Source: Fibrobacter sp.
GTDB lineage: Bacteria; Fibrobacterota; Fibrobacteria; Fibrobacterales; Fibrobacteraceae
Direction: 5' to 3'
Assembly (NCBI GenBank): GCA_017412605.1
Contig: JAFPWY010000011.1
Location: 124,001-188,000 of the forward strand
Length of the DNA stretch: 64,000 nucleotides
Made by a program: the position numbers and the translations under genes. The notes beneath the pieces are model-generated. The model saw nothing but the letters and a program-made list of their open reading frames with translations, did no database searches and had not been told where the DNA came from. Positions 1 to 64,000 of the stretch are shown one piece after another. Each line of letters opens with the position of its first letter. The stretch's first letter is position 1.

Positions 1-9
1 GACCGCATT

Positions 10-1107
10 ATGCGGCTCATGATGTTTGCCGCTGTCTTTGTCGTGATTGTGGGAACCGCGTATTATTTGAGAAACGTGCTTTTCCCGTTTTTTGCGGCCT
101 TTTTGCTCGCCTATATCGTCGATCCGCTGGTAAATCGCCTCCAGGTCAAGGTGAAGCACAGGATTGTCGCCGTACTGATTGTCATATTTGGCGGAGCGCT
201 CATTTTGTCGGGCTGCATGCTCATTTTCGTGCCGAAGGTCATCAACGAAGTGCAGTACCTGGGTTCGCTGCTGGTGAGGATGTTCAACGATTCCGCCTGG
301 TCCGACCGCATCGCGGCGTATATTCCGACAGACATCTGGGAATTCGTCAGGGAATCCGCCGGTTGGGAAAAGATCGGTGCCGCACTCCAGAATTTTGATT
401 CCTGGGAAAGCATCGGAAATCTGGTGTCGAAGATTCTTCCGGGTGCCTGGGGAGTCGTCTCGAAAACCGTGACGATTATTTTGGGCGTTTCGACATTCGC
501 CCTGATGTTCCTTTACCTTATCTTCATTATGGTAGACATGCCCAAGCTCCGCAGCGGTGTTGCAAGCCTTATTCCTAAGCGCTATCAGGAAGATGCATTT
601 GAAATGGCCCACGAAGTGGACCGCTTCATGGGCAACTATTTCCGCGCACAGTCCATTGTTGCGTTGTCCGTGGGAGTGCTTTATGCCATAGGCTTCAGCA
701 TCATGGGGCTTCCCATGGGAATCGTGTTCGGCTTGTTCTCCGGTGCGCTCAACATGGTGCCTTATTTGCAGCTCACGAGCATCCCGCTGGCGCTTGTTCT
801 GTCGGTCGTATACTCGTTAGATTCGGGAATGCCCCTTTGGCAGGTCGCGATAATCGTCCTCCTCATTTACCTTGTCGTGCAGATTATTCAAGATCTTTTC
901 TTGGTTCCGCACATCGTCGGAAAGTCGATGAACCTGCCTCCCGTGGGCATTTTGCTGTCCCTCTCAATATGGGGTAAGTTGTTGGGGTTCTTAGGGTTAC
1001 TAGTAGCTGTGCCCTTCACTTGCTTGTGTCTTGTGTTCATTCGCAAGGTGCAAAAAAAGTCCGAAGCGATGCATGCGGAATCGGTCGGACCTCACCCCGA
1101 GGCTTGA
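10..1107 (+). CDS. AI-2E/PerM-family membrane transporter (5' end probably outside window)
   Basis: Polytopic inner-membrane protein of about 365 aa. A hydrophobic hairpin comes first, then a soluble stretch (about residues 85-150), then a cluster of hydrophobic segments to about residue 345. This layout, and the conserved 'GxxxGLPxGxxxGxFxGxxxxxPYL'-like region in the second half, fit the AI-2E exporter/PerM/YdiK superfamily. Substrates vary in this family (AI-2, Na+/H+ exchange), so none is assigned. The frame stays open to base 1, so the true start may lie upstream. The next gene, HU, has its own promoter. Confidence 0.85.
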   Translation: MRLMMFAAVFVVIVGTAYYLRNVLFPFFAAFLLAYIVDPLVNRLQVKVKHRIVAVLIVIFGGALILSGCMLIFVPKVINEVQYLGSLLVRMFNDSAWSDRIAAYIPTDIWEFVRESAGWEKIGAALQNFDSWESIGNLVSKILPGAWGVVSKTVTIILGVSTFALMFLYLIFIMVDMPKLRSGVASLIPKRYQEDAFEMAHEVDRFMGNYFRAQSIVALSVGVLYAIGFSIMGLPMGIVFGLFSGALNMVPYLQLTSIPLALVLSVVYSLDSGMPLWQVAIIVLLIYLVVQIIQDLFLVPHIVGKSMNLPPVGILLSLSIWGKLLGFLGLLVAVPFTCLCLVFIRKVQKKSEAMHAESVGPHPEA

Positions 1108-1169
1108 TTTTAAAAGGGCTCAGACGATATTTTTTTTGAAAAAATCTACTCGGTACGAAAAAAAAAAGG

Positions 1170-1175
1170 TATAAT
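1170..1175 (+). promoter_or_regulatory. Candidate -10 box for the HU gene
   Basis: A perfect TATAAT lies 40 bp upstream of the HU start. No convincing -35 hexamer is seen at 16-18 bp, so only the -10 element is proposed. Confidence 0.45.
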
Positions 1176-1215
1176 ATCACCATACTTTTCTTAAACCTAA
1201 CTCAAGGAGTTGAAA

Positions 1216-1515
1216 ATGAACAAACAAGATCTCATCGAAGCCATTCTCGCTAACAAGGAAGCTGGTTTTGAATCCAAGGCTGCCGCTGGCCGCGCTGTTG
1301 ATGCCGTTCTCGACGGTATCGCCGCTGGTATCAAGAAGGACGGCAACGTCCAGCTGATCGGCTTCGGCACCTTCTCTGTCAAGTCTCGCGCTGCCCGTAC
1401 CGGCCGCAACCCGCAGACTGGCGCTACCATCAAGATCAAGGCTTCCAAGACCGTCGGCTTCAAGGCTGGTGCAGCTCTCAAGGCTGACGCTGCTAAGAGC
1501 AAGGCCAAGAAGTAA
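1216..1515 (+). CDS. HU-family DNA-binding protein
   Basis: 99-aa HU/IHF-type nucleoid protein. The N-terminus MNKQDLIEAI, the core GxFxVKxRAARTGRNPQTG near residues 50-70 (the DNA-binding arm) and the KA-rich end are typical of HU. Some HU proteins are longer at the basic C-terminus, and here the tail ends in a Lys/Ala-rich segment. The ATG at 1216 is chosen because AAGGAG (1204-1209) lies 6 nt upstream; an in-frame TTG at 1210 overlaps that site and is unlikely. The gene is monocistronic, with a strong hairpin terminator directly downstream and near-optimal codons, as expected for an abundant protein. Confidence 0.96.
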   Translation: MNKQDLIEAILANKEAGFESKAAAGRAVDAVLDGIAAGIKKDGNVQLIGFGTFSVKSRAARTGRNPQTGATIKIKASKTVGFKAGAALKADAAKSKAKK

Positions 1516-1540
1516 TCTTGTTCTAAACAAGGTTTTTCAA

Positions 1541-1566
1541 AGGGACTACCTCCACAGGTAGTCCCT
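1541..1566 (+). terminator. Rho-independent-type terminator after HU
   Basis: Perfect 11-bp stem AGGGACTACCT / AGGTAGTCCCT with a CCAC loop. It is followed by an AT-rich but poorly T-tracted tail. Confidence 0.75.
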
Positions 1567-1583
1567 ATTTAATTTGTATAGAA

Positions 1584-1610
1584 TTGAATTTTTCTTTTTT
1601 TTATTATAAT
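1584..1610 (+). promoter_or_regulatory. Candidate promoter of the small lipoprotein
   Basis: TTGAAT (1584-1589) and TATAAT (1605-1610) are separated by 15 bp, about 40 bp ahead of the lipoprotein start. The spacer is shorter than the ideal 17 bp. Confidence 0.5.
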
Positions 1611-1649
1611 TATAGAAGGGTGGGACATTAACCGAAAGGAGATTTCGTT

Positions 1650-1808
1650 ATGGTCAAAAAAATTATTTTTCTCATGTTATTGAGCGTTATGGCTTTTTCT
1701 GCATGCGAAGGAAGCCGTTCGTCATCCGCTCATGATGATGATTGTGAAGAAAATGCTGCAAATTGCCAGGTGGAAGATATCGGCGGCGATGGTGCTGCTG
1801 CCCAGTAA
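1650..1808 (+). CDS. Small lipoprotein (52 aa)
   Basis: Short ORF beginning MVKKIIFLML with a hydrophobic signal segment and a lipobox ending AFSAC, so Cys19 would be lipidated. The mature part is only about 34 residues, acidic (HDDD, EE) and has two further Cys. AAGGAG at 1636-1641 lies 8 nt before the ATG, and a candidate sigma70-type promoter precedes it, so expression is plausible. No family is recognised. It sits between HU and carB with its own signals, so it is probably a monocistronic envelope peptide of unknown role. Confidence 0.7.
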   Translation: MVKKIIFLMLLSVMAFSACEGSRSSSAHDDDCEENAANCQVEDIGGDGAAAQ

Positions 1809-1834
1809 CTTTTCCATTTTTTGAAAAAATCCCA

Positions 1835-1863
1835 TTGCAGAAACGTGTTCCTTATTCTATATT
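1835..1863 (+). promoter_or_regulatory. Candidate promoter of the carB leader
   Basis: TTGCAG (1835-1840) and TATATT (1858-1863) with a 17-bp spacer. Transcription would start about 30 nt before the leader ORF. Confidence 0.5.
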
Positions 1864-1901
1864 TGCGCAAGTTTGAACCTTGCTCAACTAGACAGGAATA
1901 G

Positions 1902-2063
1902 ATGACGCAAAATCTTGTAATGTCGAAGTCCCCCTCTTGCGCAACCAGTGGAATTCCCCACGCAGCGGTTGCCGCTTTCGGATTTGTTGATATTTGCAAG
2001 GATAATTGTTTTGATTTTGCTGGACCATTTGGTTCAGCATTTTTTTTAGAGTTTAATAATTAG
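1902..2063 (+). CDS. Candidate leader peptide of carB (53 codons)
   Basis: An ATG at 1902, with AGGA four bases upstream, opens a 53-codon frame. It runs through a U-rich stretch (2003-2018) and right through the terminator hairpin (2019-2038) and its T-run, and stops at 2061-2063, 17 nt before carB. This is the geometry of the E. coli pyrBI and pyrE leaders, where a translating ribosome close behind RNA polymerase prevents the hairpin when UTP is scarce. The peptide resembles no known protein and may matter only for its translation. The function is inferred from layout. Confidence 0.45.
   Translation: MTQNLVMSKSPSCATSGIPHAAVAAFGFVDICKDNCFDFAGPFGSAFFLEFNN
2019..2047 (+). terminator. Candidate transcription attenuator upstream of carB
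   Basis: An 8-bp hairpin GCTGGACC-attt-GGTTCAGC (one G-T pair) is followed by an unbroken T8 at 2040-2047. It lies between a candidate promoter and carB and is overlapped in frame by the leader ORF. Confidence 0.6.
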
Positions 2064-2080
2064 TCAAACGGAGATAAAAA

Positions 2081-5000
2081 ATGAAGATTGAAGGCATCGA
2101 CAAAGTCCTTATCATCGGTTCCGGCCCGATTGTGATCGGTCAGGCTTGCGAATTCGACTATTCCGGCACTCAGGCTTGTAAGGCCCTGCGCGAACAGGGT
2201 TACAAGATCGTGCTCGTGAACTCTAACCCGGCTACTATCATGACCGACCCGGTCATGGCCGATGCCACTTACATCGAACCGCTCAACGTGGCCCGCCTCA
2301 CCCAGATCATCGAAAAGGAACGCCCGCAGGCACTCCTCCCGAACTTGGGCGGCCAGACCGGCTTGAACCTCGCCTCTGCTTTGAACAAGGCTGGCGTGCT
2401 CGACAAGTACGGCGTGAAGGTCATCGGTGTGAACCTTGACGCTATCGAACGCGGCGAAGACCGTGAAATCTTCAAGGAAACCATGCAGAAGCTCGGCATC
2501 GACACTCCGCGCTCCGGCATTTGCCACTCTGTGGAAGAAGCCGAAAAGATTGTGGCCGAAATCGGCTACCCGGTGGTGGTTCGCCCGGCTTACACCATGG
2601 GCGGTGCAGGCGGCGGTTTCTGCTACAACGTGGAAGAACTCCGCACCATTTGCTCCAACGGTCTTGAACTCTCGATGACGCACCAGTGCCTTATTGAAGA
2701 ATCCATCCTCGGTTGGGAAGAACTGGAAGTTGAAGTCGTGCGCGATTCCAAGAACCAGATGATCGCCATCTGCTTCATCGAAAACATCGACCCGGTGGGC
2801 GTGCATACCGGCGACTCCTTCTGCGCTGCCCCGTTCCTCACCATCGACAAGAAGCTCGAAGAAGAACTGAAGGAAAAGGCCTTCAAGATTGTGGAATCCA
2901 TCGGCGTGATTGGCGGTACCAACGTGCAGTTCGCTCACGACCCGAAGACCGGCCGCGTGGTGATTATCGAAATCAACCCGCGTACCAGCCGCTCTTCCGC
3001 TCTCGCTTCCAAGGCTACCGGCTTCCCGATCGCCCTCATTTCTGCAAAGCTCGCCGCAGGCCTTACCCTCGACCAGATTCCGTACTGGCGCGACGGCTCC
3101 CTCGAAAAGTACACCCCGAGTGGTGACTACGTGGTGCTCAAGTTCGCTCGCTGGGCATTCGAAAAGTTCCGCGGCGTGGATGACTGCCTCGGCACCCAGA
3201 TGAAGGCCGTGGGCGAAGTCATGGCTATCGGCAAGACTTACAAGGAAACCCTCCAGAAGGCTATCCGCGGCCTCGAAAACGGTCGCTCCGGCCTCGGCTT
3301 TGCGAAGGACTTCAACAAGAAAAGCAAAGAAGAACTCCTCGAAATGCTCAAGACCCCGAGCTCCGAACGCCACTTCCAGATGTACGAAGCCATCCGTAAG
3401 GGTGCTACCGACGAAGAAATCTTCGCCGCCACCTACGAAAAGGCCTACTTCGTGCAGCAGATGCGCGAACTCGTGGAACTCGAAGAAGAAATGCTCAAGA
3501 CTCCGGGCCGCCTGCCTGCTGACGAACTCCTCATCAAGGCCAAGAAGGACGGCTTCAGCGACAAGTACATCGCGAAGATCCTCGGCATCCGCGAAAAGGA
3601 CGTGCGCAAGAAGCGCACCGAACTCGGCGTGGTTGAAGGCTGGTGCGCAGTGCCGGTGAGCGGTGTGGAAAACCAGTACTACTACTACAGCACCTACAAC
3701 TGCAAGGACGAATCTACTGCTTCCAACAACCCGAAGAAGATCATGATTCTCGGCGGTGGCCCGAACAGAATCGGCCAGGGTATCGAATTTGACTACTGCT
3801 GCTGCCACGCTGCAATGGCTCTCCGCGAAATGGGTTACGAAACCATCATGGTGAACTGCAACCCCGAAACGGTTTCTACCGACTACGATACTTCCGACAA
3901 GCTGTACTTCGAACCGGTCAGCCTCGAAGACGTTCTCCAGATTTACCACAAGGAAAAGCCGGCTGGCGTGATCGTGCAGTTCGGTGGCCAGACTCCGTTG
4001 AACATCGCCCGCGCCTTGAGCGACGAAGGTGTGAAGATTCTCGGTACGAGCATCGACTCCATCGACATCGCCGAAGACCGCGACCTGTTCCGCAAGATGA
4101 TGGACCAGCTCGGCATCCCGATGCCGGAAAGCGGCATGGCCACTAACATCGACGAAGCCCTCGCCTGCGTCAAGCAGATCGGTGGCTACCCGGTGATGAT
4201 CCGCCCGAGCTTCGTGCTTGGCGGCCGCGGCATGGAAGTCATCTACGACGAAGCCATGCTCCGCGAATACGTGGCAAAGGCAGTCGGCGTGACCCCGGAT
4301 CGCCCGCTCCTCATCGACCGCTTCCTCCACAACGCTTTGGAATGCGAAGCCGACGCCCTCTCTGACGGCGAACACGTTTACATCCCGTCTGTGATGGAAC
4401 ACGTCGAACTTGCCGGTGTCCACTCCGGTGACTCCGCCTGCATCATCCCGCCGGTGACCATCACGAAGGAAAACTTGGCAACCATCAAGGATTATACCCG
4501 CAAGATTGCCGAAGCCCTCCACGTTTGCGGCCTCATGAACATGCAGTACGCTATCGAAGACGGCAAGGTGTTCGTCCTCGAAGCCAACCCGCGCGCCTCC
4601 CGCACGGTGCCTCTGGTATCCAAGGTTTGTAACACGCAGATGGCCCGCCTCGCAACCCGCCTGATGCTCGGTGCCAAGCTCGAAGACCTGAAGCTCAAGG
4701 ACAAGAAGTTCAACCACCACGGTGCCAAGGAAGCCGTGTTCCCCTTCGACAAGTTCCCGAAGGTGGACCCGGTTCTCGGCCCCGAAATGCGCTCCACCGG
4801 CGAAGTCCTCGGCCTCTCCGACGACTACGCCCTCGCTTACTACAAGAGCCAGGAAGCCGCAGGATCCTTCCTCCCGAACGAAGGTGCCGTGCTCATCAGC
4901 CTCTCCGACAAGGTTAACTTGTCTGAACAGGCCATCGAAATCGGTAAGGAATTCCAGAAGCTCGGCTTCAAGATTTACGCTACCGAAGGCACCGCCAAGT

Positions 5001-5299
5001 TCTACGAAGCCGCCGGTGTCAAGTGCGAAGTGGTGAACAAGATTGCTGAGGGCCGCCCGAACGTTCTCGATATCATCCTGAACAAGCAGGTGAACCTCAT
5101 CATCAACACGCCGTGGGCAAAGCGCGACGCCATCAAGGACGAAAGTGCCATCCGCAAGGCCGCCATCAAGTACAAGGTCCCCTACATCACGACCCTCGCC
5201 GGTGCCTACAACACCGTGAAGGGCATTGCCGCTGCAAGGAACGGCCATGGTGCCGTGAAGAGCTTGCAGGAGTACCACGCTTCTATCGAAGAGATCTAA
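2081..5299 (+). CDS. carB: Carbamoyl-phosphate synthase large subunit
   Basis: 1072 aa, the normal CarB length. It makes carbamoyl phosphate from bicarbonate, ammonia (from the CarA glutaminase) and two ATP, feeding pyrimidine and arginine synthesis. The two halves each carry an ATP-grasp module: the first starts LIIGSGPIVIGQACEFDYSG (about 10-30), the second MILGGGPNRIGQGIEFDY (about 555-575). Typical E(I/A)NPR motifs occur in both halves. The last 130 residues form the MGS-like allosteric domain. GGAG precedes the ATG. carA is not adjacent. The leader ORF and terminator upstream suggest attenuation. Confidence 0.98.
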   Translation: MKIEGIDKVLIIGSGPIVIGQACEFDYSGTQACKALREQGYKIVLVNSNPATIMTDPVMADATYIEPLNVARLTQIIEKERPQALLPNLGGQTGLNLASALNKAGVLDKYGVKVIGVNLDAIERGEDREIFKETMQKLGIDTPRSGICHSVEEAEKIVAEIGYPVVVRPAYTMGGAGGGFCYNVEELRTICSNGLELSMTHQCLIEESILGWEELEVEVVRDSKNQMIAICFIENIDPVGVHTGDSFCAAPFLTIDKKLEEELKEKAFKIVESIGVIGGTNVQFAHDPKTGRVVIIEINPRTSRSSALASKATGFPIALISAKLAAGLTLDQIPYWRDGSLEKYTPSGDYVVLKFARWAFEKFRGVDDCLGTQMKAVGEVMAIGKTYKETLQKAIRGLENGRSGLGFAKDFNKKSKEELLEMLKTPSSERHFQMYEAIRKGATDEEIFAATYEKAYFVQQMRELVELEEEMLKTPGRLPADELLIKAKKDGFSDKYIAKILGIREKDVRKKRTELGVVEGWCAVPVSGVENQYYYYSTYNCKDESTASNNPKKIMILGGGPNRIGQGIEFDYCCCHAAMALREMGYETIMVNCNPETVSTDYDTSDKLYFEPVSLEDVLQIYHKEKPAGVIVQFGGQTPLNIARALSDEGVKILGTSIDSIDIAEDRDLFRKMMDQLGIPMPESGMATNIDEALACVKQIGGYPVMIRPSFVLGGRGMEVIYDEAMLREYVAKAVGVTPDRPLLIDRFLHNALECEADALSDGEHVYIPSVMEHVELAGVHSGDSACIIPPVTITKENLATIKDYTRKIAEALHVCGLMNMQYAIEDGKVFVLEANPRASRTVPLVSKVCNTQMARLATRLMLGAKLEDLKLKDKKFNHHGAKEAVFPFDKFPKVDPVLGPEMRSTGEVLGLSDDYALAYYKSQEAAGSFLPNEGAVLISLSDKVNLSEQAIEIGKEFQKLGFKIYATEGTAKFYEAAGVKCEVVNKIAEGRPNVLDIILNKQVNLIINTPWAKRDAIKDESAIRKAAIKYKVPYITTLAGAYNTVKGIAAARNGHGAVKSLQEYHASIEEI

Positions 5300-5340
5300 T
5301 CGCCGTCAGCGGTGAACAATCACCGCAAAACCCGCTGTTG

Positions 5341-5371
5341 TCATTGCGAGGCCGAAGGCCGCGGCAATCTC
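5341..5371. repeat. REP-like extragenic palindrome
   Basis: Intergenic palindromic stretch of the form TCATTGCGAG...GGCCGAAGGCC...GGCAATCTC, just after carB. The core resembles the paired repeats at 8891-8946 in its TCATTGCGA end. Confidence 0.45.
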
Positions 5372-5395
5372 TAACAGGCATCAGAAAATTAAAGA

Positions 5396-5424
5396 CCACA
5401 GCAGCTACGCTGTGGCCTTTTTTT
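5396..5424 (+). terminator. Terminator after carB
   Basis: Stem CCACAGC / GCTGTGG with a 6-nt loop, then CC and T7 (5418-5424). Confidence 0.8.
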
Positions 5425-5569
5425 CATGAAACGTTAAAACTCGTATATGCAACGCCCAATCCGATGAAAAACGAAAAAATCCAAGAAAATGTGTGAATGA
5501 AGTGGTTCGTCCCGATGGAAGATGTTATATTGCTGATGAGATAAGGGATGGGTATTATGAAGGATTTGT

Positions 5570-6925
5570 ATGGAAAAGAGTTTCGATTTGAAAAATTTTT
5601 ATTCTCATGATACGAATGTCTATAATCTTCAGAACTTTGAACCGCAAATTGTCGACGCCGAATACCTGCGCAATCTCGGTGTGAAATCGGTCCCGTCCGA
5701 GGCTACGCTGCAGGGGCTTATCAAGGGCTCAAAGCTTTTCATGGATCGCATCAAGAACAGGACGGTCATCCCTGTTTCAAAGTTGACGCTTGAAAATATC
5801 GATCCGGATAAGGTCGAGACCGAAATCCACAACTATACAGGCCGTTGCCCCACGCTCACGTTCGAAATCAATCCTATTCGCGGCTGCAATGTCGGTTGCC
5901 AGTATTGCCTTGTGACCGACGGCGTACACGAACAGCACCTGGTTGCATACGAGAATTACCACTTGTACGTGCGCAAACTGCTGGAAGAGATGAACGGCAC
6001 CCCGACTCGCCCCGTGACGGAAGAAGATATTCACAAGAAGAATGTCTTGCTACAGGATTTGGCGACCGCCATCGAAGAGGCTCCCGAGCGCAAGAAAGAA
6101 ATCGAATCGAAGATTGTCGAAATCAGCCGTGGCAAGAACTGGAACCATTATTACTATTTCTCGCCCAAGACGGAAGCCTTCCAGGAACCGACGGTGCAGA
6201 CGGGTATCGCTCACCGCATCCTCAAGGAATTCATCGCGCACTTTGAAAAGTATCCGGATTCCAATGCAAGGCTTTTTATCGCGTCGAAGTCTGGTCCCAA
6301 GCATTTGCTTTACGAGTACGAAGGCGAAACGATCCTGGACCTGTTCGAAAAGCTCAAGGGCAAAATGCAGTTCAATACGAGCGTATCCATTATGCCCAAG
6401 GAATTCCGCGACTTGCTGGAACCTTACGCAGCCCCTATCGAGGAACGCTTGCAGTCGGTCAAGCTCTGCCAGGAACGCGGCATTCAGGCGAATTCGGCGC
6501 TGATCCAGCCTATCGTGATGCCGTACCTTACCGATGAACATATCAAGGACTTTTTCGACAAGCTGCATGCGGTGGGAATTGTGAACTACAAGCCGGAATT
6601 CCTGACGGCGTGCATGGAGAACCTCGCTATGCTGGGCCAATGGCTCGGGCATTTCGACAAGAACCTGGAACGCGAGCTTTACGAGATTTATATCAAGCCC
6701 GACAATGCCGACCACCGCAAACAGCGCGGACGTACCGCTCCTGAAAGGGATTTGTGCATCAAGAGCATCGAGAAGATGATGGCGTACACGCAGACGCTTG
6801 GCATGACGACAAGCATTTGCTTCTGGGTCCGCAAGCAGCTGCGCATTTCCACTTCGCTGATTCCGATAGTCAATGCGAACGGATTCCAGTGCCTGGGCTA
6901 CCAGTCCAAGCTTTTTGCCAAATAG
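5570..6925 (+). CDS. Radical SAM protein, spore-photoproduct-lyase-like
   Basis: 451 aa with the radical SAM cluster motif C106-x3-C110-x2-C113 in RGCNVGCQYC, preceded by a roughly 100-residue N-terminal region. The motif spacing and the overall layout resemble SplB-type proteins, but the substrate cannot be told. AAGGA lies 5 nt before the ATG. It is first in a tight three-gene operon: the next gene starts 9 nt after its stop, and the third overlaps the second. The terminator at 8838 closes the unit. The neighbours, an ATP-grasp-like protein and a WbqC-like protein, suggest a biosynthetic modification pathway rather than DNA repair; this is inference. Confidence 0.75.
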   Translation: MEKSFDLKNFYSHDTNVYNLQNFEPQIVDAEYLRNLGVKSVPSEATLQGLIKGSKLFMDRIKNRTVIPVSKLTLENIDPDKVETEIHNYTGRCPTLTFEINPIRGCNVGCQYCLVTDGVHEQHLVAYENYHLYVRKLLEEMNGTPTRPVTEEDIHKKNVLLQDLATAIEEAPERKKEIESKIVEISRGKNWNHYYYFSPKTEAFQEPTVQTGIAHRILKEFIAHFEKYPDSNARLFIASKSGPKHLLYEYEGETILDLFEKLKGKMQFNTSVSIMPKEFRDLLEPYAAPIEERLQSVKLCQERGIQANSALIQPIVMPYLTDEHIKDFFDKLHAVGIVNYKPEFLTACMENLAMLGQWLGHFDKNLERELYEIYIKPDNADHRKQRGRTAPERDLCIKSIEKMMAYTQTLGMTTSICFWVRKQLRISTSLIPIVNANGFQCLGYQSKLFAK

Positions 6926-6934
6926 GGGGCAGTC

Positions 6935-8149
6935 GTGAATAAAACTTGCTCCGAAACTTGTCGGGAACTGTACCACGACAGGGAAGACTATTATCTCCGC
7001 TGGTACCACGAGCGGCCTATCATCATTACGCCCGAGCGGACTGCCGAAATTCGCGAAATGCACCGTGTGCTATACAAGTGCATCGAGTACATGGCGTACC
7101 ATTATGCTGAATTCGTCGACAAGTACATGCCGCTTTCGCCCAAAGAAATGGAGATACTTGCTTACCAGAGCCGCTATGCCTTCAAGGCGGGCGCTTACCG
7201 TCCCGATTACCTTATTACCGAAGACGGAAAGCTAAAGCTCTGCGAAATCACCTCGCGCTTTTTTGCTCATGGGATATTCATGTCGTACTATTCGGAGGCG
7301 GCGGCAGACAAGTTTATCGCCAAATTTCCGGGTGCGCACCGCGAAAGTCGATACGAAGAGATGATTCGCTACATGCTCGAAATTGTCGGTGACAAGCAGA
7401 AAATCTTCGTCCTGAAAAGTTCGGATAAGACGTCGGAGATTGCGCTCTACAAGCCCTTCTATGAAAGCATGGGCAAGACCGTCACCATTTACGAAGCAAA
7501 CGAGGTCGAGCCGAATATCGACAACTGGAAGGGCAATTTTGTCATCAGCGCTTTGAACCAGAACGATATCCTCAGTTATTCCATGGATACCATCAAGGCG
7601 ATGATTGATTCTGGAATGTACAATGATTTCCGCACCATCTTTTTGGCGCACGATAAGCGTTTTATGAGGATGTGGTTCGAAGACGACTTTACCGATCGCT
7701 TTTTGACAAAAGAAGAGGCGGCGTTCATTCGCGAACATGCCATCGAGACGGTCGTCTGTGCCGAGCAGGGGGCTGCGCCAGCGCTTGCTGACGCCTATGC
7801 GCACAAGGACCGCTACATTCTCAAACACTACTGTCTCGGGAAAAGCGAAAAGGTCTTTGCCGGCCCGCTGACCTCCGAAGAAGAATGGAAGAATCTTTTT
7901 GATTCTGGGACCGTCGAGGACATGATCATGCAGCCGTTCTTGCAGCAGAGAAAATTCCATACTGTCTGGGAGGGGACCCCGTTCGACGATTTCGTATGTG
8001 GCATGATGCTTTGCATGGACGACAAGTTCTACGATTCCGGGATGTTCCGTGCTTCCAGCTGTCCTGTTACAAATAAAGTAGATGACCGAAAGGTGTGCGC
8101 AGTCGCTACCGAATGTGAAAATCTTTATCCATACGGAGATGTGCTGTGA
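6935..8149 (+). CDS. Putative ATP-grasp-like ligase (404 aa)
   Basis: Second gene of the operon, starting at GTG 6935 behind a G-rich site. I do not recognise a named family with certainty. The segment YLITEDGKLKLCEITSRF (about residues 90-107) and the later YILKHYCLGKSEKVFAGP...EEW...MIMQPFL region (about 288-325) resemble the Lys- and Glu-containing strands of circularly permuted ATP-grasp enzymes such as the glutathionylspermidine synthase type. If so, it would join a carboxylate to an amine using ATP. No signal peptide is seen, so it is cytosolic. It overlaps the WbqC-like gene by 4 nt, which implies translational coupling. Confidence 0.5.
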   Translation: MNKTCSETCRELYHDREDYYLRWYHERPIIITPERTAEIREMHRVLYKCIEYMAYHYAEFVDKYMPLSPKEMEILAYQSRYAFKAGAYRPDYLITEDGKLKLCEITSRFFAHGIFMSYYSEAAADKFIAKFPGAHRESRYEEMIRYMLEIVGDKQKIFVLKSSDKTSEIALYKPFYESMGKTVTIYEANEVEPNIDNWKGNFVISALNQNDILSYSMDTIKAMIDSGMYNDFRTIFLAHDKRFMRMWFEDDFTDRFLTKEEAAFIREHAIETVVCAEQGAAPALADAYAHKDRYILKHYCLGKSEKVFAGPLTSEEEWKNLFDSGTVEDMIMQPFLQQRKFHTVWEGTPFDDFVCGMMLCMDDKFYDSGMFRASSCPVTNKVDDRKVCAVATECENLYPYGDVL

Positions 8150-8838
8150 TTATTGCCGGAAACCAGCCATACTTTATACCCTATATAGCCTATTGGCAAC
8201 TCATGAAGGCTTGCGACCTGTTCTTGATTGGCGATGACTATGCGTTTATCAAGCGTGGATGGGTGCAGCGCAACAGAATCTTGCGGCAGGGTAAGCCGGC
8301 CTACTTTGGGCTAGAAATCAACGATGTTAGCTGCCACCGGCTTATCAGCCAGACGGAACTGCTGCGAGACGATTTTGCCAGAAAGCTGAAGGAACTTTAC
8401 CATTGCTACCGTTCGGCGCCTTTCTTTGAAAGGGGCTACGAGTTGATGGAAAGAATTTTCTCGTGCGAGGAAACGAACCTGACTGCGTTCCTAGTGAATT
8501 CCATCGAAATCATTCGCGAATATCTTGGAATCAAGACGAAAATGATGTACACGTCGCAATTGGAAGGGAATAGCCAATTCAAGTGCGAACAGCGGATTTT
8601 CGACTTTTGCGATAGACTCGGGGGAACGACCTACGTCAATGCCATCGGTGGGCAGTCGCTGTACAAGAAGGACGAATTCGCCGAGCACGGAATCGAATTG
8701 AAGTTCATCCATTCGCATTGCCGGCAATACAAACAGTTCGGGAAAAACTTTGTCCCCGGGCTTTCGATACTCGATGTCATTATGTTCAATTCTCGCGAAG
8801 AAATTGCGCAGATGCTCGACGAATACACGACGGAATAA
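8146..8838 (+). CDS. WbqC-like family protein
   Basis: 230 aa. The opening IIAGNQPYFIPYIAYWQLMK, the WVQRNRIL segment and the later NAIGGQSLY match the WbqC-like family. These proteins are often found in O-antigen and glycolipid gene clusters, and their chemistry is poorly known. The GTG start lies inside the 3' end of the preceding gene (GTGA overlap), so the two are coupled. This is the last gene of the operon, and a strong terminator follows immediately. Confidence 0.8.
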   Translation: MIIAGNQPYFIPYIAYWQLMKACDLFLIGDDYAFIKRGWVQRNRILRQGKPAYFGLEINDVSCHRLISQTELLRDDFARKLKELYHCYRSAPFFERGYELMERIFSCEETNLTAFLVNSIEIIREYLGIKTKMMYTSQLEGNSQFKCEQRIFDFCDRLGGTTYVNAIGGQSLYKKDEFAEHGIELKFIHSHCRQYKQFGKNFVPGLSILDVIMFNSREEIAQMLDEYTTE

Positions 8839-8871
8839 AAAAACGCAGGCTCCAAAGAGTCTGCGTTTTTT
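8838..8871. terminator. Bidirectional terminator between the WbqC operon and thrS
   Basis: Stem of about 15 bp (A6-CGCAGGCTC with GAGTCTGCG-T6, one G-T pair) and a CAAA loop. The A-run and T-run allow termination on both strands. Confidence 0.85.
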
Positions 8872-8890
8872 GTTTCCTATGATTGCTTCA

Positions 8891-8946
8891 GGGCTACTCG
8901 CCCTTCGCAATGACAATAAGCGGGCTACTCGCCCTTCGCAATGACA
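8891..8946. repeat. Two direct copies of a 25-bp REP-like element
   Basis: Identical 25-bp copies at 8891-8915 and 8922-8946, each beginning GGGCTACTCGCCC and ending CGCAATGACA. They sit between the terminator and the thrS stop, and each contains a small GGGC...GCCC hairpin. Confidence 0.8.
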
Positions 8947-8958
8947 AGGGTTTGGCGA

Positions 8959-10896
8959 TTAGCGCACGACCTTGCGGTCGTCTGCGGTCATCTTGAGGAA
9001 GTCTGCAACGGTCATAGAACCCTTGTCGCCGTCCTTACGCTTACGCACAGAGACAACGCCATCGGCAACTTCCTTCTCACCGACGATCAGGAGGTAAGGC
9101 ACCTTCTGGAGTTCGCACTGGCGGATCTTGTAGCCGAGCTTTTCGTTGGATTCGTCGACTTCCACGCGGACGCCGGCGTTCACGAGTTCCTTTTCCACGG
9201 ACTTAGCGTAGTCCACGAACTTCTCGGAAATCGGGAGCACGCGGGCCTGCACCGGAGCGAGCCACAGCGGGAAATCGCCCATGAATTCTTCGATAAGAAT
9301 ACCGAGGAAGCGTTCGATGGAACCCACGGCGGCGCGGTGCAGCATCACCGGAATGTGCTTCTGGTTGTCCTTGCCGACATACTCGGCACCAAGGCGCTGC
9401 GGGAGGTTGAAGTCCACCTGGATCGTACCGCACTGCCAGTCACGACCGAGGCTGTCCTTCAACGTGAATTCAAGCTTCGGGCCATAGAAGGCACCTTCGC
9501 CCGGGTTCAAAATGTAGTCGAGGCCAGCGAGCTTCGTGGCTTCGGCGAGGGCGGCTTCAGCCTTGTCCCAGATTTCGTCGGAACCCACGCGCTTTTCCGG
9601 GCGGGTGGAGAACTTTACCACGATATCGTCGAAACCGAAGTCGTGGTAGATTTCCTTGACGAGGGCGCAGAAGTCAGCCACTTCGCTTGCAATCTGGTCT
9701 TCGGTGCCGAAGATGTGGGCGTCGTCCTGCACAAAGCCGCGCACGCGCATCAGGCCGTGCATCGTACCGGCAGGTTCGTAACGGTGGCACTTACCGAATT
9801 CGGCAAGGCGCATCGGCAGGTCGCGCCAGCTGCGGAGCCCAGTGTTGAAAATCTGGATGTGGCAGGGGCAGTTCATCGGCTTCACAGCCATTTCCACGTC
9901 GCCAGCGAGTGTCTTGAACATGTTCTCGTTGTACTTGTCGGCGTGGCCGGACTTGATCCACAAAGTCTTGTTCACGATTTCCGGCGTAATCACTTCGAGG
10001 TAGCCGCGACGGTCAATCTTACCGCGGATGTAGTCCTTGAGGGCGTTCACCATCTTGGTGCCCTTCGGGTGCCAGAACACCATGCCCGGAGAATGGTCTT
10101 CGATGTGGTAGAGGTCCATTTCCTTACCGATCTTGCGGTGGTCGCGCTTTTCGGCTTCTTCGAGGAACTTCAGGTAAGTTTCGAGACCTTCCTTGTCAGC
10201 GAAGCAGGTACCGTACACGCGGGTCAGCTGGTCGCTGTTCTGGTCGCCATGCCAGTAAGCACCCGACATGGAGAGCACCTTGAAATTCTTGAGCTTGCCA
10301 GTAGAGGGCACGTGGGGACCGGCGCAGAGGTCTTCAAAGTTCTTGCCCGGTTCGCCAGTCACGTAGAAGCTGAGCGTACCGTCGCTACCTTCGCGGGCGA
10401 GAGCGCGCTGGGCGTTGTCCGTCTTGTACTTGTCGCCCTCGGTGCGCTTCAGGCCATCGGCGGCGCTGACTTCGCAACGGGTAAACGGACGATCTTCCTT
10501 GATAATTTCCTTCATGCGCTTTTCGATGCGCTCGAAATCCGACTGCTGGATCGGGGTCGGTGTCATCAAATCGTAGTAGAAACCCTTTTCGATAGCCGGA
10601 CCGTAGGCGAGCTTGGTGCCCGGGAACAGGTCGCAGATGGCTTCGGCGAGAACGTGGCTGCAGCTGTGACGCAGGAGCATCAGAGCATCCGGGTCGTCGT
10701 TGCTCGGCGTGATAATCTTGATGGTGCCGCTCTCGGTGAGCGGACGGGTCAGGTCGAGGACCTTATCGCCGAGTTTGACGCCAAGCGCCTTGCGTGCAAG
10801 ACCTTCAGAAATGCCCTTCGCAATTTCGAGGCCGGTGGTGCCCGATGCTACGGAACGTACGGAGCCATCGGGGAAGGTGAGTTCGATTTGAGACAT
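8959..10896 (-). CDS. thrS: Threonyl-tRNA synthetase
   Basis: 645 aa, standard ThrRS length; charges tRNA-Thr with threonine. Domains in order: TGS (residues about 1-60), the editing domain with HSCSHVLAEA (about 77-86), the class II catalytic core with the zinc-binding NCPCHI Cys and the motif 2 region HRYEPAGTMHGLMRVRGF, then motif 3 and the anticodon-binding domain (about 540-645). The ATG at 10896 is preceded by AAGGATTA. It stands alone on the minus strand, and no T-box leader is visible upstream. Confidence 0.98.
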   Translation of the reverse strand: MSQIELTFPDGSVRSVASGTTGLEIAKGISEGLARKALGVKLGDKVLDLTRPLTESGTIKIITPSNDDPDALMLLRHSCSHVLAEAICDLFPGTKLAYGPAIEKGFYYDLMTPTPIQQSDFERIEKRMKEIIKEDRPFTRCEVSAADGLKRTEGDKYKTDNAQRALAREGSDGTLSFYVTGEPGKNFEDLCAGPHVPSTGKLKNFKVLSMSGAYWHGDQNSDQLTRVYGTCFADKEGLETYLKFLEEAEKRDHRKIGKEMDLYHIEDHSPGMVFWHPKGTKMVNALKDYIRGKIDRRGYLEVITPEIVNKTLWIKSGHADKYNENMFKTLAGDVEMAVKPMNCPCHIQIFNTGLRSWRDLPMRLAEFGKCHRYEPAGTMHGLMRVRGFVQDDAHIFGTEDQIASEVADFCALVKEIYHDFGFDDIVVKFSTRPEKRVGSDEIWDKAEAALAEATKLAGLDYILNPGEGAFYGPKLEFTLKDSLGRDWQCGTIQVDFNLPQRLGAEYVGKDNQKHIPVMLHRAAVGSIERFLGILIEEFMGDFPLWLAPVQARVLPISEKFVDYAKSVEKELVNAGVRVEVDESNEKLGYKIRQCELQKVPYLLIVGEKEVADGVVSVRKRKDGDKGSMTVADFLKMTADDRKVVR

Positions 10897-11506
10897 AAAT
10901 AATCCTTTTTGTGGGCGGTTCTCGCCCGGTTCCCCAGAAATACGACATCTGGCGGTGCGCGCAAATGTAGAATATGATATAAGATGTGGCTAGTGGTTGG
11001 TGGTTGGTGGTTAGGGAAACAACCCTTTCAAACGTGTCATTCTGACGCCGAAGGCGGTATAGAATTGTTGCCAATTCATTGGCTTACAATTCTTAAGCTC
11101 TTGTGGGCTAAGAATCCAGTCCTGATAATACAAAGGGGGAAGAATCCCCCTGATTGCAGCCCGTTACGCGGTCTTCCATCACCCCTTCGCCTAGGGGCCC
11201 GGCCCCTAAAACCCCCGATAAAACTCTACACCCTATATCGCGCCCTTTTCTCGGCGACGCAAAGTTCTTTTTGTTTGGTACGTTTCTATCGAAGAAAGGC
11301 CGTTTTCAACCCCAAATTGTTCGGCTCGGGCATACCAGTTTGGGTTAAAATAGGATGGGACTATCGTAGCAATGCTAAAAAATTAAAGAAAAACTGCAAA
11401 ATATGCAAAAATAATCTCTAAAATCGTTCGTTTGACACTGGATTTTTATATATTAAGAATGAAAATTGCGAGAATATGCAAAAATAATTCCTAGGAAGAG
11501 GACGAA
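10897..11506. other. Gene-free stretch with repeats
   Basis: About 600 bp without a convincing gene. It holds a REP-like segment (GTCATTCTGACGCCGAAGGCG near 11037-11057), a dispersed repeat (11134-11217), and C-rich then AT-rich sequence leading to the ATPase at 11507. Open frames here have atypical composition and overlap the repeats, so I treat them as non-coding. Confidence 0.6.
11134..11217 (+). repeat. Dispersed ~90-bp repeat, copy A
   Basis: Aligns with the reverse complement of 53832-53923. Shared blocks in order are GGGGAAG, TCCCCCTG, GCAGCC, TCTTCC, ACCCC, CCTAGG and GCCCCTAAAACCC, with short divergent spacers. The copy at 53.9 kb abuts a stop codon. Confidence 0.7.
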
Positions 11507-12823
11507 ATGTACAAAAGGCAGGCCTATCTGGACAAATTGGTTCATTCCATCGGGAATGGCTTTATCAAGGTGGTTACCGGAATTCGGCGTTCCGGTAAGT
11601 CCTTTTTGTTGAACACCCTCTTTTACGACTACCTGAAATACAATGTAACGGATGACGAGCATATAATCCGGTTCGCTTTCGATTCTGCCGAGGACCTTGA
11701 ACGAATCGGCGAAACTCCGATTGAACTGCAGTTGAAGAAAAGGCAGGTGGATCCGACAAAGTTTATGGACTATCTGAAGACGCATACCAAGGAAGGCGAA
11801 CGGTATTTTTTGTTGCTGGACGAAATCCAGGAACTGGGTGCGTTTGAGTCTGTCTTGAATTCATATCTTCGGAAACCGGAATTTGAAATTTTTGTAACAG
11901 GGAGTAACGCAAAGTTCCTGTCGAAAGATTTGATTACGGAGTTTGCGGGCCGGAGTGACCAGATTCATTTGTTGCCGCTTTCTTTCAGCGAGTTCATGGA
12001 AAAATTTTCTGGGGACAAGTACCAGGGTTTTGCGGAGTATCTGCTTTATGGTGGCTTGCCGCTAGTGGCGCAGGAACGCGATGCCGAAAAGAAGCGCCGC
12101 ATTTTGTCGAGTCTTTTTGACGAAGTCTATATTCGCGATGTCGTCAAGCGGAATAAAATCAGGAACGAAAACGATTTAAGGGACTTGATTGATGTCTTGT
12201 CTTCGTCGGTGGGCTCGCTGTCGAGTGCAGAAAAGATAACGAACACTTTCCGTAGCGAAAAGAAATCCAAGATAACCCGCAATACCGTAGCGAAATTTAT
12301 CGATTATCTGGAAGATGCTTTCCTGATAAGTTCGGCTTCGCGCTATGACATCAAGGGTAAACGGTATATCGGTGCTCCGAAGAAGTTCTACTTTGCGGAT
12401 TTGGGCCTGCGAAACGCGAGGCTGAATTTTAGGCAGTTCGAGGAAACTCACCTGATGGAGAACGCCATATACAATGAACTGCTGTATCGCGGTTTTAACG
12501 TGGATGTCGGCGTGGTGGAGCTTTCGCAAAAGAACGAGAGCGGGTCTGTTTCCCGAAGGAACCTTGAAATAGATTTTGTCTGTAATCTAGGATCGGAGCG
12601 TTACTACATTCAGTCGGCATTTTCAATGCCGGATAATGAAAAAAGGGCCAAGGAAATTAGGCCGTTCAAGACGGTTCGTGATTCGTTCAAGAAAATTGTT
12701 GTCACAAAGGATTTCGTGCCGGCCTTCTATGACGAAAATGGAATTTTAACCATGAACGTCATTGATTTCTTGATGGAACCAAATAGCGAATTTGAACTAA
12801 CCCCTACGTCCACAAGCTGGTAA
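11507..12823 (+). CDS. AAA ATPase with DUF4143 C-terminal domain
   Basis: 438 aa. Walker A GIRRSGKS at about residues 26-33, Walker B YFLLLDEIQ at about 103-111 and sensor FVTGSNAKFL near 129-138 define the AAA_14 module. The C-terminal half (about 200-430) is the DUF4143-type, possibly nuclease-like domain with EIDFVCN near residue 350. Such proteins are widespread, often in multiple copies, and their role is unsettled. The RBS AGGAAGAGGA lies upstream of the ATG. Its 3' end overlaps the convergent GNAT gene by 20 bp. Confidence 0.88.
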   Translation: MYKRQAYLDKLVHSIGNGFIKVVTGIRRSGKSFLLNTLFYDYLKYNVTDDEHIIRFAFDSAEDLERIGETPIELQLKKRQVDPTKFMDYLKTHTKEGERYFLLLDEIQELGAFESVLNSYLRKPEFEIFVTGSNAKFLSKDLITEFAGRSDQIHLLPLSFSEFMEKFSGDKYQGFAEYLLYGGLPLVAQERDAEKKRRILSSLFDEVYIRDVVKRNKIRNENDLRDLIDVLSSSVGSLSSAEKITNTFRSEKKSKITRNTVAKFIDYLEDAFLISSASRYDIKGKRYIGAPKKFYFADLGLRNARLNFRQFEETHLMENAIYNELLYRGFNVDVGVVELSQKNESGSVSRRNLEIDFVCNLGSERYYIQSAFSMPDNEKRAKEIRPFKTVRDSFKKIVVTKDFVPAFYDENGILTMNVIDFLMEPNSEFELTPTSTSW

Positions 12824-13208
12824 TAAACATCGGGCTTGCATCATCTGCCTTCTTGAATCCGCAGTTTTCGTAGAAGGAAAGTTCTTCGTTGTAGGCGACC
12901 ACGACTACGCGCAGGTAATCCTTGTAGATTTCCTTGACACGTTCCACGAGTTCCCTGCCGATGCTTTTGCCCTGGTATTCGGGACGCACGAGCAGGTAAT
13001 GCACGTAGGCGTTCATGATGCCGTCATCCATGGCGCAGATCATGCCGACGAGTTTGTCGCCGTCCCAGGCCGAGATGACGGTCTTGAAATTCTTCATTGC
13101 GACAACGAGTTTGTCGGGAAAATGCCCCGAAGACCATTCGACGGAGAGGAAAAGATCTTTTAAGTCTTGTTCAGAGAAGTCGTGAGTGTCTTTGTATGTA
13201 ATGCTCAT
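12804..13208 (-). CDS. GNAT-family N-acetyltransferase
   Basis: 134 aa from the ATG at 13208; a TTG further upstream (13238) is in frame but less likely. The acetyl-CoA-binding motif A appears as LLVRPEYQGKSIGRELVERV (about residues 73-92), followed by the FYENCGFKKAD motif B region. The substrate is unknown. It converges with the ATPase gene and overlaps its last 20 bp, so the two 3' ends are antisense to each other. No clear Shine-Dalgarno sequence is seen. Confidence 0.85.
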   Translation of the reverse strand: MSITYKDTHDFSEQDLKDLFLSVEWSSGHFPDKLVVAMKNFKTVISAWDGDKLVGMICAMDDGIMNAYVHYLLVRPEYQGKSIGRELVERVKEIYKDYLRVVVVAYNEELSFYENCGFKKADDASPMFITSLWT

Positions 13209-13306
13209 ATTTTTATTTAAAGATGATATTTCATTCAAAATCTATCAGAACGTAGCAATTTTTATTTCAAGCATTCGCTTTCTTGAGAAAAATATATCTT
13301 TAGAGC

Positions 13307-14041
13307 ATGATGAGTCTTCTCCAAAAATCAATCTTCGTTTTAGCCGTTTGCGGAGCCGCCTTTTGCAGTTTTTCTGCCGATGCCAAACCATACGTCAATG
13401 CAGACGCTCTCCCGAACGCACTCAACTTCTACCCCGCACCGCCGGAAACCACTTCGGTGCAGTTTAAGTACGATATTTCGCAGTACATGTGGGGCAAGGC
13501 CATGCGGGCCGATTCTGCTCGTGCTGCTCTTGCAATTGCCCAAGCGGAAACAAACTTGGACACAATGGTCCGGATGTTCAGCGAGCCCTTCGGCATGGAG
13601 ATTTCTGCAAAAAAGACTCCCGCCATCATGAACGTGATTGAGCGCGGGATTGCAACGCTCCGCCAGGTAGGCCGTGTCCCGAAGAAGCACTACATGAGGC
13701 GTCGTCCGTTCGACCGTTTCAACGAACCGACGCTCGTCCCTAAGGACGAAGAATCTTTGAGAAAGAACGGCTCCTACCCGTCGGGGCATACGATTCTTGC
13801 GTGGTCCATGGCTATGCTGCTTGTGGAAATAAACCCTGCCGCTCAAGATGCTCTGCTGAAGTACGCCTACGAATGGGGGCAAAGCCGCGTGATTGCCGGG
13901 TTCCACTGGCAAAGCGATGTGGATGCGTCCAAGATTCTTGTGTCGGCTGCATTTGCTAGTTTGCACAACGACGAGACGTTCCTCGCCGACATGAAAAAGG
14001 CACGAGCCGAATTCAAGAAGTTATCTGCAAAGAAGAACTAA
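13307..14041 (+). CDS. Class A non-specific acid phosphatase (PAP2 superfamily)
   Basis: 244 aa with an N-terminal signal peptide (hydrophobic to about residue 22, cleavage near SADA/KP), so periplasmic. The full phosphatase signature is present: K126-x6-RP (133-134), PSGH (158-161) and SRVIAGFHWQSD (193-204) with the catalytic histidines. It hydrolyses phosphomonoesters. A second ATG lies 3 nt after the first. It converges with the transporter gene, with the stop codons almost touching. Confidence 0.93.
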   Translation: MMSLLQKSIFVLAVCGAAFCSFSADAKPYVNADALPNALNFYPAPPETTSVQFKYDISQYMWGKAMRADSARAALAIAQAETNLDTMVRMFSEPFGMEISAKKTPAIMNVIERGIATLRQVGRVPKKHYMRRRPFDRFNEPTLVPKDEESLRKNGSYPSGHTILAWSMAMLLVEINPAAQDALLKYAYEWGQSRVIAGFHWQSDVDASKILVSAAFASLHNDETFLADMKKARAEFKKLSAKKN

Positions 14042-14042
14042 C

Positions 14043-14978
14043 TTATTTATCCCACCTGCGATAGACATTCGCCAAAATCGCGCCCGAAATATTGTGCCAC
14101 ACGGAGAATATGGCGCCGGGAACGGTCGCCATGGCAAGGCCCGAGAACGCAGTCGCCGCAAGGCTTGTAGCAAGCCCGGAATTCTGCATGCCGATTTCGA
14201 TGGAAAGCGCCTTCGTCTTGGATGTCGAGAATTTCAGCAACTTTCCGAGACCGAAACCGCAGCCGTAGCCGAGCAGGTTATGGAGAATCACGACGGCGAA
14301 CACGATGGCGCCTGTCGAAAGAATTTTTGCAGCGTTGTGCGAGACGACTGCGGCCACAATCATCGCGATTGCAATTACCGAGACGAGCGGTAAGACCTTC
14401 ACGGCGCGGGCAGTCCACTTGCCAAAGAATTTGTTGATGACAAACCCGAGCGCAATCGGCACGATGACAACCTTCACGATGGAAAGGAACATCGCCAACA
14501 CATCTACGTTCACGGTGGTGCGTAAGAGCAAGTACGTAATTGCTGGAGTCAGCACAGGAGCGAGCAGCGTGTTCACGCTCGTCATGCCTACGGAAAGCGC
14601 CACATCGCCTTTCGAAAGGTATGTAATGACGTTGCTGGAAGTTCCGCCCGGGCAAGTGCCCACGAGAACCACGCCTGCCATCAGCGCGGCGTCGAGCCCG
14701 AAAATCTTGGAAAGCAAGAACGCGAGTGCAGGCATCACGATAAACTGCGATGCGCACCCGATTGTAATTTCCTTCGGCCGAGCAAATACAAGTGCAAAGT
14801 CGCTGAGCTTGAGCGTGAGCCCCATGCCGAACATTACGACCATCAAAAGGTAATTCACCCAGCTGAGTTCAATCCAGAGTGTCGATTTCGGAACGAACAG
14901 CGAGAGCGCCGCGATTGCTAAAACCACGACCGCCATCCACTTGCCAATAAAATCACTGATTTTTTCAAGAATGCGCAT
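14043..14978 (-). CDS. Bile acid:sodium symporter (BASS) family transporter
   Basis: About 311 aa from the ATG at 14978 (MRILEK), behind GAGGA; an upstream in-frame Met would add 17 unlikely polar residues. About nine to ten hydrophobic segments are visible. The GTCPGGTSSNVITYLSKGD region (discontinuous helix with the sodium site) and IGMQNSGLATSLAATAF near the C-terminus are BASS hallmarks. In bacteria these transporters may move organic anions such as pantoate or pyruvate; the substrate is unknown here. It is an inner-membrane protein. Confidence 0.93.
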   Translation of the reverse strand: MRILEKISDFIGKWMAVVVLAIAALSLFVPKSTLWIELSWVNYLLMVVMFGMGLTLKLSDFALVFARPKEITIGCASQFIVMPALAFLLSKIFGLDAALMAGVVLVGTCPGGTSSNVITYLSKGDVALSVGMTSVNTLLAPVLTPAITYLLLRTTVNVDVLAMFLSIVKVVIVPIALGFVINKFFGKWTARAVKVLPLVSVIAIAMIVAAVVSHNAAKILSTGAIVFAVVILHNLLGYGCGFGLGKLLKFSTSKTKALSIEIGMQNSGLATSLAATAFSGLAMATVPGAIFSVWHNISGAILANVYRRWDK

Positions 14979-15172
14979 CGTTAAAAAATCCTCAATATTT
15001 ACAGGAAAGATAGTTCTTTTTCTTTTCATTAAGTGTTTCCCGCTTTCGCAAAAAAAATGTGACCGTCGGCAAACATGTCCACGGTCATGGATTTTTTCAA
15101 GAGTTTCCGGGCTTTCTAAGTATATATTTATGAATGAACTGCTTCTTTATAAAGCGTTTACGGGAGATGTTT

Positions 15173-17113
15173 ATGGATTTTTCTAGGAATTTTGCGGCTG
15201 CAGCCTTGATTTCCATGCTCGCTTTTTCCCCGGCCCTTGCCGGTATCGATGTTTCGGTAGACGTAAAAGCGGGGGTGCTCCCGATATCGCCGTGTCTTTA
15301 TGGCCGCAACATCGACAAGGTGAACGACGGGTCTGCCGAAAGCGATTCGGCCGAGCAGGAGTTTATCGGCCAGGTGCGCGAGGCGGGCATCCACATGATG
15401 CGCGCGAACAACGGCAACAACGCGACTCGCTACAACTGGCGCAAGAAACTCACGGTGCACCCGGACTGGTTCAACAACGTCTACTCGCACGACTGGGCCA
15501 TCACCGCGAAGAAGGTGCTCGACAAGATGCCGGGAGTCGACGCGATGTACGCCTTCCAACTCACGGGCTATGCGGCAAGCAGCACCGACTACAACTTCCC
15601 GGACTGGAACTGGAAACAGGAACACGGCTCGTATCCGTCACGGGCATTTGACCTTGCTGGTGGCGGAGAAGTATCAGAAGACGGCGAGACGCTTGTCAAG
15701 GCGGGCGACTACACGCTCTATAACGAGGAATGGCCCGCCGATTCCACGGTGGGGATTGTCCCGTACTGGAGAGACGAGCTGAAATTCGACATGAGCCGGT
15801 TCCAGTACTGGAGCATGGACAACGAGATGGAAATCTGGCGTGGCACGCATTCCGACCTAGACCTGCCCGTGACCGGGGATTTCTTGGTGGAACGCTACAT
15901 CGATGTCGCAAAGAAGGCACGCACCGCCTGGAAAGACATCAAGCTTACCGGCCCCGTGGTCGCCAACGAATGGCAATGGTGCCACATCTCCGCCTATAAC
16001 GACGAAAGCAGGCCCAAGATTGACGGCCAGGAATACTGCTGGCTGGAATTCTTCACCAAGAAAATTGCCGAGGCGCAAAAAGCGAGCGGCATGAAGCTTC
16101 TCGATGTTTTCGACATCCACTGGTACCCCAGCGAAAAAGATTACGAGAGCCGCATGAACTGGCACCGCGTCTTGTTCGACACTACTTACTACTACAAGGG
16201 CGGAAACGGCATCCGCTGCGCTACGGGCAAATGCGACTGGAGCGACAAGGAGAAGGGCTACAGGTCATACATCTTCGTGCGCATCAACCGTTGGCTTGAA
16301 CAGTACTTCGGCAAGGATCACGGAATCAAGCTCGCGCTTACCGAGACAAGCCTTATCGACGAAGATCCCATGGTGACGGCGCTTACCTATGCCTCGTTCA
16401 TCGGCACCATGCAGGATAACGGTGTCGCGATTTTCACTCCCTGGAGTTGGGGCGACGGCATGTACGAAACGGTACACCTGTTCAGCCGTTACGGCCATGC
16501 GAACCGCGTGCAGTCCGTGTCCACGAACGATTCGCTCGTGTCGGCTTACAGTTCCATTACGGCCAAGGGCGACTCGCTCACGGTGATTTTCGTGAACCGC
16601 GCCGAAAAGGATGCGCAGGATGTTCAACTGAAATTGGCCAATTTCGATGCTGACCTGAAATTCAAGACGCTCACGCTGCAGAACCTCAAGGGCGAAACGT
16701 TTGTTTCGCACACGGATAACGCCCTGGAAGAAAACGTCGTGAATGCTACCGTCGCAGGTGGAGAATCGACCGCGACCTCAGCGTCTGCGGACATGATCAA
16801 GATGACTCTCCCGCCCAAGTCCATCACGGCGTTGTTGCTTGCTTCCGACAAACCGGAAGTTGCGATTCCCGCACGCAAGGTGTCCCTAGGCGATTTGCTG
16901 CGTTACGAGGGCGGGGAATGGCTTATAGACAGCCGTTCGGGCGAAGTCCTGGGCGCCGCCGTGTTCAATAGCCTCGGTCAGAACGTGCTGCAAGTGAATT
17001 CGCCCGCCCGCGCAATTATTCGCATCGCAGGCGAAAATCTTGGCTCGGGCAACTTCATTGTCCGTATCAAAACGGCAAACGGGATCCAAATGAAGAAACT
17101 GGAACTGAAGTAA
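15173..17113 (+). CDS. Secreted glycoside hydrolase family 44 (endoglucanase/xyloglucanase type)
   Basis: 646 aa from the ATG at 15173, chosen because GGGAG lies 6 nt upstream and a signal peptide (MDFSRNFAAAALISMLAFSPALA) starts there. GH44 features: SPCLYGRN near 39, NNGNNATRYNW near 79-89, the acid/base Glu in SMDNEMEIW (about E218), DVFDIHWYP near 310, and the nucleophile Glu in LALTETS (about E391). Its last 80 residues (LGQNVLQVNSP...GSGNFIVRIKT) look like a type IX secretion sorting domain, also seen in the protein at 62.2 kb. It converges with the GH8 gene. Confidence 0.83.
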   Translation: MDFSRNFAAAALISMLAFSPALAGIDVSVDVKAGVLPISPCLYGRNIDKVNDGSAESDSAEQEFIGQVREAGIHMMRANNGNNATRYNWRKKLTVHPDWFNNVYSHDWAITAKKVLDKMPGVDAMYAFQLTGYAASSTDYNFPDWNWKQEHGSYPSRAFDLAGGGEVSEDGETLVKAGDYTLYNEEWPADSTVGIVPYWRDELKFDMSRFQYWSMDNEMEIWRGTHSDLDLPVTGDFLVERYIDVAKKARTAWKDIKLTGPVVANEWQWCHISAYNDESRPKIDGQEYCWLEFFTKKIAEAQKASGMKLLDVFDIHWYPSEKDYESRMNWHRVLFDTTYYYKGGNGIRCATGKCDWSDKEKGYRSYIFVRINRWLEQYFGKDHGIKLALTETSLIDEDPMVTALTYASFIGTMQDNGVAIFTPWSWGDGMYETVHLFSRYGHANRVQSVSTNDSLVSAYSSITAKGDSLTVIFVNRAEKDAQDVQLKLANFDADLKFKTLTLQNLKGETFVSHTDNALEENVVNATVAGGESTATSASADMIKMTLPPKSITALLLASDKPEVAIPARKVSLGDLLRYEGGEWLIDSRSGEVLGAAVFNSLGQNVLQVNSPARAIIRIAGENLGSGNFIVRIKTANGIQMKKLELK

Positions 17114-17117
17114 ATTT

Positions 17118-17148
17118 CGAAGGGCCGTCCTTTGCGAACGGCCCTTCG
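17118..17148. terminator. Bidirectional terminator between GH44 and GH8 genes
   Basis: Perfect 11-bp stem CGAAGGGCCGT / ACGGCCCTTCG with a 9-nt loop, placed between the two convergent stop codons. Confidence 0.75.
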
Positions 17149-17154
17149 TGTAAT

Positions 17155-18852
17155 CTATTTCATCGGCACCATTCTGCCGTAGTAGGCTCCGCGGGCCCTG
17201 TTCGAACTGTTGACCTTGCAGCCCTTCAGGTTGTAGTCGCGCTGCATCGTGTACCCGTAATCGCGCATGTACATCTGGCGAATCGCATCCGTGGAGTCGC
17301 CGGGTGTCGGGGTCGGCGTGGTGACGCCAGGATTCGTCGTGACAGCCGTAGAATCACCCGGTGTCGGCGTAGTGACGCTCGTGGAATCGCCCGGTTGCGT
17401 AGTGCCCGTAGAATCGCCCGGTGTCGGCGTGGTGGCGGCTGCCGGAGCGGAGAAGGTCACCTTGTAGAGCTGGCAATCTTCGAACCAGTCGATCTTGTCG
17501 CCTTCCTTAAATTCGGTATCGCCGATCGTGGTGGCTTCCATCGTCTTTTCCTTCACTTCCTTCGGCTTGGGCTTCCAGATCTTGAAGTTGCCGGTCAGGT
17601 GGAGCATGGCGAGGAAGTGCACGAGGCCGTCATAGTAACGCTGGCTACCGACGATGGGCTTGGAATCCCAGGCCTTCTGCAGCACCTTCTTGACCAGGTC
17701 CTTGTATTCGGGCACGTCCAGCAAGGCATAGGTCGCCACGGCGTTCGCACCGGCCTGGCCGATGGTGAAGTCACCGTATCCGCCCGTGCCGTCCCAGTTG
17801 AAGTGTCCGTGCTGGTAGCCGTCCTTCTCGAAAAAGTCGGTGATGACCTTCGCGATTTTTGTCTGGCGTTCCGCATCGGCACCGAACAGGTAGTAGTCCA
17901 TGCCGTAGTTCATGGGGCAGCGGATGGCGTCGAACGCATACTTGATGGAGTTGTCGCCAAAGGCCTGGTGCGGCGTTCCGTCAAAGTTGCTGTAGTCGCT
18001 GCACAGGCCCGACTGCGGGTTGGCGGAATTGTAGATGTGGTCGCGGGTGGCCTTGGTGGCCTTTTTCCACTTGTCGTTGTTGGTCGTCGACCAGCGGCTG
18101 AACAGGTCAACGAACGCGGGCAAGCTGTAGGACGCGTCGCCCCAGGTGTTGTTGCCGTCAGACGGCTGGAACGTGGCGATGTAGGACTGCTCGCTGTACA
18201 GGGACTGGCCGTTGCCCTTCCAGCAGGCCTTCAAAATGCTCTGCGCGTCCTTCATGTAGCCTTCATCGTTCCAGCGGTGTGCCGCGAACAGCAACGACAT
18301 CATGAAGTAGATTTCGCCGTCGGGAGCGTTGCCCCAGTCGCGCACGGAACCGTCACGGTTCGCCTGCCAGGCAAAATAGCCGCTTCCACCCGTGGCGGGG
18401 TCCTTCCACATGTGCTTCTTGGCCCAGTTCCAGAGCTTGCCGAACTGTTCCTTGTGGTTGGTCTGCACGGCAATCATCATGCCGTAGGACATGCCTTCGG
18501 AACGGATGTCGTTGTTGTTGATATCTACGATGTAGCCGCCGTCGTTGTCTTCGTAATACACGGTCTTGTCGTTCTGGCCACCGAAATAGTGGTTCCAGAG
18601 TTCGTCAATCTTGTCCTGGATGTCCTGGTCGGTCTTGCCCAGGATGGTCTTGAACGGGCTCGTGTAATCGCCTGTGTAGTAGGCTCCCGAGTAATTCGTC
18701 TCGTCGCAGTCCGGGCCATAGTAGGCGCCGTTCTCGTCGAAGAATTTGGTGGGTACGGACTTCGCCGCGGTGTTATCTTGAGCCATGGCCGAAGCCACGA
18801 CGATGCCAAGGCACAAAACGGCCTTGCTAGCGATTGTTCTTGTTCTCCTCAT
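17155..18852 (-). CDS. Secreted glycoside hydrolase family 8 endoglucanase
   Basis: 565 aa from the ATG at 18852, which has AGAGGAG 5 nt upstream and begins a signal peptide ending SAMAQ. The GH8 catalytic acid is Glu119 in RSEGMSYGM; the candidate base is Asp239 in WGDASYSLPAF; PDGEIYFMMSLLFAA (about 177-191) is the usual substrate-site helix. Residues about 455-520 are a Thr/Pro linker with four PGDST units. The final about 45 residues are basic (Arg/Lys), like the basic terminal domains described for Fibrobacter cellulases. It probably acts on cellulose or mixed-linkage beta-glucan outside the cell. Confidence 0.93.
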   Translation of the reverse strand: MRRTRTIASKAVLCLGIVVASAMAQDNTAAKSVPTKFFDENGAYYGPDCDETNYSGAYYTGDYTSPFKTILGKTDQDIQDKIDELWNHYFGGQNDKTVYYEDNDGGYIVDINNNDIRSEGMSYGMMIAVQTNHKEQFGKLWNWAKKHMWKDPATGGSGYFAWQANRDGSVRDWGNAPDGEIYFMMSLLFAAHRWNDEGYMKDAQSILKACWKGNGQSLYSEQSYIATFQPSDGNNTWGDASYSLPAFVDLFSRWSTTNNDKWKKATKATRDHIYNSANPQSGLCSDYSNFDGTPHQAFGDNSIKYAFDAIRCPMNYGMDYYLFGADAERQTKIAKVITDFFEKDGYQHGHFNWDGTGGYGDFTIGQAGANAVATYALLDVPEYKDLVKKVLQKAWDSKPIVGSQRYYDGLVHFLAMLHLTGNFKIWKPKPKEVKEKTMEATTIGDTEFKEGDKIDWFEDCQLYKVTFSAPAAATTPTPGDSTGTTQPGDSTSVTTPTPGDSTAVTTNPGVTTPTPTPGDSTDAIRQMYMRDYGYTMQRDYNLKGCKVNSSNRARGAYYGRMVPMK

Positions 18853-19026
18853 AGTACTCCTCTTTGTACATACAAAAGATAATCGGCAAATGGGCCAAAG
18901 AGGTGCAACGTAAACCTTTTTTTGTTGTAGTGTTTTAAACATCGAAATTTCGCCAAAAAAGCCAATTTTCGGGGTTTTGGAGCTCAATGGGGTGCTTTTT
19001 ACCGGTTTTTTGAGGGGGCTGGACGA

Positions 19027-19467
19027 CTAAATTTCGATAGATTCTTCGTCACTTTTGATAAAAGATATAAGAATTTCCAGGGTGCGGTCTAGGTTGTTCT
19101 TGATGGAACATTCCCAGATGGTCGCAACGCGAAAGCCCTGCAAGGAGAGCTTCCAGCTTGTCTTGATATCACGGATAACGTTGTTTGTAAACTTCTCGTT
19201 CCAAAAATCGGGGTTGCTCTTGGGGCGGCTCGTGAACTTGCAGCCGTGCTGGTGCCAGAAGCACCCGTTTATAAAGACGACAACCCCGTACTTGAGGATG
19301 TACAGGTCGGGGGAGCCCGGCAGGTCGTGGCGGTGGAGCCTGTAGCGCAATCCTGCCTTGAAAAGCCCGCGCCGCACCAGCATTTCGGGCTTCGTATCTT
19401 CCGAATGGACCGCCTGCATCATCTGCGAGCGATTCATGGGTGGGCGTTTCTTGCGGCTGCGTTTCAT
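19027..19467 (-). CDS. vsr: Very short patch repair endonuclease
   Basis: Up to 146 aa; the family start may be the internal Met at residue 11. Signature segments: AVHSEDTKPEMLVRRGLFKAG, RYRLHRHDLPGSPDLY (metal-binding Asp), VFINGCFWHQHGC (zinc-site Cys/His), NVIRDIKTSWKL and WEC. Vsr nicks 5' of the T in T:G mismatches left by deamination of 5-methylcytosine. It normally accompanies a C5 methyltransferase; the only one in this window is 23 kb away in the defence operon, and no methyltransferase is adjacent. Confidence 0.93.
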   Translation of the reverse strand: MKRSRKKRPPMNRSQMMQAVHSEDTKPEMLVRRGLFKAGLRYRLHRHDLPGSPDLYILKYGVVVFINGCFWHQHGCKFTSRPKSNPDFWNEKFTNNVIRDIKTSWKLSLQGFRVATIWECSIKNNLDRTLEILISFIKSDEESIEI

Positions 19468-19555
19468 TGGCGGAAATGTTTTTTGGGGTTCCTAGAGCTA
19501 AAGTAGAAAAACTTATTTGGGGGGTTGTTATATTTCAAGAAAAGGAAGGTTACCT

Positions 19556-19676
19556 ATGTCCATTGGAATTCCTGAAATTATCCTTGTCGTGGTGGTCGTA
19601 TGCCCTGAAAGAAGAGGCCGAGGACCTGCAGAAGACAGTCGAGAAGGCTGCCGAGGCCGAAGAGAAGAAGGATTGA
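19556..19676 (+). pseudogene. tatA: tatA remnant with internal deletion and frameshift
   Basis: The first 15 codons (MSIGIPEIILVVVVV) are the start of a TatA transmembrane helix, behind AAGGAAGG. In another frame, right after them, come the codons for ALKEEAEDLQKTVEKAAEA and a stop at 19674-19676, which look like a TatA C-terminal tail. The rest of the helix, the FG hinge and the amphipathic helix (about 25 residues) are missing, and the reading frame changes at the join (about 19601-19612). The product cannot work as the Tat pore subunit. A perfect terminator follows. An assembly or cloning error cannot be excluded. Confidence 0.7.
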
Positions 19677-19712
19677 GCCAGGATCAGGAAACTACACTGG
19701 TTTCGCACCTGG

Positions 19713-19737
19713 AGGCGTACCGTCGTACGCCTTTTTT
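19713..19737 (+). terminator. Terminator after the tatA remnant
   Basis: Stem AGGCGTAC / GTACGCCT, CGTC loop, then a run of T (19732-19737). Confidence 0.85.
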
Positions 19738-19771
19738 ACGAAGGTAAGTTTTTTCTTATATTTTTTTTATT

Positions 19772-20737
19772 ATGAAAAAGTACTCGCACGCATGGATTGC
19801 CTTCATGGCTATCAAAAGACTGGAAGTTATCGGCACTACCGATAACGAGGCCGTGTTCAAGGGACTTAACGAGGATGTCCGCAAGGAAGCCAAGTCCCTG
19901 GTCGCGTGGTTCAAGGACTACCGCGACTTCGTAATCAGGGGTTCGTGGTACCCCGACGAAGTGTTCAAGGACATGAGTACGAGCCATATCGTCAAGCACA
20001 GCCCCTGCGACGGTGGCAACACATCGTACGGCAAGCTGCCCACGACGCATACCATCTACAGGCTGATGGCGAAAAAGTCCCCCTTGATCGAATCGGGCTA
20101 CAAGATAGAGGGCGGCAACTGCGCCGACCGCTGCGAGTCCGTCTCGCACAGCATTGTCGACAACTTCAAGATGCTCCACCGCGAAGACAAGGGCTGCCCC
20201 ATAGCGACAACGGGAAACCACATCGCTATGCGCTTCTTCATTTTGAGCCACTATATCGCCGACTGCCACATGCCGCTGCACTGCGACGTGCGCCCGTTCT
20301 CCGACGACAAGAACATTCACGGGGCGATAGAGAAGGAATGGGAAGACCAGGTCAACAAGTCTTACAAGATTGACAAGGACAACAACCGCTTCTTCTACGA
20401 CCCCGACGGATACCCGCTCCACCTCAAGCCCACGCAGTTTATACTGGACGTGGAAAACGATCTGGAAACGAGGAAGTACATCCACAGCTGGGGAACCGAC
20501 AACGAGAACGTGTGGGATTTTATGAGCGATGCATCGCACTACTCGTACCTGTTCTCGCGCTACCTCATCCCGGACGATTTCGAGAACGACCGGTCCATGC
20601 AGGATTTCAAGGAAGCGACTGAATGGGGCCGCAACTTCGATAAGTACAGCACGATGATCTTCAGCGATGCGGTCGACTCGATCGCCCGCATCTGGCTCCA
20701 TATCTGGATTAAGTACAGAAGCTGGCTGAAACCCTAG
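19772..20737 (+). CDS. S1/P1 nuclease or zinc-dependent phospholipase C-like protein
   Basis: 321 aa. The N-terminal HAWIAFMAIKRL, the GSWYPDEVF segment (about 70) and LSHYIADCHMPLHCD (about 165-179), with the H-x3-D / H-x-H pattern, are the zinc ligands of the S1/P1 nuclease and alpha-toxin-type PLC fold. TGNHIAMRFF precedes them. No signal peptide is evident, which is unusual because these enzymes are normally secreted. The substrate (phospholipid or nucleic acid) cannot be told. It converges with the FISUMP lipoprotein, the stop codons almost touching. Confidence 0.7.
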   Translation: MKKYSHAWIAFMAIKRLEVIGTTDNEAVFKGLNEDVRKEAKSLVAWFKDYRDFVIRGSWYPDEVFKDMSTSHIVKHSPCDGGNTSYGKLPTTHTIYRLMAKKSPLIESGYKIEGGNCADRCESVSHSIVDNFKMLHREDKGCPIATTGNHIAMRFFILSHYIADCHMPLHCDVRPFSDDKNIHGAIEKEWEDQVNKSYKIDKDNNRFFYDPDGYPLHLKPTQFILDVENDLETRKYIHSWGTDNENVWDFMSDASHYSYLFSRYLIPDDFENDRSMQDFKEATEWGRNFDKYSTMIFSDAVDSIARIWLHIWIKYRSWLKP

Positions 20738-20738
20738 A

Positions 20739-23510
20739 TTAGTCCAGGATGCAGCGGATCATGTAGGCGTCCTCTTTCAGGGCGTTGGATTCGTAGCTTA
20801 TGTGGCCGTTCGAGTCCGCATGCACCACGTTCCCTGTGCTGCTCGAATTCCCGGCACCGGTAATCCAGTAGAACATGTTCGTGATGTCTTCGTTCCCCGC
20901 CAAGTTGGAGTTGAGGGGATTGGTCATGTTGGTCGGGGCTCCTTCGCGGGGGCCGTAGTAGTCTATGTCGACAAAGCCCCTCCGCTTGAGAGAAAACCCG
21001 TACACGTTGGTTAGCGCGCTGTAGTTGCGCTCGATTGCGAACAACATGTCGTACCCTTCCGTGGTCAGGTTTGCACTGACGTAGTCAAAAAGTGTTGTCC
21101 ATTCCGCTTCGGAGGGAATATGCGTGCCGTCGGGGCATATGTCCGAACCGTTGCCGAACGCGTCGTCCCATGTATAGTAATAGAGGTACGTATGGAGGAA
21201 TTCCTTCGGATAGTGGCTCAGCAGGTACCCTTCGCTGGAGTAGGCGGTTTCTATGGTGTAGTGCAGTTCGCGGTTCAGCCATTTCTGCGTTCCGAAGGTC
21301 AGGACGCCGTAGACTTCGGAGTCGCGCTTGTCGACGATGGTTTCGTGAATGATGGGCACCCAGTTATAGCCGTTGCTGGGGTTGACGCATACGTTCGTAT
21401 CTTTGCCGTTGTAGGTGTAGTCGGTCTTGCGGTTATCGTCGCAGACGTTATGTACGCACACGCACGTGTCGATGCCGTTAAATCCGCGTTCTCCCAGGCG
21501 CTTCTCGGTGCATTTTCCCAGGTAGTCCATTATCGTTCCCGTGGCCCAGTAGTTCTGCTTCTTGTTGGCGCCCTTGGTGCATACGTAAACGGTGTTGTTG
21601 TACATCACGGCCTTCTTCAGTATTGCCGACCGGCAGTATTCCCCTAGAAGGGAGTCTGTCGATGTCATGACGTACCATTCCCAGTTATTGTTGTATGCGG
21701 TCGTATCGCAAATGTATTCCTGTCCTTTGAATACTACCGATTTGCCTTCGTCCGACATGCATCTGGTGAGGACGTCGCTCAATACCGCTTCCCTCCATCT
21801 GCTGTTATCGCATTTGTACAGGATACCGCCGAGTTCCTTGGTGAAGCTCCCGTTCATGGGGCAGTATCCCAAAAGCTCGTCTTCCTGGGTCGCTGCTGAC
21901 CATTCGTACTGGTTGGAGTACTTGCAGAAGTAGGTGACTCCGTTGTGCTCGATTTTGTTGGTGAAGTTCTGCTCTGTGCAGTTGCCCAATGTAGCGTCCA
22001 GGGCGTCGAGGGGGTCCCAAGCTCCGCCTGTGCATATATAAGTGTTCGGGCCGTATTTGCCGGTGCTGCCTTCGTTGTCCGCTTGGCAATCTCCCAGGAT
22101 TTCGTCCGAGTTCTTTTCTTCCCAGTAGCCGTTATTGCAGCCGAAGAAAAATCCTTTGTCGTCCTGGCGTATGGAATCCTGCATTTTCTCGGTGCATTCT
22201 CCAAAGTCCAGCTCTATCTGCTTGCTTGTTACCCAATTTTTACCATGGCAGGTGACGAATCCATCTTCGTACTCTTTTATTTCGCCCTGGCGTTTCGCGG
22301 TGCAATCTCCGAGGATATCGTTGATTGTCGTTAGATTCCAAGTACTACTTTGGCAGGTGTAGGACATTCCCTTGAACATTCCTGATTTGCCCTTGTTCGT
22401 CGAGTCGCATTTTCCGAGGACATCGCCGACTGTCGCGTTTTTCCAGGCTTCGCCGTCGCAAATGTAGTACGACAGGGAGTCCGTATTGCCGACTTGCCCT
22501 TTGCGCTTGGAATAGCATAGGCCGAGTTCCGATGAGGGGAAAGTCAGCTTGACAAGGCCGCTATCGGTACAGGCGTAGCGGATGCTGTTCACGACGAATT
22601 CTTCGTGGATGTTCTTCTTGGTGCATTCGACTCCGGCTTCCTTGGGGGTGCTCCATCTCCAGTGGCCTTCGCTGCAAATGAAGACCAGTTCGTTTATCTT
22701 GTACCTTTCGCCTTCCTCGGCAATGCCGCAGGGGCCTGTCGCCCTGGAGCTTACCCATTCGCCGTCGCTGCAGGTGAAGTCGGCGTTGCTGTTGGCGACA
22801 TATATCGAGGGGTAGTTGTAGAAGCGGTTCTTCTTGCATTCGGGCAGGTCTTCCTCGTTTTCGAGGATGGTGCGGTACTTGATGCAGCGCAACGAATAGA
22901 ATTCGTTTTCCCGGATCCTTCTTGCCGAGAAACTTCCGGACGTGTCCATCACTACGGTGCTGTCGTCGTAGGCCAGGTACTGGGCCGATTCGTCGATGCC
23001 GCTGCATTCCAGCGTGTCGTTCTTGGCGCAGGTCCCTGCGAAGGTGAACGCATTCGGGTCCTGTTGCCTCATGAATTTCCAGTCGCTGACCGTGGGGATG
23101 GTGTACCCTGCCGGGCATGCCTTCACTGCGTTCTGCACCATGTAGAGCCTGCCGTACGGGTCGCAGTTCGAATCGTCGTAGGCGTAGCAGGTGCTCTTGA
23201 TCTTCGTGTTCTTTACGTTGATGTTCTCGGTTGTCCAGGTGAAAATCCCGACCGTGCGCGTCTTGTAGGTCGTCCCGTTGGCCGAATCGGTGACCGTGCC
23301 GTCTTCGGGCTTGTCCGAGAGGCGCATGTCCTTGGCCTGGGCGTCGACAACTGTCGTCGCGCTCTTGGGGGTGTAGGAACTGGAAGATCCCGAGCGCTTC
23401 CCCGAACTGGAATCCAGTTCGCTGTCCGTGGGCTCGGCGGAACTGCTCGAGTCGTCGCCGCAGGCGGAAAACGCGAGAAGCATCGCCATCATCAAAAATA
23501 TCTTCACCAT
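20739..23510 (-). CDS. Large FISUMP-domain lipoprotein with Cys-rich tandem repeats
   Basis: 923 aa from the ATG at 23510 (GAGGA upstream). Lipobox LAFSAC follows a short hydrophobic segment, then a Ser-rich linker (DDSSSSAEP). The first FISUMP-like module (about 80-180) has TWTTENIN, CYAYDDSNCDPYGRLY, CPAGYTIPTVSDW. The middle (about 220-690) is roughly a dozen 36-45-residue repeats of the form YxC...W...LGxC. The C-terminal module (about 700-923) carries TFGTQKWLNREL and CPDGTHIPSEAEW. It is a surface or outer-membrane protein of unknown function. It starts 14 nt after a paralogue, so the two form an operon. Confidence 0.88.
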   Translation of the reverse strand: MVKIFLMMAMLLAFSACGDDSSSSAEPTDSELDSSSGKRSGSSSSYTPKSATTVVDAQAKDMRLSDKPEDGTVTDSANGTTYKTRTVGIFTWTTENINVKNTKIKSTCYAYDDSNCDPYGRLYMVQNAVKACPAGYTIPTVSDWKFMRQQDPNAFTFAGTCAKNDTLECSGIDESAQYLAYDDSTVVMDTSGSFSARRIRENEFYSLRCIKYRTILENEEDLPECKKNRFYNYPSIYVANSNADFTCSDGEWVSSRATGPCGIAEEGERYKINELVFICSEGHWRWSTPKEAGVECTKKNIHEEFVVNSIRYACTDSGLVKLTFPSSELGLCYSKRKGQVGNTDSLSYYICDGEAWKNATVGDVLGKCDSTNKGKSGMFKGMSYTCQSSTWNLTTINDILGDCTAKRQGEIKEYEDGFVTCHGKNWVTSKQIELDFGECTEKMQDSIRQDDKGFFFGCNNGYWEEKNSDEILGDCQADNEGSTGKYGPNTYICTGGAWDPLDALDATLGNCTEQNFTNKIEHNGVTYFCKYSNQYEWSAATQEDELLGYCPMNGSFTKELGGILYKCDNSRWREAVLSDVLTRCMSDEGKSVVFKGQEYICDTTAYNNNWEWYVMTSTDSLLGEYCRSAILKKAVMYNNTVYVCTKGANKKQNYWATGTIMDYLGKCTEKRLGERGFNGIDTCVCVHNVCDDNRKTDYTYNGKDTNVCVNPSNGYNWVPIIHETIVDKRDSEVYGVLTFGTQKWLNRELHYTIETAYSSEGYLLSHYPKEFLHTYLYYYTWDDAFGNGSDICPDGTHIPSEAEWTTLFDYVSANLTTEGYDMLFAIERNYSALTNVYGFSLKRRGFVDIDYYGPREGAPTNMTNPLNSNLAGNEDITNMFYWITGAGNSSSTGNVVHADSNGHISYESNALKEDAYMIRCILD

Positions 23511-23524
23511 ACCAACCGTCCTCA

Positions 23525-26500
23525 TTACTTGATGCACCTTACGCCGATTGCATGAATCTTGGCGTTGACATATTGCGCGGAACTATCCGGCTTGAAATCG
23601 GCTCCGAATTCAAAGGCGTTTCCGCCCTTATTCCAGAAATAGGCGCCTGTCGTCGTGTGGGACTGCGTCGTCATCGGGTCGGCGCCGTTCTGCATGTACG
23701 ATTCGTAGAAGCCCGTCGGTGTAATGTTCAGGCCGTAGAGGTCTTCTCCCTTGTCGGTGCTCCAGCCGCTTCCGAAATAGCTGTACTTGTTGCCGATGGA
23801 GTCCAGGAACTCTGTCGTGGAATTCCATTCGGCGTAGGTGGGCAGCCGCCAGCCGGAAGGGCACGCCTTCTGGGCGGAAGTCCAGGCATAGAGCCTTCCG
23901 TTGCTGCAGTTGCTCGCGCTCCCGATGCACCAGCTCGAATCCGTGGAGTAGGCGAGGTTCTCGACCATCCAGGAAATGCCGGCCACAGTCAGCACGTTGT
24001 ATGTCCTGTTGTCGCGGGGGTCGGTCATGGTTCCTGTCGGGATGCCGGTCCATTTCCCGCTGGTACACTTGCTTTCGTTGAAGCCGTTAAACAAGACCTT
24101 CCCTTCGGAAGCCGTATTGCAGGTCTTCATGTATTCGCGGATGGAGACTTCTTGCCATAAGAATTTGGGAGTGTATGCCTTGTTGCTGTCGCACATGTAA
24201 TAGGAATGGTCGAAGTACAGCGTGTCGTACAGCATGGATTGCCTGCAGTACCCTTTCACGGTATCGACGGGTTCTAAGGCGTACCATTGTGTCCACAACA
24301 AATTATCGGGATCGCAGGCGTAAAGCTTGTCACGGACATAGCCCGTTCTGACGTTGTTGCTGGAGCAGGATCCATAGACCCCATTGGCGGTCGTGAGCGC
24401 GGACCACGAACCATTGTTGCAGCGGTACCACCAGCTTGTTTTTTTCTCCACGAAGTACGAGGTATCCTTTTGGCAGGGACCCATGTCCCATAGTTCCTTG
24501 CTTATCGTTTCCCATTTCAAGCTAGTGCAGTTGCAATTGTAATATTCGCTGCCCTCTTGGGCTCGGGCTCCACAGTTATCGGCCTTGCATATCCCGTGAT
24601 TTTTTTCGATCTTGGTGATTAAAAACCAGCCGTTCGGACGGCAAATATATTCGTCCCCCTTGTATGTGCCGGTTTGGTACTCGTTCTTCGTGGAGCACTC
24701 TCCCAGGTGCTGCTCCTTCGAGGCCAGCTTCCAATCCGAGCTCTCGCAAACGTAGGCGGAATCACCATACCACTTTAATTCACCTTCGTTGTCCTTGATG
24801 CAAACACCAATTATCGTCTCTAGCTCAGTTATCCGGAACCAGAACTCTGAGTTGCAACAGTAATAGAGCTTTTGGTTGTTCGAGATTGTAGAATCAATCT
24901 TCCCTTTTATTGCGGAGGTGCAGAAGCCCAATGCGGAATCCTCATACTGGACTGTTTTCCAGTCGCCGTTTAGGCAGTAATATTTATGCTTCTCGAATTC
25001 CACGGTCTCGTACGTACGGGTGCTGTCGCATACTCCATAGACTTTCTCTATGTATGCCGGGAACCAGTTTCCGCCGTCGCAGTAATAGATTTTCCCGTCA
25101 CTGTCCTTGACGAGAGAGTCTCTGTACGGTCTATCGCATATTTTGCCGAGCTCTTTTTCTCGGTCTTTCATGGTGCGCCAAGTTTCACCCGTGCAGTAAC
25201 GGGTTTCGCCATCGTATTTCGCCTTCTTTCCGTGCGTGGTGGAGTCGCAAACTCCGATAAAGTCTTCCATGTATGCGATGCGCCATTCGTTCTTGTCGCA
25301 GATATAGGCTCTGGCGTTTGCCGAATCGATCTTGCCCTGCCTCTTCGGGTTGCATATGGCGCCCAGCTGGCTTTCGAGCTTGGTGTACGTATCCCATTTC
25401 CGGTTGCGGCAGACGAACGATGTGTCGTTGAACTCGGCCTCCTCGAAGGTCCTTGAGCTGTCGCAGAAGCCCACGTAGTCGGTCATCACGGCCTTGCGCC
25501 AGCCGGTCGAGTCGCAGTAGTATCCCTCGTACACGTCAATCGAGTCGAGTTCCTTCTTGTCGTAGCCCCTCGTCTTCAGGCTGTCGAAGGTGCCGACCAG
25601 TTTGCCGTGGCAGTAGCCGAACTCTTCCTCGAGCTTGGAGAAGCGCCTCCAGGAGCTGTCTTCGCAGATATAGCGGTCGCCGTTGAAAAGGAGTGTCGTG
25701 GAGTCGTTCTTGTCGTCGCAGACCTCGCGGGAGTCCGAAATGCCCGCGACCTGCCAGAACTCGTCCTTGCATATGTACAGGGTGTCGTCGACCGTCACCG
25801 CGGTCCTGTCGATCACGTGGCCGCAGTTGTCGCTGAAGTCGTCTTCCCAGCGGTCGCCGAGGCAGCGGTAGTTGCTCTTTTCCTTGACGACGTAGAAACT
25901 ACCGAGGTTTTCCATGGCGGCCGAGTCGCATTGGGGCAGGTCCTTGGTTTTTTCGACAATGTGGGTGTAGGCGACGCAGCGCATCAGGTAGAGCCCGTGG
26001 GGGATGGTGTCCTCGAACGAGGGGCTCAGGGAGCCCGGCTCGAACACGGCGACCCCGTCGAGGGTCAGGTACTTCCCGAGCTTGTCCAGGCCCTTGCACA
26101 GGACCGTGTCGATATCGTCGATGCAGTAGCCGCCGTACGTCATCTGCATCGCCTCGGATATTTCGGGGTACTTGTCGTTGTACTTGTCCAGGGCCTTCCA
26201 GTCGCTCTCGGTGGGGAGGCCGAAGCCCTCGGGGCACGAGTGGCCCTCCTCCTCGGCTTGGTAGAGCCTGCCGTAGATGTCGCAGTTGCTGTCGTCCTTG
26301 TCGTAGCACGTGCTGAAGGTGCCCCAGCCCTTGCGGGACGTGTTCTTGGTCAGCCAGACGTACGAGCCGAACTGGATTGTGGCGATGGAATCGCCCGTCC
26401 AGTTGTCCTGAATCTTGCTGTAGATCACCGGGGCGTCCTTGGCCTTCGCGTCGACCTTGGACTTTTTCGGGGAGTCGTCGTCCGAAAGCTCTTCGCTATC

Positions 26501-26599
26501 GGGGTCCGAAGACGAACTTGAATCTGAATCGGAACCGCACGCTGTCAGGCAAAAGAACCATACAGCAAAAGAAAGAAACATCTTGATCAAGACGCCCAT
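23525..26599 (-). CDS. Large FISUMP-domain lipoprotein with Cys-rich tandem repeats
   Basis: 1024 aa, first gene of the pair; GAGGA precedes the ATG. Lipobox CLTAC, then the Ser/Asp linker DSDSSSSSDPDSEELSDDD. N-terminal FISUMP-like module with FGSYVWLTKNTS, CYDKDDSNCDIYGRLYQAEE and CPEGFGLPTESDW; about 13 central repeats (YxC...W...(L/I/V)GxC, 36-45 residues); a canonical C-terminal FISUMP domain with DPRDNRTYNVLTVAGISWMVENLAY, NCSNGRLYAW, CPSGWRLPTYAEW and GVRCIK. The even number of Cys per repeat suggests disulfides outside the cell. Function unknown; possible roles are adhesion or scaffold. Confidence 0.88.
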   Translation of the reverse strand: MGVLIKMFLSFAVWFFCLTACGSDSDSSSSSDPDSEELSDDDSPKKSKVDAKAKDAPVIYSKIQDNWTGDSIATIQFGSYVWLTKNTSRKGWGTFSTCYDKDDSNCDIYGRLYQAEEEGHSCPEGFGLPTESDWKALDKYNDKYPEISEAMQMTYGGYCIDDIDTVLCKGLDKLGKYLTLDGVAVFEPGSLSPSFEDTIPHGLYLMRCVAYTHIVEKTKDLPQCDSAAMENLGSFYVVKEKSNYRCLGDRWEDDFSDNCGHVIDRTAVTVDDTLYICKDEFWQVAGISDSREVCDDKNDSTTLLFNGDRYICEDSSWRRFSKLEEEFGYCHGKLVGTFDSLKTRGYDKKELDSIDVYEGYYCDSTGWRKAVMTDYVGFCDSSRTFEEAEFNDTSFVCRNRKWDTYTKLESQLGAICNPKRQGKIDSANARAYICDKNEWRIAYMEDFIGVCDSTTHGKKAKYDGETRYCTGETWRTMKDREKELGKICDRPYRDSLVKDSDGKIYYCDGGNWFPAYIEKVYGVCDSTRTYETVEFEKHKYYCLNGDWKTVQYEDSALGFCTSAIKGKIDSTISNNQKLYYCCNSEFWFRITELETIIGVCIKDNEGELKWYGDSAYVCESSDWKLASKEQHLGECSTKNEYQTGTYKGDEYICRPNGWFLITKIEKNHGICKADNCGARAQEGSEYYNCNCTSLKWETISKELWDMGPCQKDTSYFVEKKTSWWYRCNNGSWSALTTANGVYGSCSSNNVRTGYVRDKLYACDPDNLLWTQWYALEPVDTVKGYCRQSMLYDTLYFDHSYYMCDSNKAYTPKFLWQEVSIREYMKTCNTASEGKVLFNGFNESKCTSGKWTGIPTGTMTDPRDNRTYNVLTVAGISWMVENLAYSTDSSWCIGSASNCSNGRLYAWTSAQKACPSGWRLPTYAEWNSTTEFLDSIGNKYSYFGSGWSTDKGEDLYGLNITPTGFYESYMQNGADPMTTQSHTTTGAYFWNKGGNAFEFGADFKPDSSAQYVNAKIHAIGVRCIK

Positions 26600-26838
26600 A
26601 AATTCCTCACAATTAAACCAGCCCCCTGCAGGTAGCCACGCGAAAAATAATTTATAAAAATTTACATTAGTTGTCCATATATATTTTCATACGGGCGAAG
26701 AAAGGGCGTTTTTGGGGGCGCTATTCACTTCCCTCGCCGGGCGGCGGCAATTTCGGCGTTGATTTCGTCGAGTGTCATTTCGGCGGAACCGGCCTTCTCG
26801 GCATCGGAGCAAATTCAGCGTCTTGACGTCAACGTAGT

Positions 26839-26918
26839 GGCATGGCTCCGCCATGCTTTTTTCTGAGCCTCGGCAATGTCTATGCAAGCATAGCCGCTGC
26901 TCTCGGCTTTTGAAAAAA
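26839..26918. repeat. 80-bp insertion made of inverted repeats
   Basis: Absent from the paralogue at about 30875. Contains GCATGGC-tcc-GCCATGC (26840-26856), CTATGC-aa-GCATAG (26880-26893) and AGCCG-7nt-CGGCT (26892-26908), and ends in A6. The bordering sequence GTAGT | TGTCAAC is continuous in the intact copy. Confidence 0.75.
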
Positions 26919-27360
26919 TGTCAACTATCAATAGCGATTTCTTCGCCATGCCGTAAATCTGCGCGTAGGCGACATCCGCCTCCAATTTCTGACCGTTCAG
27001 AATCAGGAAGTGCCTGTAAGTCGAGGGATCGATAAAATTTTCCATGACCATCTGGAGATCCACATTGATTTTCCCCAAATCGCTCCGAATATCGCGAACT
27101 TCGCCGGAAAGTTCCTTTACTTCAGCAGAAACTACCGCGATATCATGCGTATTTTGAGCAGTCTGCGCCGCAATCTGGGCGATTCCCGCAGTTCCGAGCA
27201 ATTGCTGATTCTCTGCGACGATATAGTCCTTCATCTGCTTGAAAAGGCGGATAATTGCCTTGCTTTGCATAATTGCCAAATCACCTCTAAGAACAGTCAT
27301 AAGCATATAAATACCCTGTTCGCTAAAGGCATATGGGAGATATTTTGCATATTTCCCCTG

Positions 27361-27389
27361 TTCTAAGGTCGGTTTTTCCGACCTTAGAA
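27361..27389. repeat. Perfect inverted repeat inside ORF6N copy 1
   Basis: 12-bp arms TTCTAAGGTCGG / CCGACCTTAGAA with a T5 spacer, encoding part of the ILRSEKPTLE segment. The other two ORF6N copies have different palindromes at the same place. Confidence 0.85.
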
Positions 27390-27707
27390 TCGATAAATAC
27401 TCCTCTCGCGTCAGTTGAAACCGGAAATCCTCGTCAAATCGTTCAATATTGCACTTGACTTGCTCATTGAATCTTTTCGTACTATACCCGTAAATCTCTG
27501 CCAAATCGGCATCGATCATGACCTTTACCCCACGGATGGTATAAATCCGTGATTTCAGCAAGGATTCGTCAATGAGGGGGAATTCCGCGATGGCCAGTTT
27601 TTTATCACTTTTTCTTTCCATAATAGTCCCTTTATTCGCACGATATGCGCAAATACGTTAAAAACGGTTTTAATTGCGCCTACACTGCGGACGCAATCTG
27701 GGTTTGT

Positions 27708-28188
27708 TTATTTCAACGCTTCCCACCGACCATTTTTTCGAGCGCCAACGCGAGCAATACAAGATTTTTCCCGTAAAGCCTTCAAAGCCCTATTAATCGT
27801 CGGTTCGGAATAACCCGTTTCATGCATAAGCAAGGGAACAGTAATGGAAGGATTCCGTTTTATTTCTGCGTAAATCAGCGATTCCGTTTCCGTGAGTTTT
27901 ATCCTATCACCCAACCGCTGAAATCTTTCAAAATAGAACGATGTGCGCATGAAATGATCCGTAAACGAGAAAGCCTTTTCATCATAGGAACGCAGAATAC
28001 GCCGCATGCCGCTCCCGAGCTGTTCGACCATATCCAAGTCATGGAAAATACGCATAAGTTCTCTATTGCGCGGCACTGACTCCAATATAGATGTGACCGC
28101 CAGTAGAATTCAAAAAAGCGATTACAGAACGTTCGAATGTTTCGGACAATTCACGTTTGTATTCGACAAGATGATTTTCCTTGTTCAT
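27708..28188 (-). pseudogene. AlbA_2/HATPase_c_4-type ATP-binding protein, middle deleted
   Basis: The ATG at 28188 has GGAGG 5 nt upstream and begins MNKENHLVEYKRELSET...VIAFLNSTGGHIYIGV, the N-terminus of the AlbA_2 (Schlafen-like) domain. This frame stops at 28063. In another frame, directly after the same point, is SVPRNRELMRIFHDLDMVEQLGSGMRRI and a winged-helix end (stop at 27708), which is the C-terminal part of such proteins. The roughly 250-300 residues normally between are missing, and the join shifts the frame near 28070-28090. The C-terminal piece alone is open for 125 codons but has lost its domain start. Confidence 0.75.
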
Positions 28189-28221
28189 TATAACCTCCAA
28201 GTGGTCGCAAATTGCGACCGG

Positions 28222-28413
28222 TTACTTCCCGCGCCGGGCTGCGGCGATTTCGGCGTTGATTTCGTCGAGTGTCATTTCGGCGGAACCAACCTTTTCGGCA
28301 TCGGCGGATAGCTGTTGCATATTGTGCAATGCCTGCCTGCGCAATTCCATGAAGGCCTTCCATCCGGCATTTTCATTCTCAAGTTCTTTTTCGTTCTCTG
28401 CATTTTCCTTCAT
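28222..28413 (-). CDS. Small protein with a RelB/DinJ-like C-terminal tail
   Basis: 63 aa from the ATG at 28413 (AAAGGAG upstream). The first part is polar and coiled-coil-like (ENEKELENEN). The last 45 residues, FMELRRQALHNMQQ...EMTLDEINAEIAAARRGK, are near-identical to the end of the ORF6N protein at 30401 and resemble the toxin-contacting end of RelB/DinJ antitoxins. It may be a remnant of an ORF6N gene with a new start, or a small antitoxin-like protein. No toxin is adjacent. Confidence 0.45.
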   Translation of the reverse strand: MKENAENEKELENENAGWKAFMELRRQALHNMQQLSADAEKVGSAEMTLDEINAEIAAARRGK

Positions 28414-28439
28414 TGCATTTCTCCTTTGATTAGAAATCA

Positions 28440-28583
28440 TCAAATATCAACTAGAACTTCCCAATAACCTTCTTTTCTCCCGCCAAATCGTTTCAGCAGT
28501 CCCTTCTTTTGCATGTTAGAAAGATGATATTTTACGCCATCAGAAGAATCTACGTGTAAGTCGCTGATGAAAAAATAAGTCAT
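28440..28583 (-). pseudogene. Winged-helix C-terminal remnant (47 codons)
   Basis: An open frame from the ATG at 28583 to the stop at 28440 encodes VKYHLSNMQKKGLLKRFGGRKEGYWEVL. This is the typical end of winged-helix domains at the C-terminus of AlbA_2- or Fic-type regulators. The upstream part of such a protein is absent, and the frame abuts the DUF1016 stop codon. It is probably a leftover. Confidence 0.5.
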
Positions 28584-28585
28584 GT

Positions 28586-29749
28586 TCAGCTCTCCCTGTC
28601 CATTGCCTTGCGCAGGTCTTCTTCCGAGGGTAGCGCCTTACGGACATCTTCTGCTGATTTGTAGGTGGCAACCCCCATCGGATTGTCGTACCCCTGAATA
28701 AGGAATTCGACAAAAGTCTTGTCAGCTTCCTTGCAGAGGATGATGCCGATGCTCGGATTTTCGAAGGGCTTCTTGACTTCAGTATCGAGAATGCGTATGT
28801 ATGCGCTCAGTTGGCCCAAATATGCCGGCTTGAACTCGCCCTGTTTCAGTTCAACGGCAACAAGCGCAGCCAATTCGCGATTATAGAACAGCAAGTCGGG
28901 ATATTCGTCGTGCCCGAATTTTTCCAGATGGTACTGGTTGCCGACAAAAGCGAAGTCTCGCCCAAAAGTCATGATGAAATTCTTGACATTGTGAACAATC
29001 GCGTTTTCTACGACCCTTTCGTCAATATCCTCCTGGTCACGTACACCCAGCTCCTCGACATTGATAAAATCGAGTAGGTACTCGTCCTTGAACATGCCAA
29101 TCGCCTGCAAGGCGTTCCTTGTATTCTGCATGGTGGTCGAAAAATTGTTGGGAAGATTGCCCTGATGGTGGAACAGGTCCGATTTGAGCATATCGCGGAG
29201 TTTGTATTTGTCCCAACGATTGACGAATGATTGATGGATGTAGAAGAGTCGTTCTTGCAAGTCTTTTGATTTGCTAATTATTTCTATATGATGCGTAAAA
29301 CTGATCGAAAGAAATTCGTTCAACATATCGGCAGCCATCGGCTGCCGATTTTGCTCCAAGAGTAAGGTATAGTCCACGCGTTCCAAATCGGGTGACGAAG
29401 AGGAAAAATCGCTTTTTTCTTCAAATTTCGGCAATTCGGTAGCCACGGCTGCCGATTTACCAAGCATCAGATGCCATTCTTCATAAAAAGAACGCATGTT
29501 CTTTATTTGGCGTACGCCGAATCCCCTCAATCCGGGCAATTCTTTCTGCAACTGTTCGCTGATGCGGTCGATGGCCCCAGTTCCCCAGAACCCCTTTCTG
29601 GAATGTTCCGAGATATATCGGCCTATCCCGAAATAGAGCGACAGTTGCTCCCTGTTTACCCCCTTCGCCGCCCTATATTGGCTTTGAAGGATGGCATTTT
29701 TTATTGTCTTGACAGCTTGGTGAACATCTACGGGTAATTTTTCGGTCAT
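28586..29749 (-). CDS. DUF1016/YhcG-type PD-(D/E)xK nuclease-domain protein
   Basis: 387 aa from the ATG at 29749 (AAGGA upstream); an in-frame upstream extension is low-complexity and unlikely. N-terminal DUF1016 domain with AVKTIKNAILQSQYRAAKGVNREQL, YFGIGRYISE and RGFGVRQIKNMRSFYEEW. C-terminal nuclease domain with the PD...ExK core YPDLLFYNRELAALVAVELKQGEFKPAYLGQL (Asp and Glu/Lys catalytic positions). Family members are linked to DNA restriction and recombination. The linker between the domains carries two palindromes with the same GGCAGCC arm (29327-29349 and 29436-29455), which is unusual. Confidence 0.88.
   Translation of the reverse strand: MTEKLPVDVHQAVKTIKNAILQSQYRAAKGVNREQLSLYFGIGRYISEHSRKGFWGTGAIDRISEQLQKELPGLRGFGVRQIKNMRSFYEEWHLMLGKSAAVATELPKFEEKSDFSSSSPDLERVDYTLLLEQNRQPMAADMLNEFLSISFTHHIEIISKSKDLQERLFYIHQSFVNRWDKYKLRDMLKSDLFHHQGNLPNNFSTTMQNTRNALQAIGMFKDEYLLDFINVEELGVRDQEDIDERVVENAIVHNVKNFIMTFGRDFAFVGNQYHLEKFGHDEYPDLLFYNRELAALVAVELKQGEFKPAYLGQLSAYIRILDTEVKKPFENPSIGIILCKEADKTFVEFLIQGYDNPMGVATYKSAEDVRKALPSEEDLRKAMDRES
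29327..29455. repeat. Two related palindromes inside the DUF1016 gene
   Basis: 29327-29349 is ATCGGCAGCC-atc-GGCTGCCGAT (perfect 10-bp arms). 29436-29455 is TCGGTAGCC-ac-GGCTGCCGA (one G-T mismatch). They bracket the Ser-rich linker coding region. Confidence 0.8.
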
Positions 29750-30172
29750 GTTGATATCCTTTTTGTGAAACGTGGCGCAAACAACACGCAAAAAATGCGC
29801 ATTGTTTAGTTGTCGCAGATTTTGCGATAACTGGTTGTTCTTATGTAGGGGATTTTCAACGCGATGCGCTGAAAATGGGATGCTCTTGCGATGCTGTTGG
29901 CGGGGGCCTTCCCCGGCGTTACTTGGCATGGCTTCCGCCACACACTCGAGCAGGCTGTTTCTCCTGCCAGCTATCCAACAACATCAACAAGAAGGTTGAT
30001 GAGCCCCACCGCGGATGCACGTACGGGCCGCAAGGCCTATGCCGACTGTCGCAGGGATTGTCGTAATACAGGGGTAAATATACAAAGAGGGTTGAGGAAA
30101 GTCAACACCCTCTCTCGTCACCCACATCAAGCCTCGATTCAATCAGCGATTGAATTAGGTCAGGTGGTTTTC
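29750..30172. other. Gene-free stretch rich in inverted repeats
   Basis: About 420 bp without a credible gene. Inverted repeats include GTTGTCGCA/TGCGATAAC (about 29808-29830), CATCAAC-6nt-GTTGATG (29982-30001), GGCCGCAAGGCC near 30029-30040, an AGAGGGTTGA/TCAACACCCTCT hairpin (30085-30112, a possible minus-strand terminator) and ATTCAATC-agc-GATTGAAT (30137-30155). Confidence 0.6.
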
Positions 30173-30349
30173 TTATATAAAGGACTCGATACTCCCGTCA
30201 AGATACGGGTAGCCCATGTCACCGTAAAAATCAATCAGAGTTTCTTTATCAATTCCAAGAATTTCCGCAGCCCGCCCGTGAGAAATTTTCATTTCTTGGA
30301 TCTCCGGCAGCAAAGCCATCGCCTGTTTGATAAAGGATTCGTCATACAT
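30173..30349 (-). CDS. UPF0175-like small protein (58 aa)
   Basis: Open frame from ATG 30349. The segment ISHGRAAEILGIDKETLIDFYGDMGYPYLD matches the helix-turn-helix-like core of the UPF0175 family, whose members often serve as antitoxins to PIN-domain toxins. No PIN toxin is seen on either side, so it may be an orphan. There is no strong Shine-Dalgarno sequence. Within it, CCCGT-6nt-ACGGG is another short inverted repeat. Confidence 0.6.
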   Translation of the reverse strand: MYDESFIKQAMALLPEIQEMKISHGRAAEILGIDKETLIDFYGDMGYPYLDGSIESFI

Positions 30350-30400
30350 AGTATCAATCTATACAAAGATAATTTGAAAGTCAACAAGAGGACGACACGC

Positions 30401-31588
30401 CTACTTCCCGCTCCGGGCTGCGGCAATCTCGGCGTTGATTTCGTCGAGGGTCATGCCTGCAGCAGGGCCGCGCTGAGCCTGCCTGCGCAATTCCATGAAA
30501 GCCTTCTGCCCGGCATCGGCGGAAAGTTGCTGCATGGTCCGGAGCATACGGTACCTCTCATACAATTCCTCGAACATGTTCCGGTATGCCTCAACGTCGT
30601 CGAGTTGGACGATAGTCGTAATCTTGTTGCCGGCGTCCTTGCTTGAAGCTCCGCAATGGTACAGCTTTTCGCTTTTGGTCTTGAAGTCGACAAGAATGTA
30701 GCGGTCGTGGAATTTGTGCGCGGCAGAAACTTTGTCAATCGAAATGCCCGGCATCGCGGCACGGAAATCGTTGAGCATATCGTCCGTTATGCAGGCACAC
30801 CGGTCACTCGCAATCAGGAGAGAAACGCCCTTGCGCACACTCCGGAGCAAATTCAGCGTCTTGACGTCAACGTAGTTGTCAACTATCAATAGCGATTTCT
30901 TCGCCATGCCGTAAATCTGCGCGTAGGCGATATCGGCATCCAACTTTTGCCCGTTCAGAATCAAGAAGTGCCTATAAGTCGAGGGATCAACGAAGTTTTC
31001 CATGACCATCTGGAGATCCACATTGATTTTTCCCAAATCACTCCGGATATCGCGAACTTCGCCGGAAAGTTCCTTTACTTCGGCAGAAACCACTGCGATT
31101 TCATGTGTATTTTGAGCTGTCTGCGCCGCAATCTGGGCGATTCCAGCCGTCCCGAGTAGTTGCTGATTCTCTGCGACGATATAGTCCTTCATCTGCTTGA
31201 AAAGGCGAATAAGGGCCTTGCTTTGGGCTGTGGCCCGCTCACCCTTGAGGACTGTCATAAGCATGTATATGCCCTGCTCAGTAAAGGCATAGGGGCATGT
31301 TTTTGAATATTTTCCCTGTTCTAGGGTCAAAAATTTTGACCCTAGAATTTCACGGTATTCATTTCTACTCAGCTGGAACCGAAAATCTCTATCGAACTTT
31401 TCGATATTATTCTTGACCTGCTGGTTAAAAGCCTTTGTGCTATACCCGTAAATCTCTGCCAAATCGGCATCGATTATGACCTTTACCCCACGGATGGTAT
31501 AAATCCGTGATTTCAGCAGTGATTCGTCAATGAGGGGGTATTCCGATTTGACTGGCGCAACAGCCACATTTTTCACTTTTTTAGCCAT
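30401..31588 (-). CDS. ORF6N-domain protein, intact copy 2
   Basis: 395 aa from the ATG at 31588 (GGAGG 5 nt upstream). Domains: ORF6N DNA-binding domain (about 20-115), a helical spacer (AQIAAQTAQNTHEIAVVSAEVKEL), then about residues 190-340 with HFLILNGQKLDADIAYAQIYGMAKKSLLIVDNYVD and HDRYILVDF, resembling a PLD-like or ORF6N-associated C-terminal domain. The end is MELRRQA...MTLDEINAEIAAARSGK, like a RelB/DinJ tail. It is the template for understanding copies 1 and 3. A perfect palindrome (31319-31347) lies in the ORF6N coding part. Role unknown; probably phage-related regulation. Confidence 0.8.
   Translation of the reverse strand: MAKKVKNVAVAPVKSEYPLIDESLLKSRIYTIRGVKVIIDADLAEIYGYSTKAFNQQVKNNIEKFDRDFRFQLSRNEYREILGSKFLTLEQGKYSKTCPYAFTEQGIYMLMTVLKGERATAQSKALIRLFKQMKDYIVAENQQLLGTAGIAQIAAQTAQNTHEIAVVSAEVKELSGEVRDIRSDLGKINVDLQMVMENFVDPSTYRHFLILNGQKLDADIAYAQIYGMAKKSLLIVDNYVDVKTLNLLRSVRKGVSLLIASDRCACITDDMLNDFRAAMPGISIDKVSAAHKFHDRYILVDFKTKSEKLYHCGASSKDAGNKITTIVQLDDVEAYRNMFEELYERYRMLRTMQQLSADAGQKAFMELRRQAQRGPAAGMTLDEINAEIAAARSGK
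31319..31347. repeat. Perfect inverted repeat inside ORF6N copy 2
   Basis: Arms TTCTAGGGTCAAAA / TTTTGACCCTAGAA (14 bp, 1-nt spacer), coding for the ILGSKFLTLE segment. Confidence 0.88.
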
Positions 31589-31790
31589 ATAGCCTCCATT
31601 TTGCCGCATATTGCGGGCGGTTGTTGTCAGAGGCGTCCTTTTCCCGGCATCGTGGTCAAAAATTTTGACCTCGGTAAAACCAGAATAAAAAAAAGACGCA
31701 TTTCTCCATTCAGCAGAGAAACACGTGCTGCATTTAATGTACCTATTGTTCGAAATCTTGGCTAGGGGGGCAAGAAAATTTTACAAGAGG

Positions 31791-32012
31791 AACTTGTAAG
31801 CAATCCTTACAAGTTGGAAACCATGAAAGGGTGAACTTATGTTCTCCCTCTATTTCGTAAACACCGTTTACGAATTTCGGAGAAGTCTAAATCGCCCGCC
31901 ACCGGCGGTCGATTTAAAAAAGGAGTCCAGCTTAACATCAAATCAGGGGGATTAGAGATTTGACAATCAGTGATTATCAAATTTGAATTTGACAGACCCT
32001 GTCTGTCAAATT
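31791..32012. repeat. Array of five different inverted repeats in a gene-free stretch
   Basis: 31791-31815 AACTTGTAAG/CTTACAAGTT (perfect 10). 31854-31874 TTCGTAAAC/GTTTACGAA (perfect 9). 31888-31916 TAAATCG.CCGCC / GGCGG.CGATTTA (12 of 13). 31958-31982 TTTGA.AATCA/TGATT.TCAAA. 31986-32012 AATTTGACAGAC/GTCTGTCAAATT (perfect 12). The surrounding 31610-32089 holds no credible gene. The first repeat lies in codons reading TCKQSLQVGNHE, a RhuM-family fragment. Confidence 0.85.
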
Positions 32013-32089
32013 GCTGTATATTTTCCCAGCCATTTCACAAGATTGGGTGGTATTGGGTAGTTTATTGGGTAGTCTTTTGGGTAAATCCT

Positions 32090-32791
32090 TCACTTCCCGC
32101 GCCGGGCGGCGGCAATCTCGGCATCCAACTTTTGCCCGTTCAGAATCAAGAAGTGCTTGAAAGACGAAGGATCGACGAAATTTTCCATGACCATCCGGAG
32201 GTCCACATTGATTTTCCCCAGATCGCTCCGGATATCGCGAACTTCGCCAGAAAGTTCCTTTACTTCGGCGGAAACTGCCGCGATTTCATGTGTATTTTGA
32301 GCAGTCTGCGCCGCAATCTGGGCAATTCCCGCAGTTCCGAGCAGTTGATGGTTTTCAGCAACGATATAGTCCTTCATCTGCTTGAAAAGGCGAATCAAAG
32401 CCTTGCTTTGGGCGGTAGCCCGTTCGCCCTTGAGCACCGTCATGAGCATGTAGATACCCTGTTCGGTGAATGCGTAGGGTGCATATTTTATGTTAGTCCC
32501 TCGTCGACTATTGTTCAAGGACGAAATTTTCGACCTTGAACATGTTTCCGCCTCCTTTAAAGTTAATTGGAAACGAAAATCTTCATCAAATTTTTCGATA
32601 TTATTTTTCACCTGTTCGTTAAATCTCTTTGTCGTATACCCATAAATCTCAGCCAGGTCGGCGTCGAGCATTACCTTAACCCCGCGAATCGTGTGAATCC
32701 GCGACTTCAGCAGGGATTCGTCAATGAGCGGGAAATCCGAATCGGCCATTTCCCTAGACTTTTTTTCCCTGATTTGCGACACATTCCTCAC
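32090..32791 (-). CDS. ORF6N-domain protein, copy 3, internally deleted
   Basis: About 233 aa. A GTG at 32791 has GGAGG 4 nt upstream; ATGs at 32803 and 32749 are alternatives. The ORF6N domain and helical region match copy 2, but after FLILNGQKLDA the sequence jumps in frame to EIAAARRGK, the last residues of the family. Copy 2 has about 180 more codons between these points. Both junction sites share GCCGA, suggesting deletion by short direct-repeat slippage. The product may still bind DNA and oligomerise but lacks the C-terminal domain. A palindrome (32512-32542) again occupies the ORF6N variable segment. Confidence 0.7.
   Translation of the reverse strand: MRNVSQIREKKSREMADSDFPLIDESLLKSRIHTIRGVKVMLDADLAEIYGYTTKRFNEQVKNNIEKFDEDFRFQLTLKEAETCSRSKISSLNNSRRGTNIKYAPYAFTEQGIYMLMTVLKGERATAQSKALIRLFKQMKDYIVAENHQLLGTAGIAQIAAQTAQNTHEIAAVSAEVKELSGEVRDIRSDLGKINVDLRMVMENFVDPSSFKHFLILNGQKLDAEIAAARRGK
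32512..32542. repeat. Inverted repeat inside ORF6N copy 3
   Basis: Arms of 15 with 14 paired: TGTTCAAGG(a)CGAAA / TTTCG(a)CCTTGAACA with a 1-nt spacer. Different sequence from copies 1 and 2 but at the same coding position. Confidence 0.85.
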
Positions 32792-32834
32792 TTTTCCTCC
32801 CATTGGCAAAGGCGCATTTCCGGCAATCACGCAC

Positions 32835-32955
32835 TATAAGACGCACGGCCTTCCGGGTTTTGTCCGAAAAAATTTCGTAACATTTCGCGACTTGCCGAAA
32901 TTGGGCGAATTTTGCCAATTTGAAATAAAAATTTTTTTGAAAAAAAGAGGGAAAA
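32835..32955. repeat. 121-bp direct repeat, copy 1
   Basis: Matches 34770-34890 at 115 of 121 positions by eye. Begins TATAAGACGCAC, ends in an A/T-rich TTTTTTTGAAAAAAAGA stretch, and contains AAATTGG-10nt-CCAATTT. Lies just upstream of the ORF6N copy 3 start. Confidence 0.88.
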
Positions 32956-32989
32956 TTTCCCACATACTTGAAATTACAACAATAATAAA

Positions 32990-33015
32990 GCCCTCTTCCT
33001 TCACCGGAAGAGGGC
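32990..33015 (-). terminator. Terminator of the 24-aa peptide gene
   Basis: Perfect 10-bp stem GCCCTCTTCC / GGAAGAGGGC with a 6-nt loop, starting 14 nt after the peptide's stop codon. On the minus strand it is followed by TTTATTATTG. Confidence 0.75.
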
Positions 33016-33029
33016 TACCCAATTTGAGC

Positions 33030-33104
33030 CTACAGGGCCCTAATCGCCGCAATCAGCCTGAAGACTTGAACGGCCGCACTAATCAATATAAGGAATGTTT
33101 TCAT
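33030..33104 (-). CDS. Candidate small hydrophobic peptide (24 aa)
   Basis: An ATG at 33104 with a very strong AAAAGGAGG site 4 nt upstream opens a 24-codon frame (MKTFLILISAAVQVFRLIAA...) that stops at 33030 and is followed at once by a perfect terminator hairpin. The peptide is a single hydrophobic helix with a basic C-terminal side (R, R). RBS, tiny membrane ORF and terminator together suggest a real gene, possibly a type I toxin-like or regulatory membrane peptide. No antisense RNA promoter was identified. Family not recognised. Confidence 0.5.
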   Translation of the reverse strand: MKTFLILISAAVQVFRLIAAIRAL

Positions 33105-33328
33105 AAAACCTCCTTTTATTTTATGTCCCAATGAAAACGACACCCATGACGGTTTGGAATGTCGCAACAACCTGAACGCTGCATGGATCCGCCAACTACA
33201 TCACAGCGTTCTCATCCCACAAATGCGTTTCCTGCCACACCCTGCATCATCGCACCCAAGTTACTTTGTCTTGGTTTCTCAAATATAGAAAAAGAAATTT
33301 TTGTTGTAAAGTATTTGAGGGCCCAACA

Positions 33329-34672
33329 TCATTCTGCGAATGTGAATGGGATTGTAGCGGTTGTATTGCCGCCATTTATCTTGGCGAATCTCCAGCGTGC
33401 GACTGCACTCGCGATTTCGCTATCAAATTCCTTATAGCCGGTCGTAGATGAAACGATGTGGAGGCTTGTAACTACGCCGGCTGAGTTGATCGTGAACTTC
33501 AAGGTGACTTTGCCCCAAAATCCAGATTTTTTATTCAGAAATGTGTTGTAGATGTGACGGAGTCCGGGAGTACGTTGGCGAACTGTCCTCATTATATCTG
33601 CGGCGGAACGAGAGGCTCTTGCATCCAGAACGATATCCCGTTCAGACGGGGTCTTGATGGAACCTCTGGCCTTAGTAGCGATACCACCGCCAAGAAGGCC
33701 TACAAGTCCATCGCCAACACCACCAGAACCGGCTTCATTATAATTTTCATTATAGACTTCTTTGCTCGTATTGCTGCGATTGCGGGGTGCCTCTACATTT
33801 TTGGGCTGATCGAGTTCTTTCAGAATTTCGTCTATGTTGTAATTGAAATTAGAGTGTTTGTCTGCCAATTTGCTTAAACATCTTGATGCAAGGCCTGCAT
33901 ACATCACTTTGAAAGCATCCTTGTTTTCTGTTGCTGCGGAAATAAATGCTTTTACAGAATATTCTTTTTTAAGGGCATCTACAAGGCATTGACCAAATGA
34001 TTTTGGAAGCCCGCCTTGATTGAGTTTGTCGACAATGTTCTTTTCCATCTCTGGTGTAAATTTTTCTGGGGCGCATTCTATTATGTATTCAGATCCCCAT
34101 GATTCATCTTCGCCAGGATAACCAGATTCCATAACCATTTGCGCAAAACGGGGAATGTCCGCTTTCGCATGGTCATAGGCGCAACCACATACCTTTTTCG
34201 CCATGTTTTCACCATAAAAGTCTTTCGCAGCAGCGGAACACTCAAGAACAAAGTCTTTCTTTGGCATTACCTTAAAAAGGGAATCGGCAAATTTTGTTGC
34301 GTCTTCTTCGGATATTCCTGAGTTTTCGGCATCGCATTCGTTGACTGCCACCGATATAAAGGAGTCAAAGTCAGGATGGCTCTTATTTTTTCTTAAATCG
34401 GCGTCTATCTTTAGGAACGTTTTCTCGTCGTAGCGTTGCTGGATTTTACCAAATACACATCCGCAAATTTGTTCATCGGCATTTTTCGAGCAATCCTGCA
34501 TGAAATTGGTTTGCGTCTCAGAAGAGAAACCCTTATTCAGTGCCTTACTTTTTTGCGAAACGAGGGATGCCGCACCGCCGGCGTGAGCGGCAATGGCCAA
34601 AGCAAGTAATCCGAGTATACAGTTTTCTGCAAGATTCATGCTTTTAATATAACCAAATAAGAATCGCATCAT
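33329..34672 (-). CDS. Secreted protein with AgmX/PglI-type C-terminal domain
   Basis: 447 aa or slightly fewer; MNLAENCILGLLALAIAAHA (ATG at 34639) is a good alternative start with a cleaner signal peptide. Residues about 50-260 hold repeated Cys-containing units (DCSKNADEQICGCVF, ECSAAAKDF...KKVCGCAY), then a Gly-rich linker (GGVGDGLVGLLGGG). The end, IMRTVRQRTPGLRHIYNTFLN...GKVTLKFTINSAGVVTSLHI...AVARWRF, is the TonB-like AgmX/PglI C-terminal domain. Probably an envelope protein acting with TonB/ExbB-like or gliding-type machinery. Flanked by the 121-bp direct repeats. Confidence 0.75.
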   Translation of the reverse strand: MMRFLFGYIKSMNLAENCILGLLALAIAAHAGGAASLVSQKSKALNKGFSSETQTNFMQDCSKNADEQICGCVFGKIQQRYDEKTFLKIDADLRKNKSHPDFDSFISVAVNECDAENSGISEEDATKFADSLFKVMPKKDFVLECSAAAKDFYGENMAKKVCGCAYDHAKADIPRFAQMVMESGYPGEDESWGSEYIIECAPEKFTPEMEKNIVDKLNQGGLPKSFGQCLVDALKKEYSVKAFISAATENKDAFKVMYAGLASRCLSKLADKHSNFNYNIDEILKELDQPKNVEAPRNRSNTSKEVYNENYNEAGSGGVGDGLVGLLGGGIATKARGSIKTPSERDIVLDARASRSAADIMRTVRQRTPGLRHIYNTFLNKKSGFWGKVTLKFTINSAGVVTSLHIVSSTTGYKEFDSEIASAVARWRFAKINGGNTTATIPFTFAE

Positions 34673-34769
34673 CCCTTACAGTGTGATTAGGATTACCCGT
34701 TTTTCTTTAATTTCCGCAATATTCCTATCGCAGATTCTCTTTTCGTGATTGACTGCACGATTTACATCT

Positions 34770-34890
34770 TATAAGACGCACAGCCTTTCGGGTTTTGTCC
34801 GAAAAAATTTCGAAACATTTCGCGACTTGCCGAAATTGGGCGATTTTGGCCAATTTGAAATAAAAATTTTTTTGAAAAAAAGATGGAAAA
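34770..34890. repeat. 121-bp direct repeat, copy 2
   Basis: Same orientation as 32835-32955, six mismatches. Lies between the AgmX/PglI-type gene and the last gene of the defence operon. Confidence 0.88.
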
Positions 34891-34929
34891 AAAGCGTGAG
34901 CTAGCCGTCTTTTAATTAGCGGGGTCTAT

Positions 34930-36969
34930 TTAAGTACTTTCTTTACAAGGCAAGAAATAATAATCGTCTTTTTTTGTAAGATTGAATTCGGGTGGTGGGG
35001 AGCCTAATTCTACATATGCACTCCCCTCCACAGGTTTTCCCATTAGATATTTCGGTAACTTGCTTTTTTTTCCAATTTCAGCTTCTTTGAATTCTGCTCC
35101 ACCAACAAAAAATCCGTGCATTTTTTCATCATAATAAACCTTACTAAAAGCAGCTTCTTTCAATTCCTTTTCATCATCATCCCAAATTTCTCTTGGAGTG
35201 ACTAACGTAATCAACTTGCACTCCTTTTCAATCTCATCCCACATACTAATAACATCTGAGTCATTAGTAGAATCTTGTTCCAAAGCCAAAATCAAACAGC
35301 CGAGGCCTGCGGGTTTAAAGATCTTCCCCGCAAGCATGCGGAAGTGTGCGTCAACAAAATCTTTCTCAGAAGCTTTTGGCCATACCGCATAGAACACGTA
35401 ATGTTTGTCCAGCAAATCTAGAAAGTCTTCACGGAATTTCTTTCGCGTTTTTTTCTTGAATTCCTCGCGCAAGGAAGAATGCTTAGAGGTGTACGTTTTG
35501 AGTACGTACAAGAAGTTTATGTTATACACCTTCAGCAAGAGCGTGTCGCGGTCAAATAGACGGTTACGGAAATGGCGGTTGCGCTTTTCCCACATGTCTT
35601 CTTTACTGGGCTCAATGGGATCCTTAGAATCGTCCTTCTTTGAGAAATACGGATCAGTATATTGCTCGTCGTTGTCGTATTCTGGGACAAATCCGCGGAT
35701 AAAGAAGTTCGGCGTGACGCTGTAACCCTCTGTCACCGAGTCCCTATAACGGACTCCTTCATGAACGCCCGAACTATAGCATTCTTTATTTTCGTCTACA
35801 AAATCAGGCGAGAAGAAATTCTGGACGATATTTTTGGCATAAGTGTACTGCTTTGCAATCGACTGGCCAAGCACCTCGTTCTTTTCCTGATAATACTTAC
35901 TATCACCAATGTGCCAGATGCTTTCGGTGCCATCGGCGAATATCAAAGACTTTTCCTTGTACAGGTGATCGATTATCTTGCCGTCATCGTTATTCTTCAA
36001 TTTCGTGATATCTTTGCCCTGGTCGCTGATAAGGCTGTCTATCATCGCCTCGAACACGTTATTGAACGAATTCGCGATTAGGTATTCCTTCGCCTTTACG
36101 TCTTTGTTGGTGTACTTGGCGCCCCAACGGAAAAACGCCTCCATGATGTTGTAGAGTTTCAGCAGGCGGTCCTCAAAGTACTTGTACTTGATGCGGCGCA
36201 GCTCTCGCAGCCCGCGCTCGTTTTCCAGGAGGCGTGCGAATTCCTGTTTTTTGAGCGGGACGTAGAACTCGCTCTGCGGCATTTCGAACCCGAACTCATC
36301 CTGGATGAACTTCATCGCGGAGAAATACAACACAAGCAGCCTGTCGTCCAGATCGAAAACCTTCTTCTTGTTCACCAGTTCCATGTAGATTGGTGATTCG
36401 CCCTGGGTGAAGGGAATCTTTTTCGCGATGGTTCGCTGCCAGTTGATTTTGTTGTTGCCGCTGTGCTTGTTCTTGGCGACAAACACGAACAGGTTCTGGT
36501 TCTTCTTGTAGAACAGTTCCATGCTGCTCATGACATCGAGCAGCGTCGCATAGCGGGCATCGCCATGGAACTTGGAATGTTCCATGTGGTCCGGTGAACG
36601 GACGCCGGACATGTCGCTATCGGAACGGTACTTGTCTATGGCGGAATAAAGCCAGGTCGAAAGGGACGAGAGGAATTTGCGCTGGATGTTCTTTATAGGA
36701 GAATCGCTCTTCCCGAAGATGTCTTTGCCGTTAGGGTCAATCAATGTCCCAAAAGCCGTTGTGCTGTTATCATCTAGAAAGACCTTAGGCAGAACAAATA
36801 CGGGATTCCCGTTGAAGAAACAGTAACCGACGCCATTTATTTTGGCACCTTTGTCGGTCGTTTCGGTATTGAAGCCGCTTTCGCTCTGGAAATCGCTATT
36901 GCCCTTATAGCCGATAACCTTCTTGAGGTAATCGGTGCCGTAGACGAATTCTTCGAACAGGAAAATCAT
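34930..36969 (-). CDS. LlaJI/McrC-like restriction nuclease subunit
   Basis: 679 aa, last gene of the defence operon, 17 nt after the McrB-like gene. I assign it as the nuclease partner of the McrB-like protein by position and by the nuclease-like strand SIWHIGDSKYYQEKN...QYTYA (about residue 370), where Asp and Lys fit a PD-(D/E)xK core. The N-terminal FLFEEFVYGTDYLKKV and the overall size resemble the second subunit of LlaJI-type enzymes. The family is not certain. The coding sequence near its start is GC-richer than its 3' part, suggesting mosaicism. It would cleave modified or foreign DNA when activated by GTP hydrolysis of McrB. Confidence 0.65.
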   Translation of the reverse strand: MIFLFEEFVYGTDYLKKVIGYKGNSDFQSESGFNTETTDKGAKINGVGYCFFNGNPVFVLPKVFLDDNSTTAFGTLIDPNGKDIFGKSDSPIKNIQRKFLSSLSTWLYSAIDKYRSDSDMSGVRSPDHMEHSKFHGDARYATLLDVMSSMELFYKKNQNLFVFVAKNKHSGNNKINWQRTIAKKIPFTQGESPIYMELVNKKKVFDLDDRLLVLYFSAMKFIQDEFGFEMPQSEFYVPLKKQEFARLLENERGLRELRRIKYKYFEDRLLKLYNIMEAFFRWGAKYTNKDVKAKEYLIANSFNNVFEAMIDSLISDQGKDITKLKNNDDGKIIDHLYKEKSLIFADGTESIWHIGDSKYYQEKNEVLGQSIAKQYTYAKNIVQNFFSPDFVDENKECYSSGVHEGVRYRDSVTEGYSVTPNFFIRGFVPEYDNDEQYTDPYFSKKDDSKDPIEPSKEDMWEKRNRHFRNRLFDRDTLLLKVYNINFLYVLKTYTSKHSSLREEFKKKTRKKFREDFLDLLDKHYVFYAVWPKASEKDFVDAHFRMLAGKIFKPAGLGCLILALEQDSTNDSDVISMWDEIEKECKLITLVTPREIWDDDEKELKEAAFSKVYYDEKMHGFFVGGAEFKEAEIGKKSKLPKYLMGKPVEGSAYVELGSPPPEFNLTKKDDYYFLPCKEST

Positions 36970-36986
36970 GAAGCTGTCAAAAAGTT

Positions 36987-38801
36987 TTAGGTGGTCGTTA
37001 CCTTTTCAACTTTCAAGTTTTTCATAATCTTGTTCACAATCTCCTTGGCATCTTTGCCGAAAAGCGATTGGAACGTCACGCTTTTTATTTTGTCGTCGCC
37101 GTCTCCATATGCGAAGTGAAAAACAATTTGCCGTTCGGTTTCATCCTTATAAACAGAATCCCAGAGATAGAAAAGGACCTTCGAACGGAAGTCTTCAAAC
37201 AGGATTGTTTTTTCATCTTTTGGTTTGATGAAGAATTCACCCATTTGCTTGTCTTCACTGCGTGTTACATCGTAAACATCCGCATTGACTTTCTTCAAGA
37301 AATCGAGCCACTTGTATTTTGAATCGCCGACTTCCATTATAAAATCAGCTTCGGAATGATCGTAATTGATTGGCACGTATTCCCAGTCAAAACGACGCTT
37401 GAATGCGCTGTCCATGGGGAACAACGATTGGTCGCTGGTGTTCATTGTGGCAAGGATGTTTAGGTTTGGAGGAAGCTGCAGCTTACCTTCGCCACCAACT
37501 TCTTTCTTGTATGCATCCCATACGTTCGCAGTCTTGAATTCTTTTTCGAGCCATTCCGCAAAATCGCAATCCGCATCTATGGAATACTGCGAGAAACCAT
37601 CCTTATCACGATCTAGCAGCTGGAAAATATCGCCGAAAATCTGAGCGCAGTTTCCACGGTTGATTTCCTCGATGACAAGAAAAACTCGCTTGTCAACGGA
37701 TTTATGACTCAGCTGCAGTTTCCACGCCATCGCATAAGCCTTCGCGAAAACTTGTGGGACGAAGGAGTACGTGATAGAAGTCGAGTCTTCATTTTTTAGA
37801 AATTCTCCAACAGCAATTCCTTTTTTTAACTCAGTAATCATCGACTCAGGGGTGTCAGACTCTTTGATAATCTCAGCTTGTTCCGCATTTGACAATTTCA
37901 AAAGCGAATCGAAATAGTATGCAGAAAATTTATGAACAGGATAGATGCCCTTGTTCTTCATTTCTTTCAAACGTTCGATCAATTCATTTTTATTCAGAAC
38001 TGTCGAACCATGAATCTTTAAAGGTTTGTAAGCTCCCACAAATTGCGCATAATCATAATCGGGATGGAATGTGGAACGAAATTTTTGAACTTCGGGAATA
38101 TCCTTTAAACCCATTCCAATGAGATTTCCATTTTTATCTTTAAAAAGGTTGCTGTCAATTTTATGAGATTTGCCTGTGCCTGGGGCTCCGAAGAAGATTG
38201 TTTGTAATGACATGGTTTCTCCATGAAGATTAGGCAGAATAGGTCCAATAGATGTTGTTGCCGATCCACCTTTTTCGCTTGATATGTATTTCTTATACAT
38301 ATCAATCAACATTTTTAAATCTTTCTTTATTGCTTCATCTGAGGGCAGGGCGTTTTTTTGGTAAACCTTGAAATAAATAGTTGAATCGGCATAATCTCCT
38401 AATTCCGCAATAGAACCATGATTAATAGCAAAATCTCCCGAGGGAATCGATTCTTGAATATTCTTTTTTACGTGTAGAATCTCTGCAGGAGTGCTTTTTG
38501 AAACGCCCTGATTTAATGTTACAAAAACTGATTCCCCTGATTCGGCGAACAAATAAACTATATATACTCCACTGCCAGTTTCTGGGGAAATGTCTTTGTC
38601 ATAAATTCGCACCCATGGAATGGCTGCCCATCGGAATTGTCCAATGGACCAGTCTATAAATAGGTTTTCTTGAGAAACAAAAGGCTTTAGTTCGTTTTTT
38701 AATTCTTTAAAACATTGTCTGACTTCTTCTCCATTTCCGGTGACTTTCCCTTTGTATTGTGTATAGTCCAGTGCGAATATTTGTTCAAGTATTTCCTTCA
38801 T
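36987..38801 (-). CDS. McrB-like AAA+ NTPase with DUF3578-type N-terminal domain
   Basis: 604 aa. Residues about 1-175 form a MrcB/DUF3578-like DNA-recognition region (WAAIPWVRIYDKDISPETGSGVYIVYLF). The AAA+ core has Walker A FGAPGTGKS (about 204-212), the McrB-specific VFLVIEEINRGNCAQIFGDIFQLLDRD Walker B, and the sensor region ILATMNTSDQSLFPMDSAFKRRFDWEYV. McrB-type proteins use GTP to drive the nuclease partner along DNA. It is separated from the upstream response-regulator gene by 140 AT-rich bases, so it may have its own promoter. Confidence 0.9.
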   Translation of the reverse strand: MKEILEQIFALDYTQYKGKVTGNGEEVRQCFKELKNELKPFVSQENLFIDWSIGQFRWAAIPWVRIYDKDISPETGSGVYIVYLFAESGESVFVTLNQGVSKSTPAEILHVKKNIQESIPSGDFAINHGSIAELGDYADSTIYFKVYQKNALPSDEAIKKDLKMLIDMYKKYISSEKGGSATTSIGPILPNLHGETMSLQTIFFGAPGTGKSHKIDSNLFKDKNGNLIGMGLKDIPEVQKFRSTFHPDYDYAQFVGAYKPLKIHGSTVLNKNELIERLKEMKNKGIYPVHKFSAYYFDSLLKLSNAEQAEIIKESDTPESMITELKKGIAVGEFLKNEDSTSITYSFVPQVFAKAYAMAWKLQLSHKSVDKRVFLVIEEINRGNCAQIFGDIFQLLDRDKDGFSQYSIDADCDFAEWLEKEFKTANVWDAYKKEVGGEGKLQLPPNLNILATMNTSDQSLFPMDSAFKRRFDWEYVPINYDHSEADFIMEVGDSKYKWLDFLKKVNADVYDVTRSEDKQMGEFFIKPKDEKTILFEDFRSKVLFYLWDSVYKDETERQIVFHFAYGDGDDKIKSVTFQSLFGKDAKEIVNKIMKNLKVEKVTTT

Positions 38802-38942
38802 TTTTTTTGCTCTCTAGAAAATTATATAAATCGTAAAAAATAGGATGATCTTATACATGACTGTTTGAGCAAACTGTCTGGGAGCTTGTGTAAATAATTT
38901 TGCCAACGATACTGTGAAAATAATCAATGAAATAAAACATTT

Positions 38943-39866
38943 TCATTTCAAAATATTCTCAGCCCATGATTTGTAATCCCTATCTGGAACACCGGGACGG
39001 CAAGAATTTACCATGTGAGCCCAAACAATTTGCTCCCTATACGGACTGTTTACAGACGCTACTCTGCAATAATTAAATTTTTCTTTTCCCATTAATAATG
39101 GAGAAAGTGATATTTCAGACAATTTTATAAATGAGAGTTTTTTTAGGTTGACTGTCAAATAAGGAAAAACCTTAGGTAATTCCGGCAGTGAAACCTTTCC
39201 TTTATTATAACCATAAGAAAGCATCATAGAAACATTGTTAATACACTTGTCGCTTTCTTCTGTTGTGGCTCCCTCCTTGAGTTTAACATAATTGTGGAAA
39301 GATTTTTTGTTTTCACATTCTGCAACAAGAATGTTCGTATCTCCATTTTTTTTTACTCGCGCCATATCGCAACTAGGAGTTAAAACAACAAAATATTTTT
39401 CTTCGGCGTTGTTTTTTAAGATGTCTGCAACCAACAAGGTCTTTGCTGACGGAGGATATAAATATTGTGTCCACGTTGGATTTGCTGCCTCTTCAGTTAA
39501 TTTTGAATTAAAAAATTCCGACGCTTGTTTGTTAAGCATGAATTTTACAACAGCATCTCCTGGATAACCATTATCCATTTTAATAGCGGGTTTTAATGAC
39601 GCCATCATAATTGTTGTGGCTCCCTCAATTTGCTTTTTTACATCACTGACTAGAGTTAAATATTTTTCCCATTCATCTATTTTTTGGATAACATCATTTT
39701 CGTCGCCTTTGGGAATCTTTTCAATAAAAGGATTGATACACTGTTCTTCGTTTAATGGTAAAGCTGCTGCAAGAGCAGAGAAAACGATAATGGGTTTATC
39801 GTTAGCCTTTTCAAATATTGGTTCTCCAGCCTGCAAGTTATTGTCAAGATCGTCCTTCCAGTCCAT
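38943..39866 (-). CDS. Response-regulator-like protein, main open frame after a frameshift
   Basis: 307 aa from its first ATG, but homology-like sequence continues upstream in this frame (PDIIVMDW) to an A9 run. The MDW Asp would be the receiver phosphoacceptor, PIIVFSALAAAL the Thr/Ser strand, and NPFIEKIP the conserved Lys-Pro-like end. After about residue 60 comes a 200-residue domain with VLTPSCDMAR and SMMLSYGYNKG that I do not recognise. It pairs with the GHKL ATPase just upstream. Without the N-terminal piece the receiver fold is incomplete, so the gene is inactive, phase-variable, or decoded by slippage. Confidence 0.6.
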   Translation of the reverse strand: MDWKDDLDNNLQAGEPIFEKANDKPIIVFSALAAALPLNEEQCINPFIEKIPKGDENDVIQKIDEWEKYLTLVSDVKKQIEGATTIMMASLKPAIKMDNGYPGDAVVKFMLNKQASEFFNSKLTEEAANPTWTQYLYPPSAKTLLVADILKNNAEEKYFVVLTPSCDMARVKKNGDTNILVAECENKKSFHNYVKLKEGATTEESDKCINNVSMMLSYGYNKGKVSLPELPKVFPYLTVNLKKLSFIKLSEISLSPLLMGKEKFNYCRVASVNSPYREQIVWAHMVNSCRPGVPDRDYKSWAENILK

Positions 39867-39876
39867 AACAATTATG

Positions 39877-40011
39877 TCAGGTTTTTTTTTCTTCTATATA
39901 GTTTAGAGCGTTATCAAAATCAGCTATTTCGACGATCCAACCCTTATCCTTATAATGGTATTGAATTTCTTTTACGTTATCAGGTTTGTCTTCAACAAGC
40001 AAAAGGTTCAT
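39877..40011 (-). CDS. N-terminal receiver fragment of the response regulator (44 aa)
   Basis: The ATG at 40011 comes 2 nt after the stop of the GHKL ATPase gene, so it is translationally coupled. It encodes MNLLLVEDKPDNVKEIQYHY..., the first strand and acidic Glu-Asp pocket of a receiver domain. Its frame ends at a TGA (39877) directly after a run of nine A (39882-39890). Removing one A joins it to ...EEKKPDIIVMDW of the following frame, restoring a normal receiver domain. Confidence 0.6.
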   Translation of the reverse strand: MNLLLVEDKPDNVKEIQYHYKDKGWIVEIADFDNALNYIEEKKT

Positions 40012-40013
40012 CT

Positions 40014-42215
40014 TTAAGCATCCTTTTTTGCAATTGGCAAATCAAAAATGAACGTGGCTCCCGTAGTATCACTAGGGATGCGTAATCCAATTTTGCATTG
40101 ACAGTAACTAAGTATTTCAGTGACAATTACAAGTCCCATTCCTAAGCCATTAACTTTAGATGTAACTCCCGGCAAAAATATTTTTTCTGCATTTTCTGGT
40201 AAAATTCCATTTCCTGTATCGCTAACGACAACCAGTACTCGTTCACTATCAGCTTTTTCCAAAGAAACAAGGATTTTTTTCTCTGAATTATCTGATTCTT
40301 TTATCCAATAACATGCGTTATCAAACAAATTTATAAATATAGTCTGCAATTCACCTTCCGATATGGCAATAGAAATGTTCTCAGGGATGTCAATATCAAA
40401 TTCAACGTCTTGACTAATTTTCTTTGCCTTGATAAGGTTTTCCGCTTTTTTTATACTGTTATACAAATCACATTGAAATTTCCTTTTACGTAAATCCTTC
40501 ATACATAAAGGTGCAAAACAACTAACTAATTCAGCCAACCTTTTGTGTCCGTTTTCAGCATCTTTGAAATATTCATTAGTTCTTGTATCAAATGAACTTA
40601 TATATTCTTTCACTTTGTTTAAAAATCTTTTCACTGAATTCATTCCAGTGAGGAATTCATGCATGACAACAAGTGCGACAGAACCTAAAGATGCAGTTTG
40701 TGCATAATAAGTCAACCTTGATGTCAAAATCTCCATTTTCCTTTTGTTTTCGGAATGGTAGCTTTTGACAATACCCACTATATCTGAACCGCTACGATTA
40801 TTTTTTATAGCATCTTCAATATCGCTAACGAGTTTCTCAGAAGCCTGAGGGTCTATCAACTGGCCTAAAGGTCGAGGCTCTTGTGAACCAATCCTGTCAT
40901 TATTTCGCTCGTTTTGAAGAACATTGATAATTCCACGCAGGGTAAGCGTAAATTGTTTGTATTCAAATGTGTCTGTTAAACTCTCTCGATCGGTTGTGTC
41001 TCGAAGCCCAGGATTATCTGTCGATGAAATATTCACCATACCTATAATTTGGGATGTACTAATTCGTTTGCCAATTTCGCTAATACGTCGAGCATCTAGG
41101 CCAAGCCAATCTTTTGTCGCTTTCGACTTTGGTAAAACAAGAATGTTATCCCGATAAACTGATAAGCCTTTAAACTTAGAAATAGTTTTTCTAATGTCCG
41201 ATCGTTTGATGTTAAATGTCTCGGACACATTTCTTATACTATCAGCATCCAAATCCCATGCGCGAATTTCAAAAGAAAAAGGCCCGCATTTGTAATCATC
41301 AAGTTCTGCTTTGGGGTTTAAAGAATCAAGTTCGTCTTTGCGAATTATAGAATCAAATTCACCGCCGCGAATTTCTGGTTCATAAGCAGATATATCCCAG
41401 GAAATCCTCCCTTCATTCTCTCTATTTTTTTCAATAGAATTGTTAATGTATTTCCAGGAAACTTTTCCATTTGCGTCAACAGTTCCCGAAATGGAATATA
41501 CAGGATTGTTTATAAAAGGATTTAGTTCTATTTTTAAATCATCTTCAGTTGAATCGCCATTATCTTTTTGAATTAAATGAATTGAAAAATCGTTGATTAT
41601 ATGAAATGGATTCAACAAACGGGACAATTCATCTTTCAGAGATAAGAATTTGTCCTTTGACCAAAATTCTCTTAATTCTTTAATGCGGATGATTGTTCCC
41701 GATTTTTTCCCAATTAACGGATCTTCTTCAGGTTTGTCGTCCAGTTTAATCGTACACTTATCAAGGGAATTCGCATTTCGTAATCTATCCCAATCGATTG
41801 ACACAAAAACGCTAGATTTCATTTCCGAAGTTTTTGTGTATATCGATACAAGTTTCCCTATTTTGGCAACGGAAAAACGTCCGACACCTTTATTTCCCGA
41901 AACACATCGAGATTTCTTTTTCCCATTGATAATACGAGTAATGACGGGATTTTTTTCTTTATATGGTGTGGCAACAGTTGCAAACACTGTTTTTATTGTT
42001 TCAACAGACATGCCGAGACCGTCGTCACTAATTTCTATGCTTTGCTCTGAACCGTTTATAACCAAAGAAATATCGACCTTGAATGCAAACGCATCATAAG
42101 CATTTTTTACAAGTTCGGCAAGAACGACATCGTCGCTGGTAACTAGCTCATCTCCAAACGCCGCAAAAGCTCTTGGATGTATTGTTACAGGGATGTCTAT
42201 TGATTCTTTTTGCAT
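40014..42215 (-). CDS. Protein with two GHKL ATPase modules (Hsp90/MutL-like plus histidine kinase-like)
   Basis: 733 aa. N-terminal GHL-type ATPase: LAELVKNAYDAFA (N box, about 33), ISDDGLGM (G1, about 60), SGNKGVGRFSVAKIG (G2, about 107). C-terminal histidine-kinase-type module (about 490-730): a helical region with MHEFLTGMNSVKRFL (possible phosphoacceptor helix with His), NLFDNACYWIKE (N box), VVSDTGNGILPENAEKIF (G1/F) and NGLGMGLVIVTEI (G2). Genes with this dual layout are seen near restriction and phage-defence genes. It lies 5 nt after the C5 methyltransferase and 2 nt before the response-regulator fragment, so it is probably the sensor of a two-component pair. Confidence 0.8.
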   Translation of the reverse strand: MQKESIDIPVTIHPRAFAAFGDELVTSDDVVLAELVKNAYDAFAFKVDISLVINGSEQSIEISDDGLGMSVETIKTVFATVATPYKEKNPVITRIINGKKKSRCVSGNKGVGRFSVAKIGKLVSIYTKTSEMKSSVFVSIDWDRLRNANSLDKCTIKLDDKPEEDPLIGKKSGTIIRIKELREFWSKDKFLSLKDELSRLLNPFHIINDFSIHLIQKDNGDSTEDDLKIELNPFINNPVYSISGTVDANGKVSWKYINNSIEKNRENEGRISWDISAYEPEIRGGEFDSIIRKDELDSLNPKAELDDYKCGPFSFEIRAWDLDADSIRNVSETFNIKRSDIRKTISKFKGLSVYRDNILVLPKSKATKDWLGLDARRISEIGKRISTSQIIGMVNISSTDNPGLRDTTDRESLTDTFEYKQFTLTLRGIINVLQNERNNDRIGSQEPRPLGQLIDPQASEKLVSDIEDAIKNNRSGSDIVGIVKSYHSENKRKMEILTSRLTYYAQTASLGSVALVVMHEFLTGMNSVKRFLNKVKEYISSFDTRTNEYFKDAENGHKRLAELVSCFAPLCMKDLRKRKFQCDLYNSIKKAENLIKAKKISQDVEFDIDIPENISIAISEGELQTIFINLFDNACYWIKESDNSEKKILVSLEKADSERVLVVVSDTGNGILPENAEKIFLPGVTSKVNGLGMGLVIVTEILSYCQCKIGLRIPSDTTGATFIFDLPIAKKDA

Positions 42216-42220
42216 GTTGC

Positions 42221-43276
42221 TTACCGATTGATTTCAAGAATAAGTTGTCCAAGTCTTTTGGCATATTCTGGCGGCACTGCATTTCCAATCAATTTTGCAG
42301 CCACTTCTAATCTAGCCGTCTTAAACTCATAATTCCAAGGAAAGGATTGCAAAGTAGCCCCTTCTCGAACAGAAAGCCCCCGATCATCTTCAGGATGCCC
42401 AAAACGCCCGTTTGAATAGCTTAGGAACTTTGTTGTAATAGTGGGAGATGGTTTATCCCAAAAAATCCGGCCATACACATCACAAAAAGAATGATCTTTA
42501 CCTCGGTAACATTTTAATTGTAGCCGCCTGTCATTTTTCCATTCTAAACGATTACCACCGTCGTGTGGAGTATGTTGTATCCGCTCTAGATTAATTTCAG
42601 ACAGCTGTATTGCAGAATGAAATCTTGTTGTATTCGTATCTCGGTGTCCAGCATCTATACGCCTATACACCCTTCTATCGCCTATTGCTTCTCTTACCGT
42701 AACCTCATTAGCTTCTTTTTCTGGTAAGTGAACCTCCCTACCTAGTCTGGTGGCGATAAGTGAAAAACGGCGACGGCTCTGCGGAACGCCGTAATCTTTC
42801 ATATTAATGACTTCGTACTTGCAAGTCCTAGATTTGGGAGCGCCATATCCATGTTCTTCCAAAAAACTTAAAAAATCATAAAGAACGGTTTCTTTATTTG
42901 TGATAATTCCAGGAACATTTTCAACAAGAACATATCCAGGGTTGTAATATTCAATAAAATTTTGAAATTGCAAAAGCAAATCTTTTGATGCTTTAGATTT
43001 CTCTTTTGAGGAACGAATAATGCTGTAGAACTGACAAGGGCTGCAACCAACAAGAATTAGATTGTCGTCATTTCGACGGATATTCATTTCCTTTTCAAAA
43101 TAATTCAAGGGTAACTTGGTGATATCTGCGTGGATAAATTTTGCGCCTTCATTATTTGCTTCATATGTTTCTTTCGCGTCGATATCAAAATCAACACCGG
43201 CAACCACTTCTATACCAGCCTGACGTAGACCGCAGGTCATGCCGCCACCGCCACAGAAAAAATCAATCGCTCTCAT
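42221..43276 (-). CDS. DNA (cytosine-5) methyltransferase, DrmMII-position
   Basis: 351 aa from the ATG at 43276 (GGAG upstream); a TTG further up is less likely. Motif I IDFFCGGGGMTCGLRQAG (about 4-21), motif IV GCSPCQ with catalytic Cys81, motif VI ENVPGI, motif VIII QSRRRF, and motif X GNAVPPEYA. The target recognition region (about 180-270) cannot be read for specificity. It transfers methyl from SAM to C5 of cytosine. In class 2 DISARM the methylase DrmMII marks self DNA and sits at this operon position. Vsr at 19.0 kb may deal with its deamination products. Confidence 0.93.
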   Translation of the reverse strand: MRAIDFFCGGGGMTCGLRQAGIEVVAGVDFDIDAKETYEANNEGAKFIHADITKLPLNYFEKEMNIRRNDDNLILVGCSPCQFYSIIRSSKEKSKASKDLLLQFQNFIEYYNPGYVLVENVPGIITNKETVLYDFLSFLEEHGYGAPKSRTCKYEVINMKDYGVPQSRRRFSLIATRLGREVHLPEKEANEVTVREAIGDRRVYRRIDAGHRDTNTTRFHSAIQLSEINLERIQHTPHDGGNRLEWKNDRRLQLKCYRGKDHSFCDVYGRIFWDKPSPTITTKFLSYSNGRFGHPEDDRGLSVREGATLQSFPWNYEFKTARLEVAAKLIGNAVPPEYAKRLGQLILEINR

Positions 43277-43313
43277 ACGATTCTCCAGGATTCGAGGAAA
43301 AAATAACAAGTTT

Positions 43314-45014
43314 TTATTCAATCATTCCGATTGAATTCAACGCACTTGCCAAATCACGACGAGGATTTCTTATTTTTCCTTCAAATTTCAAACAGTTTGT
43401 TAGTATTTCTCGACAATCAGCATCATCTAATTGAGCTATCAGTCCTAATCTTATACGCGCTCTGGACGTCCCTACATAAAACAGCATCGCATTTTGATTA
43501 TTGAATGTTTCAGAATTCACATCAATTAATATAACTCCATCGGCTTCAAGACCTTTGAATTTCCGACACGTTGTAAACATGTATTTGTCCTGATATTTTC
43601 CATTTCGGACCACATTTGCAAGAACGCTCTCTGATTCTGTCTTGCAGGTTAATATGACAAGATTTTTTATTCCATTTGATACAAATTCTTTTATCACCTC
43701 ATTTAAACAAGTAATGGCGGTTTCCGCTGTTCTGTAATAAATATTTGCAGGAACACCTTTCACACTACCTTCAATTAAAATAGGTTTCCTTTCTGGAATA
43801 ACTTTTAACGATGTTGTTGCGATATTTTCCGTATTGCGACAATTTCTATACAAAGTCAATTTACAATCAGCATCTTCAATATATTTGGGAATTTGTTTAG
43901 ACTGGACAAGCTGAAGCTTGTCATAAAAAACATAAAAAGTTCCATTTACGCTTTCATCAGTAACAATATCTCGTAGCAGTTCCAAAATTTCTAGTTCATC
44001 AATCCCGTCTGCTCCAAAATCCTGGCCTTCGTCAACAATAATATGTTTATACGGGAAATTACCATGAAAAAACATGTCGTCTAGCCAAGATTTTAAAATC
44101 AGATAATTTGCCGTTGAACTATTACATTTTTTACAAGCTAAAGATGCTATAGTGAAGAAATCTATATTGCTGTTTGGATAATTGTTCTCTAAAAATTCCC
44201 TTAATTTCGCATTATAGCAAAGGAAAAGGACTTTTTCACCTTCATTAGCATGCCGCTGAGCCTTTTCTATCGCAATCATGGTCTTTCCTGTCCCTGCAGC
44301 ACCGTTGATTACTGCAGTTTTCTGTTCTGAAAGGAAATTCAAAATTCCAGATTGCTCCTTAAGCAGTCTATGAAATACCATTTTCTTGAGGTCATTTTCA
44401 AATGTCGCCGTAGGGAAGACATTAAAATGCGGGCATAGGACTTCTCGCATCATTCTTTTCACATCATCATCTGTTAAAGATGTTGATATCTTTTTTTGTG
44501 CGTCTAATGCGTATATTCGCTCTAAATATAGCTCAGGATTGTCTAAGGCTTCCTTTGTTAAAACAATATTTTTGTCCGCATCAGGAGGAAACTGCATAGA
44601 ATTTAACATTGCTGCTGTTATTGAGGGGAACCACACTCCATGAAGAAATTTGCATTTATCCAAGAGTGGTGCTGAGTGACTTCGCTCAATGTATTGTCTC
44701 AGTTTATGCTTGTTTAAGCTGGCCTGGACAAATGGTCCTTCGTGTTTCATTTTAATTCCACTTGCATAGAACCAGCAACCTTCTTTATATTCTACAGCAC
44801 CAGCTTTGGCCTCCAAACAGATTATGCCATATTTTTTGTTGAATATGACGAAATCTGTTTCGCTTTCATGGAGAGTGTTGTTAGTAACAGAAATCATTCG
44901 GAAAGAATGAAAAACATAATAGTCATTTGGCAATTTTTGCAAGGCGTCAAACATCAGTCCCTCTAAACTTGCAGCAGCAAAGTTTCGGGGCGTATCAGGA
45001 ATCATAATAGCCAT
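43314..45014 (-). CDS. NERD-domain nuclease fused to UvrD-like helicase
   Basis: 566 aa. N-terminal NERD (nuclease-related) domain with SETDFVIFNKKYGIICLEAKAG (Asp54, Glu68, Lys70 as PD-(D/E)xK positions). Helicase core: Walker A GAAGTGKT (about 240), IIVDEGQDF (motif II, about 325), YRNCRNT (about 380), KFKGLEADGVILIDV and YVGTSRARIRL (motifs V-VI), as in SF1 DUF2075/UvrD-type helicases. It lies between drmB (5 nt) and the C5 methyltransferase, exactly where class 2 DISARM usually has drmC, a PLD-type nuclease. It may replace DrmC. Confidence 0.85.
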   Translation of the reverse strand: MAIMIPDTPRNFAAASLEGLMFDALQKLPNDYYVFHSFRMISVTNNTLHESETDFVIFNKKYGIICLEAKAGAVEYKEGCWFYASGIKMKHEGPFVQASLNKHKLRQYIERSHSAPLLDKCKFLHGVWFPSITAAMLNSMQFPPDADKNIVLTKEALDNPELYLERIYALDAQKKISTSLTDDDVKRMMREVLCPHFNVFPTATFENDLKKMVFHRLLKEQSGILNFLSEQKTAVINGAAGTGKTMIAIEKAQRHANEGEKVLFLCYNAKLREFLENNYPNSNIDFFTIASLACKKCNSSTANYLILKSWLDDMFFHGNFPYKHIIVDEGQDFGADGIDELEILELLRDIVTDESVNGTFYVFYDKLQLVQSKQIPKYIEDADCKLTLYRNCRNTENIATTSLKVIPERKPILIEGSVKGVPANIYYRTAETAITCLNEVIKEFVSNGIKNLVILTCKTESESVLANVVRNGKYQDKYMFTTCRKFKGLEADGVILIDVNSETFNNQNAMLFYVGTSRARIRLGLIAQLDDADCREILTNCLKFEGKIRNPRRDLASALNSIGMIE

Positions 45015-45018
45015 ATTT

Positions 45019-47376
45019 TTACCGATTTTTCAATTTTCTTAAAATGAGATCTGCATTTATATTTGCGTCATTTCCACAAAAACAGATCCAATCACTATTC
45101 TTGGCAATTGCATAATCGTCTTCGTCATCAGAGGTAAAATATGCGATTTTTGATTTTTTCCACAATAAAGTCGCCTTGTACTTTTCTGTGGACGGAGGCA
45201 TCATAAACTCGCAATCGCGAGTTGGTTTTTCTTTGACTTCAAATTCTTGAGAACGAGAAATGAGTTCATTTAGTAAATGTATTTCGGTATCATTTCCAGC
45301 CCATTGTTTTACATCAGACCATATTGATTTGTAATCGACGTCAGATAAATCCACCCCTTCTTTGGGCATAATTGTGCTGTTTGCCGATAATACTGACGCA
45401 GGTGAATTAATCTTTTTCTTCTCTAAATTATTCCAACCTGATTCAGTGAATAATTGCTCATAGAAGAACCCTAATTCTTTGTTATCAAATGTACCAACAA
45501 CTGTGCCCCTGTCTAAGAAAACATTGAATTCTTCACAACTCGTTTCTGGCAGCAAACCACATGAGTAACAGGCTGCTAAATTCAAAGAATCACGACCTTG
45601 GCCGGAACTCAGACTACAGACAGGATCATTTGAGCATACCATTCCCGATTCAATAGCCTTTTTGAAAATATTCGGAAATGTGTCCGGCCTCCCTTGCCGA
45701 ACCAATCCACCAAGCGTTCCTTCAGAATCGCCAGAAGCCGTGTAGATAAATATTCCCGACATATCCTTGCCTTCTGATTCCTCACAGCAATATATTCTTT
45801 CTTTTAGGGACGCTATACTGTAGCCGCATTCAAAACTTAATTGTTTTATCAGCAAATGAGAAATTGTGTGAAGGAGTAAAAATTTTCCTGTTATGGTTCT
45901 TGGGTTATGGGAGCCAATGAATGACTTCCTATAATTTTCATTTAAAATATCAACCCTTCGGCTCAATTCTGTGTTTTGTGTTCGCCATTGGTTTATTGCG
46001 TCTGAGTCGAATTCTATAAAAATACCTTCTCCTCTCACTTCATAAGCAGGATACCAATTCGTTTTATGTTCTTTAACGGACACTACATGTCCTTGTTTAT
46101 CTATTGCTTCAGATTTATCCGCTGGATTAATCCGGGAAAACCCTGTTAACGCCTGAACTTCTCTTATTTTGTGAATTAAGGCAATTTTCTTTATATAAGG
46201 CAAATGATAATCATCAACATTCATAGCTTCGCGCAGAAAATCACTGCCGCTTTCCGAATCAAATGTTACGAAACCACCGAGGGCATCAAACTCTTCGGCT
46301 CTGTATTTTACGCTTGAGGTTGTATATTCTTCATTCGAAGGATGTTTCCATTTTCGTTCAAGTATTGATGCGACTTCATCACTCTTGGCTCCAATTTCTA
46401 ACGAAATGAGATCTGTCGCCTTTTGAATGATTGATGTGAGGGACAAATCCTTTACAGCTTGCGGAAGAGCGTCATTTTTCAATATTGCCTGTAAAGCATC
46501 TCTTTGTTCCTTGTAAGCTTTACATTCTTCGATTTTGCATGTTAGCATGCTTGAATAAGGCGGAATTACCAAGGAGCTTGCCGTTATAGGAAAATAAACA
46601 GACGAACTACCTCTTTGCAACACTTTGGGATATTCCGGACATTCTTCTCGCGTATTCTTCCACGGATGCCGACCTGTGCACGAGAAGTTGTATTTATTCG
46701 GATACTTTTCATCCAAGACTTTGAAAACATCAGGATCAAAAGCGCCTTTTAATGTTGTTTTAACCTTGCAATTTTCGCATTCTATAACCAAGCCTTCAAG
46801 ACCTTCTGTTGCTGACGCTCCAGTCTTGAAAGTTAATTTTGGATTACTGCATATTTCTTTAGGACCACCATAAATATTTTTGCAGTGGACCCATTTCACC
46901 CATGGAAAATCGTCAATATGGCCAAGCTCACAAACCGTTATAATACGAGCGACGACCAGTCCCTGTTTACAGGTCGGACACCGTAATCTTCTGGTCATAT
47001 AGGGATCATATTCTAAAGCTTTTGCACTCGCATTTCTTTTGTAATCTTCAACCCACTTATCAATAGGTTGAAATTTTCTGCATTTTGGACAGAAATACCA
47101 TTCTGGAAACCTTACATATGAAATTCCTTCTCTATACGCTTTTTCGTCTCGTCCTCCAGGCATTCCCAAATAATCAACGTGCAAAGCTTTTTCTAAACGT
47201 TCGTCGTGAATCTGTTTTACATTCTTTTCCCATATTTCAGGAGCAGCCGTCATCAAAGTCTGGTCGGGAAAATCGACCATTGCGCCAACACCATATTGCA
47301 GCACTGCTTGTGAAGCTCTTACTGAATACGCAACATCGTTCAAGTGATACTTTTTATGCAACAATCCATCACTCAT
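45019..47376 (-). CDS. drmB: DISARM protein DrmB (DUF1998)
   Basis: 785 aa. N-terminus with VLQYGVGAMVDFPDQTLMTAAPEIW and paired Cys (CPKCRKF, CPTCKQG) that look like zinc ribbons. The C-terminal DUF1998 domain has LLHTISHLLIKQLSFECGYSIASLKERIYC, IYTASGDSEGTLGGLVRQG and SGQGRDSLNLAACYSCGLLPETSCEEFN. In DISARM, DrmB forms a complex with DrmA and helps engage incoming DNA. Its ATG overlaps the drmA stop by 4 nt. Confidence 0.92.
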   Translation of the reverse strand: MSDGLLHKKYHLNDVAYSVRASQAVLQYGVGAMVDFPDQTLMTAAPEIWEKNVKQIHDERLEKALHVDYLGMPGGRDEKAYREGISYVRFPEWYFCPKCRKFQPIDKWVEDYKRNASAKALEYDPYMTRRLRCPTCKQGLVVARIITVCELGHIDDFPWVKWVHCKNIYGGPKEICSNPKLTFKTGASATEGLEGLVIECENCKVKTTLKGAFDPDVFKVLDEKYPNKYNFSCTGRHPWKNTREECPEYPKVLQRGSSSVYFPITASSLVIPPYSSMLTCKIEECKAYKEQRDALQAILKNDALPQAVKDLSLTSIIQKATDLISLEIGAKSDEVASILERKWKHPSNEEYTTSSVKYRAEEFDALGGFVTFDSESGSDFLREAMNVDDYHLPYIKKIALIHKIREVQALTGFSRINPADKSEAIDKQGHVVSVKEHKTNWYPAYEVRGEGIFIEFDSDAINQWRTQNTELSRRVDILNENYRKSFIGSHNPRTITGKFLLLHTISHLLIKQLSFECGYSIASLKERIYCCEESEGKDMSGIFIYTASGDSEGTLGGLVRQGRPDTFPNIFKKAIESGMVCSNDPVCSLSSGQGRDSLNLAACYSCGLLPETSCEEFNVFLDRGTVVGTFDNKELGFFYEQLFTESGWNNLEKKKINSPASVLSANSTIMPKEGVDLSDVDYKSIWSDVKQWAGNDTEIHLLNELISRSQEFEVKEKPTRDCEFMMPPSTEKYKATLLWKKSKIAYFTSDDEDDYAIAKNSDWICFCGNDANINADLILRKLKNR

Positions 47377-50300
47377 TTTTTATTCTCCCAAATAACAACA
47401 TTTCCCGCAACAGAAGAATCTACATTACGCATAGAAGTCATTGTGCTAAAAGCACTATTATCGTATGAATCCGAATTGAAAACTTTAAGTAACCTATGTT
47501 CTCCATTGGTGGGCGGTTTTATTAAGAATCTCTCTCCATAAACAAATGATTCTGTACCAAATGTTTTTGCATAGGAATCCCAATCGTCAACAGCTTGTTC
47601 AATGGCCATTTCTATACGATTACAATCATCTACCATTCCTGTTTTTAAACGATTTATAATAGAAGTTTCTCGATTAAGAATGAAAGATTTTATTTTCTCA
47701 ATTACGTCAAGATATTTTTCTCTTGAAAAATGTCCGGCACCTTCCTCTGGGCGCAACTCTTCTTTCAAATGCCTTAATAAAGACACAACGACTGCTTTTA
47801 ACGCCCTGTCGCATGCAGGTTCTGAAAATGGGGTCACTCCAGTTGGTTCAACATACTTGTAGAAAGATTCATGATATGATTTGAATTGCTCATAGTGCGA
47901 ACGGTCTCGACTTTTTGCGCCATCATACATAGCAAACGCCACACCAGGATAAGATCGGCCAACGCGGCTAGAAGCCTGTATATATTCGCTTGTTAATTTT
48001 GGTTGTCCAACAAGAAGCATCACATTTAAACGAGCAACATCTATACCAACAGAAATCATATTTGTCGCAAGAAGAATATTTGATGCATACCTCTTTTTTT
48101 CAAGATTTTCTTTTGAATATTCCAGTTTTTCTAATTTATCTAATGTTTCGTTTAATTCCGTCGTTGAAACACGACTTGTCAATTCATCTGCTCTTGTAAC
48201 AAGACGCGCATCTTTTCCAACCCCTAATCGATAAGCAGAGCGCTTAATGAAATCCTTTACGTCGTCATCAACTAATGTAGAGCATTTGCCCAAATCCTTT
48301 AGACTATTAAAATAGGTTGTCAATGTCCAATATTTATCTTTAACTTCGTCGGGTAATTGCATGATGTTAACTTTTTGCAAAAGCGCTGCAATTGAACGCA
48401 CCTCCATCATGGCTTTCGTTTTTCCAGACGGCATCAAGCCAACATACATTCTTCCATATTTATTCAACTCATAATTAACATCAGATTCTCTAGCAAAGAA
48501 TGAATCCTCAGAATCTAGCCCTGGATGAGGAAACTGCAAAACATCCCGATTATACAAGGCTGAGCATTGTTCTTGAGCCCGACGAATTGTTGCTGTTGAA
48601 GCAATAATTTTTGTCTTAACGCCCTTTGATTCGCATAAAGCATCAATTGCTGTTTCATACAAACCGACCATGGAACCCAATGGCCCCGAAATCAAATGTA
48701 ATTCATCTTGAATTATTAGCTCGGGGGAACGATTATTTGTATTCAAAGCGAAATAGGAGCCAATCTCTCTCTTCCAAGGCAACATTGCAAATTTATCAAC
48801 TGTTCCAAACAGCAATGTTGGAGGTTGTCGATACAATTCTTCATCAACAATTTGTAGAGGCAGTTTACCCATTTGATTAAAATGACAGCTCTCTTGTGGG
48901 CAATACAATTGGAAGTGCCTATTCTTTTCCATTCTGTAGCCGAACACACCACGTACAGATCCGTCCACAATATCTTTAACAAGTTTTGTTCCGCACCAAG
49001 GGCATTTTAAAATTTGAAATTTGTTATTCTTTTCCTTTTTTTCTCGCAAATCTCTTATGGTCGCAGAAAGTAATTCATTCAAGCATTTTTTTGCCTCATC
49101 ATTTTTGTTTGGAGTATGTGCACTACCAATCCAGAGACCTATTGAAATCTGTTCTTTTCCTAACGCATAAACTTTATATTTGGGTTTTCTAGCTTGGGAA
49201 TCATTCCGGATATACTCGCAAGCACAAATCAATGTTGATGCACGAGTAAATTGTTGCGCCGCTAATAGACGTAATGTATAGCGCATTATTACAGATGTTC
49301 CGCCAGCAACATCACAATGAGCCATTCTCCTATAAAAAATGGTAAATGCAGTCAAGCCCAAATACGCTTCAGTCTTGCCGCCACCTGTCGGAAACCATAT
49401 TAAATCGACAATATTTCGATCATTTGATTTATCATCTGTAATTGAATTTACGCTCATCAATAAAAAGGCCAACTGAAATGGGCGCCAAAAGTATTGATCT
49501 GCAGTAAACTCGTCATCATTCTTATAATTGATACTCTCTAATTTTTCCGCCAGCTCTTCATCATCTGGATATCGATCAATGTTTGACGTTTTCTCCTGCA
49601 ACTTCAAATGGACTCGCTGCATGAACATCGCTCTATTCGCCAGTTCAAATGCGTTCCATTGGATATCATCCCTTTTCAAAGACTCTATCCCTTTTTTCAT
49701 CCTTTCATAAGATTCAAGGCATTTTGATATGTTTACACTGCCAATACGCCAGAATTTTTCATCTATGGTCTTAAGTTTCTCTGAAAGTTCATCAATCCAT
49801 TTCTTATAAGAGTTAATAAAATTGTCAAGTAAATCTATTTTTTCTTCCTTCACGAAATCATTAAGGTCTGACAAATATTTCATTGACAAGGTTCTCTTAT
49901 CAATTTGATACTTGTCTGGAAAGCGGAAATCCATCTGCGGAACTTCAATCTCTGGGAAAAAGTCATTGTAGAGAAATCCCTTTCCATCGGAATCTATACT
50001 CCAAGATAGAGACGTCCCTAAACCTGTCCCATATACCTTCTTATTGCGGTATAACAGATTTAATGATTGTTCCTCGTCATCAAGCAAGGAAAAATCAGCA
50101 TTGCCAGAGTACTCCGAAAAAACAAACTCATTGTCTTGTGTGTCAATACGAATTTCTGGTTGGAATATACACCTTGTTCCATTCGATTTTTCCATACAAC
50201 TATTCACAAGCATAATTGTTATGGAATAAAGATTATCCGCTACTTTTCGTCTTAATGCAGTAACCTTTAAATTGCAATCATCTAAATTTTTATTGGCATC

Positions 50301-51038
50301 AATATAGTCATCATAAGAGAAATCGAGCTTTACGTCAACACTATGGGGCATTCTCACAAAACCTCTTAATTGATCGCACAATTTACTCATGTAATTAAGA
50401 ATATTATTCCCATCAGCATTAAGAATTTCATTTTTCCACAGGTCTTTCAAATCATGTTTTTTAAAAGCAGAACCCTTGAATTTTAAACATTTGTCTTCTT
50501 TATCATATCTAACAAAACTTGACACTTCAAGAGGAACTTCATAAATCTCAGGCTCTTTGGGGTAGAAAGGAACCTTACAATCTGTGTCTTTTGCATGACG
50601 GTATGTGCCAAATGATACTCGACAGTTAATATGTTCAGAATTACCCCTTGCAAAGAAAGTCACGCCCATTGAAGAAGGCATGTTTTGTGAAGCTAATCCA
50701 ATTTCTTCATCGAGATTATCGTCTTCATTGGAATCGACAAAACCACCCTTTTCCTTAGGATTAACGCCCTCACTATCTTCTGAAACCACATCTTCTTCAA
50801 TTTCATTGATATCTTCGTCAACAGTTTCTTCTTTCTTTATGCTGTCATCATTATCAGCGTTCAATTTATTGTTTTGCGGGAATAAAATTCCTATCGAATA
50901 ACGAACATCAGGAGTATTCGATATAAGTTCATGTTCCTCATCAGGGATAGACACCTCCGATCCAGGGCCAAGTAGTTCCTTTTTTACCAAGGAAATAAAT
51001 TCCTTTCTTGCTTCTATATATTCTTTTACGTCTCTCAT
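47373..51038 (-). CDS. drmA: DISARM helicase DrmA
   Basis: 1221 aa, helicase of the SF2 type. LIWFPTGGGKTEAYLGLTAF (motif I, about 550), IIQDELHLISGPLGSMVGLYE (a DELH box), then ASTATIRRA (motif III) and ATNMISVGIDVARLNVMLLVGQP and YIQASSRVGR (motifs V-VI). It has acidic low-complexity sequence near residues 65-110 (NEIEEDVVSEDSEG). DrmA and DrmB form the core of DISARM. It starts 1 nt after the upstream gene's stop. Confidence 0.94.
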   Translation of the reverse strand: MRDVKEYIEARKEFISLVKKELLGPGSEVSIPDEEHELISNTPDVRYSIGILFPQNNKLNADNDDSIKKEETVDEDINEIEEDVVSEDSEGVNPKEKGGFVDSNEDDNLDEEIGLASQNMPSSMGVTFFARGNSEHINCRVSFGTYRHAKDTDCKVPFYPKEPEIYEVPLEVSSFVRYDKEDKCLKFKGSAFKKHDLKDLWKNEILNADGNNILNYMSKLCDQLRGFVRMPHSVDVKLDFSYDDYIDANKNLDDCNLKVTALRRKVADNLYSITIMLVNSCMEKSNGTRCIFQPEIRIDTQDNEFVFSEYSGNADFSLLDDEEQSLNLLYRNKKVYGTGLGTSLSWSIDSDGKGFLYNDFFPEIEVPQMDFRFPDKYQIDKRTLSMKYLSDLNDFVKEEKIDLLDNFINSYKKWIDELSEKLKTIDEKFWRIGSVNISKCLESYERMKKGIESLKRDDIQWNAFELANRAMFMQRVHLKLQEKTSNIDRYPDDEELAEKLESINYKNDDEFTADQYFWRPFQLAFLLMSVNSITDDKSNDRNIVDLIWFPTGGGKTEAYLGLTAFTIFYRRMAHCDVAGGTSVIMRYTLRLLAAQQFTRASTLICACEYIRNDSQARKPKYKVYALGKEQISIGLWIGSAHTPNKNDEAKKCLNELLSATIRDLREKKEKNNKFQILKCPWCGTKLVKDIVDGSVRGVFGYRMEKNRHFQLYCPQESCHFNQMGKLPLQIVDEELYRQPPTLLFGTVDKFAMLPWKREIGSYFALNTNNRSPELIIQDELHLISGPLGSMVGLYETAIDALCESKGVKTKIIASTATIRRAQEQCSALYNRDVLQFPHPGLDSEDSFFARESDVNYELNKYGRMYVGLMPSGKTKAMMEVRSIAALLQKVNIMQLPDEVKDKYWTLTTYFNSLKDLGKCSTLVDDDVKDFIKRSAYRLGVGKDARLVTRADELTSRVSTTELNETLDKLEKLEYSKENLEKKRYASNILLATNMISVGIDVARLNVMLLVGQPKLTSEYIQASSRVGRSYPGVAFAMYDGAKSRDRSHYEQFKSYHESFYKYVEPTGVTPFSEPACDRALKAVVVSLLRHLKEELRPEEGAGHFSREKYLDVIEKIKSFILNRETSIINRLKTGMVDDCNRIEMAIEQAVDDWDSYAKTFGTESFVYGERFLIKPPTNGEHRLLKVFNSDSYDNSAFSTMTSMRNVDSSVAGNVVIWENKK

Positions 51039-51039
51039 C

Positions 51040-53661
51040 TTAATTCTCTACATTTAATGGCCTATTAATCAAATTAATCGGCATCATACGATTTACATAT
51101 ACAATTTGTTCTAACTTCAAAATTTGAGTTAGCGAATCAATTTTATCAAAGAAGTCTTCCATCATGTCATTTCTAGGGACCAACAAACCATTCAATTTAT
51201 CAATAATCGCTTCACCAATTGCTTTCAGTATTTCGCGTCTTTTCTTCCGGATTATGCGTATACTTTGAAAATACTTTCCGGCATTATCAAACAATTCCTC
51301 ATCATTGATCCTTGAAGCGATAAACTGAAGAGATTCCTGATCTCTTGGGCCGACAATATGTGCATAAGGGTCTAGCCATCTTCGTACAGTTGCCTCTTGA
51401 ACAGCAATACCTTCATCTTTCACCATTTGCGTAGCAATTTCCTTTGGCGAAATATTATTACTTTCAACATAAGAGCGAAATTTCTCTTTCCAAAGAATGG
51501 AATGTGCATAAGCAAGATCTATGGATTGATCTAGTTTTCTTTCATGAATTAAGTTCTTCAGCACAGAATCAACAATATCATGAGCTTGTTCGTCATTTTT
51601 CGTAAAAACAATCGAGTCGCCTTCTTCTATATCAGATACATCAACTTCCTTTACATCGCCATTTTCTTTATCAAGAATATAAGCCCTATAATACTTTGAG
51701 AAAAATATTTTTTCACCATCATCAAAGGTCCCGACGGCAACAACTTCCGATTGCAGATTGTCATTTTTACCTGATTCAATTTTCTTAAATAGAGTTCGTT
51801 CCTCTAACTGTTTAACATATTCATCCATATCGGTGTCAGTTCTTTCAATTTCATCGACATCCTTTTCGATTTCATCACTATCATCACTTGCAAGTTCTTC
51901 TGGCAACAATGAAATATTTACATTAATACGATTCAATTCATCTTCAGCTTTTTTTGCTCTTCTATATTGATGCTTGAATAATATTGCTTCAAAATCATAA
52001 AGAAACACTTCTATGTTTTTTGATGACACGCATTTGAAAACATCAAAGCGTTTTCCAGACATGACTCCCACAGCAATAACAAAATCATATGCCTCTTTAT
52101 TATCAAACTTATTTGCGTTTACAATGGTTAACAATTCTGGCGAATCAACAATTTTGTCAATTCCTGTTTCTTTCAGGAGCGTAATGTAAAATGCTTTAGG
52201 AACAACAATGGCTATTTTTTTATCATGACTTGAGCATATAAAATCACGTATTTGTTGTTCTTTCTTTGATTCACAACGCAGGCTTTCTTCTAACATCTCA
52301 AGGACAATAATTATTTCATCTACCTTTTCACGCACGTCGCCAGAAAATACTTGAGCATTTTGTTTAAGTACGTCAAAACGATTCTGTATATTCTCTACTT
52401 TTACTAAACCCTGATTTACGCATCTATCAAATAGCTCAATATCAAAAACTGCTGTCAAAAACAGTTTCATCAAAGAATATGCATTTACTATAAAGTTTTC
52501 CTTTTCCTCGGAATCAGGCGCATTGATTTTGACAAAGAAAATGTTCTTTTTGAATATTTTATATTCATCCCATGACAAGTAGCCTTCAATTATATGTTTG
52601 TTTATTTGATGATTCTTCACCAAAGAAATCTGTCTATGCAATTCTTTTGTATAAACATTTTCTACAACTAATTCATCAGAATTACCAGATATGTCGGATA
52701 GAAACTTCTTTGAACAAGCGTATATTTCGGGGTTCTCCGTTTCCTGAACCAAAGACAAAACGTTTATGGAATCCAAATTTGCAAGCAAATGAACATAAGG
52801 AATCGATTTTCTTTTAAGTAATTCTGGAATTTCTGATGAATTTCTCCCAATAATTTCATTTCCTGAAATAACTAGACCAATATGCTTATTTCCATCCTTT
52901 TTTAATATCAAATTTCGCGCAACAGAAATTTTTCCAGTTATTTTCAGGTTTACTTCACTTTTTGCAATATTTTTTCCAAAAGAGTATTCCTCTTCTTCGG
53001 TAAAATATGATGCTGTTAACAAATCTAAAAGCGGATAATTTTGGCCGCCTGAAACAAAAGAAAGCTTCTTGATGATTGTTTCTGCGAGTTCTCTGTCCAT
53101 TACTAACACAACAGAGTTGTCAATTACATTAGGAATAGAAGATTTTTCTATGCCTATTACCTGCGTAAAGAACTGCTCGTTTTGCAGAGAAGAAATCTTT
53201 TTTATTCCTCGACCATCCAATCTTTTAGATTTTCCATTATAGGGCTTGATTAGATTCCAACGTTCTAACGGAATGCCAAATTCATCTTTCTTTGGACCAA
53301 TCAAAACGATTTTTTTTACTTGGGCGTTATTGTCGTATTCTTTACTTTTACACTGACATTTAACAAGTTTCAATCCTCGTGCGTATAGGCAATAATCACC
53401 CTTTTTTAGAGATTCAACAACTTCTCTAGGATCAATATGATCTTCTAAAAGACATGTCATGGCTGTGTACGCAATAATACAAGCATCATAGCATATTGAC
53501 CCCGTATGCAATACAAAACCATTATTGTGTTTATCTTTGTAAGACGATTCCGCAAGGAACCGAAGAAATGATCGCAATACTAGTTCTTTAGATATAACAT
53601 TTCCTTCTAATGCTATATCACATCTTTTCAAGATCTCTAAAATTGCGTCTTTCGAAACCAT
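51040..53661 (-). CDS. DrmE-like protein (first gene of the defence operon)
   Basis: 873 aa; GAGG upstream of the ATG. I identify it mainly by position: class 2 DISARM begins drmE-drmA-drmB, and DrmE has about this size. Visible features: a region around residues 430-560 with DKKIAIVVPKAFYITLL and IVDSPELLTIVNANKF (helicase-like strands without a Walker A), an acidic low-complexity segment (DDSDEIEKDVDEIERTDTDMDE, about 620), a beta-rich stretch (VVAVGTFDDGEKIFFSKYYRAYIL), and a C-terminal helical, HTH-like part (VQEATVRRWLDPYAHIVGPRDQ) resembling parts of McrBC-associated proteins. No signal peptide is seen. Confidence 0.7.
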   Translation of the reverse strand: MVSKDAILEILKRCDIALEGNVISKELVLRSFLRFLAESSYKDKHNNGFVLHTGSICYDACIIAYTAMTCLLEDHIDPREVVESLKKGDYCLYARGLKLVKCQCKSKEYDNNAQVKKIVLIGPKKDEFGIPLERWNLIKPYNGKSKRLDGRGIKKISSLQNEQFFTQVIGIEKSSIPNVIDNSVVLVMDRELAETIIKKLSFVSGGQNYPLLDLLTASYFTEEEEYSFGKNIAKSEVNLKITGKISVARNLILKKDGNKHIGLVISGNEIIGRNSSEIPELLKRKSIPYVHLLANLDSINVLSLVQETENPEIYACSKKFLSDISGNSDELVVENVYTKELHRQISLVKNHQINKHIIEGYLSWDEYKIFKKNIFFVKINAPDSEEKENFIVNAYSLMKLFLTAVFDIELFDRCVNQGLVKVENIQNRFDVLKQNAQVFSGDVREKVDEIIIVLEMLEESLRCESKKEQQIRDFICSSHDKKIAIVVPKAFYITLLKETGIDKIVDSPELLTIVNANKFDNKEAYDFVIAVGVMSGKRFDVFKCVSSKNIEVFLYDFEAILFKHQYRRAKKAEDELNRINVNISLLPEELASDDSDEIEKDVDEIERTDTDMDEYVKQLEERTLFKKIESGKNDNLQSEVVAVGTFDDGEKIFFSKYYRAYILDKENGDVKEVDVSDIEEGDSIVFTKNDEQAHDIVDSVLKNLIHERKLDQSIDLAYAHSILWKEKFRSYVESNNISPKEIATQMVKDEGIAVQEATVRRWLDPYAHIVGPRDQESLQFIASRINDEELFDNAGKYFQSIRIIRKKRREILKAIGEAIIDKLNGLLVPRNDMMEDFFDKIDSLTQILKLEQIVYVNRMMPINLINRPLNVEN

Positions 53662-53675
53662 TTAGACCTCAATTT

Positions 53676-53689
53676 AATGTCCGGACATT
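53676..53689. promoter_or_regulatory. Perfect 14-bp palindrome upstream of the defence operon
   Basis: AATGTCC/GGACATT, 14 bp before the DrmE start codon. It would lie in the 5' leader or over the promoter of the minus-strand operon and could be an operator. A weak TTGTCA/TACAAA promoter can be read further upstream on the minus strand (about 53715-53745). Confidence 0.4.
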
Positions 53690-53831
53690 TCCTACAAATA
53701 GGGGAGAAATCATTCCTTTGTAATTTAAATAAAAACGTGTGACAAAGACTGTCATATTGGAATTTATAGTCATCTTGTTGAAAAAAACACGCATACTTGC
53801 AAAAAAATGTAATTAAACAGCTCCACATCCC

Positions 53832-53923
53832 CAGGGTTTTAGGGGCGGAGCTCCTAGGAGAGGGGGTGTCCGGAAGACTTGGCGAAGCCAAGGCTGCAGG
53901 CAGGGGGAGGCTTCCCCCTCCTT
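53832..53923 (-). repeat. Dispersed ~90-bp repeat, copy B
   Basis: Reverse-complement match to 11134-11217. It begins right at the stop codon of the methyltransferase gene and contains the hairpins GGGGGAAG..CTCCCCC and CTTGGCttcGCCAAG, so it may also work as a terminator. Confidence 0.7.
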
Positions 53924-54570
53924 TATCCGTTCGGGTTGGCGAGGGCCGGGGTTGCTTTCCAGAATGCTTCTCGGAAGAAGGGGTTGCCTGCGAGCCTGTC
54001 CCTGATTTTGAGGATGTTCCTGTGGGCGATTTCTATCAAGATGCAGTTCCGTTTCAAATTTAGTGCGGCTTCCCCCACGACGCCGCTGCCGGCGAAGGTG
54101 TCGAGCACGGTTTCGCCCTGCCTGGTCACGAACTGTAGGATTTTTTCGCACAGGGTCAGCGGGAGTTCGCTCTGGTGAATCTTGTTTTTCCTTGCCACAG
54201 GCGGGATGTCGAACATGGCGGGGAGCTTGCTCCCCTTTTTCCAGGTGACTTTCGAGTAGTAGAGCAGCCCGCACTGTTCAGCGTACTTTTTGATTTGGTA
54301 GAGGTAGTCGTCGAGTGTGTACCTGAAGCAGTCGTACGTGGCGAAGTTGCGGTCGCCGCCCTTGTTGGACTTCTTGTCGAGCCACGGGTGGTCGGTCAGG
54401 ATGCAGTCGATGGAGGAATCCCCGAGCATGGAGAGGTCAAGGCGGTTGTCGTAGATGCGTGCGCGGACGGTTTCCTTCGGCTTGTCGGAGTTTTCGGAAT
54501 AGGCGTCCTTGAGCGAGAATTCGCCCTTGTCCTTGAAACAGGAGTAGATGGTGTTTGCGAGTGATTTCAT
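53923..54570 (-). CDS. Beta-class DNA methyltransferase (N4-cytosine/N6-adenine type)
   Basis: 215 aa. CILTDHPWLDKK (about 57-68) is motif IV, a DPPY variant reading DHPW, and VLDTFAGSGVVGEAALNLKRN (about 165-185) is motif I. The IV-before-I order is that of beta-class enzymes, and the target domain is short. The N-terminal residues 1-45 (YSCFKDKGEFSLKDAY...VRARIYDN) look like a separate winged-helix. It transfers methyl from SAM to an amino group. No restriction enzyme is adjacent, so it may be solitary or a guard for the neighbouring defence operon. It reads toward the operon and is followed by repeat copy B. Confidence 0.78.
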   Translation of the reverse strand: MKSLANTIYSCFKDKGEFSLKDAYSENSDKPKETVRARIYDNRLDLSMLGDSSIDCILTDHPWLDKKSNKGGDRNFATYDCFRYTLDDYLYQIKKYAEQCGLLYYSKVTWKKGSKLPAMFDIPPVARKNKIHQSELPLTLCEKILQFVTRQGETVLDTFAGSGVVGEAALNLKRNCILIEIAHRNILKIRDRLAGNPFFREAFWKATPALANPNG

Positions 54571-54747
54571 GCGCAGAAATATAGATCCGGCGGAGTGACA
54601 AATTGTGACATTTTAATGTTGAAAAAAAATGAGAAATCTCTTGACAGGTGCCGCGCGGGGATGTATATTTAGTGAACAAATGTTCTAGTGCTCAAAATTT
54701 CAAATAGGGCGGTTTCACTCGCGCTAGCGAATAATCAGGAGGATAGA

Positions 54748-55076
54748 ATGGCACAAATTAATGTTCAAAACACCAAAATAACTGTTTTGGATATAGACAA
54801 CAAGGATTACATTTGTCTTACGGATATGGCTGGTGCCAAGGAAAATGATGTTCGTGCGGCCGATGTTATAAAGAATTGGCTTCGCAATCGTTATACATTG
54901 GAATTTTTAGGTACTTGGGAAACTATTCACAATCCTGGTTTTAAAGTGGTCGAATTTGACCACTTTAGGAAGGAGGCCGGATTGCCCACATTCGTGCTGA
55001 GTTGTTAGCTATTCAACAAATGACGGTCCTTGAGAATGTTGACGGACGGAAGCTGTTGATTGAGAGTAAAAAATAA
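54748..55076 (+). pseudogene. KilA-N-domain protein, middle deleted
   Basis: The frame from ATG 54748 (GGAGGATAG upstream) encodes the KilA-N start (VLDIDNKDYICLTDMAG...VIKNWLRNR...LEFLGTWE) to GLPTFVLSC and a stop at 55006-55008. In another frame, directly continuing, is AELLAIQQMTVLENVDGRKLLIESKK with a stop at 55076, the usual end of such proteins. The central WI..TGAIGI and AHKDIAFEF parts, roughly 120-130 residues, are missing. A perfect palindrome (54942-54967) lies in the coding sequence. KilA-N proteins are phage and mobile-element DNA-binding proteins. Confidence 0.7.
54942..54967. repeat. Perfect inverted repeat in the KilA-N coding sequence
   Basis: Arms TAAAGTGGTC / GACCACTTTA, 6-nt spacer, coding for KVVEFDHF. 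Confidence 0.85.
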
Positions 55077-55083
55077 AAAAGCT

Positions 55084-55205
55084 ATGTCCACAATTCTCCT
55101 CAAGAACATATACAAAGAAGGTGAATTGGACAAGGACTCAACTTGTAAGGAATATTTACAAGTTGCCCATGAAAGGGCGGTGAGGAATGAAAAACATTTG
55201 CTTTT
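55084..55205 (+). pseudogene. RhuM-family N-terminal fragment
   Basis: Codons from ATG 55084 read STILLKNIYKEGELDKDSTC and then KEYLQVAHE, which matches the conserved start region of RhuM-family proteins. The following YNLDxIISVGYRV part is absent, and the frame runs into the next gene's promoter. A perfect inverted repeat CAACTTGTAA-7nt-TTACAAGTTG (55139-55165) covers the TCKEYLQV codons, and the same codons at 31791-31815 are also palindromic. Confidence 0.5.
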
Positions 55206-55226
55206 ACACGTTGTTTATATTATATT
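55198..55226 (+). promoter_or_regulatory. Candidate promoter of the RelB/DinJ-type gene
   Basis: TTGCTT (55198-55203) and TATATT (55221-55226) with a 17-bp spacer, about 30 bp ahead of the start codon. Confidence 0.5.
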
Positions 55227-55254
55227 TTGTAGTTGTATCAACTACGAGGCTCCT

Positions 55255-55566
55255 ATGGCGATGTCAATTCTGCAAATCCGTGTAGACGAAAATCTCAAGA
55301 ACGAGGTGAGCGACCTGTTTGAAAGGCTCGGGATGGACATCCCGACCGCTGTCCGCATTTTCTTCAAGCGGGCGATCATTGAGAAAGGGTTGCCATTCGA
55401 TGTGAACGAAATTCCTTCTACCACTGCGCAAGATAGCAGTCGACTGATGCAAGCCTTGTACGCTCTCAATGAAGAAGCCCACAAGAACGGGACTGCCGGG
55501 ATGAGCGAAGAGGAAATCGAGGCCGAAATCAAGGCTGTTCGTCATTCCCGCGCATCAGGATTATGA
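55255..55566 (+). CDS. RelB/DinJ-family antitoxin
   Basis: 103 aa from the ATG at 55255 (GAGG 5 nt upstream). The ribbon-helix-helix start MSILQIRVDENLKNEVSDLFERLGMDIPTAVRIFFKRAI is typical of DinJ, and GLPFDV follows. The C-terminus ALNEEAHKNGTAGMSEEEIEAEIKAVR is the toxin-neutralising tail. No RelE/YafQ-type toxin follows: the next gene is convergent and overlaps its last 38 bp. It is therefore an orphan antitoxin. Confidence 0.85.
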   Translation: MAMSILQIRVDENLKNEVSDLFERLGMDIPTAVRIFFKRAIIEKGLPFDVNEIPSTTAQDSSRLMQALYALNEEAHKNGTAGMSEEEIEAEIKAVRHSRASGL

Positions 55567-55861
55567 CGTCGTTTCTGTCGAAGTCAGTGCCGAAGGCTTG
55601 CTGGTAGCTCGATTCCAGCGCCGCTTGCGGGGTGCAGCTTTCCCTGAACAGGACCATGCCGCTGTCCAGGCATTCCATGTCCAGTTCGCCGTCGGTGTCG
55701 ATGCTTTCCGGCCGGAACGTGGACCATAGGCAGTAATCGGTGTACCCCTCCCGGATGTCTTCTTCGAGCAGGTTGTCGCCCGTGCCCGCCTGGACTTTCA
55801 GGAAGGCGCCCCTGCCCTTGACCCACGCGAGAATCGCCCCGCTGAACACGTCTTTTTCCAT
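55529..55861 (-). CDS. Hypothetical protein (110 aa)
   Basis: From the ATG at 55861 (AGAGG 5 nt upstream). It is acidic and soluble, without a recognised domain; segments include AILAWVKGRGAFLKV and YCLWSTFRPESIDTDGELDMECLDSGMVLF. An upstream in-frame Met exists but lacks an RBS. Its end overlaps the convergent antitoxin gene by 38 bp. The clear RBS supports it as a real gene. Confidence 0.6.
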   Translation of the reverse strand: MEKDVFSGAILAWVKGRGAFLKVQAGTGDNLLEEDIREGYTDYCLWSTFRPESIDTDGELDMECLDSGMVLFRESCTPQAALESSYQQAFGTDFDRNDVIILMRGNDEQP

Positions 55862-55965
55862 AAGGCCTCTGCTGCCAAAAGATAGATAATGCGCGTGACA
55901 GAAAATGACAGGGGAAGAGACCCGAAAAAAGCCGCGCAAGATTGGAAGTCACAAATGCCACCATA

Positions 55966-55991
55966 AAACCCCCTCGAAATCGAGGGGGTTT
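55966..55991. terminator. Terminator at the end of the lipoprotein operon
   Basis: Perfect 11-bp stem AAACCCCCTCG / CGAGGGGGTTT with a 4-nt loop; on the minus strand it is followed by TTTTAT. Confidence 0.85.
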
Positions 55992-56021
55992 GCTGTTACA
56001 CGGAGTCATGCATGAATTGTT

Positions 56022-57092
56022 TTAGCAGGTCAGGCCTTCGCCGCACGGCGTGCAAGAGGCGTTGTTCCCGCAGTCGTTCAGTTCTTCGACTTCCCGGATT
56101 TCATGGACGTTCTTGTTGTCGTCGTACTTGATGTATTTTACGTTGACGAACTTGTCGCTGAGGGTGAACGTGATGGTACCCATGAAGCCGCCGGTCGTTG
56201 TGCATCCCGGGTACAGGATGGTAGCGTATAAGGTATCGCCCGAAAGTGTCGCCCTCAATCCGTTGAAGGTGCAGACTTCGTTAACGAGCACGCCGTCGTC
56301 TTGGATGGAGACCGTGCCGTCGGCGTTCTTCACTTTCACGACGCTAGGTGTCACGGCGGGGCCGCCGCGATACGACGATTTCACGTTGGTCGCCTCTTCG
56401 ACGATCTTCTCGCCCATCGGAGGCGGCAGGTACAGCCACACGCCATTGTTACACTGATAGACGTCGTCTTCAGTAACCAGTGTCTCTCCGTTCTTGTCGC
56501 AGGGGGTGCCAGAAATAGTATCCCTGTTACACTTACTGCCCGGGGGGCAAATATCGATTTCTACCCAGTAGTTCGCGGCGCACCTGAACGCCTTGCCGGT
56601 CACGCAGTCGGTAACGTTTTCCACGTCCGTGGCGCTGTCGCAGTTCCCGTTTGCGGTCATGCTGTCGTAATCGGTGATGTGCATGCAGTTTTCCGGTTCC
56701 TTCTGGCTGGAGCTGGACTCGGTTGTTGCCGAGGTCGGCGCCACTTCGGAAGAGGATGCCGGGACTACGTCGGAAGAGGATGTCGGGGGCACGTCGGTGT
56801 TGGAATTCTGGACGGTGTCCGCGCTCGGGTTGGCGCTGGAGGTGGGCGCATCGATGCTATTGGGGGCGGGCGTGTCGCTGGAGGCGGGCGAGTCCTGGTT
56901 GGAATCGCTGCTTGCCGGGGCGTCGCCGCTGTTTGCCGGAGTGTCGCTGCCGCTGGAAAGCGGTTCCTGGACCGAGCTCGTGTCGTTGGCGGGGGACACG
57001 CTGGAACTGTCGTCACCGCAGGCGGTGAACGCGAAGGCAATTATCGAAGCTGCGGCAATTCCGCAAGCCATGCTGGTGATTTTCTTTTTCAT
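56022..57092 (-). CDS. Lipoprotein with Ser/Ala-rich linker (last of operon)
   Basis: 356 aa; GGAGAAG precedes the ATG. Signal peptide and lipobox AFTAC (Cys25), then a low-complexity Ser/Thr/Ala/Pro linker (about 28-135). The rest has Cys-rich modules (CMHITDYDSMTANGNCDSAT, CPPGSKC) and a C-terminal domain (VTPSVVKVKNADGTVSIQDDGV...ELNDC) shared with the next paralogue. The ending CTPCGEGLTC is Cys-rich. Probably anchored in an envelope membrane and exposed. Function unknown; fourth lipoprotein of the TIGR02147-led operon. Confidence 0.8.
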   Translation of the reverse strand: MKKKITSMACGIAAASIIAFAFTACGDDSSSVSPANDTSSVQEPLSSGSDTPANSGDAPASSDSNQDSPASSDTPAPNSIDAPTSSANPSADTVQNSNTDVPPTSSSDVVPASSSEVAPTSATTESSSSQKEPENCMHITDYDSMTANGNCDSATDVENVTDCVTGKAFRCAANYWVEIDICPPGSKCNRDTISGTPCDKNGETLVTEDDVYQCNNGVWLYLPPPMGEKIVEEATNVKSSYRGGPAVTPSVVKVKNADGTVSIQDDGVLVNEVCTFNGLRATLSGDTLYATILYPGCTTTGGFMGTITFTLSDKFVNVKYIKYDDNKNVHEIREVEELNDCGNNASCTPCGEGLTC

Positions 57093-57110
57093 GATACTTC
57101 TCCTTAATTT

Positions 57111-58049
57111 TTACCAACCCATGCCGCCGCAATCTTGGTCCGGCGGGCACTGCACGCACGATGAGTTGTTCCCGCAGGGAAGCAGTTCTTCGACTTCGCG
57201 AACCGGCTTGACATTGCCCCTGAAGTCATATTTCAGGTAATTTATGTCCGCGAAGGCATTGCTCATGGTAAACGTGAGGGAACCCATTACGAAACTGCTC
57301 TTTGTGGGGTCCGAAAATTCAACGTGTGCGATCAGGGTGTCGCCTGCAAGTTCGGCGCCTACGGTTACGGAGTCGAAATCGTAGATGTCCGCTCCGTCGT
57401 CGCGGAAGGTAATCGTTCCGTCGGCGTTCTTCACCTTCACGACGCTAGGTGCCACGGCGGGGCCGTTGTTGTGTTCGGCCTTTGCGCCGGTCGCCACTTC
57501 CCTGATCGGGTCGACATCGTCTGCGTCGGGCGTGTACACCCACTTGCCTTCCTTGCAGGTGAAGATGCGGCTGTAGAATTCCATCGTCGAGTCTTCGGTT
57601 GCGCAGGGCTCGAGATCGGGCCTGTAGATTCCGTCGGGAATGCCGTCGCCGTTGCAGTCTCCGCCTGGGGGGCATTTGTTTTCGGCGTTGAAGTTGACCG
57701 TGTCCGTTTCCGAGGAGGCGGGCGCCACGTCGGGCGAAGAATTCGGCGCCACGTCGGAAGAGGACGCGGGCGTGTCGCTGGAGGCAGGGCTGCCATTGTC
57801 GCTGGAAGCCGGAGTAGGGGCGTCGTTACCGCTGGATGCGGGCGGGTCCTGTTTGGATTCGCTGGATGTCGGGGCAATGTTGCCGTTGGATGCTGGCGTA
57901 TCGCTGTCGCTGGAAAGCGGCTCCTGGACCGAACTGGTGTCGTTGACGGGGGATACGCTGGTGCTGTCGTCGCTACAGGCGGTGAGCATGAAGGCGACAA
58001 TCGAGGCTGCGGCAAGGCCGCAAGCCGTGCCGGTGATCTTCTTTTTCAT
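57111..58049 (-). CDS. Lipoprotein with Ser/Ala-rich linker, paralogue
   Basis: 312 aa, GGAGAAG before the ATG. The signal peptide MKKKITGTACGLAAASIVAFMLTAC is near-identical to that of the previous paralogue. Linker to about residue 125, a CPPGGDCNGDGIPDG unit that looks like a Ca-binding turn, and the shared C-terminal domain VAPSVVKVKNADGTITFRDDG...VREVEELLPCG, ending CPPDQDCGG. These two genes are tandem duplicates. Role unknown. Confidence 0.82.
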   Translation of the reverse strand: MKKKITGTACGLAAASIVAFMLTACSDDSTSVSPVNDTSSVQEPLSSDSDTPASNGNIAPTSSESKQDPPASSGNDAPTPASSDNGSPASSDTPASSSDVAPNSSPDVAPASSETDTVNFNAENKCPPGGDCNGDGIPDGIYRPDLEPCATEDSTMEFYSRIFTCKEGKWVYTPDADDVDPIREVATGAKAEHNNGPAVAPSVVKVKNADGTITFRDDGADIYDFDSVTVGAELAGDTLIAHVEFSDPTKSSFVMGSLTFTMSNAFADINYLKYDFRGNVKPVREVEELLPCGNNSSCVQCPPDQDCGGMGW

Positions 58050-58061
58050 GATACTTCTCCT

Positions 58062-59558
58062 TTATTCTAAACTGTACTTGCCGTCCCGACAATGGTATGC
58101 GCATCCGACGTCGTAAACCCATTCGTCTGATTCGGTGCAATCTGCCCCGATGAGGGGACTGGCGGAACAATCTTTTCTCGCGATGGCTCGCCTTTCGCTG
58201 TCGAACCAGGTTCCTTCATCGCATTCGTAGGTGGTTTTGCCGACGGTTACGGTGTCGCCTGTTACGCAGGGTATGCCATTAAGCGGCTCGTTCGTGTGTA
58301 CTTCTGTCCAATTGCCATCGTCGCAATAGTACCGCGTGTTGATGGTAAAGGATTCTCCTTTCACGGTCTTGTAGTCGAGGGGAATCGTCTTGATTTTCCC
58401 TTGTTCGGTGCAGGGTTCGCCTACCCAGGAATCGTTTTCGGTAAGGGCGTGCCAGGTGCCTTCGCGGCAAATGAGAGTTCCGTCCGTGTCGCAGTCCTTC
58501 GCGATTGCGTGCTCGTGGTGACAGGGAATGTCTGCCTTTGCAACACCGGAGGAATCCTTCATGTGTACGCAGTAGCTTTCCCAGTAGCTCTCTTTACAGA
58601 TGTAGAGGTCGTTGCTCCCGCATTCAACGAGCGTGTCGTTTTCCATTCCGCCGCAGTCGTTGCAGGCGACGACAGGGATGGGACACGGTTCTTCGTTGCA
58701 CGGCGGGCACATCCTTTCGTACTCGAAGCATTTCTCGTGCTTTTCTCCGATGCGTCCCATCGAGGAGGAACTTGCCACGGCCGAAGAGGAAATGGTCACG
58801 GCCGAGGAACTCGATGAGTTGCCGGATTGGCCATTGGACTTTTTTACCCAGTAATTTGCTTCGCAGACATAGATGCCGTTGCCGTCGCACGAGGCGATGG
58901 AGTCGCCCAAGGAGCCTATGCAGTGGTTGCAGGGAAGGACAAAGTTGATGCATTCGTTTTCATCGCATGGCGGGCACGCTTTCTCTATGTCAAAGCAGCC
59001 CGGCTCCATTCTCCCGATGCGTTCTGTGGAGGACGAAATTTCGGTGGACGAGGAACTCGCGATTTCTTCGGGCTTCTCTTGCCACTTGTATTCCTTGCAG
59101 ATGAGCGGCTTGCCCGTGTTGCAGTCCTTCGTTTCGAAAAGGTTGATGGAGCATTTCAAGTTTTTCTTTGCCGTCCCGTCCGAATCTATCAGGTGCACGC
59201 AGTCGGGAACCCACTCGTCGCCTATTCCGCAGATGTAGATGTCTCCGGTTCCGCATTCCACGAGCGTGTCGTTTTGCAGCATGCCACCGCAGTAAGTGCA
59301 GGGCTGGTAGTAAATGGGACAGTCGTCACCGTCGCACGGCGGGCACATGCTTTCGAAAGTGAAACACTGCTCGTGCTTTTTACCGGCGGGGTACGTGCTT
59401 GCCTCCGACGAGCTGCTGATATCCCGGTTGTTGCAGGATTCCGACGGCTCGCAGGTGCAGATGACGGGGGACGAGTCGCTTTCGCAGGCGCTCAGGGCGA
59501 GGGCGACAATCGATGCCGCGGCAAACCCGCAGGCTATTTTGTATGCATTCTTCTTCAT
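58062..59558 (-). CDS. Cys-rich repeat lipoprotein
   Basis: 498 aa from the ATG at 59558 (AGGGGA upstream). Signal peptide with lipobox ALSAC, and Ser-rich linkers (SSSSTEISSS, GNSSSSSAV). Three repeats of about 120 residues each carry C..CPPCD.(D/N)(D/E)CP and C..C.G...NDTLVECG, with Trp-containing ends (YICGIGDEWVPDCVHLIDS, YVCEANYWVKK, YICKESYWESYCVHMKDS). The last quarter has CRDGKYSLE-type and YYCDDGNWTEVHTNE units like those of the FISUMP proteins. Extracytoplasmic; probably disulfide-bonded. Confidence 0.8.
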   Translation of the reverse strand: MKKNAYKIACGFAAASIVALALSACESDSSPVICTCEPSESCNNRDISSSSEASTYPAGKKHEQCFTFESMCPPCDGDDCPIYYQPCTYCGGMLQNDTLVECGTGDIYICGIGDEWVPDCVHLIDSDGTAKKNLKCSINLFETKDCNTGKPLICKEYKWQEKPEEIASSSSTEISSSTERIGRMEPGCFDIEKACPPCDENECINFVLPCNHCIGSLGDSIASCDGNGIYVCEANYWVKKSNGQSGNSSSSSAVTISSSAVASSSSMGRIGEKHEKCFEYERMCPPCNEEPCPIPVVACNDCGGMENDTLVECGSNDLYICKESYWESYCVHMKDSSGVAKADIPCHHEHAIAKDCDTDGTLICREGTWHALTENDSWVGEPCTEQGKIKTIPLDYKTVKGESFTINTRYYCDDGNWTEVHTNEPLNGIPCVTGDTVTVGKTTYECDEGTWFDSERRAIARKDCSASPLIGADCTESDEWVYDVGCAYHCRDGKYSLE

Positions 59559-59569
59559 GATGTTTCCCC

Positions 59570-60553
59570 TTATTTCACCCATTCACTTCCCATGAGTTTG
59601 TCCGGGCACCTGTTCACAGGAATGTCGCTGGTGACGGACGTCCTCTTGATTATCGGATCGCGGTCCACGTCTCCACAGTAGCTGAAGAGGAACCGGACGA
59701 GTTTCCCGTTGGTATTGGTCTGGCAGCTCGCCGCCACGATATCCACGACGGTCATGGTGTCGGGCGAGACCTTCGTGAGCAGGTGGCCCACGGTCTCGTT
59801 GCTACCGCGGATGTTGAGCAGGTAGAGCCCGCATTCGGCACTGTCGTTTGCGATGGCGTCGGCGAGTTTTTTGTACTGCTTGGCGGCAATCGGGAAGAGC
59901 TCGTTCAGTGCGTAGATATTCTGCTTGACGAACTGGTGCACGCCAATCCCGTCGAATTCCGTGGCCTGTGCGGAAGGCGGATCCTGCGGCGAGGAACTTT
60001 CTTCCCGCATGGCGACCGATGCCATGACTGTGGAGTCGAACGGCATGTCTTCAAGGCCGAAGTAGGCGATGTAATCGCTCAGGGTGGGTTGCTTTGGCGT
60101 GGTCTGAGTCGGTGGCGATTGCGTGTCTCCGTCGCCGGGGTCCTTGAAAGAACTGCTGGAAGGAACGCTGCTCGACGATGATTTGTCGTTTTCGTCGGGC
60201 GGCTGGATTCCTTGGGGCGGTTTTTCGCTGGAGGAACTGCTGGCGGGTGCGCTGCTCGACGTGTCGGGCTTTTCGGGGGCCTTTGAGCTGCTGGAAGACT
60301 TCGGCTTGGCCGGCTCCTTGCTGCTGGAGGAACTGCTCTTCTTTGTGCGCTCGGAACTGGAAGAGCTGCTCTTGATTTGCTCGGAACTGGAGGAGTCTTC
60401 CTGCTCTTGGTAGGCGAGTTCGTTGGGCTCTTCGGCAGTGCCGGCGAGGTTATCTGAATCGGAACAGCCGGAGCAGAGCAGCGCCGCGACAAAGCTGGCA
60501 ATGATCAGGATGGCGGTCAGGGGGAACGTCGCGATAATCTTAGGCTTGTTCAT
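59570..60553 (-). CDS. Lipoprotein with (S)n-K linkers
   Basis: 327 aa; GGAGGAT before the ATG. Long signal segment, lipobox LLCSGC (Cys29 or 30), then about 120 residues of Ser-rich low complexity (SSSSSSERTKKSSSSSS). The C-terminal domain (about 180-327) includes YALNELFPIAAKQYKKLADAIANDSAECGLYLLNIRGSNE, of unknown fold. Its start lies 14 nt inside the upstream regulator gene, so they are translationally coupled. First lipoprotein of the operon. Confidence 0.8.
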   Translation of the reverse strand: MNKPKIIATFPLTAILIIASFVAALLCSGCSDSDNLAGTAEEPNELAYQEQEDSSSSEQIKSSSSSSERTKKSSSSSSKEPAKPKSSSSSKAPEKPDTSSSAPASSSSSEKPPQGIQPPDENDKSSSSSVPSSSSFKDPGDGDTQSPPTQTTPKQPTLSDYIAYFGLEDMPFDSTVMASVAMREESSSPQDPPSAQATEFDGIGVHQFVKQNIYALNELFPIAAKQYKKLADAIANDSAECGLYLLNIRGSNETVGHLLTKVSPDTMTVVDIVAASCQTNTNGKLVRFLFSYCGDVDRDPIIKRTSVTSDIPVNRCPDKLMGSEWVK

Positions 60554-61379
60554 GGTTATCCTCCTTGACGTTCCTGGTCAGCGGAAAAAGTTGCAAATTC
60601 AGTCGGTAAACCTGGTCGATGTTCTTGTCTTCGGATGCGATGGCGATGACCTTGCGGCGGCATTCGTCGAGTTCCTTGACGATGCGTTCGTAGGTGTCTT
60701 TGGAGATGCCCATGGTGACTCCGCTGAAGTTGCGCTCTTCCCTGGGAAGGTCGAGAGCGGGGGTCGCGAGTTTGGACATCTGGCGGTGCATTCCGCGCAG
60801 GGCGAGGCGCGTGGCGTCGGGCGTCCCGGTCACGGAGGTTTCGGCCTGTTCGAGCTGGCCGTCAATGGATTTTTTCAGGAGTCCCGTCCTGGAGAGGAAA
60901 TCGAGGGACTGGCGCACTTCCGCCGCCGAAACTTCGGGATAGCACTTCTTGGCGATTTCGCCGGGGGTGGCGCCCGGCATCAGCGGGGCGAGCTCGCGGA
61001 TGACCGGGTTGCGCCAGGAGTCGTAGAACTCGAAGAGGTCGCCCTGCAGCACGCGGACCTTGTGGTTTTTCGCGATGGCAAGCATGCTTTCGTAGGCGGA
61101 CTTCTTGGCGACTTCTTCTTCGGTCTGGCCGAACTTGACCATGGCGCGGAAGTATTCCTTCTCGAAACCGGTAAGGCCCATGGCGTCGGCGACGCGCTCC
61201 ACGCCGAGGCGGCTGAGCTTGCTCTTGCCGTCGCAGACCACCTTCATGTAGGACGAGGAACTGAATCCTGTTATTTTCGAGAACTCGCGCCACGAAAATG
61301 CGGAGCGGCGCTTGCGGTCCTCGTAGTAGTCCAGCATGTACTGGCGAAAATCTATGTAGTCGATTATCGGTTTCATCAA
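60540..61379 (-). CDS. TIGR02147-family regulator (DUF4423)
   Basis: 279 aa. The opening DYIDFRQYMLDYYEDRKRR, SWREFSKITGFSSSSYMKVVCDGKSKLS, then the GVERVADAMGLTGFEKEYFRAMVKFGQ part form the HTH-like region of the TIGR02147 Fibrobacter paralogous family. The second half (KKCYPEVSAAEVRQSLDFLSRTGLL) looks like a winged helix. It is the first gene of an operon with four lipoproteins and probably regulates them. A perfect dyad lies 109-134 bp upstream of its start. Confidence 0.88.
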   Translation of the reverse strand: MMKPIIDYIDFRQYMLDYYEDRKRRSAFSWREFSKITGFSSSSYMKVVCDGKSKLSRLGVERVADAMGLTGFEKEYFRAMVKFGQTEEEVAKKSAYESMLAIAKNHKVRVLQGDLFEFYDSWRNPVIRELAPLMPGATPGEIAKKCYPEVSAAEVRQSLDFLSRTGLLKKSIDGQLEQAETSVTGTPDATRLALRGMHRQMSKLATPALDLPREERNFSGVTMGISKDTYERIVKELDECRRKVIAIASEDKNIDQVYRLNLQLFPLTRNVKEDNHEQA

Positions 61380-61487
61380 TGATAAATATAAAACCGAAAA
61401 TTCGGCGAGTCAAGTGTCTTATGCAACAAAAGTTCAATTTTTTTAATAAAAATCACAATATTTTGATAAATATCACAAAAAATTTTT

Positions 61488-61513
61488 CTATATGCAACGA
61501 CTGTTGCATATAG
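61488..61513. promoter_or_regulatory. Perfect 11-bp dyad, candidate operator
   Basis: CTATATGCAAC-gact-GTTGCATATAG, with an additional half-site TTATGCAAC at 61419-61427. Between the TIGR02147 gene and the hypothetical gene at 61640. Confidence 0.6.
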
Positions 61514-61576
61514 AGGGAGGGGATGAAGTGAAATGCCGGATTGTCGGGCTGAGGTGTTTGGAAAGCTAGGCAGGTA

Positions 61577-61620
61577 TGTATATAATGTCGTGCCGGCCTG
61601 TATATAATGTTGTGCTGGCC
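61577..61620. repeat. 22-bp tandem duplication
   Basis: Copies at 61577-61598 and 61599-61620, each TGTATATAATG followed by TCGTGCCGGCC or TTGTGCTGGCC; two mismatches. Each contains TATAAT. Confidence 0.8.
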
Positions 61621-61639
61621 TGCCGCGGCTGTCTTGCCG

Positions 61640-62104
61640 TTATTCCCCGTAGTCGAATGCGAGGATGGCTACCATCTGGTGTGTCTTTGCCATGTCGGGC
61701 TGCACTGCGCCCGTGCCTTCACTTTCGAAGAGCGTCCATGCGTCGGGCATCCACCCGTAGGCGTTCACGGTGAGTTCCTTGCCCATGGCGATTTCGGCGG
61801 CTTCCACGTCTTCCCAGCGGACAGGTCCTGCGGGCGCCTTGTAGTAGCGCAGCATCCCGAGCGCTTCCATGGATTCGGGGTGGTCGTCGATCAGCTGGTA
61901 GACGCAGTCCTTGTAGCTTTCGCCTTGCAGGCGGATGACGCGGTAGAGCCTCTTGCGACCGAGGAACTTGGAGAGGTCGCCGTGGTGGACGTCGATCTTG
62001 CTGCCCCCGCCGAAGAACGTGGCGAGTTCGCGGAAGACTTCGGAACTCTCGTCCAGTAGGGGCGAGAACTTCTTGATGAGGGCGTTGATTTCGTCCGGTG
62101 CCAT
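61640..62104 (-). CDS. Hypothetical protein (154 aa)
   Basis: From ATG 62104 (MAPDEINALIKKFSPLLDESSEVFRELATFF). A compact soluble protein without recognised domain; LGRKRLYRVIRLQGESYKDCVYQL and WEDVEAAEIAMGKELTVNAYGWMPDAWT are its most distinctive segments. No clear Shine-Dalgarno sequence is present. An in-frame extension to 62182 has a start in an AT-rich promoter-like stretch and is less likely. Codon use fits the chromosome. Confidence 0.6.
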   Translation of the reverse strand: MAPDEINALIKKFSPLLDESSEVFRELATFFGGGSKIDVHHGDLSKFLGRKRLYRVIRLQGESYKDCVYQLIDDHPESMEALGMLRYYKAPAGPVRWEDVEAAEIAMGKELTVNAYGWMPDAWTLFESEGTGAVQPDMAKTHQMVAILAFDYGE

Positions 62105-62240
62105 ACTGCAATTATAGATAAAAAAGGGAAGATAATAAAAATGATGTCTGTGCGAATTTGCACAAACATACATTATAAACATAAGTTTACTTTAGGGGGG
62201 GGTAAGGGGTTTCCTATATTTGAATTATCAGGAGGTCAAG

Positions 62241-63587
62241 ATGAAAAAAATCCTTATAGCGTTAATTTCCCTTGCCGCGGCGGCCTTTGCCAATGTGCTG
62301 ATTGAGGATTTCGAGAGAGATTCTTGGAACGAAACGAGGACTTCCCTTCTGGGGGACAATGACGTGTGGTTTTCTTTCTCAGATTCCGCTGATGTCGGGT
62401 GTGCGACCATGTTGGACTGGGATGCTCTAGATTATGAAGACGAGGTTGTGTATATCCCTACGGAAGAAGCCTGCTCGGAGTTTTATTCACCCTGGGATAT
62501 CCGATATCGTTGGACCTTTGAACCGCAGACTATATCCTACGAAAATGAGGATGGCGAAGTCGTTGATACTACTTTGTATTATGATTTAAGGAATGAAAGT
62601 ATTTTTACTGACGAAGGTATTGAAGAAGTTAAAAAGGAAGATCCGGCCGATTACGTCTTCGTGCGTGAACTTGCGACCAATAATACTTGGGTGGGTGGAT
62701 TCGAGTACCGACTCGGTAAAGCTCAGCTGATGTATGGACCGGGCGACGCCTATAATAAAGCGAATCCTCAATACTGGTTTGTTCCCTATGTGGCCTTTGG
62801 AGTCAAGACTGCAGGTAATGGCATTGACTATGATTTGAGCAAATGTACCGGCATTCAATATTCATACGTAGGTGATGCTCACAAATTTCGAGCCGACATA
62901 AGTACGGTGAAAGACGATAATTACCACTACAAGGTTGTGCAAAATTCTGAATCGTATGGCACGCTTTACTACGCTTATAGGGGATATAGCACGGTTAAGG
63001 TGTTGTGGTCACAACTGTCACAAGAAAGCTGGGGCGCAAAAAAAACTTTTGACGCTTCAAAAATCACACAGTTGGTTTGGGAATTGAAGGGAGGCAACGA
63101 AGAAAGCGTCTCAAAAAATTCTGCGGGACTTTTTGGACAGGTTGTTTCTGGAGTTTCAACAAAAGAAAAGGGATCGGGTTACTTGTTTATCGACGATGTC
63201 ACTTGCCTGACATCATTGGATTCCATCCCAGTCGGAGCCATCAGCAGTTCCTCGGCACCAAAGTCTTCGTCATCTAAAGCCAAGTCTTCTTCTTCCAAGG
63301 CTAAGTCTTCGTCCTCGAAAAAGAAGGATGACAAGGATGCTTTGCCGGGCAAGGTTGTCTATAGTCCCGCCTTGTCGATGCAGGTGCTTGCCGATGGAAT
63401 CTGGCTGAGGTCAGAATTGTCGACGGCGGTGGATTTCTTTGACCATGTGGGGCGCCAGGTGAACAAGACGGTTGCATTGCCTGCCGGCTCGCATTACGTG
63501 CCTTTCGGTAAGTTGACGAAGGGAATGTATATCGCCCGCATCCAGTACGGAAATGAATCCAGGACTGTAAAATTCCTGGCCCGATAA
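62241..63587 (+). CDS. Secreted CBM11-like protein with Ser/Lys linker and sorting tail
   Basis: 448 aa from the ATG at 62241 (GGAGG 5 nt upstream), with signal peptide MKKILIALISLAAAAFA. The N-terminal domain (VLIEDFERDSWNETRTSLLGDNDVWFSF...GIDYDLSKCTGIQYSYVGD...LFIDDVTC, to about 320) resembles CBM11/CIA30-like beta-sandwiches that bind beta-glucans. Then SSSSKAKSSSSKAK-type linkers and a C-terminal domain (GIWLRSELSTAVDFFDHVGRQV...LTKGMYIARIQYGNESRTVKFLAR) like a type IX sorting domain. It probably binds polysaccharide at the cell surface. Confidence 0.72.
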   Translation: MKKILIALISLAAAAFANVLIEDFERDSWNETRTSLLGDNDVWFSFSDSADVGCATMLDWDALDYEDEVVYIPTEEACSEFYSPWDIRYRWTFEPQTISYENEDGEVVDTTLYYDLRNESIFTDEGIEEVKKEDPADYVFVRELATNNTWVGGFEYRLGKAQLMYGPGDAYNKANPQYWFVPYVAFGVKTAGNGIDYDLSKCTGIQYSYVGDAHKFRADISTVKDDNYHYKVVQNSESYGTLYYAYRGYSTVKVLWSQLSQESWGAKKTFDASKITQLVWELKGGNEESVSKNSAGLFGQVVSGVSTKEKGSGYLFIDDVTCLTSLDSIPVGAISSSSAPKSSSSKAKSSSSKAKSSSSKKKDDKDALPGKVVYSPALSMQVLADGIWLRSELSTAVDFFDHVGRQVNKTVALPAGSHYVPFGKLTKGMYIARIQYGNESRTVKFLAR

Positions 63588-63591
63588 CTTT

Positions 63592-64000
63592 CTATACGGT
63601 GTCCATGAAGGTGCGCTGGATCTTGTTGAACACAACGATGCCGAGCGCGAGGATGAACACGGCGAATCCGGCGGTGTAGCCGAGTGCGGCCCAGCTGAAC
63701 TCGCCTACGCCGAGCATGCCGAACTTGAACGTTTCCATGATGCTGGTAAGCGGGTTTGCCTGCATGAGCAGCTTGAGGCGCGGATCCTCGATGGTGCTGA
63801 GCGGGTAGATGACGGGGGTTGCGTACATCCACAGCTGAACGATGAAGCTCAGCAGGAATGTGAGGTCGCGGTACTTGGTGGTAAGGCTGCTGAACAGCAC
63901 GCCGAACCCGAGCGCGAGCGCCGCGATGAGCAATATAAGCACCGGCGTGAGCAGCAGGTAAATATTCGGGTGTACCGGGGCGGTAGTGAAGACAAGGTAA
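63592..64000 (-). CDS. ABC-2 type exporter permease, C-terminal part (runs off window)
   Basis: About 136 codons of the end of a polysaccharide or lipid exporter permease (TagG/Wzm/RfbA type). LTTKYRDLTFLLSFIVQLWMYATPVIYPLSTIEDPRLKLLMQANPLTSIMETFK is the characteristic membrane region, followed by a last helix and a short tail KIQRTFMDTV. The frame continues past base 64000, so the start and first helices are missing here. The partner ATPase is not seen. Confidence 0.88.
   Translation of the reverse strand, partial: YLVFTTAPVHPNIYLLLTPVLILLIAALALGFGVLFSSLTTKYRDLTFLLSFIVQLWMYATPVIYPLSTIEDPRLKLLMQANPLTSIMETFKFGMLGVGEFSWAALGYTAGFAVFILALGIVVFNKIQRTFMDTV

Follow-up and report, generated by a model that had tools for sequence, protein, structure and literature searches.

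The NERD nuclease-SF1 helicase encoded in a Fibrobacter operon is probably the dedicated effector of a DISARM-type system that lacks DrmC, and what is new in this analysis is a C-terminal domain of the accompanying DrmB that co-occurs with the clade of NERD-helicases to which this protein belongs. Class 2 DISARM has the gene order drmE-drmA-drmB-drmC-drmMII, in which DrmC is a PLD nuclease. In the window analysed here, a stretch of 64,000 nt from Fibrobacter sp. (assembly GCA_017412605.1, contig JAFPWY010000011.1, positions 124,001-188,000 of the forward strand), the minus strand encodes, from 53661 down to 42221, a DrmE-family protein, DrmA, DrmB, a protein joining a NERD nuclease to an SF1 helicase, and a C5 cytosine DNA methyltransferase. 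A sequence-only reading had placed five ORFs in this interval, separated by gaps or overlaps of a few nucleotides, and the coordinates bear out both the placement and the spacing (1 nt between DrmE and DrmA, a 4-nt overlap between DrmA and DrmB, and 4 nt between DrmB and the NERD-helicase). The same reading had suggested that the effector may differ from that of DISARM, which is supported by the intact NERD and SF1 motifs, the lack of drmC, the clade-level linkage and the co-occurring DrmB domain. Separate genes for a DrmA helicase and a DrmB (DUF1998) protein lie side by side, as in the DISARM core, and we infer that the locus is a DrmC-less DISARM-type variant serving in phage defence, with the NERD-helicase as its effector. 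The four-gene core was found again in one congener and three Lachnospiraceae, i.e. in five genomes from two phyla including the window, and since the order DrmE-DrmA-DrmB-NERD is the same in all of them (the window, G099, L015, L016 and L020), the arrangement is not a product of chance.

The DrmE-family protein (873 aa; 51040..53661, minus strand) contains a Pfam DrmE_C domain and passes the model of the wider family, DrmE_fam NF038316 (606 bits, cut-off 80), but not that of the canonical DISARM_DrmE, NF038323 (54 bits, cut-off 250); the earlier DrmE-like call, once put to a profile search, thus stands for the wider family and not for the canonical class 2 protein. Its AlphaFold model (pLDDT 80.6) finds SF2 helicases as the best Foldseek matches (E 1e-8 to 1e-4, low TM), and it is predicted to adopt a degenerate SF2-helicase-like fold devoid of the Walker A lysine. 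No match was obtained by sequence against the PDB, and no DrmE was found in the viral contigs and plasmids searched. Homology to the UvrD helicase that occupies the DrmE slot in alphaproteobacteria was considered and rejected (hhalign E 0.86). In the DrmB-based samples, 5/6 DrmE-family loci contain a NERD-helicase; one locus (L160) consists of DrmE, DrmA, DrmB and a methyltransferase without it. The next gene (47373..51038, minus strand) encodes DrmA, a YprA-family SF2 helicase of 1221 aa with a Walker A GGGKT and a DELH box, which matches the PADLOC DrmA model at 721 bits and NF038325 at 945 bits, 5 bits below the equivalog cut-off of 950. It is followed by DrmB (DUF1998/MZB, 785 aa; 45019..47376, minus strand), which matches NF038324 at 467 bits (cut-off 240).

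Directly behind DrmB lies the 566-aa NERD-helicase (43314..45014, minus strand), in which Pfam NERD (34.1 bits, cut-off 22.1) and UvrD_C_2 (35.5 bits, cut-off 27.4) identify a nuclease joined to a UvrD/GajB/HelD-like SF1 helicase. Its best PADLOC match is RTasNERD-Hel (180 bits), and the match to the Nhi model is weak (30 bits). The nuclease/helicase fusion noticed at first reading is confirmed with all of its motifs intact, including the NERD catalytic residues (E18, E52xD54, E68xK70 and Q97), a Walker A GAAGTGKT at 238-245 and a Walker B DEGQDF at 328-333; the NERD and SF1 motif columns are conserved in 92-94 of 94 relatives. In the NERD-helicase tree (our trees come from quick searches and are midpoint-rooted) the protein belongs to a clade of 14 rows (SH-aLRT 99), and all 13 members with enough flanking sequence are encoded immediately after a YprA-family helicase, in overlapping or nearly abutting frames. 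The helicase partner is a split DrmA/DrmB pair in 5 of these loci and a single-chain, Druantia-like protein in 8, the remaining member having too little flank. Over the whole NERD-helicase family, a YprA-type helicase is nearby in 33/64 loci with enough flank and absent from the other 31, therefore the protein family can work alone; the tight link to YprA helicases holds for the clade of the window protein and for a few further ones. The link with DrmAB, whose lack would have refuted the sequence-only reading, exists at the level of this clade. Weak matches to the 'NERDhel' profile in six further loci (L149, L150, L166, L171, L188 and L194) were checked and rejected, as they cover the helicase part only, without the nuclease motif.

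The C-terminus of the window's DrmB is about 150 aa longer than in most DrmB proteins. The domain formed there (residues 653-785; 45022..45420, minus strand), about 135 aa in length, is carried by the DrmB of the five closest systems. The single-chain YprA helicases that pair with NERD-helicases of the window protein's clade end in a homologous domain (hhalign E 2e-14; hmmsearch down to 2e-22). It was not found in any other DrmB examined, including those linked to drmC or to other NERD-helicases, and an independent search with the domain in 392 genomes returned three new confident loci, with a NERD-helicase following in 3/3. The model of the domain (pLDDT 87.7) gave no significant Foldseek match in the PDB, the best ones including PvuRts1I and AbaSI (E 0.6-1.7); on the basis of its topology, it is predicted to be a degenerate, catalytically dead PD-(D/E)xK fold. 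It is a candidate docking domain for the NERD-helicase, a role to which we give slightly less than an even chance; since NERD-helicases of other clades pair with DrmB proteins that do not carry the domain, docking cannot depend on it everywhere. The sequence-only reading had made no mention of this domain or of its link to the NERD-helicase clade.

No PLD domain was found in the window proteins scanned and no drmC in the locus, and the only two PLDc_2 loci of the genome lie on other contigs (C7 and C15) and encode proteins weakly similar to DrmC (E 1e-9 and 4e-6), so that the absence of drmC noted earlier holds. In the DrmB tree, the protein of the window sits in a branch of 31 rows with no DrmC, 22 of which adjoin a NERD-helicase, some of these having been chosen via NERD searches; in the sister branch, DrmC is present in 14/23. 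No canonical Bacillus class 2 DISARM locus was found in our samples, and the tree is without such a row. As the sampled tree shows no DrmC in the window's branch, this branch may be a lineage of its own kind, in which no replacement took place; the NERD-helicase is indeed in the drmC slot by position, but that description may wrongly suggest a replacement. A Vibrio locus (L038) carries both DrmC and a NERD-helicase.

The C5 methyltransferase (42221..43276, minus strand; PF00145, 180 bits) shows the PCQ, ENV and QSRRR motifs and is 82% identical to that of the congener. Its start is more likely the ATG at 43276 than the TTG at 43321, because the former lies 37 nt past the NERD stop, similar to the 40 nt in the congener. 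Only 5 nt downstream the operon continues with a GHKL ATPase gene (40014..42215, minus strand), which combines an HgiDII/BbrUII-type N-terminal ATPase with a histidine-kinase-type HATPase_c and is probably co-transcribed with the core; the congener has a fuller HgiDII-family match at this position. Further downstream on the same strand there are a gene read as response-regulator-like (REC; 38943..40011), which three-frame translation shows to be broken at an A9 tract (39882-39890) by a frameshift, either real or an assembly error; an McrB-like AAA GTPase gene (MrcB_N and AAA_5; 36987..38801) of a LlaJI-like restriction unit, a neighbour that is possibly part of the island operon; and a neighbouring LlaJI-like restriction endonuclease subunit (34930..36969; RE_LlaJI, 31 bits). 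The latter two are also present in the congener (L012).

Whether the methyltransferase belongs to the system is less certain than its presence. It may form, together with the GHKL, REC, McrB and LlaJI-like genes, a separate HgiDII/LlaJI-like restriction-modification module, leaving DrmE-DrmA-DrmB-NERD as a core without a methyltransferase of its own. This is a serious contender, though somewhat less likely than not, for the congener has a nearly abutting run of genes for a methyltransferase, an HgiDII-family enzyme, another methyltransferase, McrB and LlaJI, the window's enzyme scores higher against the generic type II methyltransferase (269 bits) and DruM (236 bits) models of PADLOC than against DrmMII (193 bits), and NERD systems with UvrD in the DrmE slot are mostly devoid of a methyltransferase; on the other hand, a C5 methyltransferase was present in the fetched region of 12/12 DrmE-family loci, directly upstream of DrmE in two of them (L015 and L016). 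Such a division of the genes is compatible with the NERD-helicase being the effector.

Three other explanations bear on the effector itself. The NERD-helicase might be an independent single-gene defence like Nhi, a known nuclease-helicase of this kind (PMC12904381), that came by chance to lie in the same defence island and operon, with DrmAB working without it. The 31 family members with neither DrmAB nor a single-chain YprA helicase nearby fit this idea, as does the PADLOC match to Nhi, weak as it is, but the position of all 13 resolvable clade members behind a YprA-family helicase and the co-variation of the DrmB domain with this clade in both the split and the single-chain helicases make it unlikely. 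It is also conceivable that a PLD nuclease from elsewhere in the genome cuts the DNA, as proposed by Bravo et al. for DrmC-less DISARM (PMC9142583), and that the NERD-helicase is auxiliary; the two PLDc_2 loci on other contigs would be the candidates, but both are unlinked and weakly DrmC-like, and the operon itself encodes a nuclease with intact catalytic motifs, so we regard this as quite improbable. Finally, an ordinary class 2 DISARM could have lost drmC, a gene reported to be non-essential and frequently absent (PMC9142583), and gained a random neighbour. The presence of DrmA, DrmB, a DrmE-family protein and a C5 methyltransferase would agree with this very improbable course of events, which is disfavoured by the conserved order, the neighbour being identical in kind in all five genomes from the two phyla, and by the co-varying DrmB domain, as well as by the DrmC-free DrmB branch and the failure of the canonical DrmE model.

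With the NERD-helicase as effector, the system might work as follows. The C5 methyltransferase would mark the host DNA, either as DrmMII or via the adjoining restriction-modification unit, and DrmA-DrmB would load on invading DNA that is unmodified or single-stranded and translocate, by analogy with class 1 DrmAB, for which DNA loading and translocation have been shown. The predicted dead PD-(D/E)xK domain of DrmB would dock the NERD-helicase, a step that stands in for the recruitment of DrmC, and NERD would cut the DNA as the SF1 motor unwinds it or travels along it. DrmE, in appearance an inactivated SF2-like helicase, may serve as a scaffold or regulator.

The locus resembles class 2 DISARM in that a single operon holds a DrmA/DrmB core, a DrmE-family protein and a C5 methyltransferase, but differs from it in the lack of the DrmC PLD nuclease, the non-canonical DrmE, the NERD-SF1 helicase in the slot and the extra DrmB domain. 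How DISARM destroys phage DNA without DrmC has been called a mystery (PMC9142583), a question of the literature to which this locus, with its relatives, offers a specific, testable answer, namely a DrmC-free DrmB branch rich in dedicated NERD nuclease-helicases with a candidate docking domain; the conservation of gene order in distant bacteria suggests that this is what many nuclease-less DISARM systems use against phage DNA. Nhi, Nhi-like proteins and RTasNERD-Hel also join a nuclease and an SF1 helicase in one chain, but Nhi acts as a single gene, whereas the window protein lies 4 nt behind DrmB in an order conserved across genomes, and RTasNERD-Hel is listed together with defence reverse transcriptases, the partner here being DrmAB. 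TALON likewise pairs a NERD nuclease with a YprA-family helicase, but this helicase is single-chain and ARMADA-like, TPR-CSD and TBP genes accompany it, and its NERD is not described as an SF1 fusion (PMC12458937); Pfam scans of the window neighbours found neither TPR-CSD nor TBP. The Druantia-like loci share the NERD-helicase clade and the helicase C-terminal domain with the locus described here, and differ, as does Druantia (DruE), in a single-chain helicase instead of DrmA and DrmB and in a variable, unrelated upstream gene instead of DrmE; a search of these upstream genes for Druantia partners gave no PADLOC match. In ARMADA type II (ArmA-ArmB-ArmC-ArmD), the protein encoded right after the YprA-family helicase likewise joins an effector domain to a UvrD/GajB-like helicase (PMC12458937), but the effector is a RelE-like RNase and the YprA-family helicase a single chain with a Vsr nuclease, instead of NERD and the split DrmA/DrmB; its genes for a BrxHII-like helicase and a PglX-like methyltransferase were not found among the window neighbours scanned. 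The common C-terminal domain ties DISARM-type to Druantia/ARMADA-type systems via effector recruitment. The predicted dead PD-(D/E)xK domain on YprA-family helicases might even serve widely as the adaptor on which effector-SF1-helicase proteins dock (the NERD nuclease here, the RelE RNase in ARMADA II), adaptor and effector moving as one module between the split helicases of the DISARM type and the single-chain ones of the Druantia/ARMADA type, but we consider so broad a role doubtful. The DrmB C-terminal domain matches one ARMADA-like locus (L202) marginally (E 6e-5).

The window's genome (G000), a Fibrobacter-like assembly of 15 contigs that encodes Fib_succ_major proteins, carries five minus-strand ORFs in series, each separated from the next, or overlapping it, by a few bases. 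These are a DrmE-family gene (51040-53661; NF038316, DrmE_fam, 606 bits), drmA (47373-51038; NF038325, 945 bits, cut-off 950), drmB (45019-47376; NF038324, 467 bits, cut-off 240), a gene for a NERD nuclease and SF1 helicase in one chain (NERD-helicase, 43314-45014; Pfam NERD and UvrD_C_2 domains) and a C5 methyltransferase gene (42221-43321). ORF coordinates and profile searches agree on this order, which the sequence-only reading had proposed together with the absence of a PLD nuclease such as DrmC; the absence also holds, as the window proteins that were scanned yielded no PLD protein and the two PLDc_2 loci of the genome both lie on other contigs. The NERD-helicase has its best PADLOC match in the RTasNERD-Hel family (180 bits), and the solved relatives of its helicase part include HelD, Schlafen, UvrD and GajB. 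Its NERD residues E18, E52xD54, E68xK70 and Q97, as well as the helicase motifs, are kept in 92-94 of 94 relatives. Just upstream of the DrmE gene, a short ORF (53923-54570, 215 aa) resembling N6/N4 DNA methyltransferases, with a DHPW motif, looks internally shortened and is a possible remnant.

The system is of DISARM type by its core but departs from canonical class 2, since tests for DrmC and for canonical DrmE both came out negative. The window DrmE, although well matched by the wider DrmE_fam model, scores only 54 bits against the canonical DISARM_DrmE model (cut-off 250). DrmE-family proteins are uncommon and diverge widely, with 14-50% identity to that of the window. A structural model (pLDDT 80.6) matches SF2 helicases such as RIG-I, MDA5, Hef and XPB with E-values of 1e-8 to 1e-4 and low TM scores (0.2-0.4), and the Walker A lysine is absent from the aligned members; we propose with moderate confidence that DrmE is an inactivated SF2-like helicase. 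No description of a NERD-helicase in DISARM was found in the literature searched.

Among 168 genomes of the phylum, NERD-helicase and DrmB occur together in only one besides the window's, the congener G099, with the same gene order (L011). The order DrmE-DrmA-DrmB-NERD is also found in three Lachnospiraceae (L015, L016, L020), DrmE-NERD-DrmA-DrmB in L153, L157, L159, L185, L167 and L087, and UvrD-like-DrmA-DrmB-NERD on alphaproteobacterial plasmids and chromosomes. Of 80 loci for NERD-helicases detected in a scan across GTDB species genomes, 19 lie near split DrmA/DrmB genes, 14 near a single-chain YprA-family helicase that PADLOC matches to DruE (as seen in L017 and L057) and 31 near neither, the remaining 16 having too little flank. 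The suspected link with DrmAB is thus recurrent and takes several arrangements, but it is not universal for the NERD-helicase family. In Vibrio hepatarius (L038, 2880-11587), DrmA, DrmB, DrmC and a NERD-helicase stand in series, with both candidate nucleases at one locus. Three Bacillota loci (L055, L073, L086) have divergent DrmA-DrmB between two SF1 helicases, of which the downstream one has NERD and the upstream one, in the two loci that were checked, shows no recognised NERD motif; on an Azospirillum plasmid (L005), a gene for a DarT-like ssDNA ADP-ribosyltransferase (13800-14402) directly follows the UvrD-DrmA-DrmB-NERD cassette.

DrmB was also sampled in three further phyla and its surroundings fetched, the counts omitting genomes chosen via NERD loci. 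The phylum of a Lachnospiraceae genome gave five genomes with NERD-helicase, four with DrmC, four with neither and one incomplete; that of Sandaracinobacteroides gave two with DrmC and one each with NERD, an SF1 helicase without NERD, neither, and incomplete; and the cyanobacterial sample gave nine DrmC loci and one NERD, the others having neither or being cut. In a quick DrmB tree of 56 rows, which includes no canonical Bacillus class 2 locus and so cannot place class 2 DrmC, one branch has DrmC in 14 of 23 rows, the Vibrio locus with both being a fifteenth, and two further DrmC rows branch apart. The 31-row branch containing the window (SH-aLRT 96) has DrmC in none, as detected by one profile, with NCBIfam checks of three examples, which could miss a very divergent DrmC. 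NERD-helicase adjoins 22 of these 31 rows, a proportion that is biased because part of the 22 came from NERD searches; that bias does not touch the lack of DrmC in those rows of the branch that were sampled through DrmB.

A tree of 94 NERD-helicases places that of the window in a clade of 14 (SH-aLRT 99) comprising five DrmE-DrmA-DrmB systems, which cluster together without strong support (87), eight single-chain YprA systems and one locus with too little flank. In each of the 13 resolvable members the NERD-helicase gene comes straight after a YprA-family gene, with frames overlapping or nearly abutting. Single-chain Druantia-like helicases of about 1700-1900 aa with NERD-helicase directly downstream were seen in L017, L018, L019, L022-L025, L028 and L199-L201; the genes upstream of them, where seen, are mostly large, mostly mutually unrelated and without PADLOC match.

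The two kinds of system also share a domain. DrmB is about 780-790 aa in the five DrmE systems vs about 600-660 in most others, and the extra C-terminal part (~135 residues; 653-785 of the window DrmB) is homologous to the C-terminus of the same-clade single-chain helicases (hmmsearch E down to 2e-22, hhalign E 2e-14). A joint profile detects it in all five DrmB of DrmE systems; of the single-chain helicases, the six from which the profile was built match clearly and another two (L023, L028) weakly. The remaining DrmB available gave no match. Because the profile had been built from those same sequences, further genomes were searched: 392 of one order yielded two known loci and, as three new confident matches, L199, L200 and L201, each of which encodes a single-chain helicase with NERD-helicase directly downstream. 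A marginal match (E 6e-5) came from an ARMADA type II-like locus (L202), where what follows the helicase reads as a RelE-like domain and a UvrD-family helicase in one protein. In the domain model (pLDDT 87.7), a helix, three strands, a helix and a strand follow one another in the order typical of PD-(D/E)xK folds, but by eye the catalytic residues are missing; Foldseek gave no significant match, its weak top matches including the endonucleases PvuRts1I and AbaSI. According to Bell et al. (PMC12458937), Druantia and ARMADA helicases carry inactivated Vsr domains at their C-terminal ends, and the DrmB domain may be the same one.

In class 1 DISARM, the activating signal for DrmAB is unmethylated DNA carrying single-stranded 5' overhangs; DrmC is not essential, and the subsequent DNA degradation has been termed a mystery (PMC9142583). 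We propose the NERD-helicase as the dedicated effector of the present variant, in which it would dock via the C-terminal domain of DrmB. ARMADA II has a similar layout, in which the gene directly after the YprA helicase encodes an effector domain joined to a UvrD-like helicase, and all four of its genes are required for defence (PMC12458937).

A GHKL ATPase gene (40014-42215) begins 5 nt after the methyltransferase gene and encodes a hybrid with an HgiDII/BbrUII restriction enzyme-like N-terminus and a histidine kinase-like C-terminus; a relative (24% identity; L166, 269-2461) lies on a fetched stretch with a DrmA-DrmB-SF1 helicase locus. A response-regulator-like gene follows (start 40011), with a frameshift at an A9 tract (39882-39890) into the 38943-39866 ORF that may reflect an assembly error, a pseudogene or slippage, and then come McrB-like and LlaJI-like genes. 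The congener has, downstream, genes for a methyltransferase, an HgiDII-family enzyme, a second methyltransferase, McrB and LlaJI. Because of these following genes in both genomes, the window methyltransferase may serve a restriction-modification unit; however, a C5 methyltransferase is nearby in all 12 DrmE-family loci in hand. The same island-like region holds three ORF6N-domain genes around a YhcG PDDEXK nuclease gene (26815-32830), and a run of five minus-strand ORFs without Pfam match (55584-60553) adjoins a DUF4423 gene.
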